From Galerina marginata (lineage: Eukaryota; Basidiomycota; Agaricomycetes; Agaricales; Galerinaceae): DNA of 64,000 nucleotides. The translations under genes were made by a program, and so were the position numbers. The notes under the pieces were generated by a model. That model was given only the letters and a program-made list of their open reading frames with translations. It had not been told where the DNA came from and made no database searches. Below, one piece after another: positions 1 through 64,000 of the stretch (positions are counted from its first letter, which is position 1; each line of letters begins with the position of its first letter). Location of the stretch: the NCBI GenBank assembly GCA_023014335.1, contig JAECYW010000032.1, positions 434,001 through 498,000 on the forward strand. The letters run 5' to 3'.

Positions 1-853
1 TCCGTGGCGATGAAATACAGTGCCTCGAAGACTTTAGCGGAAAGAGGTGAGGACTTCGGTTGAATGTTGCTTTCCTCGACGCAAGTTGTAAATCGAATCC
101 CTAAATTCCATGTTACTTCCAATAGCCGCTTGGGACTTTTACACGCAGTGTAAGTCTGAGGTTGGGTGGGATCTCGTTTCTTTGAACCCGTCTCTAGTAC
201 GTCAACGATATTAATCTTTTGCGACGAGTTTTAATGGTCGTATCTAAAGGTTCTCGGTGTAGGATCAATTCAGTTAATCAAATTTGATGGCCTACTAACC
301 TTGCAGTCTGTCTAGCCAACTCTCCAGGACATATCGACGCCTGCTGACCTTGGTTCTTCCTTGGCAATTTGGTGGGATCACATCAAAAACGAGAAAGCAG
401 ACAAATTTCTTAAACATTCTTTCCCATTCGTTGATGTTCGCGACACCGCGGCTGCTCATGTCGCGGCACTGCGAGAAACGGAGGCAGGCGGAGAAAGGAT
501 TATAATTTCTTCGGGTATGGAAGTTGTTCTACGCTTATGGCGAACGTATCTCATATGGAAAATAGGCGCGATAACCTGGCAGCAAATACGTATGTATTTT
601 TCAATGATTTGTCATGGACGGTAATGCTCAGAAATTATTGGCGCCTGCAGGTGATACCCTCTCCATTTCTCATCCGGAACTGTACACCGCTGGCATTCTC
701 CCGCGGGGAAACCCGAAGGTCGATTATGGGCCCGTGTTGTATGACTTTAATTCGGATAAAGGAAAACGGATTCTCGGGATAAAGTATAGACCGATTGAAG
801 TGCTTATGGATGATACGTTGGAAGATTTTAATACCAGGGGTTGGCTTGCGTGA
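1..853 (+). CDS. NAD(P)-dependent extended SDR reductase, 3' part (5' end outside window)
   Basis: Predicted exons 1-46, 126-196, 316-514, 566-589 and 651-853. The first encodes the SDR catalytic Tyr-Lys pair as YSASK (nt 16-30); later exons read GWDLVSLNP, PTLQDIS, FPFVDVRDTAAAHVAAL and finish RGWLA with a TGA at 851-853. This order is that of dihydroflavonol-4-reductase/GRE2-like ketoreductases, which reduce carbonyl groups with NADPH in the cytosol. The Rossmann N-terminus lies upstream of the window. Intron phases agree at each junction, but between exons 2 and 3 the usual short V-(Y/F)-G-P link is incomplete, so a mini-exon may be missed. The gene converges on the desaturase that ends at 1046. 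Substrate cannot be told from sequence. Confidence 0.8.
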
Positions 854-1045
854 CTGTCCAAAGTACCTTAACAGAGACCCACTTTGAGGCTACATAAAAG
901 CTGTTGACTAAAAAGCTCGCTCGTACAATGCGTACTTACTCGCTAAGTGGAAAGCGCTAGCCCAATATGCGGTTTCGACCTTGCCCATCCTTGTAATACA
1001 ACACCTGATCTATTTCGCCTCGCGTCGGTAAGTATGGCATGTAAT

Positions 1046-2687
1046 TTAAACGCGAATGGCAATACCTTCGTCTTCCACGAATTGACAGCTATTGAAATTC
1101 TCCCATAGGCATCGAAATACTGGTTCGGAGCTTGAATGATATCTGTGCGACAGTGCGCGCTTAATTATTTCTGTCGCTTCCTCGGCATGATCTACAATAC
1201 ACGTTTAATTCCGGGGCCCACTGGATTGAACTTCACATACAGAACGGTATGGTTGGAAATAGATGATGAACTGTATGGAAATGTGCGATCTATACTGAGA
1301 GTTTAACGAGTCAGGGTATTTGGAAAGTCAAAATGGGACGGTACATTATGCAAGAAGAAACGCCCTTGCCACCCGAGAAAATCGCGGTCCATCGTCGAAA
1401 GTGCTCCCAACAGAAAATTCCACGCACTTTCACGATAATGAGGTAGACGTGGGTCCGTGTGCTGCAAAAAGACGATCATAGTAACCCAGTGGCCTGCAGC
1501 AATAAGTGGTACTCCGTATAATCTCAGAACATGAAGTGGTCCTAGTTTTGACGCCCAGAGATAGATGATCCAGCCAGTCAAAAGGACACCAAAATTTGAC
1601 GCCGTGACATGATTTCGTTGAGTACGTTTGAAGAGGGAAGAGGAAAATGCTAAGGTCGAGCAACAGTCAATTAATTCGAAGGATTTAATGATAAACTTAC
1701 GGTTGAAGTGGCTAGTCCACTGAGGAAACTTCGATTGCCCGGACGCGTTCATGAGCAAGTAGGCTGGGAACCCCAGAAATTGCTGGATTAAGAGTCGGAG
1801 AACGGTTATGATTGGCGTGTCGTCAAAATAACTTTCAACATGGTCAACGTTTGGACCAACTGAGATTCCTAGTTCGCTTCGACTCCTTGGAATCCAGCTG
1901 GCTACAAGCTCAGTATAATTCAAATAAGATGCGATTAACATACTGCTCATCTTTCTCCATTGAACCGTGGTGTCGATGGTGAGATTGATGGCTGAACTTC
2001 CAACTGAAATAGGGAGTCCACAAGGCGCTATGGCAAAGCTTGGAAAGATTAAGTCAAATGACGCGATAATTAATGAGAAGTGATGATATTTACAAACCCA
2101 ACCAAGTCTGAAAGTACTCTCGAGGAGGAAAAGGAACCATGGCCACACTTATCAACCGCATTAGCAGCTTTAAACAGCATGGGTGAGGAGACTGCACCGG
2201 ACAACCTCATGTCCTATGACCCATATTCCCGTGAAAATTAAGCCTTGAAACCACCAGCTAGTTGCTTTGCCTCAATTTCTGTGAATTAGCACACAAATAA
2301 TAACGTACTAGAATAACCAGATACACGCTCTTAGAATATGCCTCTGAATTGTTCCACATTCGAGCGATATCAGGGTTGTATCTCCCGTGTAGACGGCGAT
2401 AGCAAGAGCCACGGCCATGATCAAATCGCGAATAAGGAAGGCCACAGAGCGCGAGGTGTTCCGTCGAAAAAGACGCGAGGGAATTAGTGCCCGGAGTTCA
2501 CAAACACTCTGAATCCTAAAATCATCATGAAGACCAGGGTGAGCATATTAAGTAGCTACGCACTTCTCCTCTTTCAAATTGGTAAGGTGCATCGTAAGAA
2601 GAACAGTAATTCTGGCTTTTTCTCCAAAAGCACTGGTCTTTTGAGCATTACTGACGATCGACAATGCATAATGCGGTCGGTGCGGAC
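1046..2687 (-). CDS. Delta-12-type fatty acid desaturase, body of gene (5' end split off by a retrotransposon)
   Basis: Membrane di-iron desaturase of the ER that adds a double bond to oleoyl lipids. Predicted exons, 5' to 3' on the minus strand: 2687-2564, 2515-2309, 2257-2206, 2147-2098, 2027-1944, 1897-1701, 1649-1345, 1289-1241, 1191-1046. All three His boxes are present: HECGH, split by an intron after HE; HQSHH in the exon 2027-1944; HTVHH in the exon 1289-1241. Other family signatures are PRSRSELG, SHFNP, LQHTDPRLPHY, a C-terminal HAEEATEIIK and CQFVEDEG. No stop or frameshift remains after splicing. Upstream of ELRALIP the N-terminal exon is poorly conserved, and an intact gypsy element (2688-8486) lies inside or just before it, so expression is probably disturbed. 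Exact substrate (delta-12 versus related desaturase) is inference. Confidence 0.85.
2683..2687. other. Target-site duplication, left copy (CGGAC)
   Basis: CGGAC directly precedes the LTR start TGTCAG; the same five bases follow the other LTR at 8487-8491. A 5-bp duplication is usual for gypsy integrases. Confidence 0.95.
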
Positions 2688-2859
2688 TGTCAGCGTCGCA
2701 CAAGGAAAGGGCCGGAATGATAAATAGCGGTGAATAGACCAGCGTAAAGACTGGAAATATATCTACGAGAGTCGGAAGACTATATACTATGAGAGTTAGA
2801 CATACTTCTATAAAGAGGAATAAAGAGATAAGATAAGATAAGCCGATCATTTCCTAACA
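2688..2859 (-). repeat. 3' LTR of the gypsy element
   Basis: 172 bp, identical to 8315-8486. The pol reading frame runs 13 bp into it and stops at 2847-2849. Confidence 0.97.
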
Positions 2860-5800
2860 TTACCCCCTCCTTTAGAACGAGTTTTGTACTGGTTCAAAAC
2901 TCGTTTAGCGTGCGTGAGATCTTCTTCTGTCAACCACTCGTTCTCCTCCATCGGGAAACCTTTCCATTTCACCAAGTACTGCTTTTTCCCCTTTCTGATC
3001 CGGTCATTTAAAATGTCTTCCACCTCTTGTTCGGGTTCTTCATCTATTAGGTCGGGTGGTGGTGGTTCAATATGTGGGCGATCTCCTCGACAATAAGGGA
3101 AGAGTTTGGATACATGGAATACTGGATGGACTTTCCATGTTGAGGGTAGTTTAAGTCGGTAAGCGCGCTGTCCAATTTTCTTTTCTACTTTGAATGGTCC
3201 AAAACGTCGATGTTCGAGTTTTTTGGTCGGCCGGTTCGTTTTCAGGTTTTCGCCTTCCAAAAGAACTTCATCGCCTTCGTGAAATTCAGGCGCCGCTTGG
3301 TGACTGCGATCAAAGTGAGTTTTCATGTCTCTTGCCGCTCGTTCTAATGCCGCTTCTGCTTCTCTTCTCAGCTCTTCCATTCTCTTCACAAAGTCAGTTG
3401 CTGCCTCTACCGTGGACTCTCTCTTCACTTCGACTCCTTTTCGCGGGTTCCTTCCCCAGTTCAGCATGAAAGGTGAATGACCGGTGCTTTTGTTGACTTT
3501 ATCGTTGTAACTGAATTCGGCTAGGGATAGCCAGTCCGCCCAATCATCCTGTCGGTAATTCACAAAGAGACGCAAATATTGTTCAACTTCTTGGTTTACC
3601 CGTTCGGTTTGGCCATCGGTTTGCGGATGATAGGCAGTGGAGACGTTGGTTTGGATACCCAGTAAGTGATTCAGCGCTTCCATGAACTTGGACACGAATA
3701 TTGACCCTCGGTCGCTAATGACAGATTCAGGCAATCCGAAGTCTTTCCAGACGAAGTCTCTGTAGAGTCGCGCAGCACCTTCGGATGTGAGGGAAGTGTA
3801 GGTGGGAATTATGCGAATCATTTTGGTGAGTCTATCAACTACAACCATGATTGCATCGTAACCCAAACTAATGGGTAATTCAGTTATTAGGTCGACAGTA
3901 ACTCGCTGCCACGGATATTTGGGAATAAGGTTCGGTGAGAGTAATCCTTGTGGTTTACTTCGTTTCGTTTTCGTTCGTTGACAGAGATCACAGCTTTCAA
4001 CATAGCGACGAACGTCGACGTGAATGCGGGGCCACCAGTAGGAACGTAAAATCAGTTCCGCAGTCTTATATCGCCCAGGATGACCAGCAGTATAGGTGTC
4101 GTGGTGTAAACGGATGATCGTTTCGCGAAGCGTTCGGTCTGGCGGTACGTAGACACGATCTTGCCATAAAATCAAACCCTCACGTTCTTCCCAGCCTCTC
4201 TCTTTCAACAGCAACTTCTGCTTCACTACTCGCTCTATCTCCTTGTGGTGTCGGATTCTTTCAACCAAGCCATTCCCCTCATCCTCAATCTCAACATCCA
4301 CCCTTCGTAGATGATGAGGCTGAATCAACACAACTCCATCGTTGTCATCTTGACCCTTCTCGTAATCTGGCCTCCTCGATAGTGCATCCGCTCTTCCCAT
4401 TGTATGACCAGGTCTATGGACTAATACAAAGTCATAGTTCGCAAGTTCAAGCGACCATCGAGCTTGTCGGCGGTTTAGTTTCTGGGCGGTCGTGAAGTAT
4501 TGGAGATTTTTGTGATCGGTATGAATCTCGACTGTATGTTCCGCTCCTTGTAGGTGATGCCGCCATTCCTCGAGTGCTCGCATAATGGCTAACATTTCTC
4601 GATCGTGAATTTCGTAGTTTCTCTCGACATTGCTCAAAGATCGCGATAAGAAGGCAACCGGTTTCCACACATTGTTTTGACATTGTAGTAATGTCGCACC
4701 TGTCGCGTATCCGGAGCTGTCAGCCTCTACGCGATAGGGATCCTTGTCGGTGGGAAATGCCAGCACTGGTGCTGTCGTAACGGCCATTTTGAGCTCTTTG
4801 AATGCCTTCCTCTCTTCTGCTCCCCACTTCCATGGCTGATTTCCGGTAAGTCGATGTAACGGATAACTCATTGTTGAGAAATGACTGATAAATCGTCGAT
4901 AGTAATTTGCAAATCCAAGGAATTGCTGGAGTTCGCGTTTGTTTTGGGGTTCCGGCCACTCACGCACCGCCTCTACTTTCACAGTATCCATCTCCACACC
5001 GTCCTCCGAGATCACCATACCAAGGTACTCCACTTTCGTCTTCTCCCATTCACACTTCTCAGGCTTCAACGACAGGTTATTATCTGCGAGAATTCGAAGG
5101 ACTTCTTTGGTGACAGCGCGATGTTCCTCCAGCGTTTTCGTAAAGATTAGGATGTCGTCCATGTACACAATCACGACGCCTCGTGTAATTAGGCCAGAAA
5201 ATAATTCGTTCATCATCGTTTGGAAGGTTGCAGGGGAATTTGTTAAGCCAAAGAACATGACCAATGGCTCGAAGAGACCGCGGTTTGTGATAAATGCTGC
5301 CTTCCATTCGTCGCCTTCTTTGATTCTGATATTGTTATAGCCCCATCTAATATCAAACTTCGTGAAATAACGCGCGCCTCGTAACTTGTCAATGATTTCG
5401 GAGATAAGTGGCAAGGGATATCGGTTCTTGATTGTTCCTGCGTTTAGCCGACGATAGTCTTGAACAGGGCGAAGGCTTCCATCTTTTTTCTTGACAAAGA
5501 AGAATGGAGATGCAATCGGGCTCTTGGACGGTCGAATTCTACCAGATTGTAAGTGCTCCTCAATAAATTCATCGAGTTGGTGCTGTTCATCTCGAGCTAG
5601 CGGGTAGATTTTGCTTGTAAACGGTGTACTGTCGTCTTTAAGTTCAATGGCGTGATCCCATTTCCGTCGAGGTGGCATAGTGTCAAAGGACGACTTTTCG
5701 AAAACGGGGCTGAAATCTTTAACATATCTGTCGGGAACAGTCGTATTTGCCTTCAAGTTCTTCACGCGCGCATTTTCCTCTGCAAGATGTTGGGATATCG

Positions 5801-6929
5801 TGTAGCTGGCACGAATAGTGTCAATGTCGTCTGGTAAGACAAATAGTCTCTCTCCTTCCTCAAGTGTATCAACCTCCTCATTCTCCCAGGTGTCTTCATC
5901 ATCAACATCCTCACAATCATCATCGTCGTCATCATGCATCTCCACCAGATTTCCTATCACATCCTCGTCCTCTTCCCACAGCTGTGGTGTACCACATTCT
6001 CGTGGGCAGCGATCAAAAAGTACTTTCGCGTGGGTCCAGTCAATATTGGGGTTATGCTTCCGAAGCCACGAATGTCCAAGGATAATCTTATTTGGACCCG
6101 TATTGGTGACTGCGAATGTTATCGACTCGACGTGGTCTCCGATCTTGACACGAAGAGGAACGACATATCGGATAGGACCTCCTTCATTTGGGGTTCGGTC
6201 AACATTGTAGACTGGAATTGGATGTGCGAGCTTTTCGAGGTTTAGCCCTAATTGTCTTGCTAATGATTCATCAATATAGCATCCTGTCGCTCCGCAGTCA
6301 AGAAGACAATCAACTGTGAATTTCATGGCTGTGTCGACAGTTTGAAGCATAGCTGGGATAATGGTCGAGTTCGCCTTGGTACTGCCCATTCCTCGTAAAA
6401 CATGTCGCAAAGGGCGTCGAAGATCCTCGAGAGTTCGAATAGCATCGTTGATCGGGGCGGTAATCAGTGCTTGGAAAAGCGATACAGTGACTTCGTCTTG
6501 TCGTCGGTTCGACGTCCATCTTCTCAATGCATAGATTGCCTTGTCTTTCATCTCTTTCAGCTGTCGTAAGAGTTTGGCTGCCGCGCTATCACTGTTTGCA
6601 TCATTTGCGTTATCCGAATTCACACTTCCACTCTTCTCCTTTCGTTCCGTACTATCCGCCTCTGCCTCTGCTTCCTCTGACCTCACATCTTCTGTTTCAT
6701 CTTTCTTGTCTGTGTCGCATTTATCTTCAAGAATACTTGATCCCTTCGCCTTTTCTTTTTCATTCATTTTTCTTTCGTCTTCATCCTCCACATCTTCTAT
6801 CGAGCTCGATTTCACTTTAGACTTCTTCTCTTCCTGTGTGACTTTTAATGGTGTTGTAGTATCGTGTATTGGTGTCGACATATTCATACTAATACATTGT
6901 GTAGACGAAGAGGGCACACAGTTATTCAC
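2847..6929 (-). CDS. pol: Pol polyprotein: protease, reverse transcriptase, RNase H, integrase, chromodomain
   Basis: 1360 residues, uninterrupted. An acidic/Lys-rich leader (1-130) precedes a retropepsin with LLDCGATG near 211 (Cys where Ser/Thr is usual after the Asp). Reverse transcriptase has YMDD near 588. RNase H (about 750-880) has EADSSG and HTDHKNL. The integrase HHCC zinc domain is near 940-985 (CDLCQRT), followed by the catalytic core with DLITELP, DRGSIF and a Glu after DGQTERVN. A chromodomain (about 1298-1343, QYLVKWKGF) recognises histone marks and steers integration. There is no ATG at the start: the open frame begins with GTG overlapping the gag TGA and is -1 relative to gag, so it is probably made by frameshift or re-initiation. 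Confidence 0.95.
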   Translation of the reverse strand: MNNCVPSSSTQCISMNMSTPIHDTTTPLKVTQEEKKSKVKSSSIEDVEDEDERKMNEKEKAKGSSILEDKCDTDKKDETEDVRSEEAEAEADSTERKEKSGSVNSDNANDANSDSAAAKLLRQLKEMKDKAIYALRRWTSNRRQDEVTVSLFQALITAPINDAIRTLEDLRRPLRHVLRGMGSTKANSTIIPAMLQTVDTAMKFTVDCLLDCGATGCYIDESLARQLGLNLEKLAHPIPVYNVDRTPNEGGPIRYVVPLRVKIGDHVESITFAVTNTGPNKIILGHSWLRKHNPNIDWTHAKVLFDRCPRECGTPQLWEEDEDVIGNLVEMHDDDDDDCEDVDDEDTWENEEVDTLEEGERLFVLPDDIDTIRASYTISQHLAEENARVKNLKANTTVPDRYVKDFSPVFEKSSFDTMPPRRKWDHAIELKDDSTPFTSKIYPLARDEQHQLDEFIEEHLQSGRIRPSKSPIASPFFFVKKKDGSLRPVQDYRRLNAGTIKNRYPLPLISEIIDKLRGARYFTKFDIRWGYNNIRIKEGDEWKAAFITNRGLFEPLVMFFGLTNSPATFQTMMNELFSGLITRGVVIVYMDDILIFTKTLEEHRAVTKEVLRILADNNLSLKPEKCEWEKTKVEYLGMVISEDGVEMDTVKVEAVREWPEPQNKRELQQFLGFANYYRRFISHFSTMSYPLHRLTGNQPWKWGAEERKAFKELKMAVTTAPVLAFPTDKDPYRVEADSSGYATGATLLQCQNNVWKPVAFLSRSLSNVERNYEIHDREMLAIMRALEEWRHHLQGAEHTVEIHTDHKNLQYFTTAQKLNRRQARWSLELANYDFVLVHRPGHTMGRADALSRRPDYEKGQDDNDGVVLIQPHHLRRVDVEIEDEGNGLVERIRHHKEIERVVKQKLLLKERGWEEREGLILWQDRVYVPPDRTLRETIIRLHHDTYTAGHPGRYKTAELILRSYWWPRIHVDVRRYVESCDLCQRTKTKRSKPQGLLSPNLIPKYPWQRVTVDLITELPISLGYDAIMVVVDRLTKMIRIIPTYTSLTSEGAARLYRDFVWKDFGLPESVISDRGSIFVSKFMEALNHLLGIQTNVSTAYHPQTDGQTERVNQEVEQYLRLFVNYRQDDWADWLSLAEFSYNDKVNKSTGHSPFMLNWGRNPRKGVEVKRESTVEAATDFVKRMEELRREAEAALERAARDMKTHFDRSHQAAPEFHEGDEVLLEGENLKTNRPTKKLEHRRFGPFKVEKKIGQRAYRLKLPSTWKVHPVFHVSKLFPYCRGDRPHIEPPPPDLIDEEPEQEVEDILNDRIRKGKKQYLVKWKGFPMEENEWLTEEDLTHAKRVLNQYKTRSKGGGNVRK
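2863..2873 (-). promoter_or_regulatory. Polypurine tract of the gypsy element
   Basis: Sense-strand AAAGGAGGGGG, three bases before the 3' LTR: the usual primer for plus-strand DNA synthesis. It lies within the 3' end of pol. Confidence 0.8.
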
Positions 6930-8215
6930 CCTTCGTTGGTAGGAAAACCCAGCTCGGTGAGTAAACCCTTTTTGTCGTCATCGGAAAGATTGTCGAACAT
7001 GGTGCGAACGAAGACCCGCGGTTCCTGACGAGGACGTCTGGGTTGTGGGCAGTTGCGTGAAAAATGCCCTTCGCCGCCACAGTTATAGCATCTAAGGGTT
7101 CCCTTCATCCCGCCTCGTGTTCGGTCAATTTCCATGGGTACTCCGGCACCTCCGAATGTACCGGAAGCGGGTGTTTGGGTTGACGTTTGACTTGGTTGAC
7201 TTCCTCCTCCATTCGCGCTCTGTCCTCCGCTATCACGACTTCCACCAGGGTTTGTGTTTGTCATTCCACCTCCATGGCCTCCACTTTGGAATCCTCCGCC
7301 GTAGCTTCCACGACCTCCACTATATCCTCCACGATTACCCCATCCACCGTAACCTCCTCTGCCACTCCAAGCGCCAAATCCGCCGCGATTAGCGCTACCG
7401 CTACTTCCTCCGCTCGCACTAGGATTGGTTGCCGTTGTAGACTGTTGGACGCGACGTCGATTATCCAAATTCGCTTCGAGATTTCGGCGGTGATGGTCCT
7501 TTTCAATAGCGAGCTTTTTCCATTCGACATATGTGGTTGGTTCCGAGGTACCAATGACCGTGTACATGTCCTCCAGGAGACGGCTAGTAAGGCTCTTCTT
7601 TAAGACACGAATTAATGCCGCATCGTTGTATCCAGAATCGCGCCTGTAGACTTCAATGTCTTCGAAAAAGGCTTCAATCGGAACACGGTCGTTCTGAATG
7701 ATCTTCTCGAGTTTGATCTGAGCATCATCCTGGCGGTTTGAGGTCTCGAAATGACCTCTAAAATCCTTCTCAAAGTCCTCCCAGGTCGTCCACGGCAACT
7801 CATTGACATTCAATCCCTCCATCAAATTATCAAGCCACTTCTGTGCGTTCCCTTCCAGGTAAGTCATTGCCAACCTAACTTTTGCATCATCATTGCCGTT
7901 ATAGGTAACAGGATCGGCCATGAAGTAGACTCGAAGACTGAGCAGGAAGCTACGAAGCTCTTCGGGTTTTCCATTGTACTTGTTTGGTTTAGCGGCTTTG
8001 ATCTTTCCTCTGACCGGAGGTTGGTCCGAGGGACGATTTTGCGTTAGAGCGACGAGGAGTTCCTCCGTTCGTTGAGCAGACTGCTCCTGCCGAATAATAG
8101 ACTGTTCCTGTCGGAAATTTGACTCGGCTATCTGGTAATAGATGTCGTGTAGCCTGCGATCCTCTCCGTTCGCAGACATTGGTATGTCTTCGTCAATGAG
8201 GGAAGGTGAAGACAT
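6926..8215 (-). CDS. gag: Gag protein of the gypsy element
   Basis: 429 residues. A retrotransposon-gag capsid-like core (about 75-230, with NAQKWLDNLMEG and FRGHFETSNRQDDA) is followed by a Gly/Ser-rich linker (about 265-350) and one CCHC zinc knuckle, CYNCGGEGHFSRNC, near residue 380, which binds the RNA. It forms the virus-like particle. It starts about 100 bp inside the 5' LTR edge and ends in a TGA that overlaps the pol frame by four bases. Confidence 0.93.
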   Translation of the reverse strand: MSSPSLIDEDIPMSANGEDRRLHDIYYQIAESNFRQEQSIIRQEQSAQRTEELLVALTQNRPSDQPPVRGKIKAAKPNKYNGKPEELRSFLLSLRVYFMADPVTYNGNDDAKVRLAMTYLEGNAQKWLDNLMEGLNVNELPWTTWEDFEKDFRGHFETSNRQDDAQIKLEKIIQNDRVPIEAFFEDIEVYRRDSGYNDAALIRVLKKSLTSRLLEDMYTVIGTSEPTTYVEWKKLAIEKDHHRRNLEANLDNRRRVQQSTTATNPSASGGSSGSANRGGFGAWSGRGGYGGWGNRGGYSGGRGSYGGGFQSGGHGGGMTNTNPGGSRDSGGQSANGGGSQPSQTSTQTPASGTFGGAGVPMEIDRTRGGMKGTLRCYNCGGEGHFSRNCPQPRRPRQEPRVFVRTMFDNLSDDDKKGLLTELGFPTNEG

Positions 8216-8299
8216 GATGTTTCAGGTGGTGCAGTGAGCTCCGAGCGACAATTCAAGTCTCGGCCGTGCAGTATGTGTTAAAGGGAATCGGTTTAGGTA

Positions 8300-8312
8300 C
8301 AGTCTTTACGCT
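8300..8312 (-). promoter_or_regulatory. Self-complementary primer-binding site of the gypsy element
   Basis: On the sense strand AGCGTAAAGACTG begins two bases after the 5' LTR. It is the exact complement of CAGTCTTTACGCT inside the LTR (8380-8368), which lies where transcription should begin. It lacks the TGG that starts most tRNA-primed sites. This is the arrangement of Tf1-type self-primed elements, in which the folded 5' end of the RNA primes reverse transcription. Confidence 0.75.
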
Positions 8313-8314
8313 AA

Positions 8315-8486
8315 TGTCAGCGTCGCACAAGGAAAGGGCCGGAATGATAAATAGCGGTGAATAGACCAGCGTAAAGACTGGAAATATATCTACGAGAGTC
8401 GGAAGACTATATACTATGAGAGTTAGACATACTTCTATAAAGAGGAATAAAGAGATAAGATAAGATAAGCCGATCATTTCCTAACA
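8315..8486 (-). repeat. 5' LTR of the gypsy element
   Basis: 172 bp, TG..CA ends, identical to 2688-2859. On the sense (minus) strand a TATATAG box (8413-8407) lies about 30 bp before CAGTCTTTACGCT (8380-8368), the likely transcript start, which is complementary to the primer site outside the LTR. Confidence 0.97.
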
Positions 8487-8491
8487 CGGAC
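8487..8491. other. Target-site duplication, right copy (CGGAC)
   Basis: CGGAC directly after CTAACA at the LTR end, matching 2683-2687. Confidence 0.95.
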
Positions 8492-8540
8492 CTACTCGCC
8501 TCGCCTGAGGGTGCAGAACCATTCCGAGCCGAATTGTCAT
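8487..8540 (-). other. Possible displaced 5' coding stub of the desaturase
   Basis: If the gypsy element and one copy of its CGGAC target duplication are removed, the frame of the first predicted desaturase exon (2687-2564) continues into this stretch and reaches an ATG at 8540 (MTIRLGM..) without a stop. The N-terminus of these desaturases is variable, so homology cannot confirm it; the stub could instead be promoter or 5' UTR. Confidence 0.35.
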
Positions 8541-9259
8541 ATTCGACCTCCACGCGAAAACAGAAGATTCGAAAGGACTCTTGCGGTGGGTAAGAAGATG
8601 ATATTCATAACATGGGCCTCATGGATCTGGAAGCATGTGAGAAGACTCTCATTCATTAATTAGGAGGTTCTGCCCAAGTATCCCGTTAGCTTTGAGAAGG
8701 TAGAAATTCTGCCCGGGATGGGATCGTGTGATTACAATTGCTATAGTTATCGCGACAGGTCCGGATCAATAGACTTAATACGAAGAGCATGGTGTGGCCA
8801 CCTATAGGAAAAGAAGAGACATTCGAAAATATCTATAGTTATTGCCAAGTTATTACCATGATCACTATGCTCGAACTCTTGATAGCTGAAAGAAACTTTG
8901 TATATACTGACTCTTATTCTAAAGCAGAAGCATTAGCATATCGCTTATTGATGTACTTGGTCTGAAGTTGCCCACAGCGCTTCCACAAGTTTCAGAGCAG
9001 ACGCGGCGCGATCCAAATCACGTGCCTGGATTATTCGACAGATCTGGCTACGCCACGTCAACTTTGAAACTGTTCCCCGAGTCCAACCACGATCGCGACT
9101 GATCACCCACCGAATACCAGCCTCCAGATTGCCGTGTAAACGAACATTCGATAGCTAGATGGACTGGATCGGGCTAGAAAACATCTGCATGTGTCACCGA
9201 GCAAGCACCACGGGTGAGTAAATGAGGACTCAAAATATCTGTTCGGTAATATTGATCAT
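8541..9259. other. Intergenic stretch, nothing recognised
   Basis: Short ORFs only; no splice-compatible chain of conserved peptides seen on either strand. It should contain the promoter of the interrupted desaturase. Confidence 0.5.
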
Positions 9260-10850
9260 GCACATCCTGTTGTTTTTCTCACATACTGCAGATAGTACCG
9301 CCTGAATCAGGATCTACGCCTTAAGCACAGCCCTCTCACAACCCCCTTCCTTGTAGTCGTTTCTGACGCAATGTCAGTGGCATCCTGTTATACATCGTGC
9401 ACCAGTCCTAGCTCGTCCGACGCCGCAGTTATTCGACGTTCAATATCAATGCTGATCCCTTATACGCCGGGGATTATACCAGTGTAAGCGGTTTGGTCGA
9501 GAGCTTGGCCATCGCCGCCTTTCTTGTCGCCATCCCCAGGCCGGGATCTCGCAATCGACTGCCCTCGCTCGTAGTGCCGGGTGGGCGAGGTGTTCCAATA
9601 CTTTTAAGATACGATCTCTAACTTCTTCCAGATACCAAAAGACAGGCCTCAGTACTGGTTCTGCTCGACAATTATGCCTCACCCGATTAGTCCGATAGCT
9701 TCCGCGCACAGCCCACCGACTCATTGCTGAAGCTGGTGGAGGTATCCACGATCTGTCAACATATTCGTGTCTTGCGAATCGTTTTTCTGAAGTTCTTCTA
9801 GGCTAGAGAACTCCTGTCGGAAAAACTCTTGAGGGATTGAACGTCCCAATCGGTAGGTTCTGTTCCTTTCTAAATTTGTCCCTTCGAAGCTGTTTTCCGT
9901 ACCATTTGTTCATCCAGCCTCTCACTGGGCCAAATCTCCGTGTTGTCCCTGCCTTCTGCCAAGAGCGTCCCACCCCCATGCGCTTTTTGCTCGTGTTTTA
10001 CGTCTATCATCATTTCATTCCAGTCGTTCTCAACGCACCGCTTGGATATTTCCATCCTCCTTGGCGTTATCGACACCAGTACTATACCTCTAAATGCTAT
10101 GCGACGACGCCGAAACGCTAACCATCCGTCACCGGTCTCTGTCTGGTTATCGATAAGGTAGATATACTTTCTTGCCCCATCAGTTTCTATTCGACCTCTG
10201 TAGGTACCACACGACTTCCTACTTCAAAAAATACACATTGATTAGCTGTTTGTCATCTCAGGTCCTCCAACCCATCAAGAATGCAAGTTCCTTCGAGTCT
10301 GACTGAAACATCAAAGATGATATCAGCTCAAAACTACTTTCCCGGCTTTACAGGCGTTTTTCTGGGTCATTTTTTCTAGTTCCTCCGTCTTCATTCCTGA
10401 TCTGCATCCGTGAGGGGGATGAAATATTCATAACCTTAAAAGGTCATCGAATCGGCCATTTCTATTGTCTTTCACAGTCTCAGAACCGTGTAACTCTTCG
10501 TATAGGCATGTTCAATCAGCCCTTGTGCTTTCGTCTGTGTTTATTTGGTGATTTTACCTACCTTCTTCACGCTAACTTACGCACATCCTGTCCACTTTGA
10601 GCATGGGGTTCTGGTGTCCCGAACTTGGGCGTATGGGAAACATCTGCGGTCTGATAGACTGCCTCGTGCCTTCCTAGCAATTTTCTACTGTAACATGTAT
10701 GGCCGTGCACGGTGAGGCGGTACCCTTAACATGACCATCACTTTTTTAACTCATCTACGGGGGTGCTATGTTCTTTTACATCATATACTACTGTATGCAG
10801 GCTTTCAGTAGTCTCTTTCGTACGTTTTCCACGAGGTATGTTCTCTAACC
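9260..10850 (+). repeat. Diverged dispersed repeat, copy 1
   Basis: Aligns in the same orientation with 35350-36985. Shared blocks include CATCGTGCACCAGTCCTAGC, AGTACTGGTTCT, GAAGCTGGTGGAGGTATCCA and CATCAAGAATGCAAGT, separated by many substitutions and small indels. Pyrimidine-rich, no coding frame shared by both copies. Probably an old mobile element whose class cannot be told. Limits are approximate. Confidence 0.75.
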
Positions 10851-13420
10851 ATCGGTATATGCATGCTTGATCGATAATACAACCATGTTAATAGTCCGTT
10901 TGTCCCATTATGTTGCATTAACTAGAAACTCCCTGAGGATCAACCCCGTCATGATCATTGAATATTGCCCATTCATGTCCGATTCACGTGCGGCGAGAAT
11001 AGCCATCTACATAAGAACAAAATTTTATTTAACTGTTAGTGTATTAATCCTTTTTCTGGAGGCGCTTCATGTTCTCAATAGCGAATGTAGGTGACATGCC
11101 ACTGGGTTGACGCGACGCGACGGTATCACGTGATTAAGACCATCGCTGTCAACGTGAACGTGAAAGGCGAAGACGAGAACGTTGCAGCCGCTATGCTCCT
11201 TACTACCGTCTACCGTCAAACTTGTAGAGCCACACTCGCCTTTATATGCCGCTGCAAAATTCATTCCCTCGTAGGTGTCTCCTCTTTCAAGTTCTTGTAG
11301 TTCTGGCCTCACTTCCTGCCTACGACCAGTGTACCAAGCTGAAGAATACTAGCCTGAAAATCATAATGCATGTACGTGTAGTCAGTCATCTTTCTTATTC
11401 GCTGTTTCACAGCAATTCTCAAGGCTCATCGATCTCGATATCATGTATCGTCAGCCTTGTCAAACCAGTGTTGTCTTAGGCCTACAATTGCGGATGGAGA
11501 GGCTTTTCTTATTGGAACTCGGTCCAAGTCAGTCAGGGTTAAGGCTGATTCACGCCCTCTATCAGCAGTTGCGACTCGATGCACCTCTTGTACCCTATAA
11601 TCAGGCCAGCCTGTTGAATCGCAGAAGATCGCGAAGTTCGACATGAGCCCGTGATTCGCCCGTGTTTTCCTTTCAGTCATGATCTACAAAAAGGTCATGA
11701 AACCAACCGCCTTTTTCAAATTGCGGGAGCATGTCCATGGTCGGGCTTGACTTCGATTGCCAGAAAGAACGAATGCCAATCGGTACCGGTAAGCACTGTA
11801 TTTGCGCACATCATGCCGCGCATAAGTTCATCTCACCAACGTATCAAGTTCTTCTGCATTTGCAGTCGTCCCAAACGACCATTGAAGAACTTTTCGAACA
11901 CGAGCTACTAAAGAAGACTGTCCCCTGGACCCCCAGTTCACAGATGCCCGTGTCAATCTTCACCTTCAAGGGGCTGGTCACTTGTACGCTAAGCGCACAC
12001 CTTTGATTCTTATCTCTCAGCCAATTACAACTCCATTCGCAGGCGATATCGAGACTTTGAGCTATCGCCCAGCATCAAATCTTCCGGCTCTTCACCCGTG
12101 GCTTATGCTACCGACCTGCCCACTACCGCCCTCACATGACATGACCATTTATACCATGGCATACTTCTTCAGATCCGACTCTGGTATGCTACCCTCAACG
12201 TCTTGTCGCCGTCCATGACTTCGAGGAGTTCAGGCTCGGACCTACTAAACTCCGAGGTCGGTTAGTGCATATTCGTCGACGCTGATTGTTACGACCGGGA
12301 GCATCATTTTGTGGAAATGTAGATTGGGACCGGAAACAGATTGATCGATGCAGAAGGTCGATGCTTGGGAGGAAATTTCGACTGCAGTTTATCAGAACTA
12401 AAGTAAGTACCTTCTCCCTTCTTACTTATTCCGTTCTATAATGAAAGAGCGTTTAGGATCGAAGCAGGAGGTCGATGTTTGAAAGGAACGTCGAAACCGA
12501 CTGTCGTAAGTTCCATTTCTCCTTTTTCCTTTTTCTGTTCTCTAACCAATGGACATTTAGGCGTAATTAGATCACAAAGTGACGATTTAGAAAACAGTCT
12601 TGCATAGCGGGACAAACGGGCGCGAGACTTTGGCCACCCCATTCATCATTTTCGTTCTCTATGCCGCCTGGTGGAGCGGCAACTGGCACATTCATGTTCG
12701 CTTTCCATGTCACTCAGTAGCATTTATCAGGTCATTTGCCTATCACGTTCTTCACGTCTCGATTAGGAAGATGGGGTCGCTGGTCGATGTATTTATGCCC
12801 CCATGGCTTGGGAAATACTTCGGTCTGCCATTCGACCTCTTTTCACACCGAGTGCCCCCGCAGGCGCCTTAGTTGGTTCCCTGTAAGCTGAGCTTTAACA
12901 GAGATATTAAACTCCCATCCAGCTTTTTTTGAGGCCTTGACTGTGATATTTGACATTATCAAGCGACCTTCTTGACCAGCTCATGCTTCACATTCGAATG
13001 TCCCTGGGATACCTTGGTGAGCTATAAAGCTTCTTATTCACCTCCATTGACGAAGAACCGCGTTCATGTCAACTCCAGTTCGAGGTGTCGAAAGTTGAGC
13101 CAAAGTGTCCTTCGCTTTCAACACCGACTCGCGGAATTTGATACCATCGAAAATGGAGGTCGCGGTGAACCGTTGATGCATACAGTCAATATTTTTTCGA
13201 CTAGAAAGAGGCTTGTTTTCTCCTCATTACGACAATCAGTTTGCTTACTCTCCCCTACCAGTCACCAAAGATATCGGGTATACCGGGGTGACATCGCCAA
13301 TATCCTTGACGATAATATATGGGAGGCAAGATGGGCGTTCGTAGATGAACTCCGGGGTAGATGTCTAATGGAAATTAAATATTCTACGAGCTTAGACTTA
13401 TTTAATCCAGAAATCAAAAA
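10851..13420. other. Gene-poor stretch
   Basis: No convincing gene. Around 12340-12560 two loosely similar stretches both contain GAAG(C/G)..GTCGATG followed by AGTAAG/GTAAG and a C/T-rich run, possibly an old short duplication. Weakly coding-looking ORFs at 11731-12006 and 12972-13496 match nothing I know. Confidence 0.4.
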
Positions 13421-16400
13421 TCACTGCTGGACATTCCCAAAACCGGTCGAACAGTTCAATTGTGCCGCGATGGGGGGCGATCCACTTCGCATGTAACAAA
13501 TCTTCGCTTGGCGGCATGTATCATTGCACTATTTGTAATAAATTTTATTAGAGTAGGCCGTTCACCCCAAATACCACCTACTGGTCGCGTGAGCGCAGAT
13601 TGGCGTCCCTGGTTTAAGGTCCAAGTGTCAACGAGGGTGGGGTTATTGAGGAAACCTGGATATTGTTAACATGTACCCGCACATGGGCCTAAAGTGCATA
13701 CTCTCAGTTACGAAATGCCACCACGTCGCATCTAAATTTGAGGTTAGTTTAAACTAGGCTGCAAGGATGGCTTTCGCAGACTTAATGGAGCCGTTTTCGG
13801 CCAGTCAAAGCCTCCGCCATAGGTTTCGCGGGTACTGTATTCAAAATGGTACCTAAAAGCCGAGTTGTGAAGGGAGTATTTAAGTTCGATTTATCTAACT
13901 CACGAAACGCCGACCTCAGTTTGGTTGTCTAGAGCTTTAAAGCCGTCAACGTCGGCAAACCACGTATACGCTTCCATAACACTGAGCGTCATGATTACTA
14001 GGTAAAATGTAATAGTGTAGAGGGTCCAATACATACTCGAAGGTCACTGGGTCCACTTCGTACATGCTAAAGCCTATAGCCAATTGGTTAGTAAAGGTAC
14101 AAGTTGCTTGCGACGTCTCCACGAACCAGAGTTCAACCCCGCAACAGGTGTAACAGAGCCGCCAACCCAGGTGGTTGTCAATGCTGTCGTGTTATCTATA
14201 GCAGAAGCGTTTTTCCTAAATTTCTTAGATATCAGCTTCCGTGTAATTTTTTGGGAGGAAAATATACGCACGCATAGTAGATATAGCGAACTTCGTCATG
14301 GATGTGCCCCATAAACACGTTGGCGATGACATGAGGAGAGAAGCGGTCGACGATTTGATAAAACAAATTAGGACCGTTAATGAGGACGGCGGTTCCATCC
14401 CAGCCTTTAGTGGGTAAATTGTTTAGTCCTCCAAAATTTGACGAACATTATAATGAAGTTCAACGGCAACGAACCGGGGAGAACGTGTCCGAGAATCCAT
14501 ACTCTCTGCCCGGCATCCTCCGCGACCTGTAGCTCGTCCGTCAGGAAACGCAACATGCCACTCACGTCAGGATTAGTGGTCTGTATAATGAGGAATAAAT
14601 ACGCAATAGGCCGTTGATGCTAGATGGACATGTCCACTTACGTTGATGAAGCTTCGATATTGAGTGATGAATTAATTGAAGTCGGGTTCCATGAAGCGGT
14701 ATCCCGAGATAGCACTCACTTGAACCAGCTGAGAAAGAAAAGTCAGTCAGCCATAATTTACATATAGAAAGGGCAAAGAGAACTTACTTATCCTTGTACC
14801 AGAAATCGGTGTTCAAACTAATCGAAAGTTAAAGAAACATATGGCAAAAACTCGAGAAATTGACGCACGTTATAATCTTTAATCCAAATGGCGTAATAGT
14901 AGAGTAAGCCGAATATCTACATAGGCGGTAAGCAAGTGAACTGTTCCATTGGAGTATCATTGAGCTTACGTGGTTTTTGAGGCCTTGGCAACGTCGGGTG
15001 AAATCCAGCCTTCAACCTCCCACAAACTATAGGATGAATGAGTGAATGAGCAAAAAAATAGGACTAAAGCATAACTAGAGTTCCTACTCCGCTAAATGCC
15101 CATAATCCCACTCAAATTGGTTCGACAGAGTTTGTGGTTGAATACTGTGTGGCGCGTCGAATGCTTGTGGCCAGGTGTCGTGGTTTCCCTATTCTATTTT
15201 ATTAGAATTATCCCAAAATGCGCAAAGAAAACCAGACGGACGCACCATCACAGCGTAAACCGGACCCGCGAGATAAGCCTTGAAGAGGCTGTATACTGCA
15301 CTTTCCACGTATTCAACATAGGCGCGGGATAGTTGGTTGTCGTTATCATGTGAGGTGAGATCACCGGTGAAGATCGTAAATGCGTTCTTGTTCTCTGAAG
15401 AGGTGTTTATTTTTAAGAACTTGCTACATGCGAATTGTATCGATCGGTTATGAGCGAGAACTCACTGGCTCCTCCATGGTTTGTTCCATTTGCTGTGCCA
15501 GTTAAAGGTCCGATAGCGTGCATGACCGCGCTCGCCAAGTTCCACGGAGTATCGCACTCAAAAGAACCAAATCGGGGAGCAGGTAGCAGCAGCTGCCCGG
15601 TGGACGAACTAACGTGGCGTATGTTACCTGTTAGGGAGATTTCAAGGGAAGAAGGAACCCTCAAACCTGACACCAGGCCGACAACAAAGGGCATTCACGC
15701 ATTTGGCTTCTGCGCCGATAGTATAGCCTGTGATGGGGACGCCGTTATTCATACTTTTTCTAATAGACAGAGAGCAGGTCAAAAAAGCTTACGCGGATCG
15801 ATGTGGCTTAAAATAATTGAATTTGCAATGAGTGAGCCTCCAAGTCCTTAACGGTCATGTGAATATTTAGACTTACAAGTCACTAAGGTGGACAACGCGT
15901 AGATTCGGTTTTCCGCTTGGAGGAGGTGCTACGGCGTTGTGGGGTTTGGGCTTTTTAAACCAGGTTGAAAGAAGGCTTGTTAGGTCGTTTGGAGGAGGCT
16001 GAGGGCACGATTTTTGGAGGCCAATAATGTTTCTCGCACAAATCCACTAGATTACGGAGGATCCTTAATCTAGAGCAGAGCAAAATTTGGGAGTTGTGGC
16101 GGAAAGTAATTCGTACCAGTCCATCCTGCCCGGTGACATCTGCGTTGGCGAGTAACTGAGTCGCAATTTGACCATCAGAACTGGCCATGAATTTCGCCTC
16201 ACAGCCTCCAAGGGCTACAGACGGTAAAGTCAATCACAGTAAATCGCGGAAATTACAGTACACACACCGTTAAAATTGACGAAATGGCACATCTCAATCA
16301 ATAGCTGCGGCACTTCCCACGGCGCGGTTAGCGCAAGGCCTTTGTAAATAACCAAACTGGCAATACATTGCTGGCATGTCGACGAGAATATTTTTGCCGT

Positions 16401-17000
16401 ATCGTTGATGATCGCTGTGATATCGTTGAATGCGATCTGACGCAATCGAATCGAACCTGAAGTCGAGAGATTCGTTGAAGGGGAAAATACAGTTGGAGAG
16501 TTGATCAATAGCGATGGCGGAAGGACAACGGGGTCGTTTACGTTCTGCGTTGGGATGATTTTCGGGTTTGTGAGACCGAGCGGAAAGACGGTTGTCGACT
16601 ACAGGATAAATGTGTTAGTATAAAGAGCAAATCCGATCTGATTTTCACGGAAGGCACTCACCACCGGATCAGTGATGAAGGGCTGAGGCTCCAAAGAGGT
16701 TTGAGTTGGTTCGAACCCTTTGAAGAACGCATGAAGGAAGTCGGTTGCGAAGAATGGGCCAGCGGTGAAATCGGCTGGGACGCTTAGAGAAGCAGGCGGG
16801 GTTGCGAAAAAGGCCGTAGTACTCGTGGAAGTGGATGTGAGTCGTGAAGATGTGGTTCGCCTCGATGTAGTTCGTGTAGATGAGAGCCTGCTCGGTATTA
16901 TTGCAGGTGGTGCCGAGGCAGACGGGTTTGTGGCCAGTTTCGCATCTACATCGAGACATGCTGCAGCAAGAAGGGTTAGAAACGCGCTAACACAAAACAT
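13421..17000 (-). CDS. Acid sphingomyelinase-like phosphodiesterase (secreted, many introns)
   Basis: Secreted metallophosphoesterase that cleaves phosphodiester/phosphocholine bonds. The start ATG at 17000 opens a signal peptide (MFCVSAFLTLLAAACLDVDA), then a Ser/Thr-rich linker and a saposin-like segment (CQQCIASLVIYKGLALTAP). The spliced catalytic domain contains every metal motif in order: LSDFHIDP, FTGDLTSHD, GNHDT, ILGHVLPG and MGHIHDE, plus TDFWYKD, MLRFLTDELQ and SPHVIANVF. The C-terminus reads CRQAKICYMRSG and ends at 13421. First exon 17000-16662; introns are 40-80 nt, and every junction I checked in detail is in phase (for example donor GTATGT after DPVTF). Looks intact. Confidence 0.9.
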
Positions 17001-18235
17001 AGGTAGGTTAAAATCGATAACAACACGTTGAACAAATGGAGGGGTGTGGATTTCCCGATGCTTTATGGCCTGAGGTGTTTTAAGTATATCAAGGATCTCG
17101 CGTCGACGTTTTTCCTTTGTTCGTGAGAAAAAGCTAGAAGACACGGCTCCGACGTTTGCACCAGCAGGCCAATGGTCTTCTCGGTCGACGATTGCTGCCG
17201 GAAACTCTGCGCTGATATCATGGTTGTAGGTATTTACGTTGAGCCACCTGTAGCCCACTTGACTCAAGTAAGACTCAGAAGGGCAACCCAATCGATACTC
17301 GGAGTGAGATACTAGGACAACGTGAGGAACGGACACTGGAAACAGCCTGTGAAACGTGGAAAGCCTGAGATCCGAGCCCCGAGGTTGTGCCTAGTGCACC
17401 ATAAATAACGCGTTACAAGGCGCATATAGAGCCATAATTTGATTCCTAGTGGATGTCACCGACCATCATTCGAACAGAAAACTAGAACTGAGGGATGTCG
17501 AACAAGCTGTAGACAGAGATGCGCCGATCGAGGACAAGTGACACTCGATCAAAATCTCCTACTATATTCCTAGCATGCAAGTTCAGTGAAAGCCTGGCAT
17601 TGATCGAGGTTCTGAGAAGCGTGTAAGCAGTTGCTGATGAGATCCATTATCACGGTGTAGGCAATGAGAAGAGTAGTCGCAAATGCCTCGACTTTCTTTA
17701 GGAGCGGTGATTGAAGAAAAAAAAAAGACCATTTTAGGAAGGCAAGGGAAAATGAGGCACCGCCCAGGACACAGCATCGGATGGGTTTGGCAAGACATAC
17801 TCATCACCGTGAGTCACAAAAGTAGTTATTTCGAGTAATTTTTTTCGGAGCCTAGATGTTTCTGTTGAGACGGTCAAAAAAGATCGTAGCCAAAACTTGA
17901 AGAGAACTATCTTGAAAACTTGAACGTACATACAAACGATAAAAGGTCTTTTTCTGATTTGCTTACGTTCAGAAGGCCGTCAGCGAGAAAAATAAAGGAG
18001 AGGTGATAAGATTAGGACGACGGATCGCACCATCAAACCGACCCGCGTTTCAAAAATGTAATCAAGGTGCTTACCGTTTCGGCGCCAACTTTTACCGACA
18101 ATCTGGGATTTTGGCAGCCGATCCGTGCCTAGGCGGCAAAGGGAGATGAGACTGGCGGGAACCCGACGCAGACATAGCCCACAGCCCGGAAAATGGGCTC
18201 GAAAAGGACGTCGTTCTTATCGACTCTAACGACGA
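17001..18235. other. Intergenic stretch, nothing firm
   Basis: Contains the likely promoter of the phosphodiesterase gene. Only short unconnected ORFs; nothing recognised. Confidence 0.45.
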
Positions 18236-18620
18236 TCCAGCTGGTCAGTCAATATCGACCGCACATGTTCTCCTCTTCCACAACCCAAGCCGGATCTATA
18301 AGGGGTCCACAAATAGCTGCGTCTTTGTTCTCTGCAACTTTGATTTCGACTTCGGAATAGGAGTCAAAGTTAGCATCAAGCTACGGAATACGAATGTAGG
18401 TGGGAATGGAAGCTCCGTTCTTCACGGGTGCGAAAGAGAGGGTGATTTCAAAGGCGTCGCAGACGGTATGGAGTGTGTTCGTGTAGATTTTTTCTGCGTC
18501 GAAATTGGGTATATAGTGTACTTCACGTTTTGGTTTTGGGGAAGAAGCCTGCAGAATTTTGGGACTGAGCAGCGAGAGAAGGTGATGAAGGTCACGAATA
18601 ACGATGGGATTCATGGCGCT
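18236..18620 (-). other. Coding-like exon fragments of unknown identity
   Basis: Two minus-strand open stretches look coding: one with YIPNFDAEKIYTNTLHTVCD then SFAPVKNGASIPTYI (about 18620-18381) and one reading DSYSEVEIKVAENKDAA then GPLIDPAWVVEEEN (about 18360-18250). They lie downstream of the Lon-like relic on the same strand but do not resemble the Lon peptidase domain. I do not recognise the family. Confidence 0.35.
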
Positions 18621-18784
18621 AAATATGGTATGAGTGTGGGCGTGAGCGGTCGCAGTGATGAAACACTATAGCTAACATTGATGATGAGAGTGACGGCGCT
18701 GATGGCGCCGTGAAAAGTAAAGACTTAGCACGAACGTGTAATGCGTATCAGCACAGCCGTAAATAGCCAAAAAGCAAGGAAGAC

Positions 18785-19400
18785 TCACGAAATGTATCTG
18801 ATTGATAGAAAAAGTTGTAGACCCTCGAATAGTACTTTTATCAGCACGTCGATCGCCTCCAAGTCAACCTTAACATTCACGGCTGCTATCTCGCCGACCT
18901 CCTTCGATTGCTGGCCGAGGTAGGTAGAGGCGATGGAAGCCTTCTCCTCGGAAACCTTGCCTGAGACCTCGACCACCTCCATGCGGTTGAGGAGCGGCGC
19001 GAGAATAATGTTGAGGGTGTGGGCATTGCAAACGACGATCACGCGGGAAAGCGAGTGGAACGTCCATACTGTAGAAAAAAGGTAAATATAATGTCGAAGA
19101 AAAGGCAGGGAAAATAAGGACGTACTAATGGTTTAGCATATCGAGCAGGGCGTTATCCGACGCCTGAATGATATTCCCAAGCAACGCGCCGACGTACGTA
19201 CTTCTATGCGCCTTGTTCTCCGACGCCAGATCCGTCAACCCGCCCACACTTACTTGCAATATGTCCTCGTCATACTGCATCTCCGAGTACGTCTACTCGC
19301 CTTTTATTAACTTGATGGCAGACAGGAACGCGGGGTGGCTTAAGACGAATGCCTTGTAGAACGGGCGACAGACGATGGGGACCTGCAGGTAGGGACTGCA
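18785..19400 (-). pseudogene. Relic of a Lon-type (mitochondrial) AAA+ protease gene
   Basis: Minus-strand peptides match two parts of Lon in the right order but with most of the protein missing between. At 19370-19293, RPFYKAFVLSHPAFLSAIKLI resembles the LON substrate-binding domain. At 19042-18785, VVCNAHTLNIILAPLLNRMEV, VSGKVSEEKASIAS and AIDVLIK match the AAA+ sensor region. A +1 shift separates DVPLAFP from RVIVVCNAH, and another follows LIK, where the expected YYCRESG appears as YYSR in a different frame. The Walker motifs and Ser-Lys protease domain were not found. Lon degrades damaged matrix proteins; this copy cannot. Confidence 0.65.
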
Positions 19401-22400
19401 TGAACATCGAGCCTGGGTTCGAGGGCGGAGGCGGAGAAACAGAGGAGTCGCGCTGGAGCCTTCCTTGCCGTCCAGCTCTGCTTCCCAGCAGCACTTCCCC
19501 ACATTCACCAGCGCTCACCCACTCTGCCTGCACCCATAGAGGCGGGTGGGTCTGCATCTAGGCATCTAGTTAAGGAGAAGTTGAGATGGTGGAGGACCGG
19601 GGCCCGGAAAATGTCGAATGAGAACACGGACGGCTAATGAGATGGGCAGGTGAGTGAAGACGGTGCATGTCACGGTTACTATTAGGAAAGACAGTGACTG
19701 ACCGACGGCATGCGACACTAAGGGCATCCAATGTTGGCCTGTAAGCGCAGAAAAGTAAGCGCTTTATGCATGACAAGGAACTAGAGGGCTCTGAGGAGAA
19801 GGCATCGACAGCTAGCGTAGGGGTTTGGTCGCCATGTCGGTCTCGGTTGTCGTGCCAAACGATCGGAAGAAATGATTCGGCACATATCGACCTTCTCTCT
19901 GCACAGATCATAGATGGCCCGGGAGAAGGGGTTTTGCTGGCTAACGATCCCAAGTGACAGATCCCCGACTGGACGCGCATTTGTTGACGATCAAATTTGA
20001 TTAATTGATTGCCCACAAAGTCGCTGCCAAATACAACGACACAATTATTAGGCTGTGTTCTGAGGCGGTATTTGGGCTGTATTTGACTTCCGAGAAGTTG
20101 GAAACTCGAACGGGAATACCGACATCTCAAGGCTTCATTATTCGCGATCCTCTCTCTCCTTGTGCGTTTTCACTTCTATATTTGCCCTCGAGAGCGATGT
20201 TGAGGAGAGGATGAAACCAAATGACGTCTTGGGGCCCGTGGGAATTTTTACGATGGCTTGCCAAGGAGGCATTTCTGGAAATGCCTCCTTCAAACCCAAC
20301 GCGAATGTTTCACTGGCCCTTTTGTCGACTGATTATTTTCGTAATTCGAGTCGGTCTTGACTATATTAATTTTCATTCACCGCTACCAGGCGGCTGCTCT
20401 TGAAAGCTTGAGCGCTTGAGCCTCAAGGTACCCGAGCCTTTCGTTATTGGAATTTTTGCTGATATGAAACGTACGTGTTATCCTAGATCCTATGCTTCGT
20501 GGATTCTCATCATCGATTACAATTGTTCCTGAGTGCGATGATGCGACGAACTTGGTGACCGATTCACCTCACCCTCACCTCCACTTTACAAGTCCGCCGT
20601 TTTCGCGGTCCGACCAGAGGCAAGTCCCGCTCAGTTAGGTCCACGAGGCGTGTCCCGATATTTTGGCAGAGGTATGTCTCTCGGCCACCGTACATTATTA
20701 AGCCGTTATTTTGACTTCCATTTACTACTTTGTTTCAGGCTATGTTTTCGTCCCAAGCTATCTGTCGACCATGGCATTCCATCGCCGGAGGAACGACCTC
20801 CTGCCTCCTCCCCCTTCATGTTTCGCCTTGTCACCGCTTAAGCGCATCCTTGGTCGATGTGTATCCTCTTTGGGTAGAAATTTCTAGCAGTTATCCTCGA
20901 ACAGGTAGGGGAGAGAGGTCGGTCTGATTCATATGCGTTCAATTCCATATTCCTGCGTCAGATTTTGCTCCATTCACGAAATCTTTTGACGACTAGTTTC
21001 ATCGTGTTTCGCGTTGTCGAATCTTCCCCTCAACCAAAGCCCAATAAACCAGAATTGGGAAACATTCACCGACAGCTCATGCTTGGACGGTCTGGCTGTT
21101 ATTTCCCTTAGCGCGATTAGTTAAATTCAGTGTTCGGTCAGTAGTTTTCGTTCCTTATAATGCCAAATTGAACTCTAAACAAAACGGCTCAGCATAAGGC
21201 CCGCTGCCCATTACCCTTCTCGTCTCTGGTGCGGAAATCTATTTTCAATGGTGCGCATTATTAACCCGTTATTTGTCATTTTGTTAGGTCCGTTTCCGAT
21301 TGTCTTCTCTCTGTTGATTCGCTCTCCTGATTTCCCAGATGACCTTCTCAAATATCCACTGCCGGTGCCGCCTCTTCCTTCCCATAGCGTGTGCGTCATT
21401 TCCATTTCATGCGACTAGTACTAATCTATTTCTCAAAGTCTTTTTATCCGACTGTTATATATCTCTTGAGTTACCCAAATACAATGTATACATATGTATA
21501 CGATGACCTTTCCCGTCAGCCCACCAGTATCCATTCTGGTCCTCCAATACGGTGGGCGATCCTTACTCCTCCCTGCAATTTCTTGCGTTCCGTTTTCGTT
21601 AGTCTAATGGCTATGAATTGGATGTTTCTATCAAGTATTTAGCCGTATTCAAAGGGCGTTTCCGACTGCTCCAAAAACAGGTACGTAGTGTGTTATTCAC
21701 TTTTAAAACCAGTTCTTACTCGTGACTCCTTTTCCCATTCACTGTCCTTACAATGTTCGACCTAGACTTTATAGTCCATCCAGCTTTTATACAGCCGAAG
21801 CTGGAATTATTCATCTGCCAAAATTACCTATAACGTCCCCACACCAAGTTTCGTAATCTAATGGATTTATTCTTCTCCCACTTTCCCTCGCTCTGGCTCA
21901 CCCTCACTCTGTTTCCCCTAGAAAATTCTCATTCGATCCTCTACGACGCTTCGCTCACACTCTGTCATTTAAGAAATTTCTACATCTGAAGAACTGAACG
22001 ACTAGTGCGACGCTGGGTATTGTACACGCTCCTACCCGTTTTCCAGTTTTGTTCAAAATCTCCAAGATGCTGTAGCGTGTGTTCTAGTTTAGTGCGGGCA
22101 ATCAAGCCCCTTGGAATTAAACTATTTGCTGACCTCCTATAAGAATTACAGCTCTTATAAGCAAACGCACCTAAAACTATTTGTCCTTTCAAGGCTCGCG
22201 AGACGTGGTGGCACGATTTTTGCATGCATCTGAAGGATTTACGAAAATACAAGAAAGTTCCGAATAATGAAAATGCTTACTCGTCATGATCATTTCCATG
22301 TCGAGGTCCTAGAGGACCGCCGAATTGCAGCACGATAGTGAAAACGACAGGCTATGTCGGCGGCAAGCTCCTATACGGATATAATTAAATTTTCCTGATA

Positions 22401-22643
22401 TGTAACCAAAAAATCCATCCAACACGTTAATCCCGAGCTCAGATCCCTCTAAGTCAAGGGCGAGCTTTGACAACAAACAGCGCTGGTGGGACGCATCTAT
22501 AATAGCATCTCGGAATCACAAGGCAATGCGTTCAGATCCAAGTACGGAGGTTGTGATAAGTGCAAGGGCTATGCTCCATATATGGCTTGCGTGCTGTACT
22601 TGGAAATCGAGCTCGCCTTGCACTCTCTCCTAACCATTAACCA
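19401..22643. other. Gene-poor stretch
   Basis: Pyrimidine-rich, with ORFs that do not chain into a recognisable protein. The 186-aa minus ORF at 19570-20130 is low-complexity-like and matches nothing I know. Style resembles the dispersed repeat at 9.3-10.9 kb, but I found no clear alignment. Confidence 0.4.
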
Positions 22644-25600
22644 ATGGATCCTTTTTCTATCGCTCTAGCCACAGTCACTCTGACTACAGCCGTGAAGGAT
22701 CTTGCTGAACTAGCGCAGAAGCTTGAACAGTCTTTCTCCAAGGTCTGCTCCTCTAAGTTCATATCAATCGCGATTTTATCTAAATTGATGAACCTTCTAC
22801 GCGCTAGCCTGCCGAGAATATTCGAAATGCTGAAATGTTAGCAACACAGGTCCGCCGGACTTTGGAACAGCTTAAACGATTCTGTGACGAACAAGAGGAG
22901 CTTTTGAGTAGCGCAAATGACTTGAAAGTCGCCCTGTCTGAATTGATCAGGTAGAAGAAATTTCACAATTATGATGGTACTTTCGTTGACAAATGAGGCT
23001 AGGGACATGGAGTCCGTCTACCATAAATGCTCTGGAATTGGACCTGTAACCGCAAAGAAGAAAATCGACAAGTTCAAGGCCACATTCGGCGCATGGAAGA
23101 ACCGTAACAAGGTCGAATCAGAGATCAAGGAGTTCATAAATCGGGTCAATCAGTGTTATACTCAATTTATGGCGCGTCCTTAAGCTTTAGCTTTATTAAG
23201 ATCCTCCTAACTTTCTCACTGCTGTAGCTATTTTCTAATATGAGAATTGAGAAACGACTGGTTATCTTAAGCAATTCCATGACCCAATCATCCAACATAA
23301 TTCGGAATGAAATCACAAGTACGGTTTCCGATGAACGCGTCATAAATTTCATTGGAAGCAACTCGGCGGCGCTGTCAAAATTACCTCCCGAAATTCAAAT
23401 GTCTTCTGACTTTATTTCCAATGCCTATCTCTGCCTTCAAATCAATGCGATCAACACGCTTATGGAGAAATTATCCTCGACCGCATCGTATCCCGTTGAA
23501 GAACCAGTAGGACGCTATCTGCTTCCTTTTCGGACATTTCCAGGAATTTTGATCGACAAGGATGATCGATTTATTCTGCGGCGAGATCTTATTACGCAAG
23601 CCTTGCAAATTCAGACCATTTTGGAAGAGGACTTTGACTCCCTGTCCATACAAATTGGTGCAAGAGCTTTGAAAAACCTCGCAGACGACCTCCTCGATCT
23701 AGATATGTATCATGAGTCGGTTCTCATTGGTACATGGACCGCAAAGCTCTATCGGACCTTAGTTTCCCATCACCCGAACACATATTTGCCTTATCTTGCC
23801 CTATCTCTCTCTCACCTGGCCTTTGCCCACTGTGGAACCGGAAATTTGGATGGCGCTCTGTCTTCGATAAATGAATGTATTGCTATTTGTCGGTCTCTTC
23901 AAACACCATCAGCGTCCTTCGATACTAAGCTCCTATTACCTCGTGCGTTGAGGATATCTGCTTCACTGGAAACAGATTCTCTCAAATCTCTGCAAGAAGC
24001 AGAAGAGGCCACCCGTTTTTTTGACGATGTCGTTGAAAGCAGAAATATCACCTATGGTACATTGCAGATCGACAGAAAATCGGCGGAGATTTTAGACAAT
24101 TCCTCTAGTTCTGCGGCGCACTGTCATGTTCAAGCCCTGCATCAGCTTTCGCCCAAGCCGGCAGTATATGAATACGCCGCAACTTTGGAACAGCTTTCAA
24201 CCAGTCTTCGAGAAGTTGGGCGATTTGAAGAGGCTTTCCAGGCACAACAGAGAGCCCTAGAAATTTTAGATTTTCTTGTTCCATTCCACCCTGATCGCCT
24301 GGATTTGGACCGGGCACGCGCACTATACCAAGTTTTGGGAACAGATTTTCGTGATTTCCTGCCGACCGCTGCCGCGCTCTCAATGTCCCAAGAATCGATG
24401 GTGATTTTAAGGAAATATTTCAAAAAGGATAGGAAAAAATACGGCACGGAACTTTGCGATGTACTTTGGCAAAATGCTGTTCTTTTGCAGGAAACGGGGC
24501 AATACGACGATGCTCTCCTGGTATGGAAAGAAGTGACAGATTTGGTCCAGGAAGTAGACGAAGATAAGCTCCGCTTCGCAAGTGCTCTGGATAATTTTTC
24601 AGATGCCCTTTACTTCTTGAAACGTCCCGAAGAGGCGGCCATTTTCCGCAGGCAATTAGTCAACATTTATCAAGCTATCCATAAATCCCCCTCTCACCTC
24701 GAGGCTTATGCTCATTACGACCTCGCATATGATTTTCAGCTTGCCGGACGATATTCAGAAGCCATTTTCGAAGCTCAAACATGTGTCACGCAATACCGTA
24801 CGTTGGCCTTCCAGGACCCTGGCGAGTACAAAAAATACCTGGCTAACGCCCTCTATTTACTTTCCGATATCCTCTTTGACGCCGATGAATACAAGCAAGC
24901 ATTTGATGAAGGTCATGAAGCATGCGACCTCTACCAATCCATTATTCAAGACAACCCTAGCATCCTCCCAAAGTATGTTGCGTTTATACGCCTACACATA
25001 CGAATTTCCCGGTTCTCAGACAATGAGACAAAGTCCATCGAACGGGGACGAAGTTTAATTCGTTATTCAAACGAGTTGATCAAAATATTCCCGGAAGAGA
25101 GAGAACAGACCCTCATTTATGTCACCTGCATTCATTCTAGCAATTTGGCCAGGTTCGATCGACTCACAGAAGCCGCTGTCGCCATTCGAGGATCGCTGGA
25201 CTGGTATGGGAATGTTCCGGCAGATACACCACCTGCTGTGAAATTACATATGCAATGTCTTCAGCAAATGGCCATCCTGTATTGGTGCCAGGGCTATCCA
25301 GAGGGGGCCCTGGGTGCTTTTGAAGAAGCGATCAATATTGGGAAGAAATTCTCCTCGCACCCGGACATTGTCGACTGGCTAGCATTGACAATCGCTTGTC
25401 GTGCTAAATATCTTTTTGTTGTTGGACGGTATTCTGAAGCCCTTACCGCAAGCCAGGATGCAATTTCAGTCATTCGTGGGACCGAATTTGAAGATACCCG
25501 TACTCTTGTCCGGTGCCTGCAAGTCGCTTTTATGGTACAGCAATTCACCAAGAAGACTGAAGATGCAATTAATGGCTTACAGGAAGCTATTAACTTATGT

Positions 25601-26179
25601 CGTACTGGTACCATTGAAGCGGCGGACCAACCCACCGAATTTACTCATCTTGTCGATCTCACAGAGTGCCTTGTATCTATGTCTGAGGCTTGCGCCGATA
25701 TCGGAAACGAGGTCGAGGCAATCTGCCTTGCCCAAGAAGGCCTAGACGAAATCATGAAAGTTAAATTAACAAATCCGATATTACCCTGGCGAGATATCCA
25801 ATCAACGCATATGCATACCCTTCACAACCTTTCCTTGCGTCTCGCCGCCAATGACAACCCTTCTCGGGCGCTGGACCTAATAACTGAGGCTGGCGCTTAC
25901 TATGAACAACGTGCACAAGCACGGAATGGCGTGTATCCAAAATTTTCATGGATCCTACTCTCGCAAGGCATCCTTCATTGTGCTGCTGGCCGACACGAAG
26001 AGGGAATCGAGGCCCGAACCAAGCTCACCGACATACAGGAGCGTCTGGGCATAGCATTTCCCAGCCTCGCACGTTGTGTCCAGCTCAAACTGGACCGTGA
26101 AATGGGCCGCCCTTCATGGATCGCCTTGGTCGCCAAACTCGACCTCCAATGCAATCATCAAGACTTGAACGAAGGATAG
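22644..26179 (+). CDS. TPR-repeat protein with helical N-terminal domain
   Basis: Begins MDPFSIALATVTL, a start common to fungal NLR-like and helo-like proteins. Exon 1 (from 22644) splices after QSFSK to PAENIRNAEMLATQVRRTL, then LSELIR joins RDMESVYHKC (acceptor GAGGCTAG). The junction near 23180-23235 into the long exon (open from 23240) is unclear. The 979-codon exon carries a long series of TPR-type helices with the G-x-Y/F-x-x-A pattern (GRFEEAFQAQQRALEI, GQYDDALLVWKEV, GRYSEAIFEAQTC, GRYSEALTASQDAI). No NACHT/NB-ARC P-loop was seen between the helical domain and the TPRs. TPRs bind partner proteins; a role in non-self recognition or cell death is only a guess. Ends TAG at 26177-26179. 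Confidence 0.75.
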
Positions 26180-29100
26180 ACGAAACCCACAATAGGATTC
26201 CTTCTGACGCGGGTAGTAAGGCTCATGATAAAATAATGTTCTCCCAAAGTAGAATATCGGGTTAGTTAACGTCTGAAGATCTCAGAAATATAGGTTGATA
26301 TTCATTTGTAAATGGTACCCGAAAAGAAAGCTAACTCGAGGCTACATCGGAAAAACATTCGGTAAGCACCCAGGCGCTGCTCGAAAAAGTTGGCTTAGAG
26401 GGATGTAAAAGTGAACCTAAATATTGACCGGGAGCAAGCTATGAAGATCTTGAAAAGATTAAAAACGCCATCACAGATCCCCAGCTCACGCCGCGAGAAT
26501 TGGGAGCTTAGTGTCATATATTGACTTGTCGCGATTAACTGCCAGTCGGGAGCTAAGACTGATCCAGAGATCTTGATGCACAAACACGAATACGCATATG
26601 AAAATACGACTGGTTTCTACAGGTCTCTCTCTCTGTAATAAGTATTCTGTACGTCCTCTTTTTTTCTCCTTTACTGTTTACACAGTGTGCTGACATGCTT
26701 TATTCGCTCGTGTAGAGTTTTATATTTTTCTGGTCACATCAGCATCGTCGGTATTATCACCAACATCCCCGCAGGCTACAGCACTCATGACCGCGACCGC
26801 GACCACTCACGCCCTCGCCCTGTCCAGCACCATAAAGTCCATCTGTATACATGACCCTCTCTCGCTGCTGCGCCGAAATTCTGCGAGCCCTATACCCCTT
26901 CATCCCTCGAACAAGAACAAGAACCAAAACGCGAACTACGCCGCATACCCAGCCTCTGCCTCACCGAAGATTTCGAATACTGCGACCTTAAAGAGATTTT
27001 GGCGACGCCGACCCTGTAAGGCGTGGTGGGAACGCAGCTTCCACCGCCAGCAGCGGTTCACGAGCGAATCGAAGGGTGGTCTAGTTGCGCGTGGACTTCC
27101 ACTGCCTCTAGGCCTGCAGCGATGGGATACACAAAGAAGTGGAAGAAGTCGAGGTGGGAAGGGAGGACGGCGGAGAGAGGGAGATGGTGCATCACAACGG
27201 ATATGGAACGGGCCGTTGAAGCTGGAGCTGGAGGTATGCCCCAGATCACGAGTTTCAGTGCCATGCGCCAAGTCCACCTCATTTATGCGTGCTAACAGTC
27301 CCCACTACTGTTCACTCACCCTTCCCAACGACTTGGGCTCGACCTCGACCAGGGCAACAGGACTTACGCGCATATATGCGGCTCTGGCCCTCCCACACCA
27401 CCTTCCCCAATCTCGTCATTCTCGGTGAGGTACCATAACGTCATTCAATACGAAAGTTGACCATTCAGAGCATAGACATAACGACAGCTTGCTCGTAGAA
27501 CAACACCGGCCTGGTCATCGCTCCCGCCAGAGATACCCAATCTTTACCCCAGGTTCAACCACTGCCACTGCCCACTCCTACTTCCCTCATCACGTCCTTC
27601 CTAACTCTCTACCGACAGCCGTGTTGCCAACTGCAAAGACTCGGGCCATCACGCTGATGCATGACGCGAATGTCCTCGTCATCCTCCGCCTCAGCTTGTG
27701 CGTTTAACGACGCCCTCGCATATACTACTTGAACGGGAGTCTAAACCTAGCCCGCAATGTGACTGAGCATCGGGTTCACGGTCCTGGTAGGAAGGAAGAG
27801 TTGCTAGAGCCTTGGAGAAGCTCAGTGGATATTTCCAATACTGTCGGCTGACGTGTCGGCTGATGGGCGTAAATATGAGGATAGAATCTACGTTCGCAAG
27901 CGAGGAAAGGAGGGGAAATGTGGGCTTACCGTGATCTGTTTCTCGCACTTCTTTCCACTGGATGTTCCTCCTCACTGTCATTGGTCTCGGACTCTCGCTG
28001 ATTCATTCATCAAAATCAACGTATCTGGACACTTCTTTCTTGACTTCAGCGTTTCAGCTATCTTGTGACCTGTTCGCCTTCAGCTGTTCGGATCCTGTCA
28101 TCGCTCTCACCCTCAACTCTTCAGGGCAATCTTCTTCGTCATCGTCAGCCTTGATAGTACGTACATCGAAGTCAACGTACCTCGTCTCTCCTTTCTCGAT
28201 TTTGGCGTTTCAAAGGCGGAATTCGCCTTCGCGTTTTGTACCACGTCTTCACTGTGACACTGTCTATCATCGCCGTCAAGTCCTGTACCGGCGAGTTGAT
28301 CTTCGTATATCTCTTTCTGCCTGTAATTACTCACTTTCCCCGGAGGCTGGCGAGTCTCACGTCGTTTTTCTCTTAAACTTCTCTCTGTACTCTACAAATG
28401 TTACATGGTCGATTCTTACATGGTCGATTTCTTGTCGAACTACTGGATGTGCCGTTTTTCCATTGCTCGCTTTCTGATTGTGTTCGAATTACCTCGACCC
28501 TTCTGACCGTTCTGATGGTTCACCTTCGCTCGTTTTCACTCGGAGATTCTTCAGCCCGTATCCAAGATATCATGTTGTCACTTTACCCTAAACGTACTCG
28601 ATTCGACGTTCAATGTTAAACTGAAGCTCTGAATATCCGATTCCTCCAGTTGGCAATTACTTGTCTATTCAGTCATTGCAATACGGTATTGAACATCCGG
28701 GCTCCAGAGGAGTACCAAATTTAGAGACATGTGGAACCCATGCTAAATTCGAATCACCAAGTGGCTTTAAAGTTCAAAGTTTCTGCTTGGCGTAATGAAG
28801 CGCGTGGGCAGCATATCTTCCACTCACGACGTCCAGATCTTGGGTAATACTCACGAGACGAACTGGACACATTGAGTCTCTATATACTAGGTACGCCGTC
28901 TATTATAATTGTGGAACTAAAAGGAAAGGGGGCAACCAGGCTGCTATTTCCAAATTTGTTTTCTTATACGTCCGTTCCCACTCAAAAGCCAATTCATGGG
29001 TAGGATATGCCACGATGCCCGACGACTGTGCGAGTGAAAGTCGATTTCTCAGTTGATTCAAGTATAGAAAAGAAGGAAGGAATGAGAATTTATTACAGGT

Positions 29101-32100
29101 CGGCTGGAATATCACTGTACCATGAAACAAAATTTACGGATACTTCCCTCGCTTTTTCATTTAAGAAAGAGGACAGCCGGTAATAAGAAACCTATCCTAA
29201 CGTCCGCTCAAGATGAAGTTGCAACTTTTCCTTTTCATCAGCGTGGTTTATTACAATCACGTAGTGGTCGCTCCACCAACCTTCTTGTATGTATTCCGTT
29301 CTCGCAACCCCCATTCAAGAATTGCTCTTGACCGTCCAAAATCGCTGACTTATTCTTTACCTACGAAGGAATCCTGCGCCATGTGGTGCAGTAGAGACTG
29401 AGATCCCGCTGCCTCAAATAACCGCCCGAGCTAACTAGGGGGGCGAACTTGGTCGAGACCCCACGCCATTTCGGCAAGGCTGTTTAACGCATCAGGGTTT
29501 GGTAACTAACTTGATAGTACCCCACAGGCGCGACCCCATCACGAGACCATTAAAGCCAACAAGGAAACAAAATGATTGATTCAGATTCAGAGTCCAACGT
29601 GAATGTAAAATAGGTGTTATCATACATGTATCGACGAACAAAACTCGGAAAACTTGTCGAACAGGTCGCGAAATGAGTTTAATTCTTCAAATGGCTGCCA
29701 CCGTGCACAGCCGCTGACTCTTGATCTACTGTACCGTATTTAATTTGATGTACGCTTAGACGACGGAGACTAGCGATGACGATAAGGTTGGAAATAGTGA
29801 TGCTGATGAAGACGAAGACGGAGATGTATCAGGAGAACCAAACCCCCCGTGGAACGAGGTAAAGAGGTATCGGTGAGGCCTCGAACGACGACGATAACTG
29901 TGAGGGTGGTACATCCCCGCCCCGTGAGGCAACGCCGACGCTCATGGGCAAAGTCAGTGTTCGGCGCAGCAGGCCAAAAGCACCGCCAGGAATTCTGAGC
30001 AACAGCACAGAACCTTGCACCCAATCACGAAAGTCCCGATGGTGTCCACCGTAGTATCGCGGCCTAAAAATAGGTCAAGTAGGAAGGAAAAGTGGATGAG
30101 CGAGGGGTTGGAGCAAACTGAAACGTACTTCGCTAGGTTGCTCCATCGTCGATAACTTCGCTGACAGTTAGAAAGTCTCTGCGTCTTTGGCATGGGGTTC
30201 CAGTGTGCGTTTGTCCAGCCCGAAGAAGGCCAAGGGGGGAAGACGGGGTCAGCTGGAGCTGGAGTTGAGAGGGAAGCAGAGAGACATACATGGACATTGG
30301 AGGTAGGCGCACGCCTAGTTTTAGGTCATGCGTGGGTGCTGTGACGCCCGATTCCTCGCCCTCGTCGCTGCCCCCTCATTGTCGAGGTGCGGATGGGTGT
30401 TGGTTGGACTTCCTGTGCTTCACGGAACCAAGGAAGCTGAGTTCTCCGCCTTTCGGTGTTCAATGATCACGTTAGTTACTGCATGATGAAGGAGAAACAA
30501 GAAAGACGTAAGTACAACCGAGAGCGTTAGAGTCGTTGGGGGTGGTGAAGGGTATCCGTGCGAGTTGATGTGTAATGTTGATGGATGATGTCAGCTTTTG
30601 ATGCGCTTCCCTCAGCTCGGACGCTGAGCCTTTTCGAAGTCGACGCTCGATGTTTTACGAGCTATTCTTGTTGCTCTTGCATTTTAAATGGGCCGCGCTT
30701 ACCAATTTCCTTTCAACCGGTAGCCTCGCATTGGTAGCCAGTCTCCCACTTTGCGCAGTATGATCTCTGTACTCTACTGTAATTACAGGCAATTTTCTGC
30801 TCAGAGGCTACTTCTAAGCGCGCCCTGGCAATCTTAAGTGTAGCACGGATATCTCTTGGATATCTCTCAAATTGGCCATCCGTGCGGGCAACATACTGTA
30901 GATAAATAGTACGATTGGTGATCGCGGCACTGTATCCACGTTACCCACAATTTGATAAACTCGTTGGATCTCTAATCAGAATTCGCGAAATTCCAATCAA
31001 GCCTATCGTAAGTTCTTTAAGTATATGACAATTTCTGATACAAATTTAGTAATTTGGAATTGGACTTCTTTCGAGACATCAAGTTCCTATGAAAACGGTC
31101 AAATCTTGACCTCAGTTGAAGTTCTTACCGTAGTTTGTCCAAATTCGATATTTTGATGAGATTTGTTGGCTTTATGGCATCGCCTGAACACCCGAGAGGT
31201 GCCAGAAAGTTAAGAAAAGTCAGCAACTTCCGTGGTCGCCAACAGATACCTGTCATTGTCATTGGGCATTAGTGGAACATGAAAAATATTGGTGGATGTC
31301 GAATAACACGTACTTATTCCCGTGGTGTGCAGAGGATACGTGAAAGGACCGTCGGCATTTAATGAACAGCATAAAATACCCTTGGAATGCAATGCCGTGC
31401 AGCAAAAATATACGTGTAATACAATATATGTCTCGACTACGCGAGCATGCGATACTGAAACCGCCAGCAGCTCAACTCCTGGCTACACACGACTTCTATT
31501 TCCACGTTTTGATAATGACTTATAAAAAAACTAGTCGAGGAAAGATGCTTCGCCAAAGAAGCCGTTTATGCCGAACACTCTCTCAACTTCTCTGATATCG
31601 AATAATTGAGCTGCGGATGCTTGAATCATTCGCACGAGAACTGAGTCTATTATTGGTCCTTCCGCGCCCAATCCATTGCTTCCACTCAAAGTAAATTTAA
31701 ATGACACGCTTACCGGTAGACTGGTAAATTTAATATAGCACTGATAATTCGCCGCTCAGGACAGATTTATCGGTATGTACCAGCTGACAACTGACCAGTA
31801 GCGCCTCTTGACTTCAAGAACGTGCGTCCGACCTGGCATTCATTGCATCATGATGGATAAACCGAGAGAGCACTCTGAAATTCAACCGATCAATATATAT
31901 ATCTTAAATATCTCGAAGCTCCACATCGCAGAAGGCCAGTTGAACAGTTCCTATCAGAATCATGTCAAGGACAAGGCCATTAATAGCCAAGATTTTATAC
32001 TTGAGAGGTGCGATACGCCTGCGTGATAAAACGGCACTTGAAAAACACGATCAACCTAGGAATTGAACATACCTAGGTACCTGTTTCCTTGTCTCTTCAT

Positions 32101-32123
32101 TCAGAAACCTCCAGTTGGTCAAA
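26180..32123. other. Long gene-poor stretch
   Basis: No gene supported. The 213-aa plus ORF at 26787-27428 and two overlapping frames (for example LTEDFEYCDLKEILATPT then GTQLPPPAAVHERIEGW in another frame) suggest a degraded exon of unknown family. The rest shows only short ORFs. Confidence 0.4.
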
Positions 32124-33935
32124 ATGCCTACACTCGACCTAAATGACACCTTCGGCGCGCTTCTAATTGGGGTTGTTTTATCAGCTGGGTGAGCGATAAG
32201 TTTCCTATCATTTATTTCACATTAATTATGTTCTTGGTAGGCTGTTTGGCGTAACCTGCTCACAGGTGTTCTATTACTACCAGAATTACACCTCGGACAG
32301 GATTCTCATCAAAGTTGTAGTACGTTTCTGTTTCTTGTTCCTGACTAACCTACTAATCTTTCAATAAAACTCAGGTCGCTACTTTGCTGTACGCCAAACT
32401 ACGATTATCTTGCAATTAGCGCGAGACTGACGGCTAAAGACCAGCATTCTTGAAGGGTTGCATTCCGCGTTCAGTATTCATGCGGTTTACTACTACACAA
32501 TCCTCAACTATTTAAATCCTCTTGGACTTCTCTTAATTACCTGGTCGGCTATCGTGAGTCCCGCCATAATAACAGAATTTTTAGGTTGTCGATCAATTAT
32601 CCTTCAGATGACTCTAGGTGTCTCGGTACGGCGTCCATTAATGACACGCCCTTCACTAACAACTCACCTTCCCAGAGTTTGATTATTTTGGCTGTACACC
32701 TCTTCTACCTGAGACGCGTTTATCATGGTAGATATTGGCATTTTAATTCACAATTTTCAACACGATAACTTGAGATTTCAGTGAGCAAAAGGAACATTCC
32801 TCTGGTTGCGCTTCTGGTGAGTGCCATTTACACCGGGATTAATTTTGGTTGTGAACCTTCCCGTAGGCCACCCTCTCGCTTGGTCATTTCGGTTTGTCTA
32901 TGTTGACTTCGTTGTGTTCGTCTTCTGATCTGTCTATTCAGTGGCAGGTGTTGGTACGTGAATGCTAATATCCGAATTGTGAAGTTCTTATGCCCCTGTA
33001 TCTTTATAGTGGTGGAAGTACGAGCGTAAGTCTCATAATTTCTGGTTCCTTGTTCTCACTAATTTGAAGCGGTCAGTTTCCAGCTAAAAACCTACCCTGT
33101 ATTCTCCGGAAGTAGGGTAAGAAAATTCTTTCCTGCAGGCTTGTACCTCAAGGCTCACATTCGTTTTTTACTGCAGCTGCAGCAGCGTATTGTAGTCGCT
33201 TCACTCTCGCTGGCTGTCGCTACAGATATCCTCACTGCCGCTTCACTTTCATTTTACTTTCACACCAGCCGCTCTGGGCTTAAGAGGTAAAGCTGGTCTT
33301 AACCTTCTCAAGCATGGCTCAAAATTTACATACGTAGCACTGATACCCTAATCAACAAGCTGATGGCGTACGCAATTAACAATGGGATTTTGACAAGGTC
33401 CGCATTCATACTTCAAAGTCGAAATTCAACTGATTTTTTATCCCTTCAGTCTTTTCGACATTATTGTCCTGACATTCGTAAGTTGTTATTTCGCCACTAC
33501 TTCAACGAACGTCGAAACCTCACACTCTTGAAAATTTAGGTTGTAGTCGAACCCGATAATTTAGTTTTTTTAGCGATTTTCCAGATCGTTGGAAATCGTA
33601 AGTCTGCTTGTGATTTTAGCTTCGCGAATTTGCTGAATTCATGGTGACCCAAGTCTATACGAATTCCATGATGGCAACGTAAGCTTTCGATCACAGTTAT
33701 CGAGATCCTGGGCGAATTCTTAGCTTCATCTGACAGTCTCAATGCGCGCCAATCCCTCTCTAATCCCCCCGCAGTTAGTTTATCGGGTTATATCAATAAT
33801 ATCTTCAAGGTATCAGGCTCTGCGACAGCAGTACCGATTAAAGAGGGTACACATAATTCGTCAATTGTTCATGGTACTTCCACCATTCTCATGTCATATG
33901 TATCAGGAATACTCACCTGCTGTAGATGCACTTAG
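32124..33935 (+). CDS. DUF6534-type multi-pass membrane protein
   Basis: Start MPTLDLNDTFGALLIGVVLS at 32124. Exon 1 (32124-32188) joins 32241-32319 (GLFGVTCSQVFYYYQNYTSD); later exons include LHSAFSIHAVYYYTILNY, SKRNIPLVALL and VYTNSMMATLNARQSL, the last spliced by donor GTAAGC and acceptor GACAG. This order of an N-terminal VxxGVxxxQxYYY helix, a HAxYxY helix and a terminal YTNSxxATLNAR motif is the signature of DUF6534 proteins, with about seven predicted membrane helices. Function unknown. Ends TAG at 33933-33935. Introns number at least six; some internal limits were not resolved. Confidence 0.8.
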
Positions 33936-35066
33936 CACGAGGACCGCCTATAACGAATCGGTATAAATCTCCATTATGGAACTTGGGCCAACTTCTTTTC
34001 ATTTGCTCTCCGGATATTGACACCGCCTGAGGTATGGAAAGGGGATAGGCGCCGAGGAATGTTTGTTGAAAGGTAGTTGGGAAACTTATTTGTTAGATCG
34101 AATCGTGGATCTGTGAAGTGACGAGATTAGTATGCAGTTGTGGTGGTACAAGACGAGTAGCCTCAATTCACATATCTTTAACGAAGCTGGTCCAGGGGAG
34201 TGACTCTAACCTGAGTTCTAAGATTCCAAGGTGGTGGGAATAACCCAAAAATTCTCGAACGAAGACTCGATATCGGCACTGTAAAAGTGTCACTTACGGC
34301 TTATGGTCCGGGTCCAACAGTACAGGGGTTTTTCTTTCTGTGAAAACTACTACGTCGGAGGTACTGCTGACGGTACATAAGCAGAAAAATAAAGCCTGGT
34401 AGGCTTCTTAGCCGTCGGATTACAATAAAGTACGGGCCAACGACATTCATTTTGGCGCTGTAGATTTTCGTTCATCGCATCTTCTTTCCTAGACGTTGTT
34501 CGAAATTATGGAAGCTGCCAAATTACCGAAAAATGATGAGGTCTTGCGCAATCCTAATAGATGTTCTTACCTCTTGTCATTTTTTCTCATTAAGAGTCTG
34601 CTGCCCTCATAAAAAATGTATAAGAGGTGACTGCACCCCGTGAATTAGTAACCGAATCTTCGGCTCGAGTTCTTTTCTTATCGTTCTATCAATATGTTTG
34701 CCTCTCAACGCTTTTCCTCTTCCTTGGCCATTACTACTCTCACAGCTTATGCTATCCCAGTCCCTTTAAGTCGATAAGGATACAAAACGAGAACCCGTAA
34801 AACCTCGACCGTCGACCTCAGTGCTCAGCGCTCAGATCTCAGAAGCCCCAATCAGGAACGGATCAGAATCATCAGATGCTTACATCATCCATCAGTGACC
34901 ATCGTCAGCAGCGTCGTTCCCGACCTCGACGACGGGGGCATGCAGCTACGAGGGCAGCGAATAGGATGTCGAAGCACTTGCGCACGGCGAACCCGAGACT
35001 AGGCATTACCTTCATGTACGTCTTTCTGCCTCCCTATAGCTCCGCTCCAACTGACCTCGCCACTCC
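33936..35066. other. Intergenic stretch with a tiny secreted-like ORF
   Basis: Nothing firm. A 27-codon ORF at 34694-34777 (MFASQRFSSSLAITTLTAYA..) looks like a signal peptide that soon hits a stop; it may be the start of a decayed secreted-protein gene. Confidence 0.3.
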
Positions 35067-35270
35067 TCTAGCCATTCTTCCTCCTCGGCCATCTTCGGGT
35101 GGGACATCGACCCTACATACCTCACAACCTTCGTTTCCGACAGCTCAACCACCGCCCTCTTCTCCCTCGGCTTTTTGGGGAACCTCACCGAGGAACGAAG
35201 GATCTGGCGGAGCAGGCCTCTAAGTTGTCGCTCTAGGTACAGCGGTGGCCAAACTTGTCGGCGACGACGA
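35067..35270 (+). pseudogene. Decayed coding fragment of unknown family
   Basis: One frame reads AIFGWDIDPTYLTTFVSDSS and FSLGFLGNLTEE; a second frame then gives KDLAEQASKLSL followed by TAG, and a third VAVAKLVGDDDE. The peptides look like consecutive parts of one protein broken by two shifts. I do not recognise the protein. Confidence 0.4.
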
Positions 35271-35349
35271 CGAGTAAAGATGATGTAGTGGAAGGACGAG
35301 GAAGAACTTACTTACCGGTCAACAGTGACTGGATCCAAATAATGTACGT

Positions 35350-36985
35350 GCCTGTTGATTTTGGCAGATGGTCCCGACTAAACCACGATCAACGGCTTAG
35401 CACAGTCCTTCCCCAACTTTCTCCCTCGTCATCGTTTTTGATGCGGTATCAGTGTCAGCCTTCGAGTCCGGGCCATTCATCGTGCACCAGTCCTAGCTCG
35501 TTCGGCGGCGCGGTTTCTCAACCCTCAAAGCTTATCCCTTATACATTGGATATCGTGCCAGTGAGAGCGGCTTGGTCGAGCGGTTTCGCATCCCCGCCTT
35601 CCTTGTCGCCTTGCCTAGGTTGGGATTTTGAAATCCACTGCGTACCTTCGGCTGTGTGTCGTATTCCGATGGCTCTAAGATACGATCTTCAACTTTCCTC
35701 CAGAAACCTAAAGAAGAGCCTCAGTACTGGTTCTACTCGACAATTATGCCACGCCAGAGGACCGACTAGTCCGATAGCTTCTGTCCTTCGACTTGATTCT
35801 GAAGCTGGTGGAGGTATCCACGGTCTGTCACCGTATTCTCGTCCTGCGAATTGTCTTGCTTATCTCCCACTAAAGTACATAGAAAATTCCTGCCGGGAAA
35901 GCTCTTGAGGGATTTAACGTCCCGATCGGTAAGATCTACTCCGTTCTAAATGTGTCCTTTCGATGCTGTGTTTCCATATCGTTTATTCAGCTGCTCACTT
36001 GGGATGATCTCCGTGCTGCCCCTGCTTTTTGCAGAAAGCATCCTACCCCCTACGTGCCCTTGTCGCTCGCGTTTCAATGGTAAATCTATTCCAGTCGTTC
36101 TTAAGGTACAGATATCTCCATCCTCCCTGGCGTTGTCGACACCATTACTAATTTACTATATCTTTAGGTGCTAACCGATGACGCCAATACGCTCGTCATT
36201 CGTTATCTGTTATCTACGTGGTAGATATACTTTGTTTCTCCGTCATTATCGATTCACCATTTGTAGGTACTATCATACTTCCTACATCTATATACGCATG
36301 AACTGGCTGTTTGTCATCTCAGATTACAGTTACTCCGACCCATCAAGAATGCAAGTTTCCTTCGAATCTATGCCCGAAACATCAAGGGTGATATCAGCTT
36401 AGGACTATTATTACTTTACAGATGCTTCACTGCGCTCGTTTCTCGTTTCTCCATCCCCGTTTTTGATCCGGATTCATTAGGACCACTGAAATATAACGAC
36501 CCCAAAGGTCATGCCCTCATCAATGCCGTTTTCGGAGTCTCTGAGCCCGTGTAATCTCGAGTAACTCCTCGCACAGCTAAGCTCAACCAACCTATTGTGT
36601 TTTTGTTCGTGTTTCTTTCGTTACTTTAGCCGTCTGGTTTCCACCAAGCAATGCGCATCCGGTCCACTCGTAATCTACGGCGTGCTTTTTGTCGAAATCT
36701 CTGCGATCCGACAGACTTGGTGTGGCCTCATGCGCTTTCCAGCAGCGTTGTATCGTACTATAGTCGAGCATAGCTGAACACGATGAGCTCGGTACCCGTA
36801 ACACAGCCATCCCTCCCTAGAAGTCTAAGTCATCTACGTTGGTGTTAATTTAATAGTTTTTCTCAGGTCAAACATTATACGCAGCCTATCCTACCGAATT
36901 TCGGCAGGGTTCTGGTCTCTGTCGCAAGCCCGCAGCTATGTAGTCTTTTTTTACTGTTCGTCACCAGGTATGTTCCCTAGCTATC
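35350..36985 (+). repeat. Diverged dispersed repeat, copy 2
   Basis: Second copy of the 1.6-kb repeat at 9260-10850, same orientation, collinear over its whole length with many point differences. ORFs here are not shared in frame with copy 1. Confidence 0.75.
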
Positions 36986-38081
36986 TGTTCTCTTCCCCTG
37001 GACTTATACGATCTAAAATCCACTCCTTTCCCTGTTTTACTGTGACGGACCCGACGGCCCAAGAATTACTAAACATATGTAATCTGATTCTATATCCCTC
37101 CGTTACTGATCACCGCTGCCGGCCTTGAAGTTTGACGACCATCTTATATAGATGGGCCCTCCTGCGAATGCTGAACTCAGATCATCGTCCATGTCCAACG
37201 CTTTGACGTTCATATATCTTCACTCCGGTAATCGGTGATTCATTTATTTCCCTCCTTTCCCTAATACATCTAAGCATAATTAGGCATCCACAGACTAAAT
37301 GGCGACTCACACCTGGCCGAGGTCCCAGCCATCACTCTCCATCCCTAAGAGAGTTAGCGTCCTCGTCAGCATTGCTCACACAGCATTTCTTCAGTGTATG
37401 TCTAAAAATGTTTGCAATTAACCGAACAATAATTCGCTTGCTTTATTTGATATCAGCGTCCAGAAATCTTGATGAGACGACGTGTTTTCCTATTTAGAAT
37501 GCGAAGAGATTAGCCATGGCGTTCTTGCAAATGAAGACAGCTTATATGAATACCGTGATGATAGAAAGAAAACCAGTTTCAAGTGGCTCCACACACAACT
37601 GATTGATCTGACATGTTTCTGGAGTTTGATTGAACGTTCTAGCGTCGTGAACGAGAAATGGATATGAAAACATAGGCAGCCGGGTTGACTCTGCATTGCA
37701 GTTCGTGCACTATATTTCAATTCCGACATAAAGGATGCGGTTCTCTTGTCCCTGTCGTCAGTTTGTCTTAGAAAACCTCCTCAAGCAAAAAGAAATTTTA
37801 ATCCTGGTCGCTTTGGCGACCTCGATGGCTATAAATACAACTTGACATGCCATCTGTCCTGGAGTACCTCTGCCTTTTCATCATTTGCGGCCAGACGTGC
37901 GCACGGCTACCCGCAATGCAGCCCCAAAGCCGTTTACATGTCCAAGGAGCATCGCAATTGAATTACATATGCGGCTTGCGGGGCTATATGGTTCTTGAAC
38001 TGCTTTTCAGTTTCGATCAGCCTCAAAAGCATAAAAGGGCCCAGTTCGAATGGACTTTAGCTCAAGTTTCCACGTCCCACA
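36986..38081. other. Intergenic stretch before the DUF6533 gene
   Basis: Only short ORFs. A TATAAATA-like sequence near 37830 precedes the 38082 start by about 250 bp; significance unclear. Confidence 0.4.
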
Positions 38082-39683
38082 ATGTCTGAAACTGTCGCAG
38101 AGGTCGTCTCCCCTCTTTTGCTCAGCGTATTCCGCGATTTTCAAGTGGTTAATTTTGCGCGAGGTGAGCAGTTGAATTCGCCTTATATTTCTTGCATTTT
38201 AAATCTCTCATCTAGTGGCCTCAAATTCCATAATTTTATACGATTACCGTGAGTTCACGCTTCCTCCGCGTCGCATTTGCGAACGCTGAATGTTCCACCA
38301 GTCATAACTCTTGACAAAGAGGTAAATAAATCTATTCACTTCATAGACGTTCCTTTGACTGAAGCTCAGAAAGGTGGTATTAGGTTGGGTAACTACCTCC
38401 CCCCGTTAACACCTTTCAAGATCCTGAGGTCAGCGATTTTAGAACAAAAAGTGGTCCATGGCAAACGCGTTATTTTTCATGGTTAGCTTTCGGTTCCGTC
38501 ATGCTCTTGAATTCAGTTTTAAATTCTACTAGAATCGGTATTACATATTATTTTCCACTATGTAAGTTTTTCCGTCCTGCGTATCGTTCATTTGATATCT
38601 TCGACTGACTACTTCCAGATTCAGCTTGTACGGTAAAACAACACCAACCTCGTCATACGAATAAAGCTAAATGCGACTCAGGATTCTTCGCCAGTGGTAT
38701 AACCCTTTCTGTAAGTTGTCGCTGCCCAATGTTAATGGGTTTTGCATTTAACGGACCTTACACCGAAAACTCAGTTGTACGACTTCTCATTAAACCCCGG
38801 AACATACACTTACTGAAGCTCGTTTTGCGTACAACTCTTTTTTTAGCTGTAAGTCAGGAAATCATTCCCAGCACACGAATTCTTGACACCTTTGTAGGTC
38901 AGCATTATACTCGATGGGAAGGTTGGACTGGCTTGGCCGCCTCCATGCTGGCTCAAGGTCAGCCAAAGCGTTTGAAACTACCCACTGTTTTTGTTTGTGT
39001 CTTGATAATTCCAGCAGCAATTTTACAACTGCGGATCTACGCGCTTTATAGGCGCAACAAGAAGATTTTGGCCTTGATGCTTACATTTTATATTGTTCTA
39101 TCCGCAGTATCTGCATGGATAATGTGGAATTATCTGGCTTTAACTGTGGTGTCAATGATTTCGTTCTTTGGCAGGGGGTCCTGCATAGGTTCGGATGAAA
39201 CCTCTCACCTCTACCCATTTTATATCCCTCTCTTGTTATTTGATGGCCTGCTATGCGTCTTGGCCATCGTTAAAGGGCTCGAAGCGACCAAATCGACTGG
39301 TTCTTTTTTCCACCGTGGTCAAAGCCTCATAGAAATTTTTGTTCAAGATTCTATATTTTATTTCTTGACGTGTGTGCCCCGTTTTTTACACCTCTAACTT
39401 TGTAACATGACACGCGCCTCCTTTTCTTTTCACAGTATCGGCATAATATATCTTGTCTGCACTCTGTGCATCAGGTTCGAACCAGTGAGTCCTCAGATAT
39501 CCTCGGCTCATCGGGTTGAATAGGTTATTCTAAAATATTTGGCAGCCTGCGTTGGTTGGTGCTTCCGTGGGGTTTGCCCCCGCCTTGTCCAGCGTTTTCG
39601 CAAGCAGAGTTATATTTAATCTTCGCGAAGCAGGTCTTGAGAAAAAAGACGTGTATTATAGTCAACCAATACGCTTTAGATAA
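38082..39683 (+). CDS. DUF6533-type multi-pass membrane protein
   Basis: Start MSETVAEVVSPLLLSVFRDF at 38082. Spliced exons give VASNSIILYDY, NRYYILFST, then a long open block with ILQLRIYALYRRNKKILALM, LYPFYIPLLLFDGLLCVLAI and LIEIFVQDSIFYFL. Donor GTGTGT there joins IGIIYLVCTLCIRFEP, and the last exon reads FAPALSSVFANRVIFNLREA, ending TAA at 39681-39683. The N-terminal D-Y-x(n)-NRY motif and the RIYALY helix are the DUF6533 signature; about seven membrane helices. Function unknown; these families are expanded in Agaricomycetes. Some internal splice sites are unresolved. Confidence 0.8.
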
Positions 39684-40083
39684 AATCAAGGCCATGCCCA
39701 ATGGGCTTCGGGTCGCAGGTCCGACCGCAAGAGATGGAGATGAGTTGGTCAATAGGACATACTAGGGAAAGGATGCATATAAATATTTAAAGGAGAACGA
39801 CGGGGAAATGAAAAATGCCGACAATCCGAGCACAGTTTGATGATTAACCCGACAAATGCCATTTCTTGGGAATTTAATCCTCAGGTTCAAAGAAGGTGAA
39901 ATAGTTAGAAACTTTTGGCCGTCATGACATAGACCAACTTGACTCGGAAAGGCCTAATTAGCGTAATTGAAAATAATCCCGCTCTCTACGACGCTGAACG
40001 CTAGCTAGAATATAAGCAACAAATCACCTGCATCTATAGTTATTCTTCCGAAAATCCACGAGCTGGATCGGTTTTTCGGGGGG
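39684..40083. other. Intergenic stretch, composition changes at its end
   Basis: Ordinary AT-rich intergenic DNA until about 40060, where sequence turns GC-rich and then C-rich. Confidence 0.5.
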
Positions 40084-40099
40084 CGCCGCCTTGGCGGCG
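40084..40099. repeat. Short GC-rich inverted repeat at a composition boundary
   Basis: CGCCGCC-TT-GGCGGCG, a perfect 7-bp stem with a 2-base loop. It lies where normal intergenic DNA changes to the A/C-rich block. Confidence 0.6.
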
Positions 40100-42399
40100 T
40101 CCACCGAAGGAAATACAAAGAAAAATTTATATATTCGGGTAGTCCTCCTCCTCCCCTTTCCAAAGAGCCCCCACTCGAGGGAATAGGCCCACACAAAGAA
40201 AAGATACAGAAAAGATAGTAAAAGGGGAATATAATAAGTGCCCGGAAAATGAAAACAATGCCCCCCACGGCGCGCGATTGCGATATACCCGATTAGGCAG
40301 CCAAACTACCGAAAACGGAACCCCCAAAATCCAAGATGCCCCCCCCCCCCTCTCCCACCCCAACGGACCCACCGAACGCCCCTCCGCCCCCCCACCCAAA
40401 GCGGGCCGGGGAACGGAGGTCCGTGCGCGCACCACAAACAGAGAAGCCTGCCCCCCCCCCCCCCACCCCCCTCCCATCGCCTCCCCCCCCTCCCTTCCCT
40501 CGGGGGCTACGATAGCCAACCCGCCCCCCTCCCCCCCATCGTCCCCTCCCCACGACAGTGCCAGATACGTCAAAGGAAACAACCACGCAAACCAAACAGC
40601 CCCCCCCCCCTCCCGCCCGCCAAAAGCAACGGCCCGGGAACCCCGCCACGTACGCAACCAGCAACACGACCCACAGGGACTTCCAGTCTACGCGTAACAA
40701 GCAACCCTACGACAATCACCCCGCCCCCAAAAATCGTCCACTCCCACGGCCACCGACCGCGACGACTACAACGAGGACGCCGTTCCGAAACATCCCGCAC
40801 CCAACCCGAACGTCCCACCGTGCAGCCCGTCCCGTCCCGCCATGCAGCCCGTCCCGTCCCGCCATGCAGCCCGTCCCGTCCCGCCATGCAGCCCGTCCCG
40901 TCCCGCCGTGCAGCCCGTCCCGTCCAACGTCCCGTCCCGCCGACGCCTCCCCCGGGAAAACCCAACCACTCCCAGCATACAGCATCCCGCCATCAGGCGC
41001 ACGCCAATGCCCCTCCCCACGCCAAAGTTCCCAGGCACGACACGACAAGGAATCGAGGCCCTGCTGCGTAACAGCAGACCAATGAAAGGAGGAAGCGCCC
41101 AAGCCGGATAAGGCGGGAATCGAGGTTCGATCAAAAAGGGCCAATCACGTAATATCCACAAGTCCGCAAGCACAAACGGCGCCTCTCATCGCACGACCAT
41201 CACTGACATCGCAGTGGACTATCCGCAGCGTATTCATTCCGACGACATGCACGATACAAGAAAACAACCAACAGAAGCACCCCCAAAGGAGGAACAGACC
41301 CGACAGGGAACAGTCACAACGACGGACCGGGACATCCAAAGCATGACAGGTCCTACGCTAACCCAAACAAACCAGCACAAACCAACCCCCCCCCCCCAAA
41401 AAAAAAAACGAGCAGGTCTAACTCGCAATTACCCCATACGCGTCCAGACGACACCACCCACGACACTACCAGTACGCACGGACCTACGAACTACGAACGA
41501 CGGTCCAGACGACAGTGCGGACGCCAGAGGCAGGGACAGTAAGCCAACCGCCCACCAAAAGCGAACGGAAACTGACCCCAGTATACAGTGGCCACGACGA
41601 ACGCGTCGGGGACAGCGGTACCACCAAACACGCCAGCAAAGCCACCGGCAACGGGGATCAGGACAATAGACGGTGCGTCGATAACGCGGCGAACACAACG
41701 AACAACGCACAGTAAACGCGAAACAGCAGGCCATTCGAACAGAGACAAGTCGACCCAACCGCGCATACCAATGACGACAGACAGTAAGTCAACGTTACCA
41801 CGACACAAACGCGAAAAAGAACGCATACATGTGCACAACAGAAACACCGGACGCCCCAACGCACAACAGACCAGAAAGAGCAATCGGGAGAGCCTCGATC
41901 GAACCGCACGAAACACCGAAGATAGGAAACAGTGAGTAGGGCGCTGCCGACGAACAAAAACAATGCAGATAACAAAAGCAGACTCCACCAGAACAACCGC
42001 GTACGAACCAAGCAGATCACCAATGCAAATGACCGAAGACGGTGAGACGGGATAGGGCACAAAAAAAAGAAGCGAAACTCATCTACGCGTACCACAGGAG
42101 CTACGACGAAAAGATCCAAGAGGGACGGAACCACAGACAGTGAGACGAAGCAACCAATAAGAAAGAAACACCAAACTAATTCCCAAAAGCAGGCACACGG
42201 GCCAGCGCGCCACATACAGAAGCACACAGAAACGACTGTGAGCAAGGAACAGCCCACAAAAAAAAAAATGCGCAACTAACCGAACCAACAGACGCCACGA
42301 CAGTCCCGCCCACATACCGAATAAACACAAACAGAACCGCGAACAGTAAGAGACACAGCCCCAACAGGTCCGCACAACTGAACGTAAAAAAAAGCGACC
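40100..42399 (+). other. A/C-rich block with poly-C runs
   Basis: On the + strand C and A dominate and T and G are scarce. C runs of about 10 or more occur near 40340, 40452, 40602 and 41386. Long ORFs on both strands here (up to about 200 codons) come from the scarcity of stops and have repetitive composition. It may be 5' leader or non-coding part of the RecQ-like gene downstream, or part of a larger mobile unit. Confidence 0.55.
40820..40925 (+). repeat. 22-bp tandem minisatellite
   Basis: About 4.8 copies of a 22-bp unit (ATGCAGCCCGTCCCGTCCCG plus CC) starting at 40820, 40842, 40864, 40886 and 40908, almost identical. Being 22 bp long it changes frame with each copy, so it is not a protein repeat. 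Confidence 0.9.
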
Positions 42400-45300
42400 A
42401 TGACTGCACGCGAAGCGCATGTACCATACACCCAGCAAACAGAAGCCATAGCGGAAACAAACACGAAAACAACAGCGACGACAAATGCGCATACCAGAAC
42501 ACCCACGGACAACCCAGACAGACCAAAATTATCCGGAACAACCCATGGTAAGCCCGCTACAATGGCCCTCACGAAAAAAAAAGCGAACTGCCTGACCGAA
42601 TCTATCGCAACAGCAGAAAAAGAGAACCAGGCGCACGCAGACGAGAGGGGGACCCCCGAAACATCCCCGAAGCCAACGCAAATACCACTAGAAACTACCC
42701 CACCACGTCATCCTGCGGGAGCGAAACAAGCCCCAGGTGGCACGAAGACAAGCTATCGATGCACACAGCCAGGATGTGAAACTCGGACAGGACACACCCG
42801 AAAGACCCACCAGCGACTATACCACCAGACATACACCCACGTGGCCTACCAAAATCCACTTGCGGGTGACATACTATATAGACAGGAAGACGGCTGCTTC
42901 CACTGTGTAAGATGTCAGCGAGCCACAAGAGACCCCGGCAAAATTCAAGTAAGTGCATAGACCAAACAAAAGGGAAAAAAAAAACACGATACTCAAACGT
43001 GTCTCCAGGAACACACCCAGAGGTGCAAGGGGGCGCAAGGAGAAACCCATTTCGACGACGAAAGCAACCCTGCGAGCCCGACGACGCCCCCACCGGAGCT
43101 GTGCGATGACGACTACATCCGTACACCAGATCCGTACACCAAATTAGAGACCGACGATTACGATCTACCATCCCTAGGAATAGGAATAAACAGGCTCATA
43201 TGCTCAATCGTCTGCATCCATTGCGGGCGAGTTGTCGCTCCCAAAGGCCTAGTCAAGCACGTCAAGGAGCATCTACGCTATGTGGAAGTCCCACAGGGAC
43301 TGACAGAGACTTTACAAAGCCGGTATCACATCGAAGAGCGACCCAAATACCCCGAGACAATATGCGAACCAATATTCTCAATTCCCATACACCCCTACGA
43401 ACTAGAGTTTTGTGTGCAGTGCAACAAAGGGTATAGCAACAGGGACTCGTTATCCAGCCATTTTCGAAAGGCACACGAGCACGGCGACCACATCGCGGCC
43501 AAGGGCTATGGCCAGTGGATAAACAGCGGTACGAGCGGACGCTATATACGGGTCAACATCGACAAACTAAGGCGCAAGGCGGACGAGGAAATCGATCATG
43601 TCGCGATTTTCATGAAGGAGCATCCACCGCTTATTGACTATGCAACTACAGCCATCAGGGGACCGGAGGACGATCAGAATCTCTCAGTGTTTTACCACAG
43701 AGAACAGTGGATCGAGCATTTGAAAGGCCATACGCCGGCAGATCTCGCGGAGGCAGCACGTTGCGCAGTGGACAACGAACCAGACGGAGCGATCTTACGC
43801 GAACTTGCGCACAGATACCTCCAACGCACCCAAGAAGAGATAACGAAACACAATGGATTCGGGTTAATGAAGGACATAGGAGGGGTGCATATCAATCTGC
43901 AAGTACAACCCATATAGCTACGACTATAACGTACTAACAGCCCGAATTACACAGCCCAAGCGAACACAAGGACTTCCGACGAGTCCAACCAGGCACCGTC
44001 ACAAAATACTCAGAGGTGCTCTTCCGCCTCGTATTTGCCTGTCATCGTTTCTACGGAGGGGACTGGACCGCAGCATACAGACTCCCCCCACTGGACACAC
44101 AGCAGCTCGAATCGCTCGAAGATCTGCGTAATGCAATAGATGAAAGACTAGACCTGGAAAACACAGCGCACAACGAAGAAGAAGAGGACGAGATAGTATC
44201 AGAATACGAGGCCAGGCTCGACGAGCTATTCCATCGGGCCTGTGTCAACCTAATGATGACCAATCGTAACTATTACGCCGCGACGAGGAACCTCGACAGA
44301 TTTTTTACGCCTGTCATATGCTACGCAGTCATACGATGCATTAGGGAATCGGGTGCCATGGCCAAGGCCTCCGTACTCAGTCAGGACTACGCTGCGCTCA
44401 TGTATTCCATTCGCGCCAGTGTATTGCACGAGAGTGTCGTAAGGAGTCAGAACACAGGCAGGAGCGTTCCGGAGTGAGTCCATTTCCATACACCGTTGCC
44501 CACGCTAACCCAATGCGAACCAGCGAATTCGAGACACTCCGAGAGTTCACAATAGACCGAAAGGAGACCCCGATGGCGTTTCTGTACAATGCGATGACAT
44601 CGCTCGCATCCATAAGAGCCAGCGAAACCACAGATGCTGAATTTATGTTCACCGATGCATCCGGGAGAGAAGTCAGTTACAAAGGAGCCAAGATCAGAGT
44701 TGGCGAACTCAAAGAGATGGTGGACGGAACGCTCAAATCCTACAAGGAAAAGCTAGCAGAAGTGGCGTTTCTAGGAGAGGAGCCACCACCCGAACTCTTC
44801 CCAGACATTGACATCGAAAGTCTGGTGGACGACATATCAAACCGAGCACCCGGTTATAGCTTTCTAGACGACCCACGCAATAACTTGACACAATATAACC
44901 GCGCATACGGAACATGGTTGTTTTCGGACAGGAAGCGAGCGGAACGGTTTGTCAAGTACGACGGCGAGAAGCATGTTTGGATACCGGAGCAATGCGAAAG
45001 GATGCTCCTCAAGCTACAAGAGATCCGCACGATCCTCCATACAGGCACAGTATACAGCCACGGGGCCACGGCCCGGGGGACGGAAGCCGCACGCCAACCA
45101 TTTCGCCAGATAACAGGTTCGCAGCGGAGCCTCGTATTGCTATTCCATACCATGTGCATTGTAGACTGTCAAGACAAGACGTCCAAGAGGACCCTAAAGG
45201 ACAAATACGTTCCGCATGTGCCTACCCGCGAGTATGCGCTAGCCCTGATACACAATCTCCTCATTATCCGTCCGTTCGAAGAACTACTCGTGCGAAAGCT

Positions 45301-48300
45301 CTATCCGGAAGACTCGGAGATCGTCTTTCGATATCACCACCAATTGTGGCCCGGATACCGACGCGCCATTACAGGTGACGACGTAGGCAACAAGATGGCG
45401 GCCATCACAGAAAAATATCTGGGAAAACCATACAAAATGACCTGGTGGCGGAGCCTGGTTACGACATATTCGAAACAGTTCGAGGACCAGTCGTTATACG
45501 AACTCCATCAAGAGTACTACGCCGACACAGCCAACATGCATACGACTGATATGAGCAACAAGCGATATGGTGTCCTAAAATCGAACCTAGACGGGTCAGA
45601 TACGAGACTCATAGTAGGGTGCATAAAAGTCGGACTCGAATGGCACAAGCTACTCGACATCGGACAAGACAAGCCATTCAGTGTGACTCACAGCGGCGGA
45701 GGCCAAGCACAGACGTCACCCCCGGATCACGGGGCGACATGTCAATGCACAAGAGGTCAGTCATTAAACAAACAGACAAGGTCGACGTTGCTGAAAGGAA
45801 AAAAAAAAAAATAGGAGGAACAGACACCGAACTGCTTACCGAGAGGGCCATCTCCAAAATGACACACGACATCGTACAGAGGGTCAGTAAGGAAGTCCAA
45901 GAGCCCATCAAGGACACGCTCGTGGAGATGGCGACTACGTATTTTCCGAAGCCGCCACCGAGGCCCGATACGTCGTCACTGAAGCAGGTGTCCGCCATAG
46001 CGGTCCATCCATCGCGTCGAGCAGCTCTTAGAAAGTATTTCGGCGACGACAGAGCACAGTTTACATGTCCGGAGCAGGGCATATTACTAGAGCGAATACT
46101 GCAAGGCAAAGACTGTATGCTGGGAGTCCTAGGCACTAGTTTTGGGAAGACGGCCCTCATACTCCTACTTGCCAGAATGTATGCCGCGCCGAGAACCATC
46201 ATCGTCGTGGTCCCCCTCCACGCGCTATACGAAGACCTCTGGTCAAGAGGTGCCAAAGAAAACATCACAGTCGACCATTGGCACCCCAACCCGAGGTATT
46301 ACAACCCCGCAGCCGCGATCATATGCTGTGCGGTCGAGCACTTAGAGTTCCCAGCATTCAAAGAGTAAGTCGAACCCAACATCGCGCGACGAGCCCAACT
46401 GACAGAAAGTGGCAGGTATCTCGTCGAGATGGAAAACAGTCAACGCCTGTACCGCGTCATATTTGACGAGGTGCACAAAGTCCTAACCGACAGTTCGTAT
46501 CGGAAAGCTTTCCACTCAGTCTGGGCACTCGTTACAGTGAAAACCCAGCTCACGGGTCTTACGGGGTGCCTTCCACCCCATCTAGTCGGGGATCTAGCCA
46601 AGATAATGTGGGTCGACTGGAGTATTATCCGGATGCCCTCGAACCGAAAAGAGCTAGTCTACAAAGTTGAAAGGGTGAAAGATCCGATGGACTCTGCGCT
46701 CGACTATCTCGAAGAGTGCCAACTGCGCTATAGACCCGTTGACCGCGCCATCGTGTTTTGCCGAAGTATCCACAAAGCCGAACGCATGGCAGCCGCCATC
46801 AACGACAGAAGGAAGGCAAGAGGAGAAGGGTGTGAACCATTACAAGCCTATCACTCCAAAAACGAAGAAAAAGACAACAAACAGACGATGGCCAAATGGA
46901 AAGAAGGCACGGAGAAGATAATGATCAGTACCACCTCGTTGGGCTGTGGGTTAGACTATAGCAGTATTCGCGACGTGGTGCACGTTGAACTAGCATGGTC
47001 GATATTGGACCAGTACCAGGAAGACTCGCGGGGCGGTAGGGATAAACGCGCCTGCAATGCCGTGACGTTTATACCCAGCGATGGAAAGAAGCCCTGGACA
47101 AGCAACGAAGGAGTGTATGATATAGGCAAAGACAAGGTTCATGAGTGGGCAATGTCGGCGGACAGGCAGTGCATGCGCATTATCCCCAGCCTCTTCCTTG
47201 ACGGCGTAGCCGTTACGTGCAGTCTGATCCCAGGCGCAGAATACTGCTCACATTGCCAGGCCCAGGAAACCCAAGCGCCACCGAAAGAACCATACATCTT
47301 GCCAGTCGCGACGCCCGACACCAATGACCTCCAGCTTGCGATGAAAAGCGACTGGTACAAGGAACAGCCACCCGTACCAGCACAGGTACAGAAGCAACCC
47401 GAACATGTGCAAGGACGGGCGACGGCCCCAGCCCCACCGGTTCAAGGCAGCCGACTGGCGCCGACGATCCCGATGCGACCGCCCACCCAAGCACGTCAAT
47501 CGGAGAATCACAACAGCATCGCACGAAATCCAGGGTACGCGACAAATACCAACCGACCGGGGATAGTACAAGCACCAGGGCAGTTAGCAGTGCGAATGTG
47601 GGCCGCACCAAACCAAGGCCAAACAGAGAACAGACCAAGAGCGATATTGGCTCCAGAGACCGCTACGCCCCAGACGCTCTATCCAACGGTTCGTACTACA
47701 GCCCCCCCAGCGGAAGCAAGCTCCAGTCCGGCGAGCATTACGCCCACGCCAACCAGTAGAAAACGGATACGATACGCATATGAAGACTTAGACGCGCACC
47801 ACAGCAACCCGGAGAAAAGGCAAAGGACAACCGCATCATTTCCCGTCTACGACAGACAACAAGAGCGGGATCCGACACAGTATGTCCAGTGACTGGCAGA
47901 AAGCATACGACGATGACAAAACAATTGTGCAGGTCGAATCGCCACACGGAGTACGCCTCTCCGAGGATCGATCTAACACGAATACAGCGTCCGCCAAGGT
48001 CAGTGTCCCATGTACGAAACCGCGAAAGTCGATGCTGAGCAATGCACAGTACACTCATCCGCCGGTCAGTCCGTAGTAAAACCATTCTAGGAGGCTAATT
48101 CAACATAGGCGAATTCCATCCAGGACGAGCACGAACCAGTAAGTACAAAAGTTCACATGAGAGCAGACTAACCAAGCCCCAACACAGAACGATGTCATCG
48201 CAGTACATGTAATGCGTCTACTCATGAGAATAAGATCATCGGAGCTAACCCACCCCAAATGATGCAGCACACCGCCCGCGACAAGGTACGTGTTCGATTT

Positions 48301-49327
48301 TTCAACGACGTCGAGTACCCGACCTCGAAGCAGGCCTGGGGCCAATAGACAGGACGTCCGACTGCACAGGTAAGGGCTACGAACGAGTCAACGGAGGTGA
48401 TATCAGATGACACCCACAGGTCCCCACAACCGAAGCAATACGGGAGCCACAGCGCCAAGCCGGCGACGCTTCCGCCAGACAACAAAGAAGATCCATTCAT
48501 TGCAGGCCCAGAAGCCAGACAGCTAGGGCGGCGTACCCAGCAAGAGGCCGATGCATACCCAAACGACGATCCCATGAACATAGATCCGCCGAGAAGCATG
48601 CACCCAATCCCGCCAACACAACACCGCCCAGAACGCGACGCGCCTATCCGTCCACCTGTACAGGGCCGGTTCCTCCCGCCCCCTCCGACCGCCCAAGCGG
48701 GAGTAAGATCACGCATAGCGACCCAGGCCATGCAAAAAAAACAACAAGAATGGGAGACGGCCGTCGTGAAACCCCTAAACGGAATATTTTCCCAATTCAA
48801 GGAAAAATGTATAGCATGTTACTTCGCAGAAACGAACGGTTGGGATCGACACCCGACAGACTCCTGCCATCAACACAGGGACATGTATGGAAGCGACCCA
48901 GCGTTTAATTTATACAGAGAAACGTTCCGGGCGGGCGACAGGCGAGGATTGTGTTATGGATGCTATGGTCCAGCGGTACGATAAAAACAGACAAAGAAAA
49001 AAAAAAACAACAAGCGCTCAAATCAATTCACAGGAAACAATGAAGCACCACCCCAAAATGGGGCCGAAATGCGATGCCAATAATATTCTGATGTGGATCA
49101 GTTATTGCTACCGACTGCATCGGCAAACTCTACCACAGTGCCCGTTCATCCCATCACATGTCGACGTCGACAACAACACGTTTCCCATCTGGTTGACGGA
49201 AACTGTAGAAGAAATAGATGCGAATTATTGGGTCGACCCACAGAAGAAGCGACGGAATATGTGGCCATTTACGATATGGCTCATCAAAAGCATCGGAGAA
49301 CAAACTACGGACCAAGGGGGCATGTAG
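42400..49327 (+). CDS. Giant composite gene: Cys/His fingers, recombinase-like region, RecQ-like helicase, Cys-rich C-terminus
   Basis: Predicted exons: 42400 (or ATG 42562)-42948, 43009-43902, 43941-44473, 44524-45680, about 45761-46364, 46416 to about 47880, then several ending with 48397-48984 and about 49040-49327. Finger 1 spans an intron (CVRCQRATRDPGKIQ, then EHTQRC); others are CIHCGRVVAPKGLVKHVKEH and CVQCNKGYSNRDSLSSHFRK. In 44524-45680, MTWWRSLVTTYS and HTTDMSNKRYG resemble the R and H..Y boxes of a degraded tyrosine recombinase. Helicase motifs are GTSFGKT (Walker A), IFDEVHK (DExH), VFCRS, TTSLGCGLDYSSI and QEDSRGGRD (motif VI). After it, FLDGVAVTC..YCSHC and a Cys/His domain (CIACYFAETNGWDRHPTDSC, LCYGCYGP). 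The family is seen in fungal subtelomeric or multicopy RecQ genes. No stop or shift blocks it. Confidence 0.75.
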
Positions 49328-49382
49328 AAGCGAATCGGGAGACAAATACGACAGCAGTCACAATCAAAACAGCGTAGACAGA

Positions 49383-49990
49383 GCCACAAGTAATACGAAG
49401 AAGCAAAAAAATCAGTTACGAAAAGCACGAACGCAAAAGCGACGAAGAAGATAACAGATATGTGAGGTTCGAGGTTCGAGGTTCGAAGGACCACCCCCGC
49501 ATCCGGGGGCGATAGATTACGTAACATGTTTCCTTATCCGGTTTCGAATCCACGTCCAAAGACTCTAGAAAAACTTGGCTCCTCGCCTCCGCGCTCGTCT
49601 AAGCCACAAGTAATAAGAAGAAGCAAAAAATCAGTTACGAAAAGCACGAACGCAAAAGCGACGAAGAAGATAACAGAAATATGAGGTTCGAGGTTCGAGG
49701 TACGAGGTTCGAAGGACCACCCCGCATCTGGGGGCGATAGATTACGTAACATGTTTCCTTATCCGGCTTCGAATTCACGTCCAAAGGCTCAAGAAAAACT
49801 TGGCTCCTCGCCTCCGCGCTCGTCTGAGCCACACGTAACACGAAGAAGCAACAAATCAGTTACGAAAAGCACGAACGCAAAAGCGTCGAAGAAGATAACA
49901 GAGGTTCGAGGTTCGAGGTGCGAGGCTCGAATGACCACCCCCGCATACGGGGGCGATCGATTGCGTGACATTTTCCTTATCCGGGCTTCG
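49383..49990 (+). repeat. 220-bp tandem repeat (three copies) with GGTTCGA runs and a C/G hairpin
   Basis: Copies start at 49383, 49603 and 49828 (spacing 220 and 225 bp). Each begins GCCACA(A/C)GTAA, has a GAAGAAGATAACAGA stretch, a short run of GAGGTTCGAGGTTCGA, then a hairpin of the CCCCCGCATCCGGGGG type, then CTTATCCGG and TTGGCTCCTCGCCTCCGCG (the last copy lacks this end). It follows the stop codon of the RecQ-like gene by about 55 bp. Confidence 0.9.
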
Positions 49991-50603
49991 AAGTATGAAA
50001 ATCGAGGTTACGCAATGTATAAGGGAGCGACTACACAGGATCGATAGCAGTGCACGTCATATGCGGACCCAGATGCGAAAGGCGTGGCCAAACGGGGTCG
50101 GAAAGGCCCAGACGACAAGCGTCTGATGTGGAGAGCGTCCCAGCCAGCGAACGAAGACAGGCGAAGACGAAAGAATAACATACCAAAAGAAGCAGGGTGT
50201 ATGTTCGAACACGGTGCAAACTGCGAGCAGAGCAGGGAAAGTAAATGCGGATTGCAAAACACGGAGACGGTCTATACAGTTCGTTCCAACCCTAGCCCGT
50301 CGTGCCACGAAGGTTAGGCAGACAGGCGCGAAGAAGAAGAGCAAAGGGTCAGAGGGTCGAGTGCCATAGCACTGCGCGAGGTTACTGCGCAGAAGACCGG
50401 TGACTATCCCTGCGAGCGCATGAGCCCGGTGCAAGATAAAAGGCGAGGCTAGGGACAAGAGAAAGCAGAAGAGAAGAAAGAGGGTGCGCAGGGGCCAAGA
50501 ATACGAGGACTCAGTGACGGCCCCACGACGAAAGATGATATCCAGCGCGTAATAGAGGCAGTGTGACCAGGTGTGACCGACAATACCTCGCTTTCCTTCC
50601 TAC
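49991..50603. other. Intergenic stretch, nothing firm
   Basis: Purine-rich on the + strand. The 133-aa minus ORF 50057-50458 and overlapping ORFs look like composition effects. Confidence 0.4.
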
Positions 50604-51182
50604 CATGTCGTACAAGCAGTTCCGCCTCGCACTCTTCGTCATCAAGTTGGTATATCGCCGGGGTGAGTATATAAGACCATATTTCGAAGAAGAAGGCTAA
50701 TGGGCAGCAGGGATGCTGAAGAGCCTACTGCGCCAAGTCTTACCCGTGCTCTGCGAATGGGCAGGAGGTAGGGCATTTCGTCGAACCCAGGCACGATACT
50801 AACCCGTCCAGTTCCACGAACCCGCCATATCGTCATCACGGGCGGTTCGTTCTATCAAGTCCAAGGAGATGTGAATATAACCAACGGGTCAGCACGTACG
50901 GGCACAGTCGCAGCCGGCATATTGGTACCCCAGCCGTCGGTCAGAAACCTTCCGTGGAACAACGAGAACCTGGGCAATGTGGTCGTGAAGGGGGGGAGTT
51001 TCTGGGACATACGAGGAGACATGATAATCAGAGAAGGTGCGACATTTCGTCAATTGGTGAACCCAGCTGACCGCGAACCATCACAATTCACCGTATTATT
51101 ACAACGTCATTGTCTATATAAAACCTTGAATATACAAAATTGCACCTTGCAGAGAATGAGTGACGCGAGTAATAAGCCATAG
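50604..51182 (+). CDS. Small unknown protein with repeated GGSF-x3-GD motif
   Basis: ATG at 50604 (MSYKQFRLALFVIKL) with a likely intron to MLKSLLRQVLPVLCEWAG, then acceptor CCAG before PRTRHIVITGG. The main exon has two copies of one pattern: GGSFYQVQGDVNIT and, about 40 residues later, GGSFWDIRGDMII. Such G-S/T-F-x(3)-G-D beta-strand motifs appear in short Agaricomycete proteins of unknown role. Stop at 51180-51182. The exon chain upstream of 50811 is uncertain. Confidence 0.5.
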
Positions 51183-51448
51183 CAGTGATCGGATTCTAAA
51201 ATAGAACAGCGTGCCCAGTCCAAAATAACCTAGCTGATCCGATAGTAAAATTAAAATCCCACGAGTCGTCCCAAGTCAGGGAGACCGGGGAAAGTCCAAA
51301 CAAGGTACGAGTGACATAAGGAGAACAGGGCAGAGCGAACGACGTAAGCACAAGAACCAAAGCAGGCCCGCCAAACATATGCCAAGGCGAGATACAACAA
51401 GCCCAGTAAAGAGAAGCCTCCGCAAACTCTCTATCTCATATAACGTCG

Positions 51449-51931
51449 GTGTCGCGAGAGAAGAGGAGCTGCAAAGTAGGACTTCCACAAGTCCCCATCG
51501 ATGCCGTGTTGCAGTGCCTTTCCTCCCTACCCCTCTCATTGACCCACCACAAAAGTCACCAAATGGACAGGAAAGGGTCCACGACCCTCTTCAAGACGAG
51601 TGAATATGATACGAGGCAGCCCGAAGGACGAGCAGGCCAACGAAGTGTATTACAGAGGAACGGCAAACGGGCCAGTCAGCGAACGATGCGCAGGTCGAAC
51701 CCATCCGACTCCAAGGCCTCCACGACGCTCACACATGGCGAGTCAGTGGCGCCAGTCAACAGAAACAGTGCCCAGGGAGGTTCTCAGGAGGGCCAATTCC
51801 GCGCGTTGTCGGCTACTCGGAGTTACGAGTCGAGCGCGGGGTCAACGGAAAACAAGGTAGCGGCACAACATATCCAGCAGTGGCAGAAGCAGTATATTCG
51901 TTTCGCAGCGGACCATAACAGCAGCCGATAA
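51449..51931 (+). CDS. Hypothetical ORF, possibly an exon
   Basis: 160 codons open, polar and Ser/Arg/Gln-rich, ending HIQQWQKQYIRFAADHNSSR. No recognised domain. It follows the GGSF-motif gene on the same strand and could be a further exon or a separate gene. Weak support. Confidence 0.3.
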   Translation: MSREKRSCKVGLPQVPIDAVLQCLSSLPLSLTHHKSHQMDRKGSTTLFKTSEYDTRQPEGRAGQRSVLQRNGKRASQRTMRRSNPSDSKASTTLTHGESVAPVNRNSAQGGSQEGQFRALSATRSYESSAGSTENKVAAQHIQQWQKQYIRFAADHNSSR

Positions 51932-52005
51932 ACGCGGGATACCAAGTCAATACGAGAACCATAAGGAGGGTACAACATCAAACCACGCGAGGCGGATCGA
52001 ATAAG

Positions 52006-52494
52006 TTGAAAAAGGAGTGTATTTCCCATGCGGGGCCTAGACAACCTCGACCAGCCGTGCAAAAAAAAAAAAATCGAATGTCAGTGAGTGTGATCGAGGC
52101 TGTCCAAACATGGTTCGACAGCCTCGAGCATCCAGTATCGCCCCAGACGGACGTTTCACCGGGAATGCCATCAACCAGGGCCAGTCAAAGCGCGCGTATC
52201 ATAAGAAAATTTATAGGACAGACACAAGTCCATGCGACAGTAGCACAAAGCAGGCCTGTCTTCCAACTACCCCCTTCGCGTAGGACCCAACATCAAACGA
52301 AGCAGCCACTACAGAACGGCAAGAAGAACTCTACGAAAAGAAGGCGTCCAATCCGCTGTCAGAGTCTAATGGTAGGCATCGTCGAGGATGGCAGGGATAT
52401 AGAACGTCAAGACTCCACCCTCCTCCGCCACATCCCCGACGTACACGTAAAGAATGACGCAATGGCGATGGCAAACAGCTATACAGCGCGGTGA
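52006..52494 (+). CDS. Hypothetical ORF, possibly an exon
   Basis: 162 codons open; best internal ATG 52078 (MSVSVIEAVQTWFDSLEHP). Polar, with a Lys/Arg-rich patch (KKNSTKRRRP) that could be a nuclear signal. No recognised domain. A following ORF at 52498-52686 contains DYVAIQKLEETLRGN and RFKKDWKVHKRV and may belong to the same gene. Confidence 0.3.
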   Translation: MKKECISHAGPRQPRPAVQKKKNRMSVSVIEAVQTWFDSLEHPVSPQTDVSPGMPSTRASQSARIIRKFIGQTQVHATVAQSRPVFQLPPSRRTQHQTKQPLQNGKKNSTKRRRPIRCQSLMVGIVEDGRDIERQDSTLLRHIPDVHVKNDAMAMANSYTAR

Positions 52495-53139
52495 GGTATG
52501 GGAGGGAAACACGAAGAAAGGGAAACACTTGCAGGCAATGGTCGTTGCAGAGACTACGTGGCTATTCAAAAACTTGAGGAAACTCTTCGTGGAAACGAGG
52601 ACAGTGAAAAGTCTATCAGGGTTGGGGCGATCACGGTCCGGCGCTTCAAGAAGGACTGGAAAGTGCACAAAAGGGTGCGTCAGTGAAGGACAAGAAAAAG
52701 CGGAGACGACGAACCGGTAGGATGTGTGCAGTCTACCCACTCTGTCTCCACAGAGACGTATTCGGTCCTAATAGAGAGTACAAGTCGCTTGTTGTTGTTA
52801 GCCCTGATAGCCATTACATCCGACATGCGATGAAGCCGTTCCACAATCGTGCGTAGTTTAAGCAGCGGGGGCAAGAGGACGAGTGACTGAAAAAAAAAAA
52901 AAAAAAACCCCATTAGAACTGCAGATGAGGCAAGAAAGAGACGTACATCGGCCACGGGACATAGTGGCTCCCTCATCAGGTCGACATCAGCCAGCCTCAA
53001 AACCTCGACTTTCACGTCGTGCGCAACATTCACACGCTGACCACTTCTACTGTATCCAACGATTTCAAAAGACAGCAGAGCCCGGTCGTCTTAGGGTTAT
53101 TAGTGATTTTTTTTTGAAATCCCTGGTCCATCCCTAGTC

Positions 53140-53245
53140 CCCTACAGCCATCCCTACCCACTCCCTGGGTCATCCCTACCTGCTTTTTGGGTCATCCCTA
53201 CCTGCTTTTTGGCTTATCCCTAGGTGATTTTGACTCATCCCTGGC
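53140..53245 (+). repeat. Short imperfect tandem repeat (CATCCCTACC type)
   Basis: Several imperfect copies of TCATCCCTACCTGCTTTTTG and shorter CATCCCTA variants, marking the edge of the satellite region. Confidence 0.7.
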
Positions 53246-53308
53246 TTTTGCGGAGCACATTATCTCATATTGACAGACCTTGCATCTGTTTTCTGAGAAT
53301 CCTCGGAC

Positions 53309-56060
53309 TTCATATGAGTGCTTTTCGCATAATCACCAAGCTCATATCTGGGGCTCTAGGATCCCCGCAATTCATATGAGTGCTTTTGGCATAATCACCA
53401 ACCTCATATCTGGGGCTCCAGGATCCCCGCAATTCATAGGTGTGCTTACAATGTACTAACTGACTTCATATTTGACGTTCAAGGATCCCCAAAATTCATG
53501 TGGGTGCTTTCGGCATAATTGCCAACCTCATATCTGACCTTCGAGGATCCCCGAAATTCATATGAGTGCTTGCGATGTACTGACTGACTTCATATCTGAC
53601 CTTCGAGGATCCCCGCAATTCATGTGAGTGCTTTCAGCATAATCACCAACCTCATATCTGGGGCTCCAGGATCCCCGCAATTCATAGGTGTGCTTACGAT
53701 GTACTAACTGACTTCATATTTGACCTTCAAGGATCCCCGAAATTCATGTGGGTGCTTTCGGTATAATCACCAAGCTCATATCTGGGGCTCGAGGATCCCC
53801 ACAATTCATATTAGGGCTGCGCACCGTACCCGTATCGACGGGTCATACGGACGGGTTATACGGGTAAATGCCCGTCCCGTCGGCGCCTCAAGAGCACACA
53901 AGAACGGCCCGTCAGACGACGGGTACATGCCGTCGTCACCCCTCAACCTACGGCCGTAACGGCCGTCATACGGGTCTAATAGAAAATATCCAAATTAAGC
54001 AATTAAACAGTTAGAAAGTGTTCTCGAGGCCTGTCGAATGGTCGACTAACACACAATTTAAGTCCCGCGAGCATCGTCGGAGCGGGGCGACGCATATTGT
54101 GGACTGTATTCGTTGGAATACCGCCATTATAGACTCCGTTCGGTGGTATTTGGGAGGTATTGCCTTTCTTGGTGAGACTGGACATAGTGTCCCTTGGTTG
54201 TGTAGGCCCTTCTTTTCATGTCTAAGCTTCAATTATACTATAGTAACTACCCAGAACACCTCCCTAATCCACTAGCTTACAAAAGATTCAATAAAAGACT
54301 AAAAATGTTGTGGAAGAAAGAAAACGGCCGTCGACGGCCGTTTTAACCCGTTTCAGACCCGTCCCGACCCGTTGGGATTTGGCGGTCAAGCCAAAACGGG
54401 ACGGTCGTGTCGGTCTCCTACCCGCTTGACCCGTAAGCTCGACGGCCGTACCCGTAATACGGCCGGTGCGCAGCCCTAATTCATATGAGTGCTTTCAACG
54501 TAATTGCCAACCTCATATCTGGGGCTCGAGGATCCCCGCAATTCATAGGTGTGCTTGCAATGTACTGACTGACTTCATATCTGACCTTCGAGGATCCCCG
54601 AAATTCATGTGGGTGCTTTTGGCATAATCGCCAACCTCATATCTGACCTTCGAGGATCCCCGAAATTCATATGAGTGCTTGCGATGTACTGACTGACTTC
54701 ATATCTGACCTTCGAGGATCCCCGCAATTCATGTGGGTGCTTTCGGCATAATCAGCAACCTCATATCTGGGGCTCCAGGATCCCCGAAATTCATGTGAGT
54801 GCTCTCAGCATAATCACCAACCTCATATCTGGGGCTCCAGGATCCCCGCAATTCATGTGGGTGCTTTCAGCATAATTACCAACCTCATATCTGGGGCTCG
54901 AGGATCCCCGAAATTCATAGGTGTGCTTGCAATGTACTGACTGACTTCATATTTGACCTTTGAGGATCTCCGCCATTCATGTGGGTGCTTTCGGCATAAT
55001 CGCCAACCTCATATCTGACCTTCGAGGATCCCCGAAATTCATATGAGTGCTTATGATGTACTAACTGACTTCATATTTGACCTTCAAGGATCCCCGAAAT
55101 TCATGTGGGTGCTTTCGGCATAATCACCAAGCTCATATCTGGGGCTCGAGGATCCCCACAATTCATATGAGTGCTTTCGACGTAATTGCCAACCTCATAT
55201 CTGGGGCTCGAGGATCCCCGAAATTCATAGGTGTGCTTGCAATGTACTGACTGACTTCATATCTGACCTTCGAGGATCCCCGCAATTCATGTGAGTGCTT
55301 TCAGCATAATTACCAACCTCATATCTGGGGCTCCAGGATCCCCGCAATTCATGTGGGTGCTTTCAGCATAATCACCAACCTCATATCTGGGGCTCCAGGA
55401 TCCCCGCAATTCATAGGTGTGCTTACGATGTACTAACTGACTTCATATTTGACCTTCAAGGATCCCCGAAATTCATGTGGGTGCTTTCGGCATAATCACC
55501 AAGCTCATATCTGGGGCTCGAGGATCCCCACAATTCATATGAGTACTTTCGACATAATTGCCAACCTCATATCTGGGGCTCGAGGATCCCCGAAATTCAT
55601 AGGTGTGCTTGCAATGTACTGACTGACTTCATATCTGACCTTCGAGGATCCCCGCAATTCATGTGGGTGCTTTCGGCATAATCGCCAACCTCATATCTGA
55701 CCTTCGAGGATCCCCGAAATTCATGTGGGTGCTTTCGGCATAATCGCCAACCTCATATCTGACCTTCGAGGATCCCCGAAATTCATATGAGTGCTTTCGG
55801 CATAATCACCAAGCTCATATCTGGGGCTCGAGGATCCCCACAATTCATATGAGTGCTTTCCACGTAATTGCCAACCTCATATCTGGGGCTCTAGGATCCC
55901 CGCAAGTCATAGGCATGCTTGCGATGAACTAACTGACTTCATATCTGACCTTTTAGGATCCCCGAAATTCATGTGGGTGCTTTCGGCATAATCGCCAACC
56001 TCATATCTGACCTTCGAGGATCCCCGAAATTCATATGAGTGCTTTCGGTGTAATCACCAA
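53309..56060 (+). repeat. 62-bp satellite array
   Basis: About 33 head-to-tail copies of a 62-bp unit, each containing TTCAT near the start and GGATCCCC near the end. Two variants are mixed: one with GCATAATCACCAACCTCATA and TCTGGGGCT, the other with GATGTACTAACTGACTTCAT and TGACCTTC. Interrupted once by the MITE at 53812-54478. No coding frame. Confidence 0.95.
53812..54478. mobile_element. Non-autonomous hAT-type MITE, 667 bp
   Basis: Perfect 15-bp terminal inverted repeats TAGGGCTGCGCACCG / CGGTGCGCAGCCCTA, flanked by an exact 8-bp duplication ATTCATAT (53804-53811 and 54479-54486) taken from the satellite unit. An 8-bp duplication and TAGGG-like ends point to the hAT superfamily. Subterminal regions are full of CGGCCGT and ACGGGT palindromes. 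No transposase frame; it would need a transposase supplied elsewhere. Confidence 0.92.
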
Positions 56061-56173
56061 GTCAGATATTCCAACAACCGAATAAATAAGTATTTTTCAT
56101 TATATTACAACTATTCACATTTTATGTTACACTATATACAGGTTGACCGGGAAATTATAAACTCAGAACATGT

Positions 56174-57131
56174 TCAATTCAGCAGTGTTACATTACTATT
56201 CCAAACCGGCACACTTCGAACAGCGACCCGAGGACCGGAAGTGGGCACACCTTCTGTACTTATGAACCCACTTTTATCCTGTTGGCTATTCTTTGTCCAC
56301 CACATCTTATCCGAAGTTGCCCACGGGACCCAGAAGAGTTGATCGAACCGTTTTCGAACAGATTTACGGACCTTGTCAATCGTATCTAAGTCAGGACATC
56401 TTTCAACGAAGACATTCCACGATCGATAATAAGATGCTTGTCGATAATTTTGAGCATTCTCAATCTTTACAACACCTTTCTTCGGCCACAAATGGCCAAA
56501 GATATTATCCCATCCCTTGTTGTCTGGGATTTTCCACTGGCAGGATCGAAAGTAGTCGGAGAGTTCACGATTTTGGTATGTTGCTTCGTCGACATTTTGC
56601 TGTTCCTCCTTGGTAAGTTTGATGTATGACGTCTTGCCAGCCCCTGCCATATTCGGAGCCTTCTGGGTTATATCGAAGAGAAATTGTCGCCAGAGGACAC
56701 TGAGCTGTATATCAATATCAGGAATGTTCATGTCTTCATCAATAGCATCGGGTTCAAGTTCTTCGTTGTCGAAGCCATCGTCCTGGATGGTAACGGGGTT
56801 AAGATAACATCCTTGATCTTTGAGATTGAACATAGGAGCCATGTCTTCCTCTGCGATATAACGTAACGTCTTTCGTACTTTGTTTTGTACACGATCAGGA
56901 TTTGATTTCTGGACTAACCCACCACTGAACAGAATATCTTGCACGTCCTCCAGGTCTTTCTCAAAAATGAACTTGAAGGTTTTGTCGGTTATAAACTGAC
57001 CAGTTCGATAGTATCGAGGACATGGAAACCCATCACCAAATCTGATAAGATTAGTGAATACGAGGCCATGAATTATGCTGGGGACAGTATTTGCATTAGC
57101 GGCAACATGCCGCGGGAAGAAATCATCATCC
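56174..57131 (-). pseudogene. 5'-truncated gene of an Agaricomycete-type unknown family
   Basis: The frame is open from the junction at 57131 to the stop at 56174 (318 codons); an internal ATG lies at 56944. Conserved-looking peptides are GDGFPCPRYYRTGQFITDKTF (in part), LSDYFRSCQWKIPDNKGWDN, SYYRSWNVFVERCPD, VRKRFDQLFWVPWATSDKMW. Similar SYYR-x-W / LxWLP-x-A-x-SDRMW proteins of unknown function are common in Agaricomycetes. The coding frame runs directly into the left edge of the 3.4-kb repeat, so the N-terminus has been lost or displaced. Confidence 0.6.
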
Positions 57132-57148
57132 TAATAATCTAAGTCGTC

Positions 57149-57165
57149 AACTGGTACTACCAGTT
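57149..57165. repeat. 17-nt palindrome P1
   Basis: AACTGGTACTACCAGTT, after AATAATCTAAGTCGTC; all eight pairs match. Followed by TGTTCCC..GGGAACA and several GGGAACA iterons. Confidence 0.9.
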
Positions 57166-57391
57166 TGTTCCCGTTCCCGGGAACAGCTTTTCAGTGACGG
57201 GAACACAATGGGAACAGAATTATGGGTTCAGTGGAACATGTGGATGTCTATGGGAACATGTTTCTAAGTTTTATGGAACCAAAAATTGCTGAGAGGAACA
57301 ATAACAACAGGTTTACATGTTTTGCACAGTATTATTTACATGACAGGAATACAACAGAAACAGAATCATAGTCCTAATAATCTAAGTCGTG

Positions 57392-57408
57392 AAGCAGGGA
57401 CCCTTATT
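57392..57408. repeat. 17-nt palindrome P2
   Basis: AAGCAGGGACCCTTATT after AATAATCTAAGTCGTG; six of eight pairs match (AGGG-A-CCCT core). Followed by TGGCATAGATGCCA and TGGCAT iterons. Confidence 0.75.
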
Positions 57409-57600
57409 GCATGCTGGCATAGATGCCAAAGCCCTCATATGATATGTCAAAAATAAAATTAAAAAGGCACTGGCATCAGCTATATATGTTCCATGGCACT
57501 TTGGCATCCAATAACAGTGCCAAAAAGATTAATTGAACTCGCTTTGGCATCTGATACATAAGATTCACAAAACCAAACAGATCTAATAATCTAAGTCATC

Positions 57601-57617
57601 AACTAGTCCTGCTAGTT
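57601..57617. repeat. 17-nt palindrome P3
   Basis: AACTAGTCCTGCTAGTT after AATAATCTAAGTCATC. Followed by TGTTAAACGTAACA and a GGTAACAG iteron. Confidence 0.85.
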
Positions 57618-57671
57618 GTGTTAAACGTAACAACTCCCACGGTAACAGATTCCTTAATAATCTAAGTCGTC

Positions 57672-57688
57672 AACTAGTCCTGCTAGTT
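57672..57688. repeat. 17-nt palindrome P4
   Basis: AACTAGTCCTGCTAGTT again, followed by TGTTACACGTAACA and two GGTAACAG iterons. Confidence 0.85.
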
Positions 57689-57759
57689 GTGTTACACGTA
57701 ACAACTCCCATGGTAACAGACGGTAACAGATTCCTGAGAGTTTAATAATCTAAGTCTTC

Positions 57760-57776
57760 AATAACACCTTGTTATT
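57760..57776. repeat. 17-nt palindrome P5
   Basis: AATAACACCTTGTTATT after AATAATCTAAGTCTTC; seven of eight pairs match. Followed by TGTTCC..GGAACA and GGGAACA iterons. Confidence 0.85.
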
Positions 57777-57851
57777 TGTTCCGTTCCGGGGAACAGCTTT
57801 TCAGTGACGGGAACACAATGGGAACAGATTTCTTTAATAATATAAGTTGTC

Positions 57852-57868
57852 AATAACGAGGGGTTATT
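57852..57868. repeat. 17-nt palindrome P6
   Basis: AATAACGAGGGGTTATT after AATAATATAAGTTGTC. Followed by GTTACCCGTAAC and two GGTAACAG iterons. Confidence 0.85.
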
Positions 57869-57939
57869 GAGTTACCCGTAACAACTCCCACGGTAACAGA
57901 CGGTAACAGATTCCTGAGAGTTGAATAATATAAGTCATC

Positions 57940-57956
57940 AACTGGTACTACCAGTT
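57940..57956. repeat. 17-nt palindrome P7
   Basis: AACTGGTACTACCAGTT after AATAATATAAGTCATC. Followed by TGTTCC..GGAACA and GGGAACA iterons. Confidence 0.85.
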
Positions 57957-58200
57957 TGTTCCTGTTTTCGGGAACAGCTTTTCAGTGACGGGAACACAAC
58001 GGGAACAGATCTTTGGGTTCAATGGAACTTAGGGTTCCCTATGAGAACACGCAACATTTATCCTTTTTTTCTTTTCTTGGCTTCTGTAATTACTCAGCTG
58101 ACCAACACGCTGATCAACATCTGCATGTTTTGTGAAACCAACAGCTTGATTCACATGTCTGTTCAATCTGAGATATCAGGGAGGGAAATTCAACAAGAAT

Positions 58201-58395
58201 GCTTAGGCAACGCCTAAGCTAAAACCCTTGGCTTTTTTTTAAAAACTCCATCAAAAAGCCTTGCCGAGTCCGCACTTGCATACAGGTTGCCGGCGGTCGT
58301 CATCGGTTAGGTTCTGTTGTACAATTGCATTGGGAAAAAAACAAGTTGCGTCTACAAAAATAAATAGGGCCCGACCAAAGACTGATATTCCGCAC
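58201..58395 (+). repeat. GCTTAGGC hairpin block, copy 1
   Basis: Starts with GCTTAGGC-AAC-GCCTAAGC, continues CCTTGCCGAGTCCGCACTTG, GTCGTCATCGGTTAGG, and ends GATATTCCGCAC. Copies at 59111 and 60136, and in unit 2 at 61602, 62512 and 63537 (cut short). Confidence 0.9.
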
Positions 58396-58741
58396 TGTCA
58401 TTGGGAAACACGTATGTGGTGCAACTATAAGTGAAATGGTGAAACTGAACTCAATCGTAGTGATTCATTTGCTTTTAGAACTAAGTATATCTCCAGGTAT
58501 CTCTGAAAGTATCCAACGTTAATCCGACTTGCTCTGTTTACTGTCATTTATATCAAAGTTCCATGGAACCAAAGACTTTTGATACTGCCTCCAGCTTCTG
58601 TTGGGTGGACTGGGTATGGGTATGAACCTTGCTTTTAGAGTCATCGACCTTTTGGAGCATCAAAATTGGAACGAAATTTCAACATCTTGTAATCACTCTT
58701 CCCGACACGTCAACCAACAAGCTTTAATAATCTAAGTCGTG

Positions 58742-58758
58742 AAGCAGCAGTGCTTATT
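58742..58758. repeat. 17-nt palindrome P8
   Basis: AAGCAGCAGTGCTTATT after AATAATCTAAGTCGTG; same two mismatched pairs as P2 but the core is AGCA-G-TGCT. Followed by GGCATATATGCC and a TGGCATC iteron. Confidence 0.75.
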
Positions 58759-58848
58759 GCATGCCGGCATATATGCCACTGGCATCATATGACATGTCAA
58801 AAAAGTCTTACATTGAATGTAAATTCTGAAGCAGTTGGCGACAGTCAC

Positions 58849-58865
58849 AACAAGGACTCCTTGTT
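58849..58865. repeat. 17-nt palindrome P9
   Basis: AACAAGGACTCCTTGTT, all eight pairs match. The leader is degenerate (GCGACAGTCAC). Followed by TTGCCATCAAG. Confidence 0.8.
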
Positions 58866-59110
58866 TAATAGTGCTCTTGCCATCAAGAATCTCCAATCTG
58901 CATGTTCCGTGAAACTTGCGGATGCTACTGCTATTAAAAATCATAGACTTGGTGACAGTTCACGTGGAAAGCTATTAATGGTCAAAAAAACATATGGCAA
59001 TGATATCTGAAAGTTCCATGACATCTGTAAATTCCCGTCAGATGTCAGAGTCATTGATACTATCAGTAACTTGCATACTGCAGTTTATAATCAACTTGGT
59101 GAATCAGAAT

Positions 59111-59302
59111 GCTTAGGCAACGCCTAAGCTGAGACCCTTGAATTTTCTATTGAAATCTCATCAAAAACCTTGCCGAGTCCGCACTTGCATACAGGTCACC
59201 GGCGGTCGTCATCGGTTAGGTTCTGTTGTACAATTGCGTTAAGAAAAAACAAGTTGCGTCTACAAAATAAATAGGGCCTAACCAAAGACTGATATTCCGC
59301 AC
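59111..59302 (+). repeat. GCTTAGGC hairpin block, copy 2
   Basis: Same hairpin and core as copy 1 with scattered substitutions. Confidence 0.9.
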
Positions 59303-59820
59303 CCTCACCAAGAAACACGTGTGTCATCCATAAGTTCCATGAAACCTGTAGATCCACGTCAGATGTCTACTTGGTCAAAGTATTGATCAAAAATTGTGTT
59401 AGAATGCTTGAGTGAATTCTGTTGAACTCCCGCAAACAGACCAGTGACTTTACGATGATTATGTAATCACTTTCCCCTTTGATATCTTCACTCCTGCGGG
59501 ACAATCCTTGACTCGAGTCCTTCTTCCGAACCATCAAGTGAATTCCCGCAAACAAGTGAATTGACTTTATGTGGACGTGAGTTGTGTTTAAAGACTGATT
59601 TCTAAGTTCTGTGGAACCTACAGTTGATTGGCAAGCAAGTTCTGTTGTACTCCCGCAAACAGTGAATGTCTTCACTCTGAGTGCGTTGAAATTGCGTCTA
59701 CAGGGCAGAATTAAATACTGATACCAGGAAATAAGTTCTGTTGATACCAAGTCTGTAGATCCATGTCAGGTCAGAGTATTTGTATTAGAGTCTTCCTTTC
59801 CTTTGGTGATATACTTTCAC

Positions 59821-59837
59821 AACTAGGACTCCTAGTT
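59821..59837. repeat. 17-nt palindrome P10
   Basis: AACTAGGACTCCTAGTT, all eight pairs match; differs from P9 by a compensatory pair change. Followed by GATGGCACCATC and TTTGCCATC iterons. Confidence 0.8.
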
Positions 59838-60135
59838 TGATGGCGATGGCACCATCAAAATAAAGCAATATTCATGTTCCATGACACTTGCAGATCACTT
59901 TGCCATCAAACATTTTTTTTATCTCTTCGTTTCAAGCAACATCCAGATCTCTCTGCCATCGCATTGATGGCGCCATCATCACAAAAACAGGTTCCAAAGT
60001 ACTTGCAGATTACTTTGCCATCGGGATCCATCAAATAAACAGGTTCTGATATTCTGCATCTTCATCAGGAAATGCGTGTGATCTGGAAGTTCCATGACAC
60101 CTGTAGATCTACGTGAGTCATTGGTACATAAGAGT

Positions 60136-60330
60136 GCTTAGGCAACGCCTAAGCTGAGACCCTTGGCTTTTTAAATTGAAAACCCATCAAAAACCTTGCC
60201 GAGTCCGCACTTGCGTCCAGGTGGCCGGCGGTCGTCATCGGTTAGGTTCTGTTGTACAATTGCGTTGGGAAAAAAACAAGTTGCATCTAGAAAAATAAAT
60301 AAGGCCCAACCAAAGACTGATATTCCGCAC
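60136..60330 (+). repeat. GCTTAGGC hairpin block, copy 3
   Basis: Same hairpin and core. In unit 2 the equivalent copy is cut after GAAAACCC, where unit 3 begins. Confidence 0.9.
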
Positions 60331-60532
60331 CCTTACCAGGAAACGCGTGTGTCATCCGTAAGTTCCATGAAACCTGTAGATCCACGTCAGTTGATCAAAA
60401 ATTGTATTAGAGTATTCTCTATGTAATCAATTTCCCATTTGAGTCCTTCTTCCCAAGTTCTGTAGAACCATCAGTTATTGGCGAGCAAATTCTATTGGAC
60501 TCCCGCAAACAAGTGAATTGACTTTACGTGGA

Positions 60533-63500
60533 TAATAATCTAAGTCGTCAACTGGTACTACCAGTTTGTTCCCGTTCCCGGGAACAGCTTTTCAGTGACG
60601 GGAACACAATGGGAACAGAATTATGGGTTCAGTGGAACATGTGGATGTCTATGGGAACATGTTTCTAAGTTTTATGGAACCAAAAATTGCTGAGAGGAAC
60701 AATAACAACAGGTTTACATGTTTTGCACAGTATTATTTACATGACAGGAATACAACAGAAACAGAATCATAGTCCTAATAATCTAAGTCGTGAAGCAGGG
60801 ACCCTTATTGCATGCTGGCATAGATGCCAAAGCCCTCATATGATATGTCAAAAATAAAATTAAAAAGGCACTGGCATCAGCTATATATGTTCCATGGCAC
60901 TTTGGCATCCAATAACAGTGCCAAAAAGATTAATTGAACTCGCTTTGGCATCTGATACATAAGATTCACAAAACCAAACAGATCTAATAATCTAAGTCAT
61001 CAACTAGTCCTGCTAGTTGTGTTAAACGTAACAACTCCCACGGTAACAGATTCCTTAATAATCTAAGTCGTCAACTAGTCCTGCTAGTTGTGTTACACGT
61101 AACAACTCCCATGGTAACAGACGGTAACAGATTCCTGAGAGTTTAATAATCTAAGTCTTCAATAACACCTTGTTATTTGTTCCGTTCCGGGGAACAGCTT
61201 TTCAGTGACGGGAACACAATGGGAACAGATTTCTTTAATAATATAAGTTGTCAATAACGAGGGGTTATTGAGTTACCCGTAACAACTCCCACGGTAACAG
61301 ACGGTAACAGATTCCTGAGAGTTGAATAATATAAGTCATCAACTGGTACTACCAGTTTGTTCCTGTTTTCGGGAACAGCTTTTCAGTGACGGGAACACAA
61401 CGGGAACAGATCTTTGGGTTCAATGGAACTTAGGGTTCCCTATGAGAACACGCAACATTTATCCTTTTTTTCTTTTCTTGGCTTCTGTAATTACTCAGCT
61501 GACCAACACGCTGATCAACATCTGCATGTTTTGTGAAACCAACAGCTTGATTCACATGTCTGTTCAATCTGAGATATCAGGGAGGGAAATTCAACAAGAA
61601 TGCTTAGGCAACGCCTAAGCTAAAACCCTTGGCTTTTTTTTAAAAACTCCATCAAAAAGCCTTGCCGAGTCCGCACTTGCATACAGGTTGCCGGCGGTCG
61701 TCATCGGTTAGGTTCTGTTGTACAATTGCATTGGGAAAAAAACAAGTTGCGTCTACAAAAATAAATAGGGCCCGACCAAAGACTGATATTCCGCACTGTC
61801 ATTGGGAAACACGTATGTGGTGCAACTATAAGTGAAATGGTGAAACTGAACTCAATCGTAGTGATTCATTTGCTTTTAGAACTAAGTATATCTCCAGGTA
61901 TCTCTGAAAGTATCCAACGTTAATCCGACTTGCTCTGTTTACTGTCATTTATATCAAAGTTCCATGGAACCAAAGACTTTTGATACTGCCTCCAGCTTCT
62001 GTTGGGTGGACTGGGTATGGGTATGAACCTTGCTTTTAGAGTCATCGACCTTTTGGAGCATCAAAATTGGAACGAAATTTCAACATCTTGTAATCACTCT
62101 TCCCGACACGTCAACCAACAAGCTTTAATAATCTAAGTCGTGAAGCAGCAGTGCTTATTGCATGCCGGCATATATGCCACTGGCATCATATGACATGTCA
62201 AAAAAGTCTTACATTGAATGTAAATTCTGAAGCAGTTGGCGACAGTCACAACAAGGACTCCTTGTTTAATAGTGCTCTTGCCATCAAGAATCTCCAATCT
62301 GCATGTTCCGTGAAACTTGCGGATGCTACTGCTATTAAAAATCATAGACTTGGTGACAGTTCACGTGGAAAGCTATTAATGGTCAAAAAAACATATGGCA
62401 ATGATATCTGAAAGTTCCATGACATCTGTAAATTCCCGTCAGATGTCAGAGTCATTGATACTATCAGTAACTTGCATACTGCAGTTTATAATCAACTTGG
62501 TGAATCAGAATGCTTAGGCAACGCCTAAGCTGAGACCCTTGAATTTTCTATTGAAATCTCATCAAAAACCTTGCCGAGTCCGCACTTGCATACAGGTCAC
62601 CGGCGGTCGTCATCGGTTAGGTTCTGTTGTACAATTGCGTTAAGAAAAAACAAGTTGCGTCTACAAAATAAATAGGGCCTAACCAAAGACTGATATTCCG
62701 CACCCTCACCAAGAAACACGTGTGTCATCCATAAGTTCCATGAAACCTGTAGATCCACGTCAGATGTCTACTTGGTCAAAGTATTGATCAAAAATTGTGT
62801 TAGAATGCTTGAGTGAATTCTGTTGAACTCCCGCAAACAGACCAGTGACTTTACGATGATTATGTAATCACTTTCCCCTTTGATATCTTCACTCCTGCGG
62901 GACAATCCTTGACTCGAGTCCTTCTTCCGAACCATCAAGTGAATTCCCGCAAACAAGTGAATTGACTTTATGTGGACGTGAGTTGTGTTTAAAGACTGAT
63001 TTCTAAGTTCTGTGGAACCTACAGTTGATTGGCAAGCAAGTTCTGTTGTACTCCCGCAAACAGTGAATGTCTTCACTCTGAGTGCGTTGAAATTGCGTCT
63101 ACAGGGCAGAATTAAATACTGATACCAGGAAATAAGTTCTGTTGATACCAAGTCTGTAGATCCATGTCAGGTCAGAGTATTTGTATTAGAGTCTTCCTTT
63201 CCTTTGGTGATATACTTTCACAACTAGGACTCCTAGTTTGATGGCGATGGCACCATCAAAATAAAGCAATATTCATGTTCCATGACACTTGCAGATCACT
63301 TTGCCATCAAACATTTTTTTTATCTCTTCGTTTCAAGCAACATCCAGATCTCTCTGCCATCGCATTGATGGCGCCATCATCACAAAAACAGGTTCCAAAG
63401 TACTTGCAGATTACTTTGCCATCGGGATCCATCAAATAAACAGGTTCTGATATTCTGCATCTTCATCAGGAAATGCGTGTGATCTGGAAGTTCCATGACA

Positions 63501-63586
63501 CCTGTAGATCTACGTGAGTCATTGGTACATAAGAGTGCTTAGGCAACGCCTAAGCTGAGACCCTTGGCTTTTTAAATTGAAAACCC
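60533..63586 (+). repeat. 3.4-kb tandem repeat, unit 2 (3054 bp, lacks the last 347 bp)
   Basis: Identical to unit 1 in all parts compared, but ends at GAAAACCC within the third GCTTAGGC block, where unit 3 begins. Confidence 0.95.
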
Positions 63587-64000
63587 TAATAATCTAAGTC
63601 GTCAACTGGTACTACCAGTTTGTTCCCGTTCCCGGGAACAGCTTTTCAGTGACGGGAACACAATGGGAACAGAATTATGGGTTCAGTGGAACATGTGGAT
63701 GTCTATGGGAACATGTTTCTAAGTTTTATGGAACCAAAAATTGCTGAGAGGAACAATAACAACAGGTTTACATGTTTTGCACAGTATTATTTACATGACA
63801 GGAATACAACAGAAACAGAATCATAGTCCTAATAATCTAAGTCGTGAAGCAGGGACCCTTATTGCATGCTGGCATAGATGCCAAAGCCCTCATATGATAT
63901 GTCAAAAATAAAATTAAAAAGGCACTGGCATCAGCTATATATGTTCCATGGCACTTTGGCATCCAATAACAGTGCCAAAAAGATTAATTGAACTCGCTTT
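63587..64000 (+). repeat. 3.4-kb tandem repeat, unit 3 (runs out of window)
   Basis: Same start TAATAATCTAAGTC and same following sequence as units 1 and 2 up to the window edge. Confidence 0.95.

Follow-up and report, generated by a model that had tools for sequence, protein, structure and literature searches.

Palindromic modules of a subtelomeric array in Galerina marginata as putative left ends of transposons with a recombinase-helicase gene

What kind of DNA repeats one leader many times and places behind it a palindrome of fixed length whose sequence changes from copy to copy? The question arises from the distal part of the window (the whole 64,000-nucleotide stretch that was analysed), where the first-pass annotation had described eight leader modules, and two more behind degenerate leaders, all ten of which contain a 17-nt slot. 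The sequence confirms this description, and the six palindromes quoted there are correct. We propose, with a probability of about 60%, that the modules are left ends of fungal DNA transposons that carry an OrsD/tyrosine-recombinase/RecQ-like helicase gene and colonise chromosome ends.

The eight leaders, AATAAT(C/A)TAAGT, start at 57133, 57376, 57585, 57656, 57744, 57836, 57924 and 58726; 18 leaders were counted in the 64-kb window, compared to an average of 0.00 in 100 shuffles. The slot starts 16 nt from the first A of the leader in all eight modules. Two further slots, at 58849-58865 and 59821-59837, lie behind non-standard leaders, the second of which (GGTGATATACTTTCAC) likewise spans 16 nt. 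The array features in the window are as follows.

57132..60532, + strand: first complete higher-order unit (3,401 bp) in the subtelomeric array
57132..57148, + strand: m1 left terminus, T and 16-nt leader AATAATCTAAGTCGTC
57149..57165, + strand: m1 17-nt palindrome AACTGGTACTACCAGTT, 8/8 pairs
57166..57221, + strand: m1 second dyad, of GGAAC iterons, then more iterons
57376..57408, + strand: m2 leader and slot AAGCAGGGACCCTTATT, 6/8 pairs
57585..57617, + strand: m3 leader and palindrome AACTAGTCCTGCTAGTT, then a GTTAC-type dyad
57656..57688, + strand: m4 leader and palindrome AACTAGTCCTGCTAGTT
57744..57776, + strand: m5 leader and palindrome AATAACACCTTGTTATT, tail of GGAAC type
57836..57868, + strand: m6 leader and palindrome AATAACGAGGGGTTATT, tail of GTTAC type
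57924..57956, + strand: m7 leader and palindrome AACTGGTACTACCAGTT, tail of GGAAC type
58726..58758, + strand: m8 leader and slot AAGCAGCAGTGCTTATT, tail of TGCCA type, 6/8 pairs
58849..58865, + strand: m9 palindrome AACAAGGACTCCTTGTT, leader degenerate
59805..59837, + strand: m10 leader B GGTGATATACTTTCAC (16 nt) and palindrome AACTAGGACTCCTAGTT
60533-63586, + strand: next array unit, 3,054 bp; a further unit starts at 63587

An RNA gene was ruled out as the identity of the array by a search of the 64 kb, which reported 0 Rfam matches at the gathering threshold and 0 tRNAs. Two adjacent hairpins folded in four of the seven modules tried, and m2 folded no better than its shuffles (z 0.19). Pairing had been said to be largely kept in all palindromes. 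This holds for the 13 distinct slots listed, which include those of contigs C7, C1 and C39 and have six to eight of eight pairs in register (12, 13, 10, 11, 13, 12, 11 and 7 of 13 at positions 1 to 8), but m2 and m8, both AAGCAG...CTTATT, are imperfect, with two mispaired positions. A third element (C38-type), found later and left out of the 13, has a weak dyad with 5/8 positions paired; these elements can therefore lack a clear 17-nt dyad. At positions 3-8, 64/78 were paired, against a mean of 36.8 and a maximum of 56 in 20,000 permutations of the right halves. The covariation score was 0.557 against 0.168 in shuffles and 0.036-0.174 in slid registers, in statistics that ignore kinship among the 11 leader-plus-slot rows (two of the 13 slots were dropped for degenerate leaders). 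Pairs changed on both sides, a weaker measure, numbered 6 and were matched by 37/500 shuffles. The compensatory changes claimed earlier are upheld by the permutations and the covariation score. Modules with a near-identical leader and a similar tail can differ across the whole palindrome: m1 and m5 agree at 15/16 leader and 6/17 palindrome positions, m4 and m6 at 14/16 and 7/17. As a pattern of sequence change, the matched arms fit selection on the dyad, which might act as a hairpin or as a dimer site.

The array runs past the window to the contig end (C26:535314), and the same array is found on C13. Module copies number 120 on C26, 211 on C13, 2 on C7 and 1 on C1; as the copies on C26 and C13 are nearly identical, genomic modules are not independent data, and because the array is homogenised on these two contigs only 13 distinct slots were found. 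Many more palindromes in the genome, with pairs changing together, had been named as the support to look for. The pairs do change together, but what the copies represent is about 13 slots duplicated in concert, not a genome-wide family of independently changing palindromes. Array segments start at a leader in 46 of 49 cases, m4 (unit position 524) being the second start place; the other three lie at the error-rich C26 end, two as collinear continuations and one starting inside leader m1. On C7 the array homology begins at leader B. Behind thirteen segments lies an insert of 255-256 bp that has no recognised leader at its left edge, so some joins start elsewhere than at a leader. AAGCAG...CTTATT beside AAGCAGGCCCCCTGCTT on C7 may be read as hybrid half-sites, which a crossover inside the dyad could have produced.

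On C1, an apparently autonomous element has the same leader and palindrome as its left terminus, upstream of its first gene. The left end consists of T, the 16-nt leader, the 17-nt dyad slot, an iteron dyad and iterons. Eight different sequences were seen upstream of the m1 end, which differs by one base on C1. Between copies the left end stays fixed, while the preceding sequence and the stopping point vary. A matching left end precedes the recombinase gene of C39, which is 38% identical to that of C1. At 2-3 mismatches, near-matches of the C39-type leader did not exceed background (17 forward and 17 reverse; controls 44 and 22); only the one on C38 and C42 was kept, because of its position upstream of a recombinase locus and the agreement of its first 49 bp between both contigs, and candidates L040-L042 among them were dropped after reading; those of leader B with 1 mismatch on C6 and C9 were taken as chance. 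Upstream of the loci on C18 and C28, which are 39-40% identical, about 4.8 kb contained no left end of this kind. Eight joins with a known target share 0-3 nt with it, and the target has no leader at the join. Among 19 joins, m5 and m7 share one flank, m7 starting with G instead of T, and by their sequence these two may be one event. The distal part of the interrupted target is missing in the single case testable; a 63-residue flank of the interrupted gene matches C39 at 100%, and C1:4391887, 90 kb away, was considered as its remainder and read as a different gene.

The first gene of the C1 element combines OrsD with a tyrosine-recombinase-like part and a RecQ-like helicase (match to BLM/RecQ, E 5e-16). 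The left end lies at 4301308, and the first ATG follows 1.02 kb further in the same direction; the gene reads away from the fixed end and toward the telomere. The window holds three corresponding stretches.

42961..43917, + strand: frame with C2H2/OrsD-like zinc fingers (OrsD E 0.0093, below the Pfam cut-off), likely the N-terminal portion of the recombinase-helicase gene in the window
44345..45814, + strand: tyrosine-recombinase-like frame (R250, K278, R369, H399, Y408), with relatives on C41, C2 and C39
45550..47892, + strand: two frames with a DEAD domain (weak, under the cut-off) and Helicase_C, likely to be the helicase portion at the C-terminus of that gene

The R-K-R-H-Y set is invariant in the family (27/27 members; 18/18 or 17/17 with letters). 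Two AlphaFold models of the recombinase part had Xer/Cre recombinases as best structural neighbours, with pLDDT below 50 around four of the five putative catalytic residues in both. A histidine three residues before the second R is usual in tyrosine recombinases; it is not conserved in these proteins. Foldseek against the PDB gave nothing significant for the C1-type model (best E 0.69), PDB sequence searches with the recombinase part gave nothing relevant, and none of the 27 members had a Pfam recombinase match at E up to 1. A tyrosine-recombinase fold with an R, K, R, H, Y set is a model-based assignment, which we regard as supported. In the five C1 frames scanned, GCR1_C was absent among Pfam matches at E up to 1, and neither a reverse transcriptase nor a Rep or Pif1-type helicase was matched. 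A search of viral contigs for related loci gave 60 pattern matches, 0 of them confirmed.

Recombinase loci were found at 12 places (four as weak matches, E from 6e-7 to 5e-4). Eleven of the 12 point to the nearest contig end, a count that overstates independence since the loci are related by duplication, and 11 are no further than 160 kb from one, the exception being C1:4303768 at 210.6 kb. The RecQ-like helicase gene is probably multicopy and near chromosome ends, the helicase part having been checked, and seen, at the C1 and window loci. Contigs C13, C7 and C1 are telomere-capped, which speaks against mitochondrial double-hairpin elements, the nearest analogy offered earlier. The termini of tyrosine-recombinase transposons are nearer, since elements that encode recombinase-like proteins have this very structure at their left end. 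The earlier interpretation as a whole is partly supported.

How such ends came to be joined to so many sequences can be read in several ways. In our proposal, the 17-nt dyad would be the site that the recombinase of the element itself recognises, as a dimer site or as a hairpin when single-stranded, and its arms would then change together as recombinase and site diverge. The recombinase would cut next to the leader, the left end with its 5'-T would be joined to a mostly pyrimidine-ended target, and the helicase would help to copy the element outward. One-sided joins would survive mainly near telomeres, pointing outward, since everything distal of the target is replaced, and the window array would have been built by repeated joins and tandem duplication. 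The stronger form is a transposon class that moves one-sidedly onto chromosome ends: a variable dyad is recognised by its folded hairpin structure and not by its sequence, a single left end is joined to a broken or cut chromosome with replacement of everything distal, and telomeric regions are extended without reverse transcription. This form we put forward tentatively and would sooner doubt than assert. Almost as plausible, and still doubtful, is a two-ended recombinase transposon (Crypton- or Starship-like), whose excised circle integrates and whose distal parts then disappear through terminal deletion, break-induced replication or telomere healing, so that the left ends alone appear fixed. 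It shares the element's identity with our proposal and differs in mechanism, so the odds of the two overlap. The recombinase gene is the first behind the left end, as described for Starship captains in the accessible part of PMC12289983; terminal loss seems to occur, as the telomere repeats of C13 begin inside the 256-bp insert, at GGCT/TAGG; and the T that some joins share would suit a short direct-repeat core. However, no right end or target remainder was found in the copies examined, 46/49 segments start at a leader, and GCR1_C (five C1 frames) and Pfam recombinase matches (27 members) are absent.

The dyad could instead serve transcription. The palindrome and iterons would then be operators of the element's own promoter, autoregulated by the zinc-finger part, with the fixed end caused otherwise. 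They do lie upstream of the first C1 gene, matched-arm dyads are typical of dimeric regulators, and the iteron type differs by module; but in leaders A, B and C39-type alike the slot keeps a distance of 16 nt from the edge of the element, which a promoter site does not need, and modules of 71-92 bp without any gene retain leader and dyad, so we consider operators unlikely. Plain satellite amplification by homologous recombination, with the leader only a hotspot and the palindromes meaningless, would account for the near-identical C26 and C13 copies, between which exchange clearly occurs. It is very unlikely as an explanation, since the eight known-target joins share only 0-3 nt, the arm changes are matched beyond all 20,000 permutations, and recombinase genes have this end, or a related one, in front of them; homology-driven growth alone was rejected on the joins without homology. 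Least probable of all is a minus-strand terminal retroelement (HeT-A, Penelope-type Terminon), in which the fixed end would be the 3' end of an RNA that is primed on the chromosome end. The fixed proximal and variable distal ends and the one-orientation head-to-tail arrays are as in the available account of Terminons (PMC6431247), but the C1 gene, pointing from the fixed end to the telomere, has the wrong direction, the five C1 frames gave no reverse transcriptase match, and the 30 nt before the leaders listed contain no telomere repeats.

Among known systems, integron attC sites, IS200/IS605 and Helitron ends are served by enzymes other than the one here, the integron integrase excepted, and the data here give no sign of single-strand recognition. 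A Helitron 3' end, with its hairpin beside a fixed end, was rejected, as no CTRR end was seen, the five C1 frames gave no Rep match and the helicase is RecQ-like. HeT-A has a fixed proximal end, distal truncation and head-to-tail arrays at telomeres. The same is described for Terminons in the accessible passages of PMC6431247; in contrast to both, the five C1 frames scanned here gave no reverse transcriptase match, the C1 gene points toward the telomere and the joins listed lack telomere repeats. Cryptons are DNA transposons using a tyrosine recombinase; those of fungi mostly carry direct repeats of 6 bp at their termini together with a GCR1_C domain, and 'helicase' has 0 occurrences in the accessible text (PMC3212892); the five C1 frames lack GCR1_C. 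In Starships of Pezizomycotina the tyrosine-recombinase gene comes first behind the 5' end (PMC12289983). From the basidiomycete Tremella, too, Starships have been reported, and one of them is described as having direct and inverted repeats (PMC13066641). The C1 gene likewise comes first behind its left end and reads inward, but differs in its RecQ-like helicase part, one-sided joins, position near chromosome ends and lack of a Pfam recombinase match (27 members). Multicopy RecQ-like helicase genes, full and truncated, near chromosome ends are known from Agaricus bisporus var. burnettii and as Fusarium TLH, and the accessible passages give no settled reason for their location (PMC7473861, PMC12857005). 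The likeness to these telomere-linked genes lies in the multicopy RecQ-like helicase near chromosome ends; the differences are the tyrosine-recombinase-like part, the OrsD fingers and the fixed mobile-element terminus. 'Recombinase' has 0 occurrences in the accessible text of PMC7473861, no open-licence PMC paper combines 'tyrosine recombinase' and 'telomere-linked helicase', and the earlier remark that no nuclear element of this layout is described agrees with the accessible open-licence PMC literature. Multicopy RecQ-like helicases at chromosome ends were already on record for several fungi, and the present analysis ties them to a recombinase-like part and a mobile-element end. With both in hand, subtelomeric RecQ-like helicase genes become a testable transposon, which could explain the growth of chromosome ends and the gathering of helicase genes there, and the covarying palindrome offers a direct handle on the co-evolution of recombinase and site. 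If the one-sided class is real, the subtelomeric RecQ helicase genes of mushrooms are transposase genes, and a DNA transposon can rebuild chromosome ends as a counterpart of Drosophila HeT-A and rotifer Terminons without reverse transcriptase.

Direct reading of the window (C26:434001-498000) bore out the positions of eight leaders and their 17-nt slots (the stretch 16 nt from the leader start) claimed by the first-pass annotation. The window modules are the beginning of a tandem array with a unit of 3,401 bp, which runs to the end of contig C26 and is found again on C13, up to the telomere; C7 holds a shorter, diverged array stretch adjoining a telomere, and C1 holds single ends. One of these belongs to the C1 element, an apparently autonomous transposon with an m1-type left end. 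The 17-nt dyad is followed by an iteron dyad of type GGAAC, GTTAC, TGCCA or GATGG. A dispersed 15-nt dyad motif, AGTTYYRTGRAACYT, has 17 copies with ≤3 mismatches in the array unit of 3.4 kb (window 57132-60532; 1.2 expected from base shuffles) and 24 across 8.7 kb from the C1 element (stretches L024/L025; 2.0 expected); it is near background in five other stretches. Annotated features of the window are:

58196-58417, conserved block of ~220 bp, CTTAGGCAACGCCTAAGC ... GGTTAGGTTCTGTTGTACAATTG, first of 3 per unit
59106-59326, the same block, second copy
60131-60352, the same block, third copy
2847-8221, minus strand, Ty3/gypsy-type retrotransposon with gag, protease, reverse transcriptase, integrase and chromodomain

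The ~220-bp block had no Rfam match at the gathering threshold. AT skew is strong (up to 0.49) across the recombinase-helicase region (window 40000-53000), which also has C-rich tracts. A 62-bp tandem satellite (53295-56060) is broken at ~53814-54476 by a MITE-like insertion of roughly 660 bp with inverted termini TTAGGGCTGCGCACCG.

The palindrome had been said to vary by compensatory changes. As the big-array copies on C26 and C13 are nearly identical, statistics were restricted to the 13 distinct slots. None of 20,000 permutations matched their pairing or its covariation; in an alignment of 11 rows, ≤8 of 500 shuffles reached the observed value for four of the five covariation measures and 37 of 500 for the fifth, the rows being related to each other and hence not independent. 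Modules m2 and m8 mispair at positions 3 and 4, and the innermost pair is kept in only seven of the 13 slots. Change of the whole dyad at once is hinted at most strongly by m1 versus m5, where the leaders are identical at 15/16 positions and the tails at 96% over 51 nt, with 6/17 palindrome letters in common. Folding seven modules as single strands gave two adjacent hairpins in four (m1, m3, m5 and m10) and no two-hairpin fold for m2 and m6; the C39-type end gave one hairpin.

This C39-type end belongs to a second element, the recombinase of which has 38% identity with that of the first. Similarity among its copies on C1, C39 and C40 begins at CTAATAATCTTAAGTTCC, then TAGTGTGCCCCACACTT, and the end has a related leader with a six-pair dyad occupying the same slot. 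A third type of end (C38, C42) has 49 bp in common, starting CTAATATTCTTATGATCC. Its slot pairs at 5/8 positions, a level expected for ~3% of random slots (binomial, p 0.25). Leader and position are thus common to the end types, and a clear 17-nt dyad is frequent, not universal.

Within the arrays, 46 of 49 segments begin at a leader (m1 in 33, m4 in 13); the other three, at the error-rich end of C26, comprise two collinear continuations and one that begins within leader m1. Segment ends fall at six different unit positions, and the C7 stretch begins at leader B. Every m4 start is preceded by a 255-256-bp insert with no recognised leader at its left edge, and these inserts are left uncovered by a simple leader-start rule. 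The m1 end is preceded by eight different sequences. At the eight joins with a known uninterrupted target, three letters (once), one (three times) or none (four times) are in common, so these joins are not driven by homology. Among 19 joins listed by hand, two of them with the same flank, the element is preceded by C 11 times, by T six times and by A twice. A 318-aa open frame (56174-57130, minus strand; no Pfam match) ends where the array starts, as if a join had cut it.

The genome (43 contigs, 69.3 Mb) carries (TTAGGG)4 telomere repeats at the right ends of 10 contigs and none on the reverse strand, and the exact leader occurs 239 times forward and 0 times reverse. Since telomere repeats lie only at right contig ends, all plus-strand leaders are directed toward their own contig's right-hand end. 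Of 12 recombinase-match loci, 11 are directed at the nearest contig end; the remaining one is on a 21-kb contig, close to either end.

Tyrosine recombinases leave a 3′-phosphotyrosine and a free 5′-OH, and the left joins look like a target 3′ end linked to the element's 5′-T. Outward replication after the join, with the helicase, would then replace the distal chromosome by the element. Such a one-sided join with outward replication would account at once for left ends that are fixed, right ends that vary, the outward direction and the location near chromosome ends. Its chief competitor is two-ended integration of the ordinary kind, after which the distal parts were lost. In the one testable case, where the C1 element sits inside a copy of the C39-type gene (the second element's, intact on C39), the target's distal part is absent: among the best candidates scored, the remaining 2.5 kb of the gene matched C39, also C38 at 70-75%, and had no match on C1. 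That distal loss does occur is suggested by C13:1397078-1397300, where telomere repeats start within the 256-bp insert at GGCT|TAGG, a position at which the internal copy read runs on as GGCTATTACAG; this is probably a healed break. The best explanation, which includes one-sided joining, and the two-ended rival have overlapping odds, as the element identity is common to both.

Homologues of the recombinase gene from named organisms (n=4; Suillus, Blastosporella, Obba and Phlegmacium) are all from basidiomycetes, which makes a mushroom-forming host probable. After the helicase gene of the C1 element lie small related frames (80-114 aa; L025 5959-7800) preceded by a GGTCTGTGCGC...TATAAA-like motif that recurs, a relationship and arrangement that suggest cargo genes duplicated in tandem. 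The combination of recombinase, RecQ-like helicase and dyad-bearing fixed end was not found in the portions of the literature searched. Published work describes subtelomeric RecQ helicase genes in fungi (PMC7473861, PMC12857005), Starships as giant elements with the recombinase first (PMC12289983) and Cryptons as recombinase transposons (PMC3212892).
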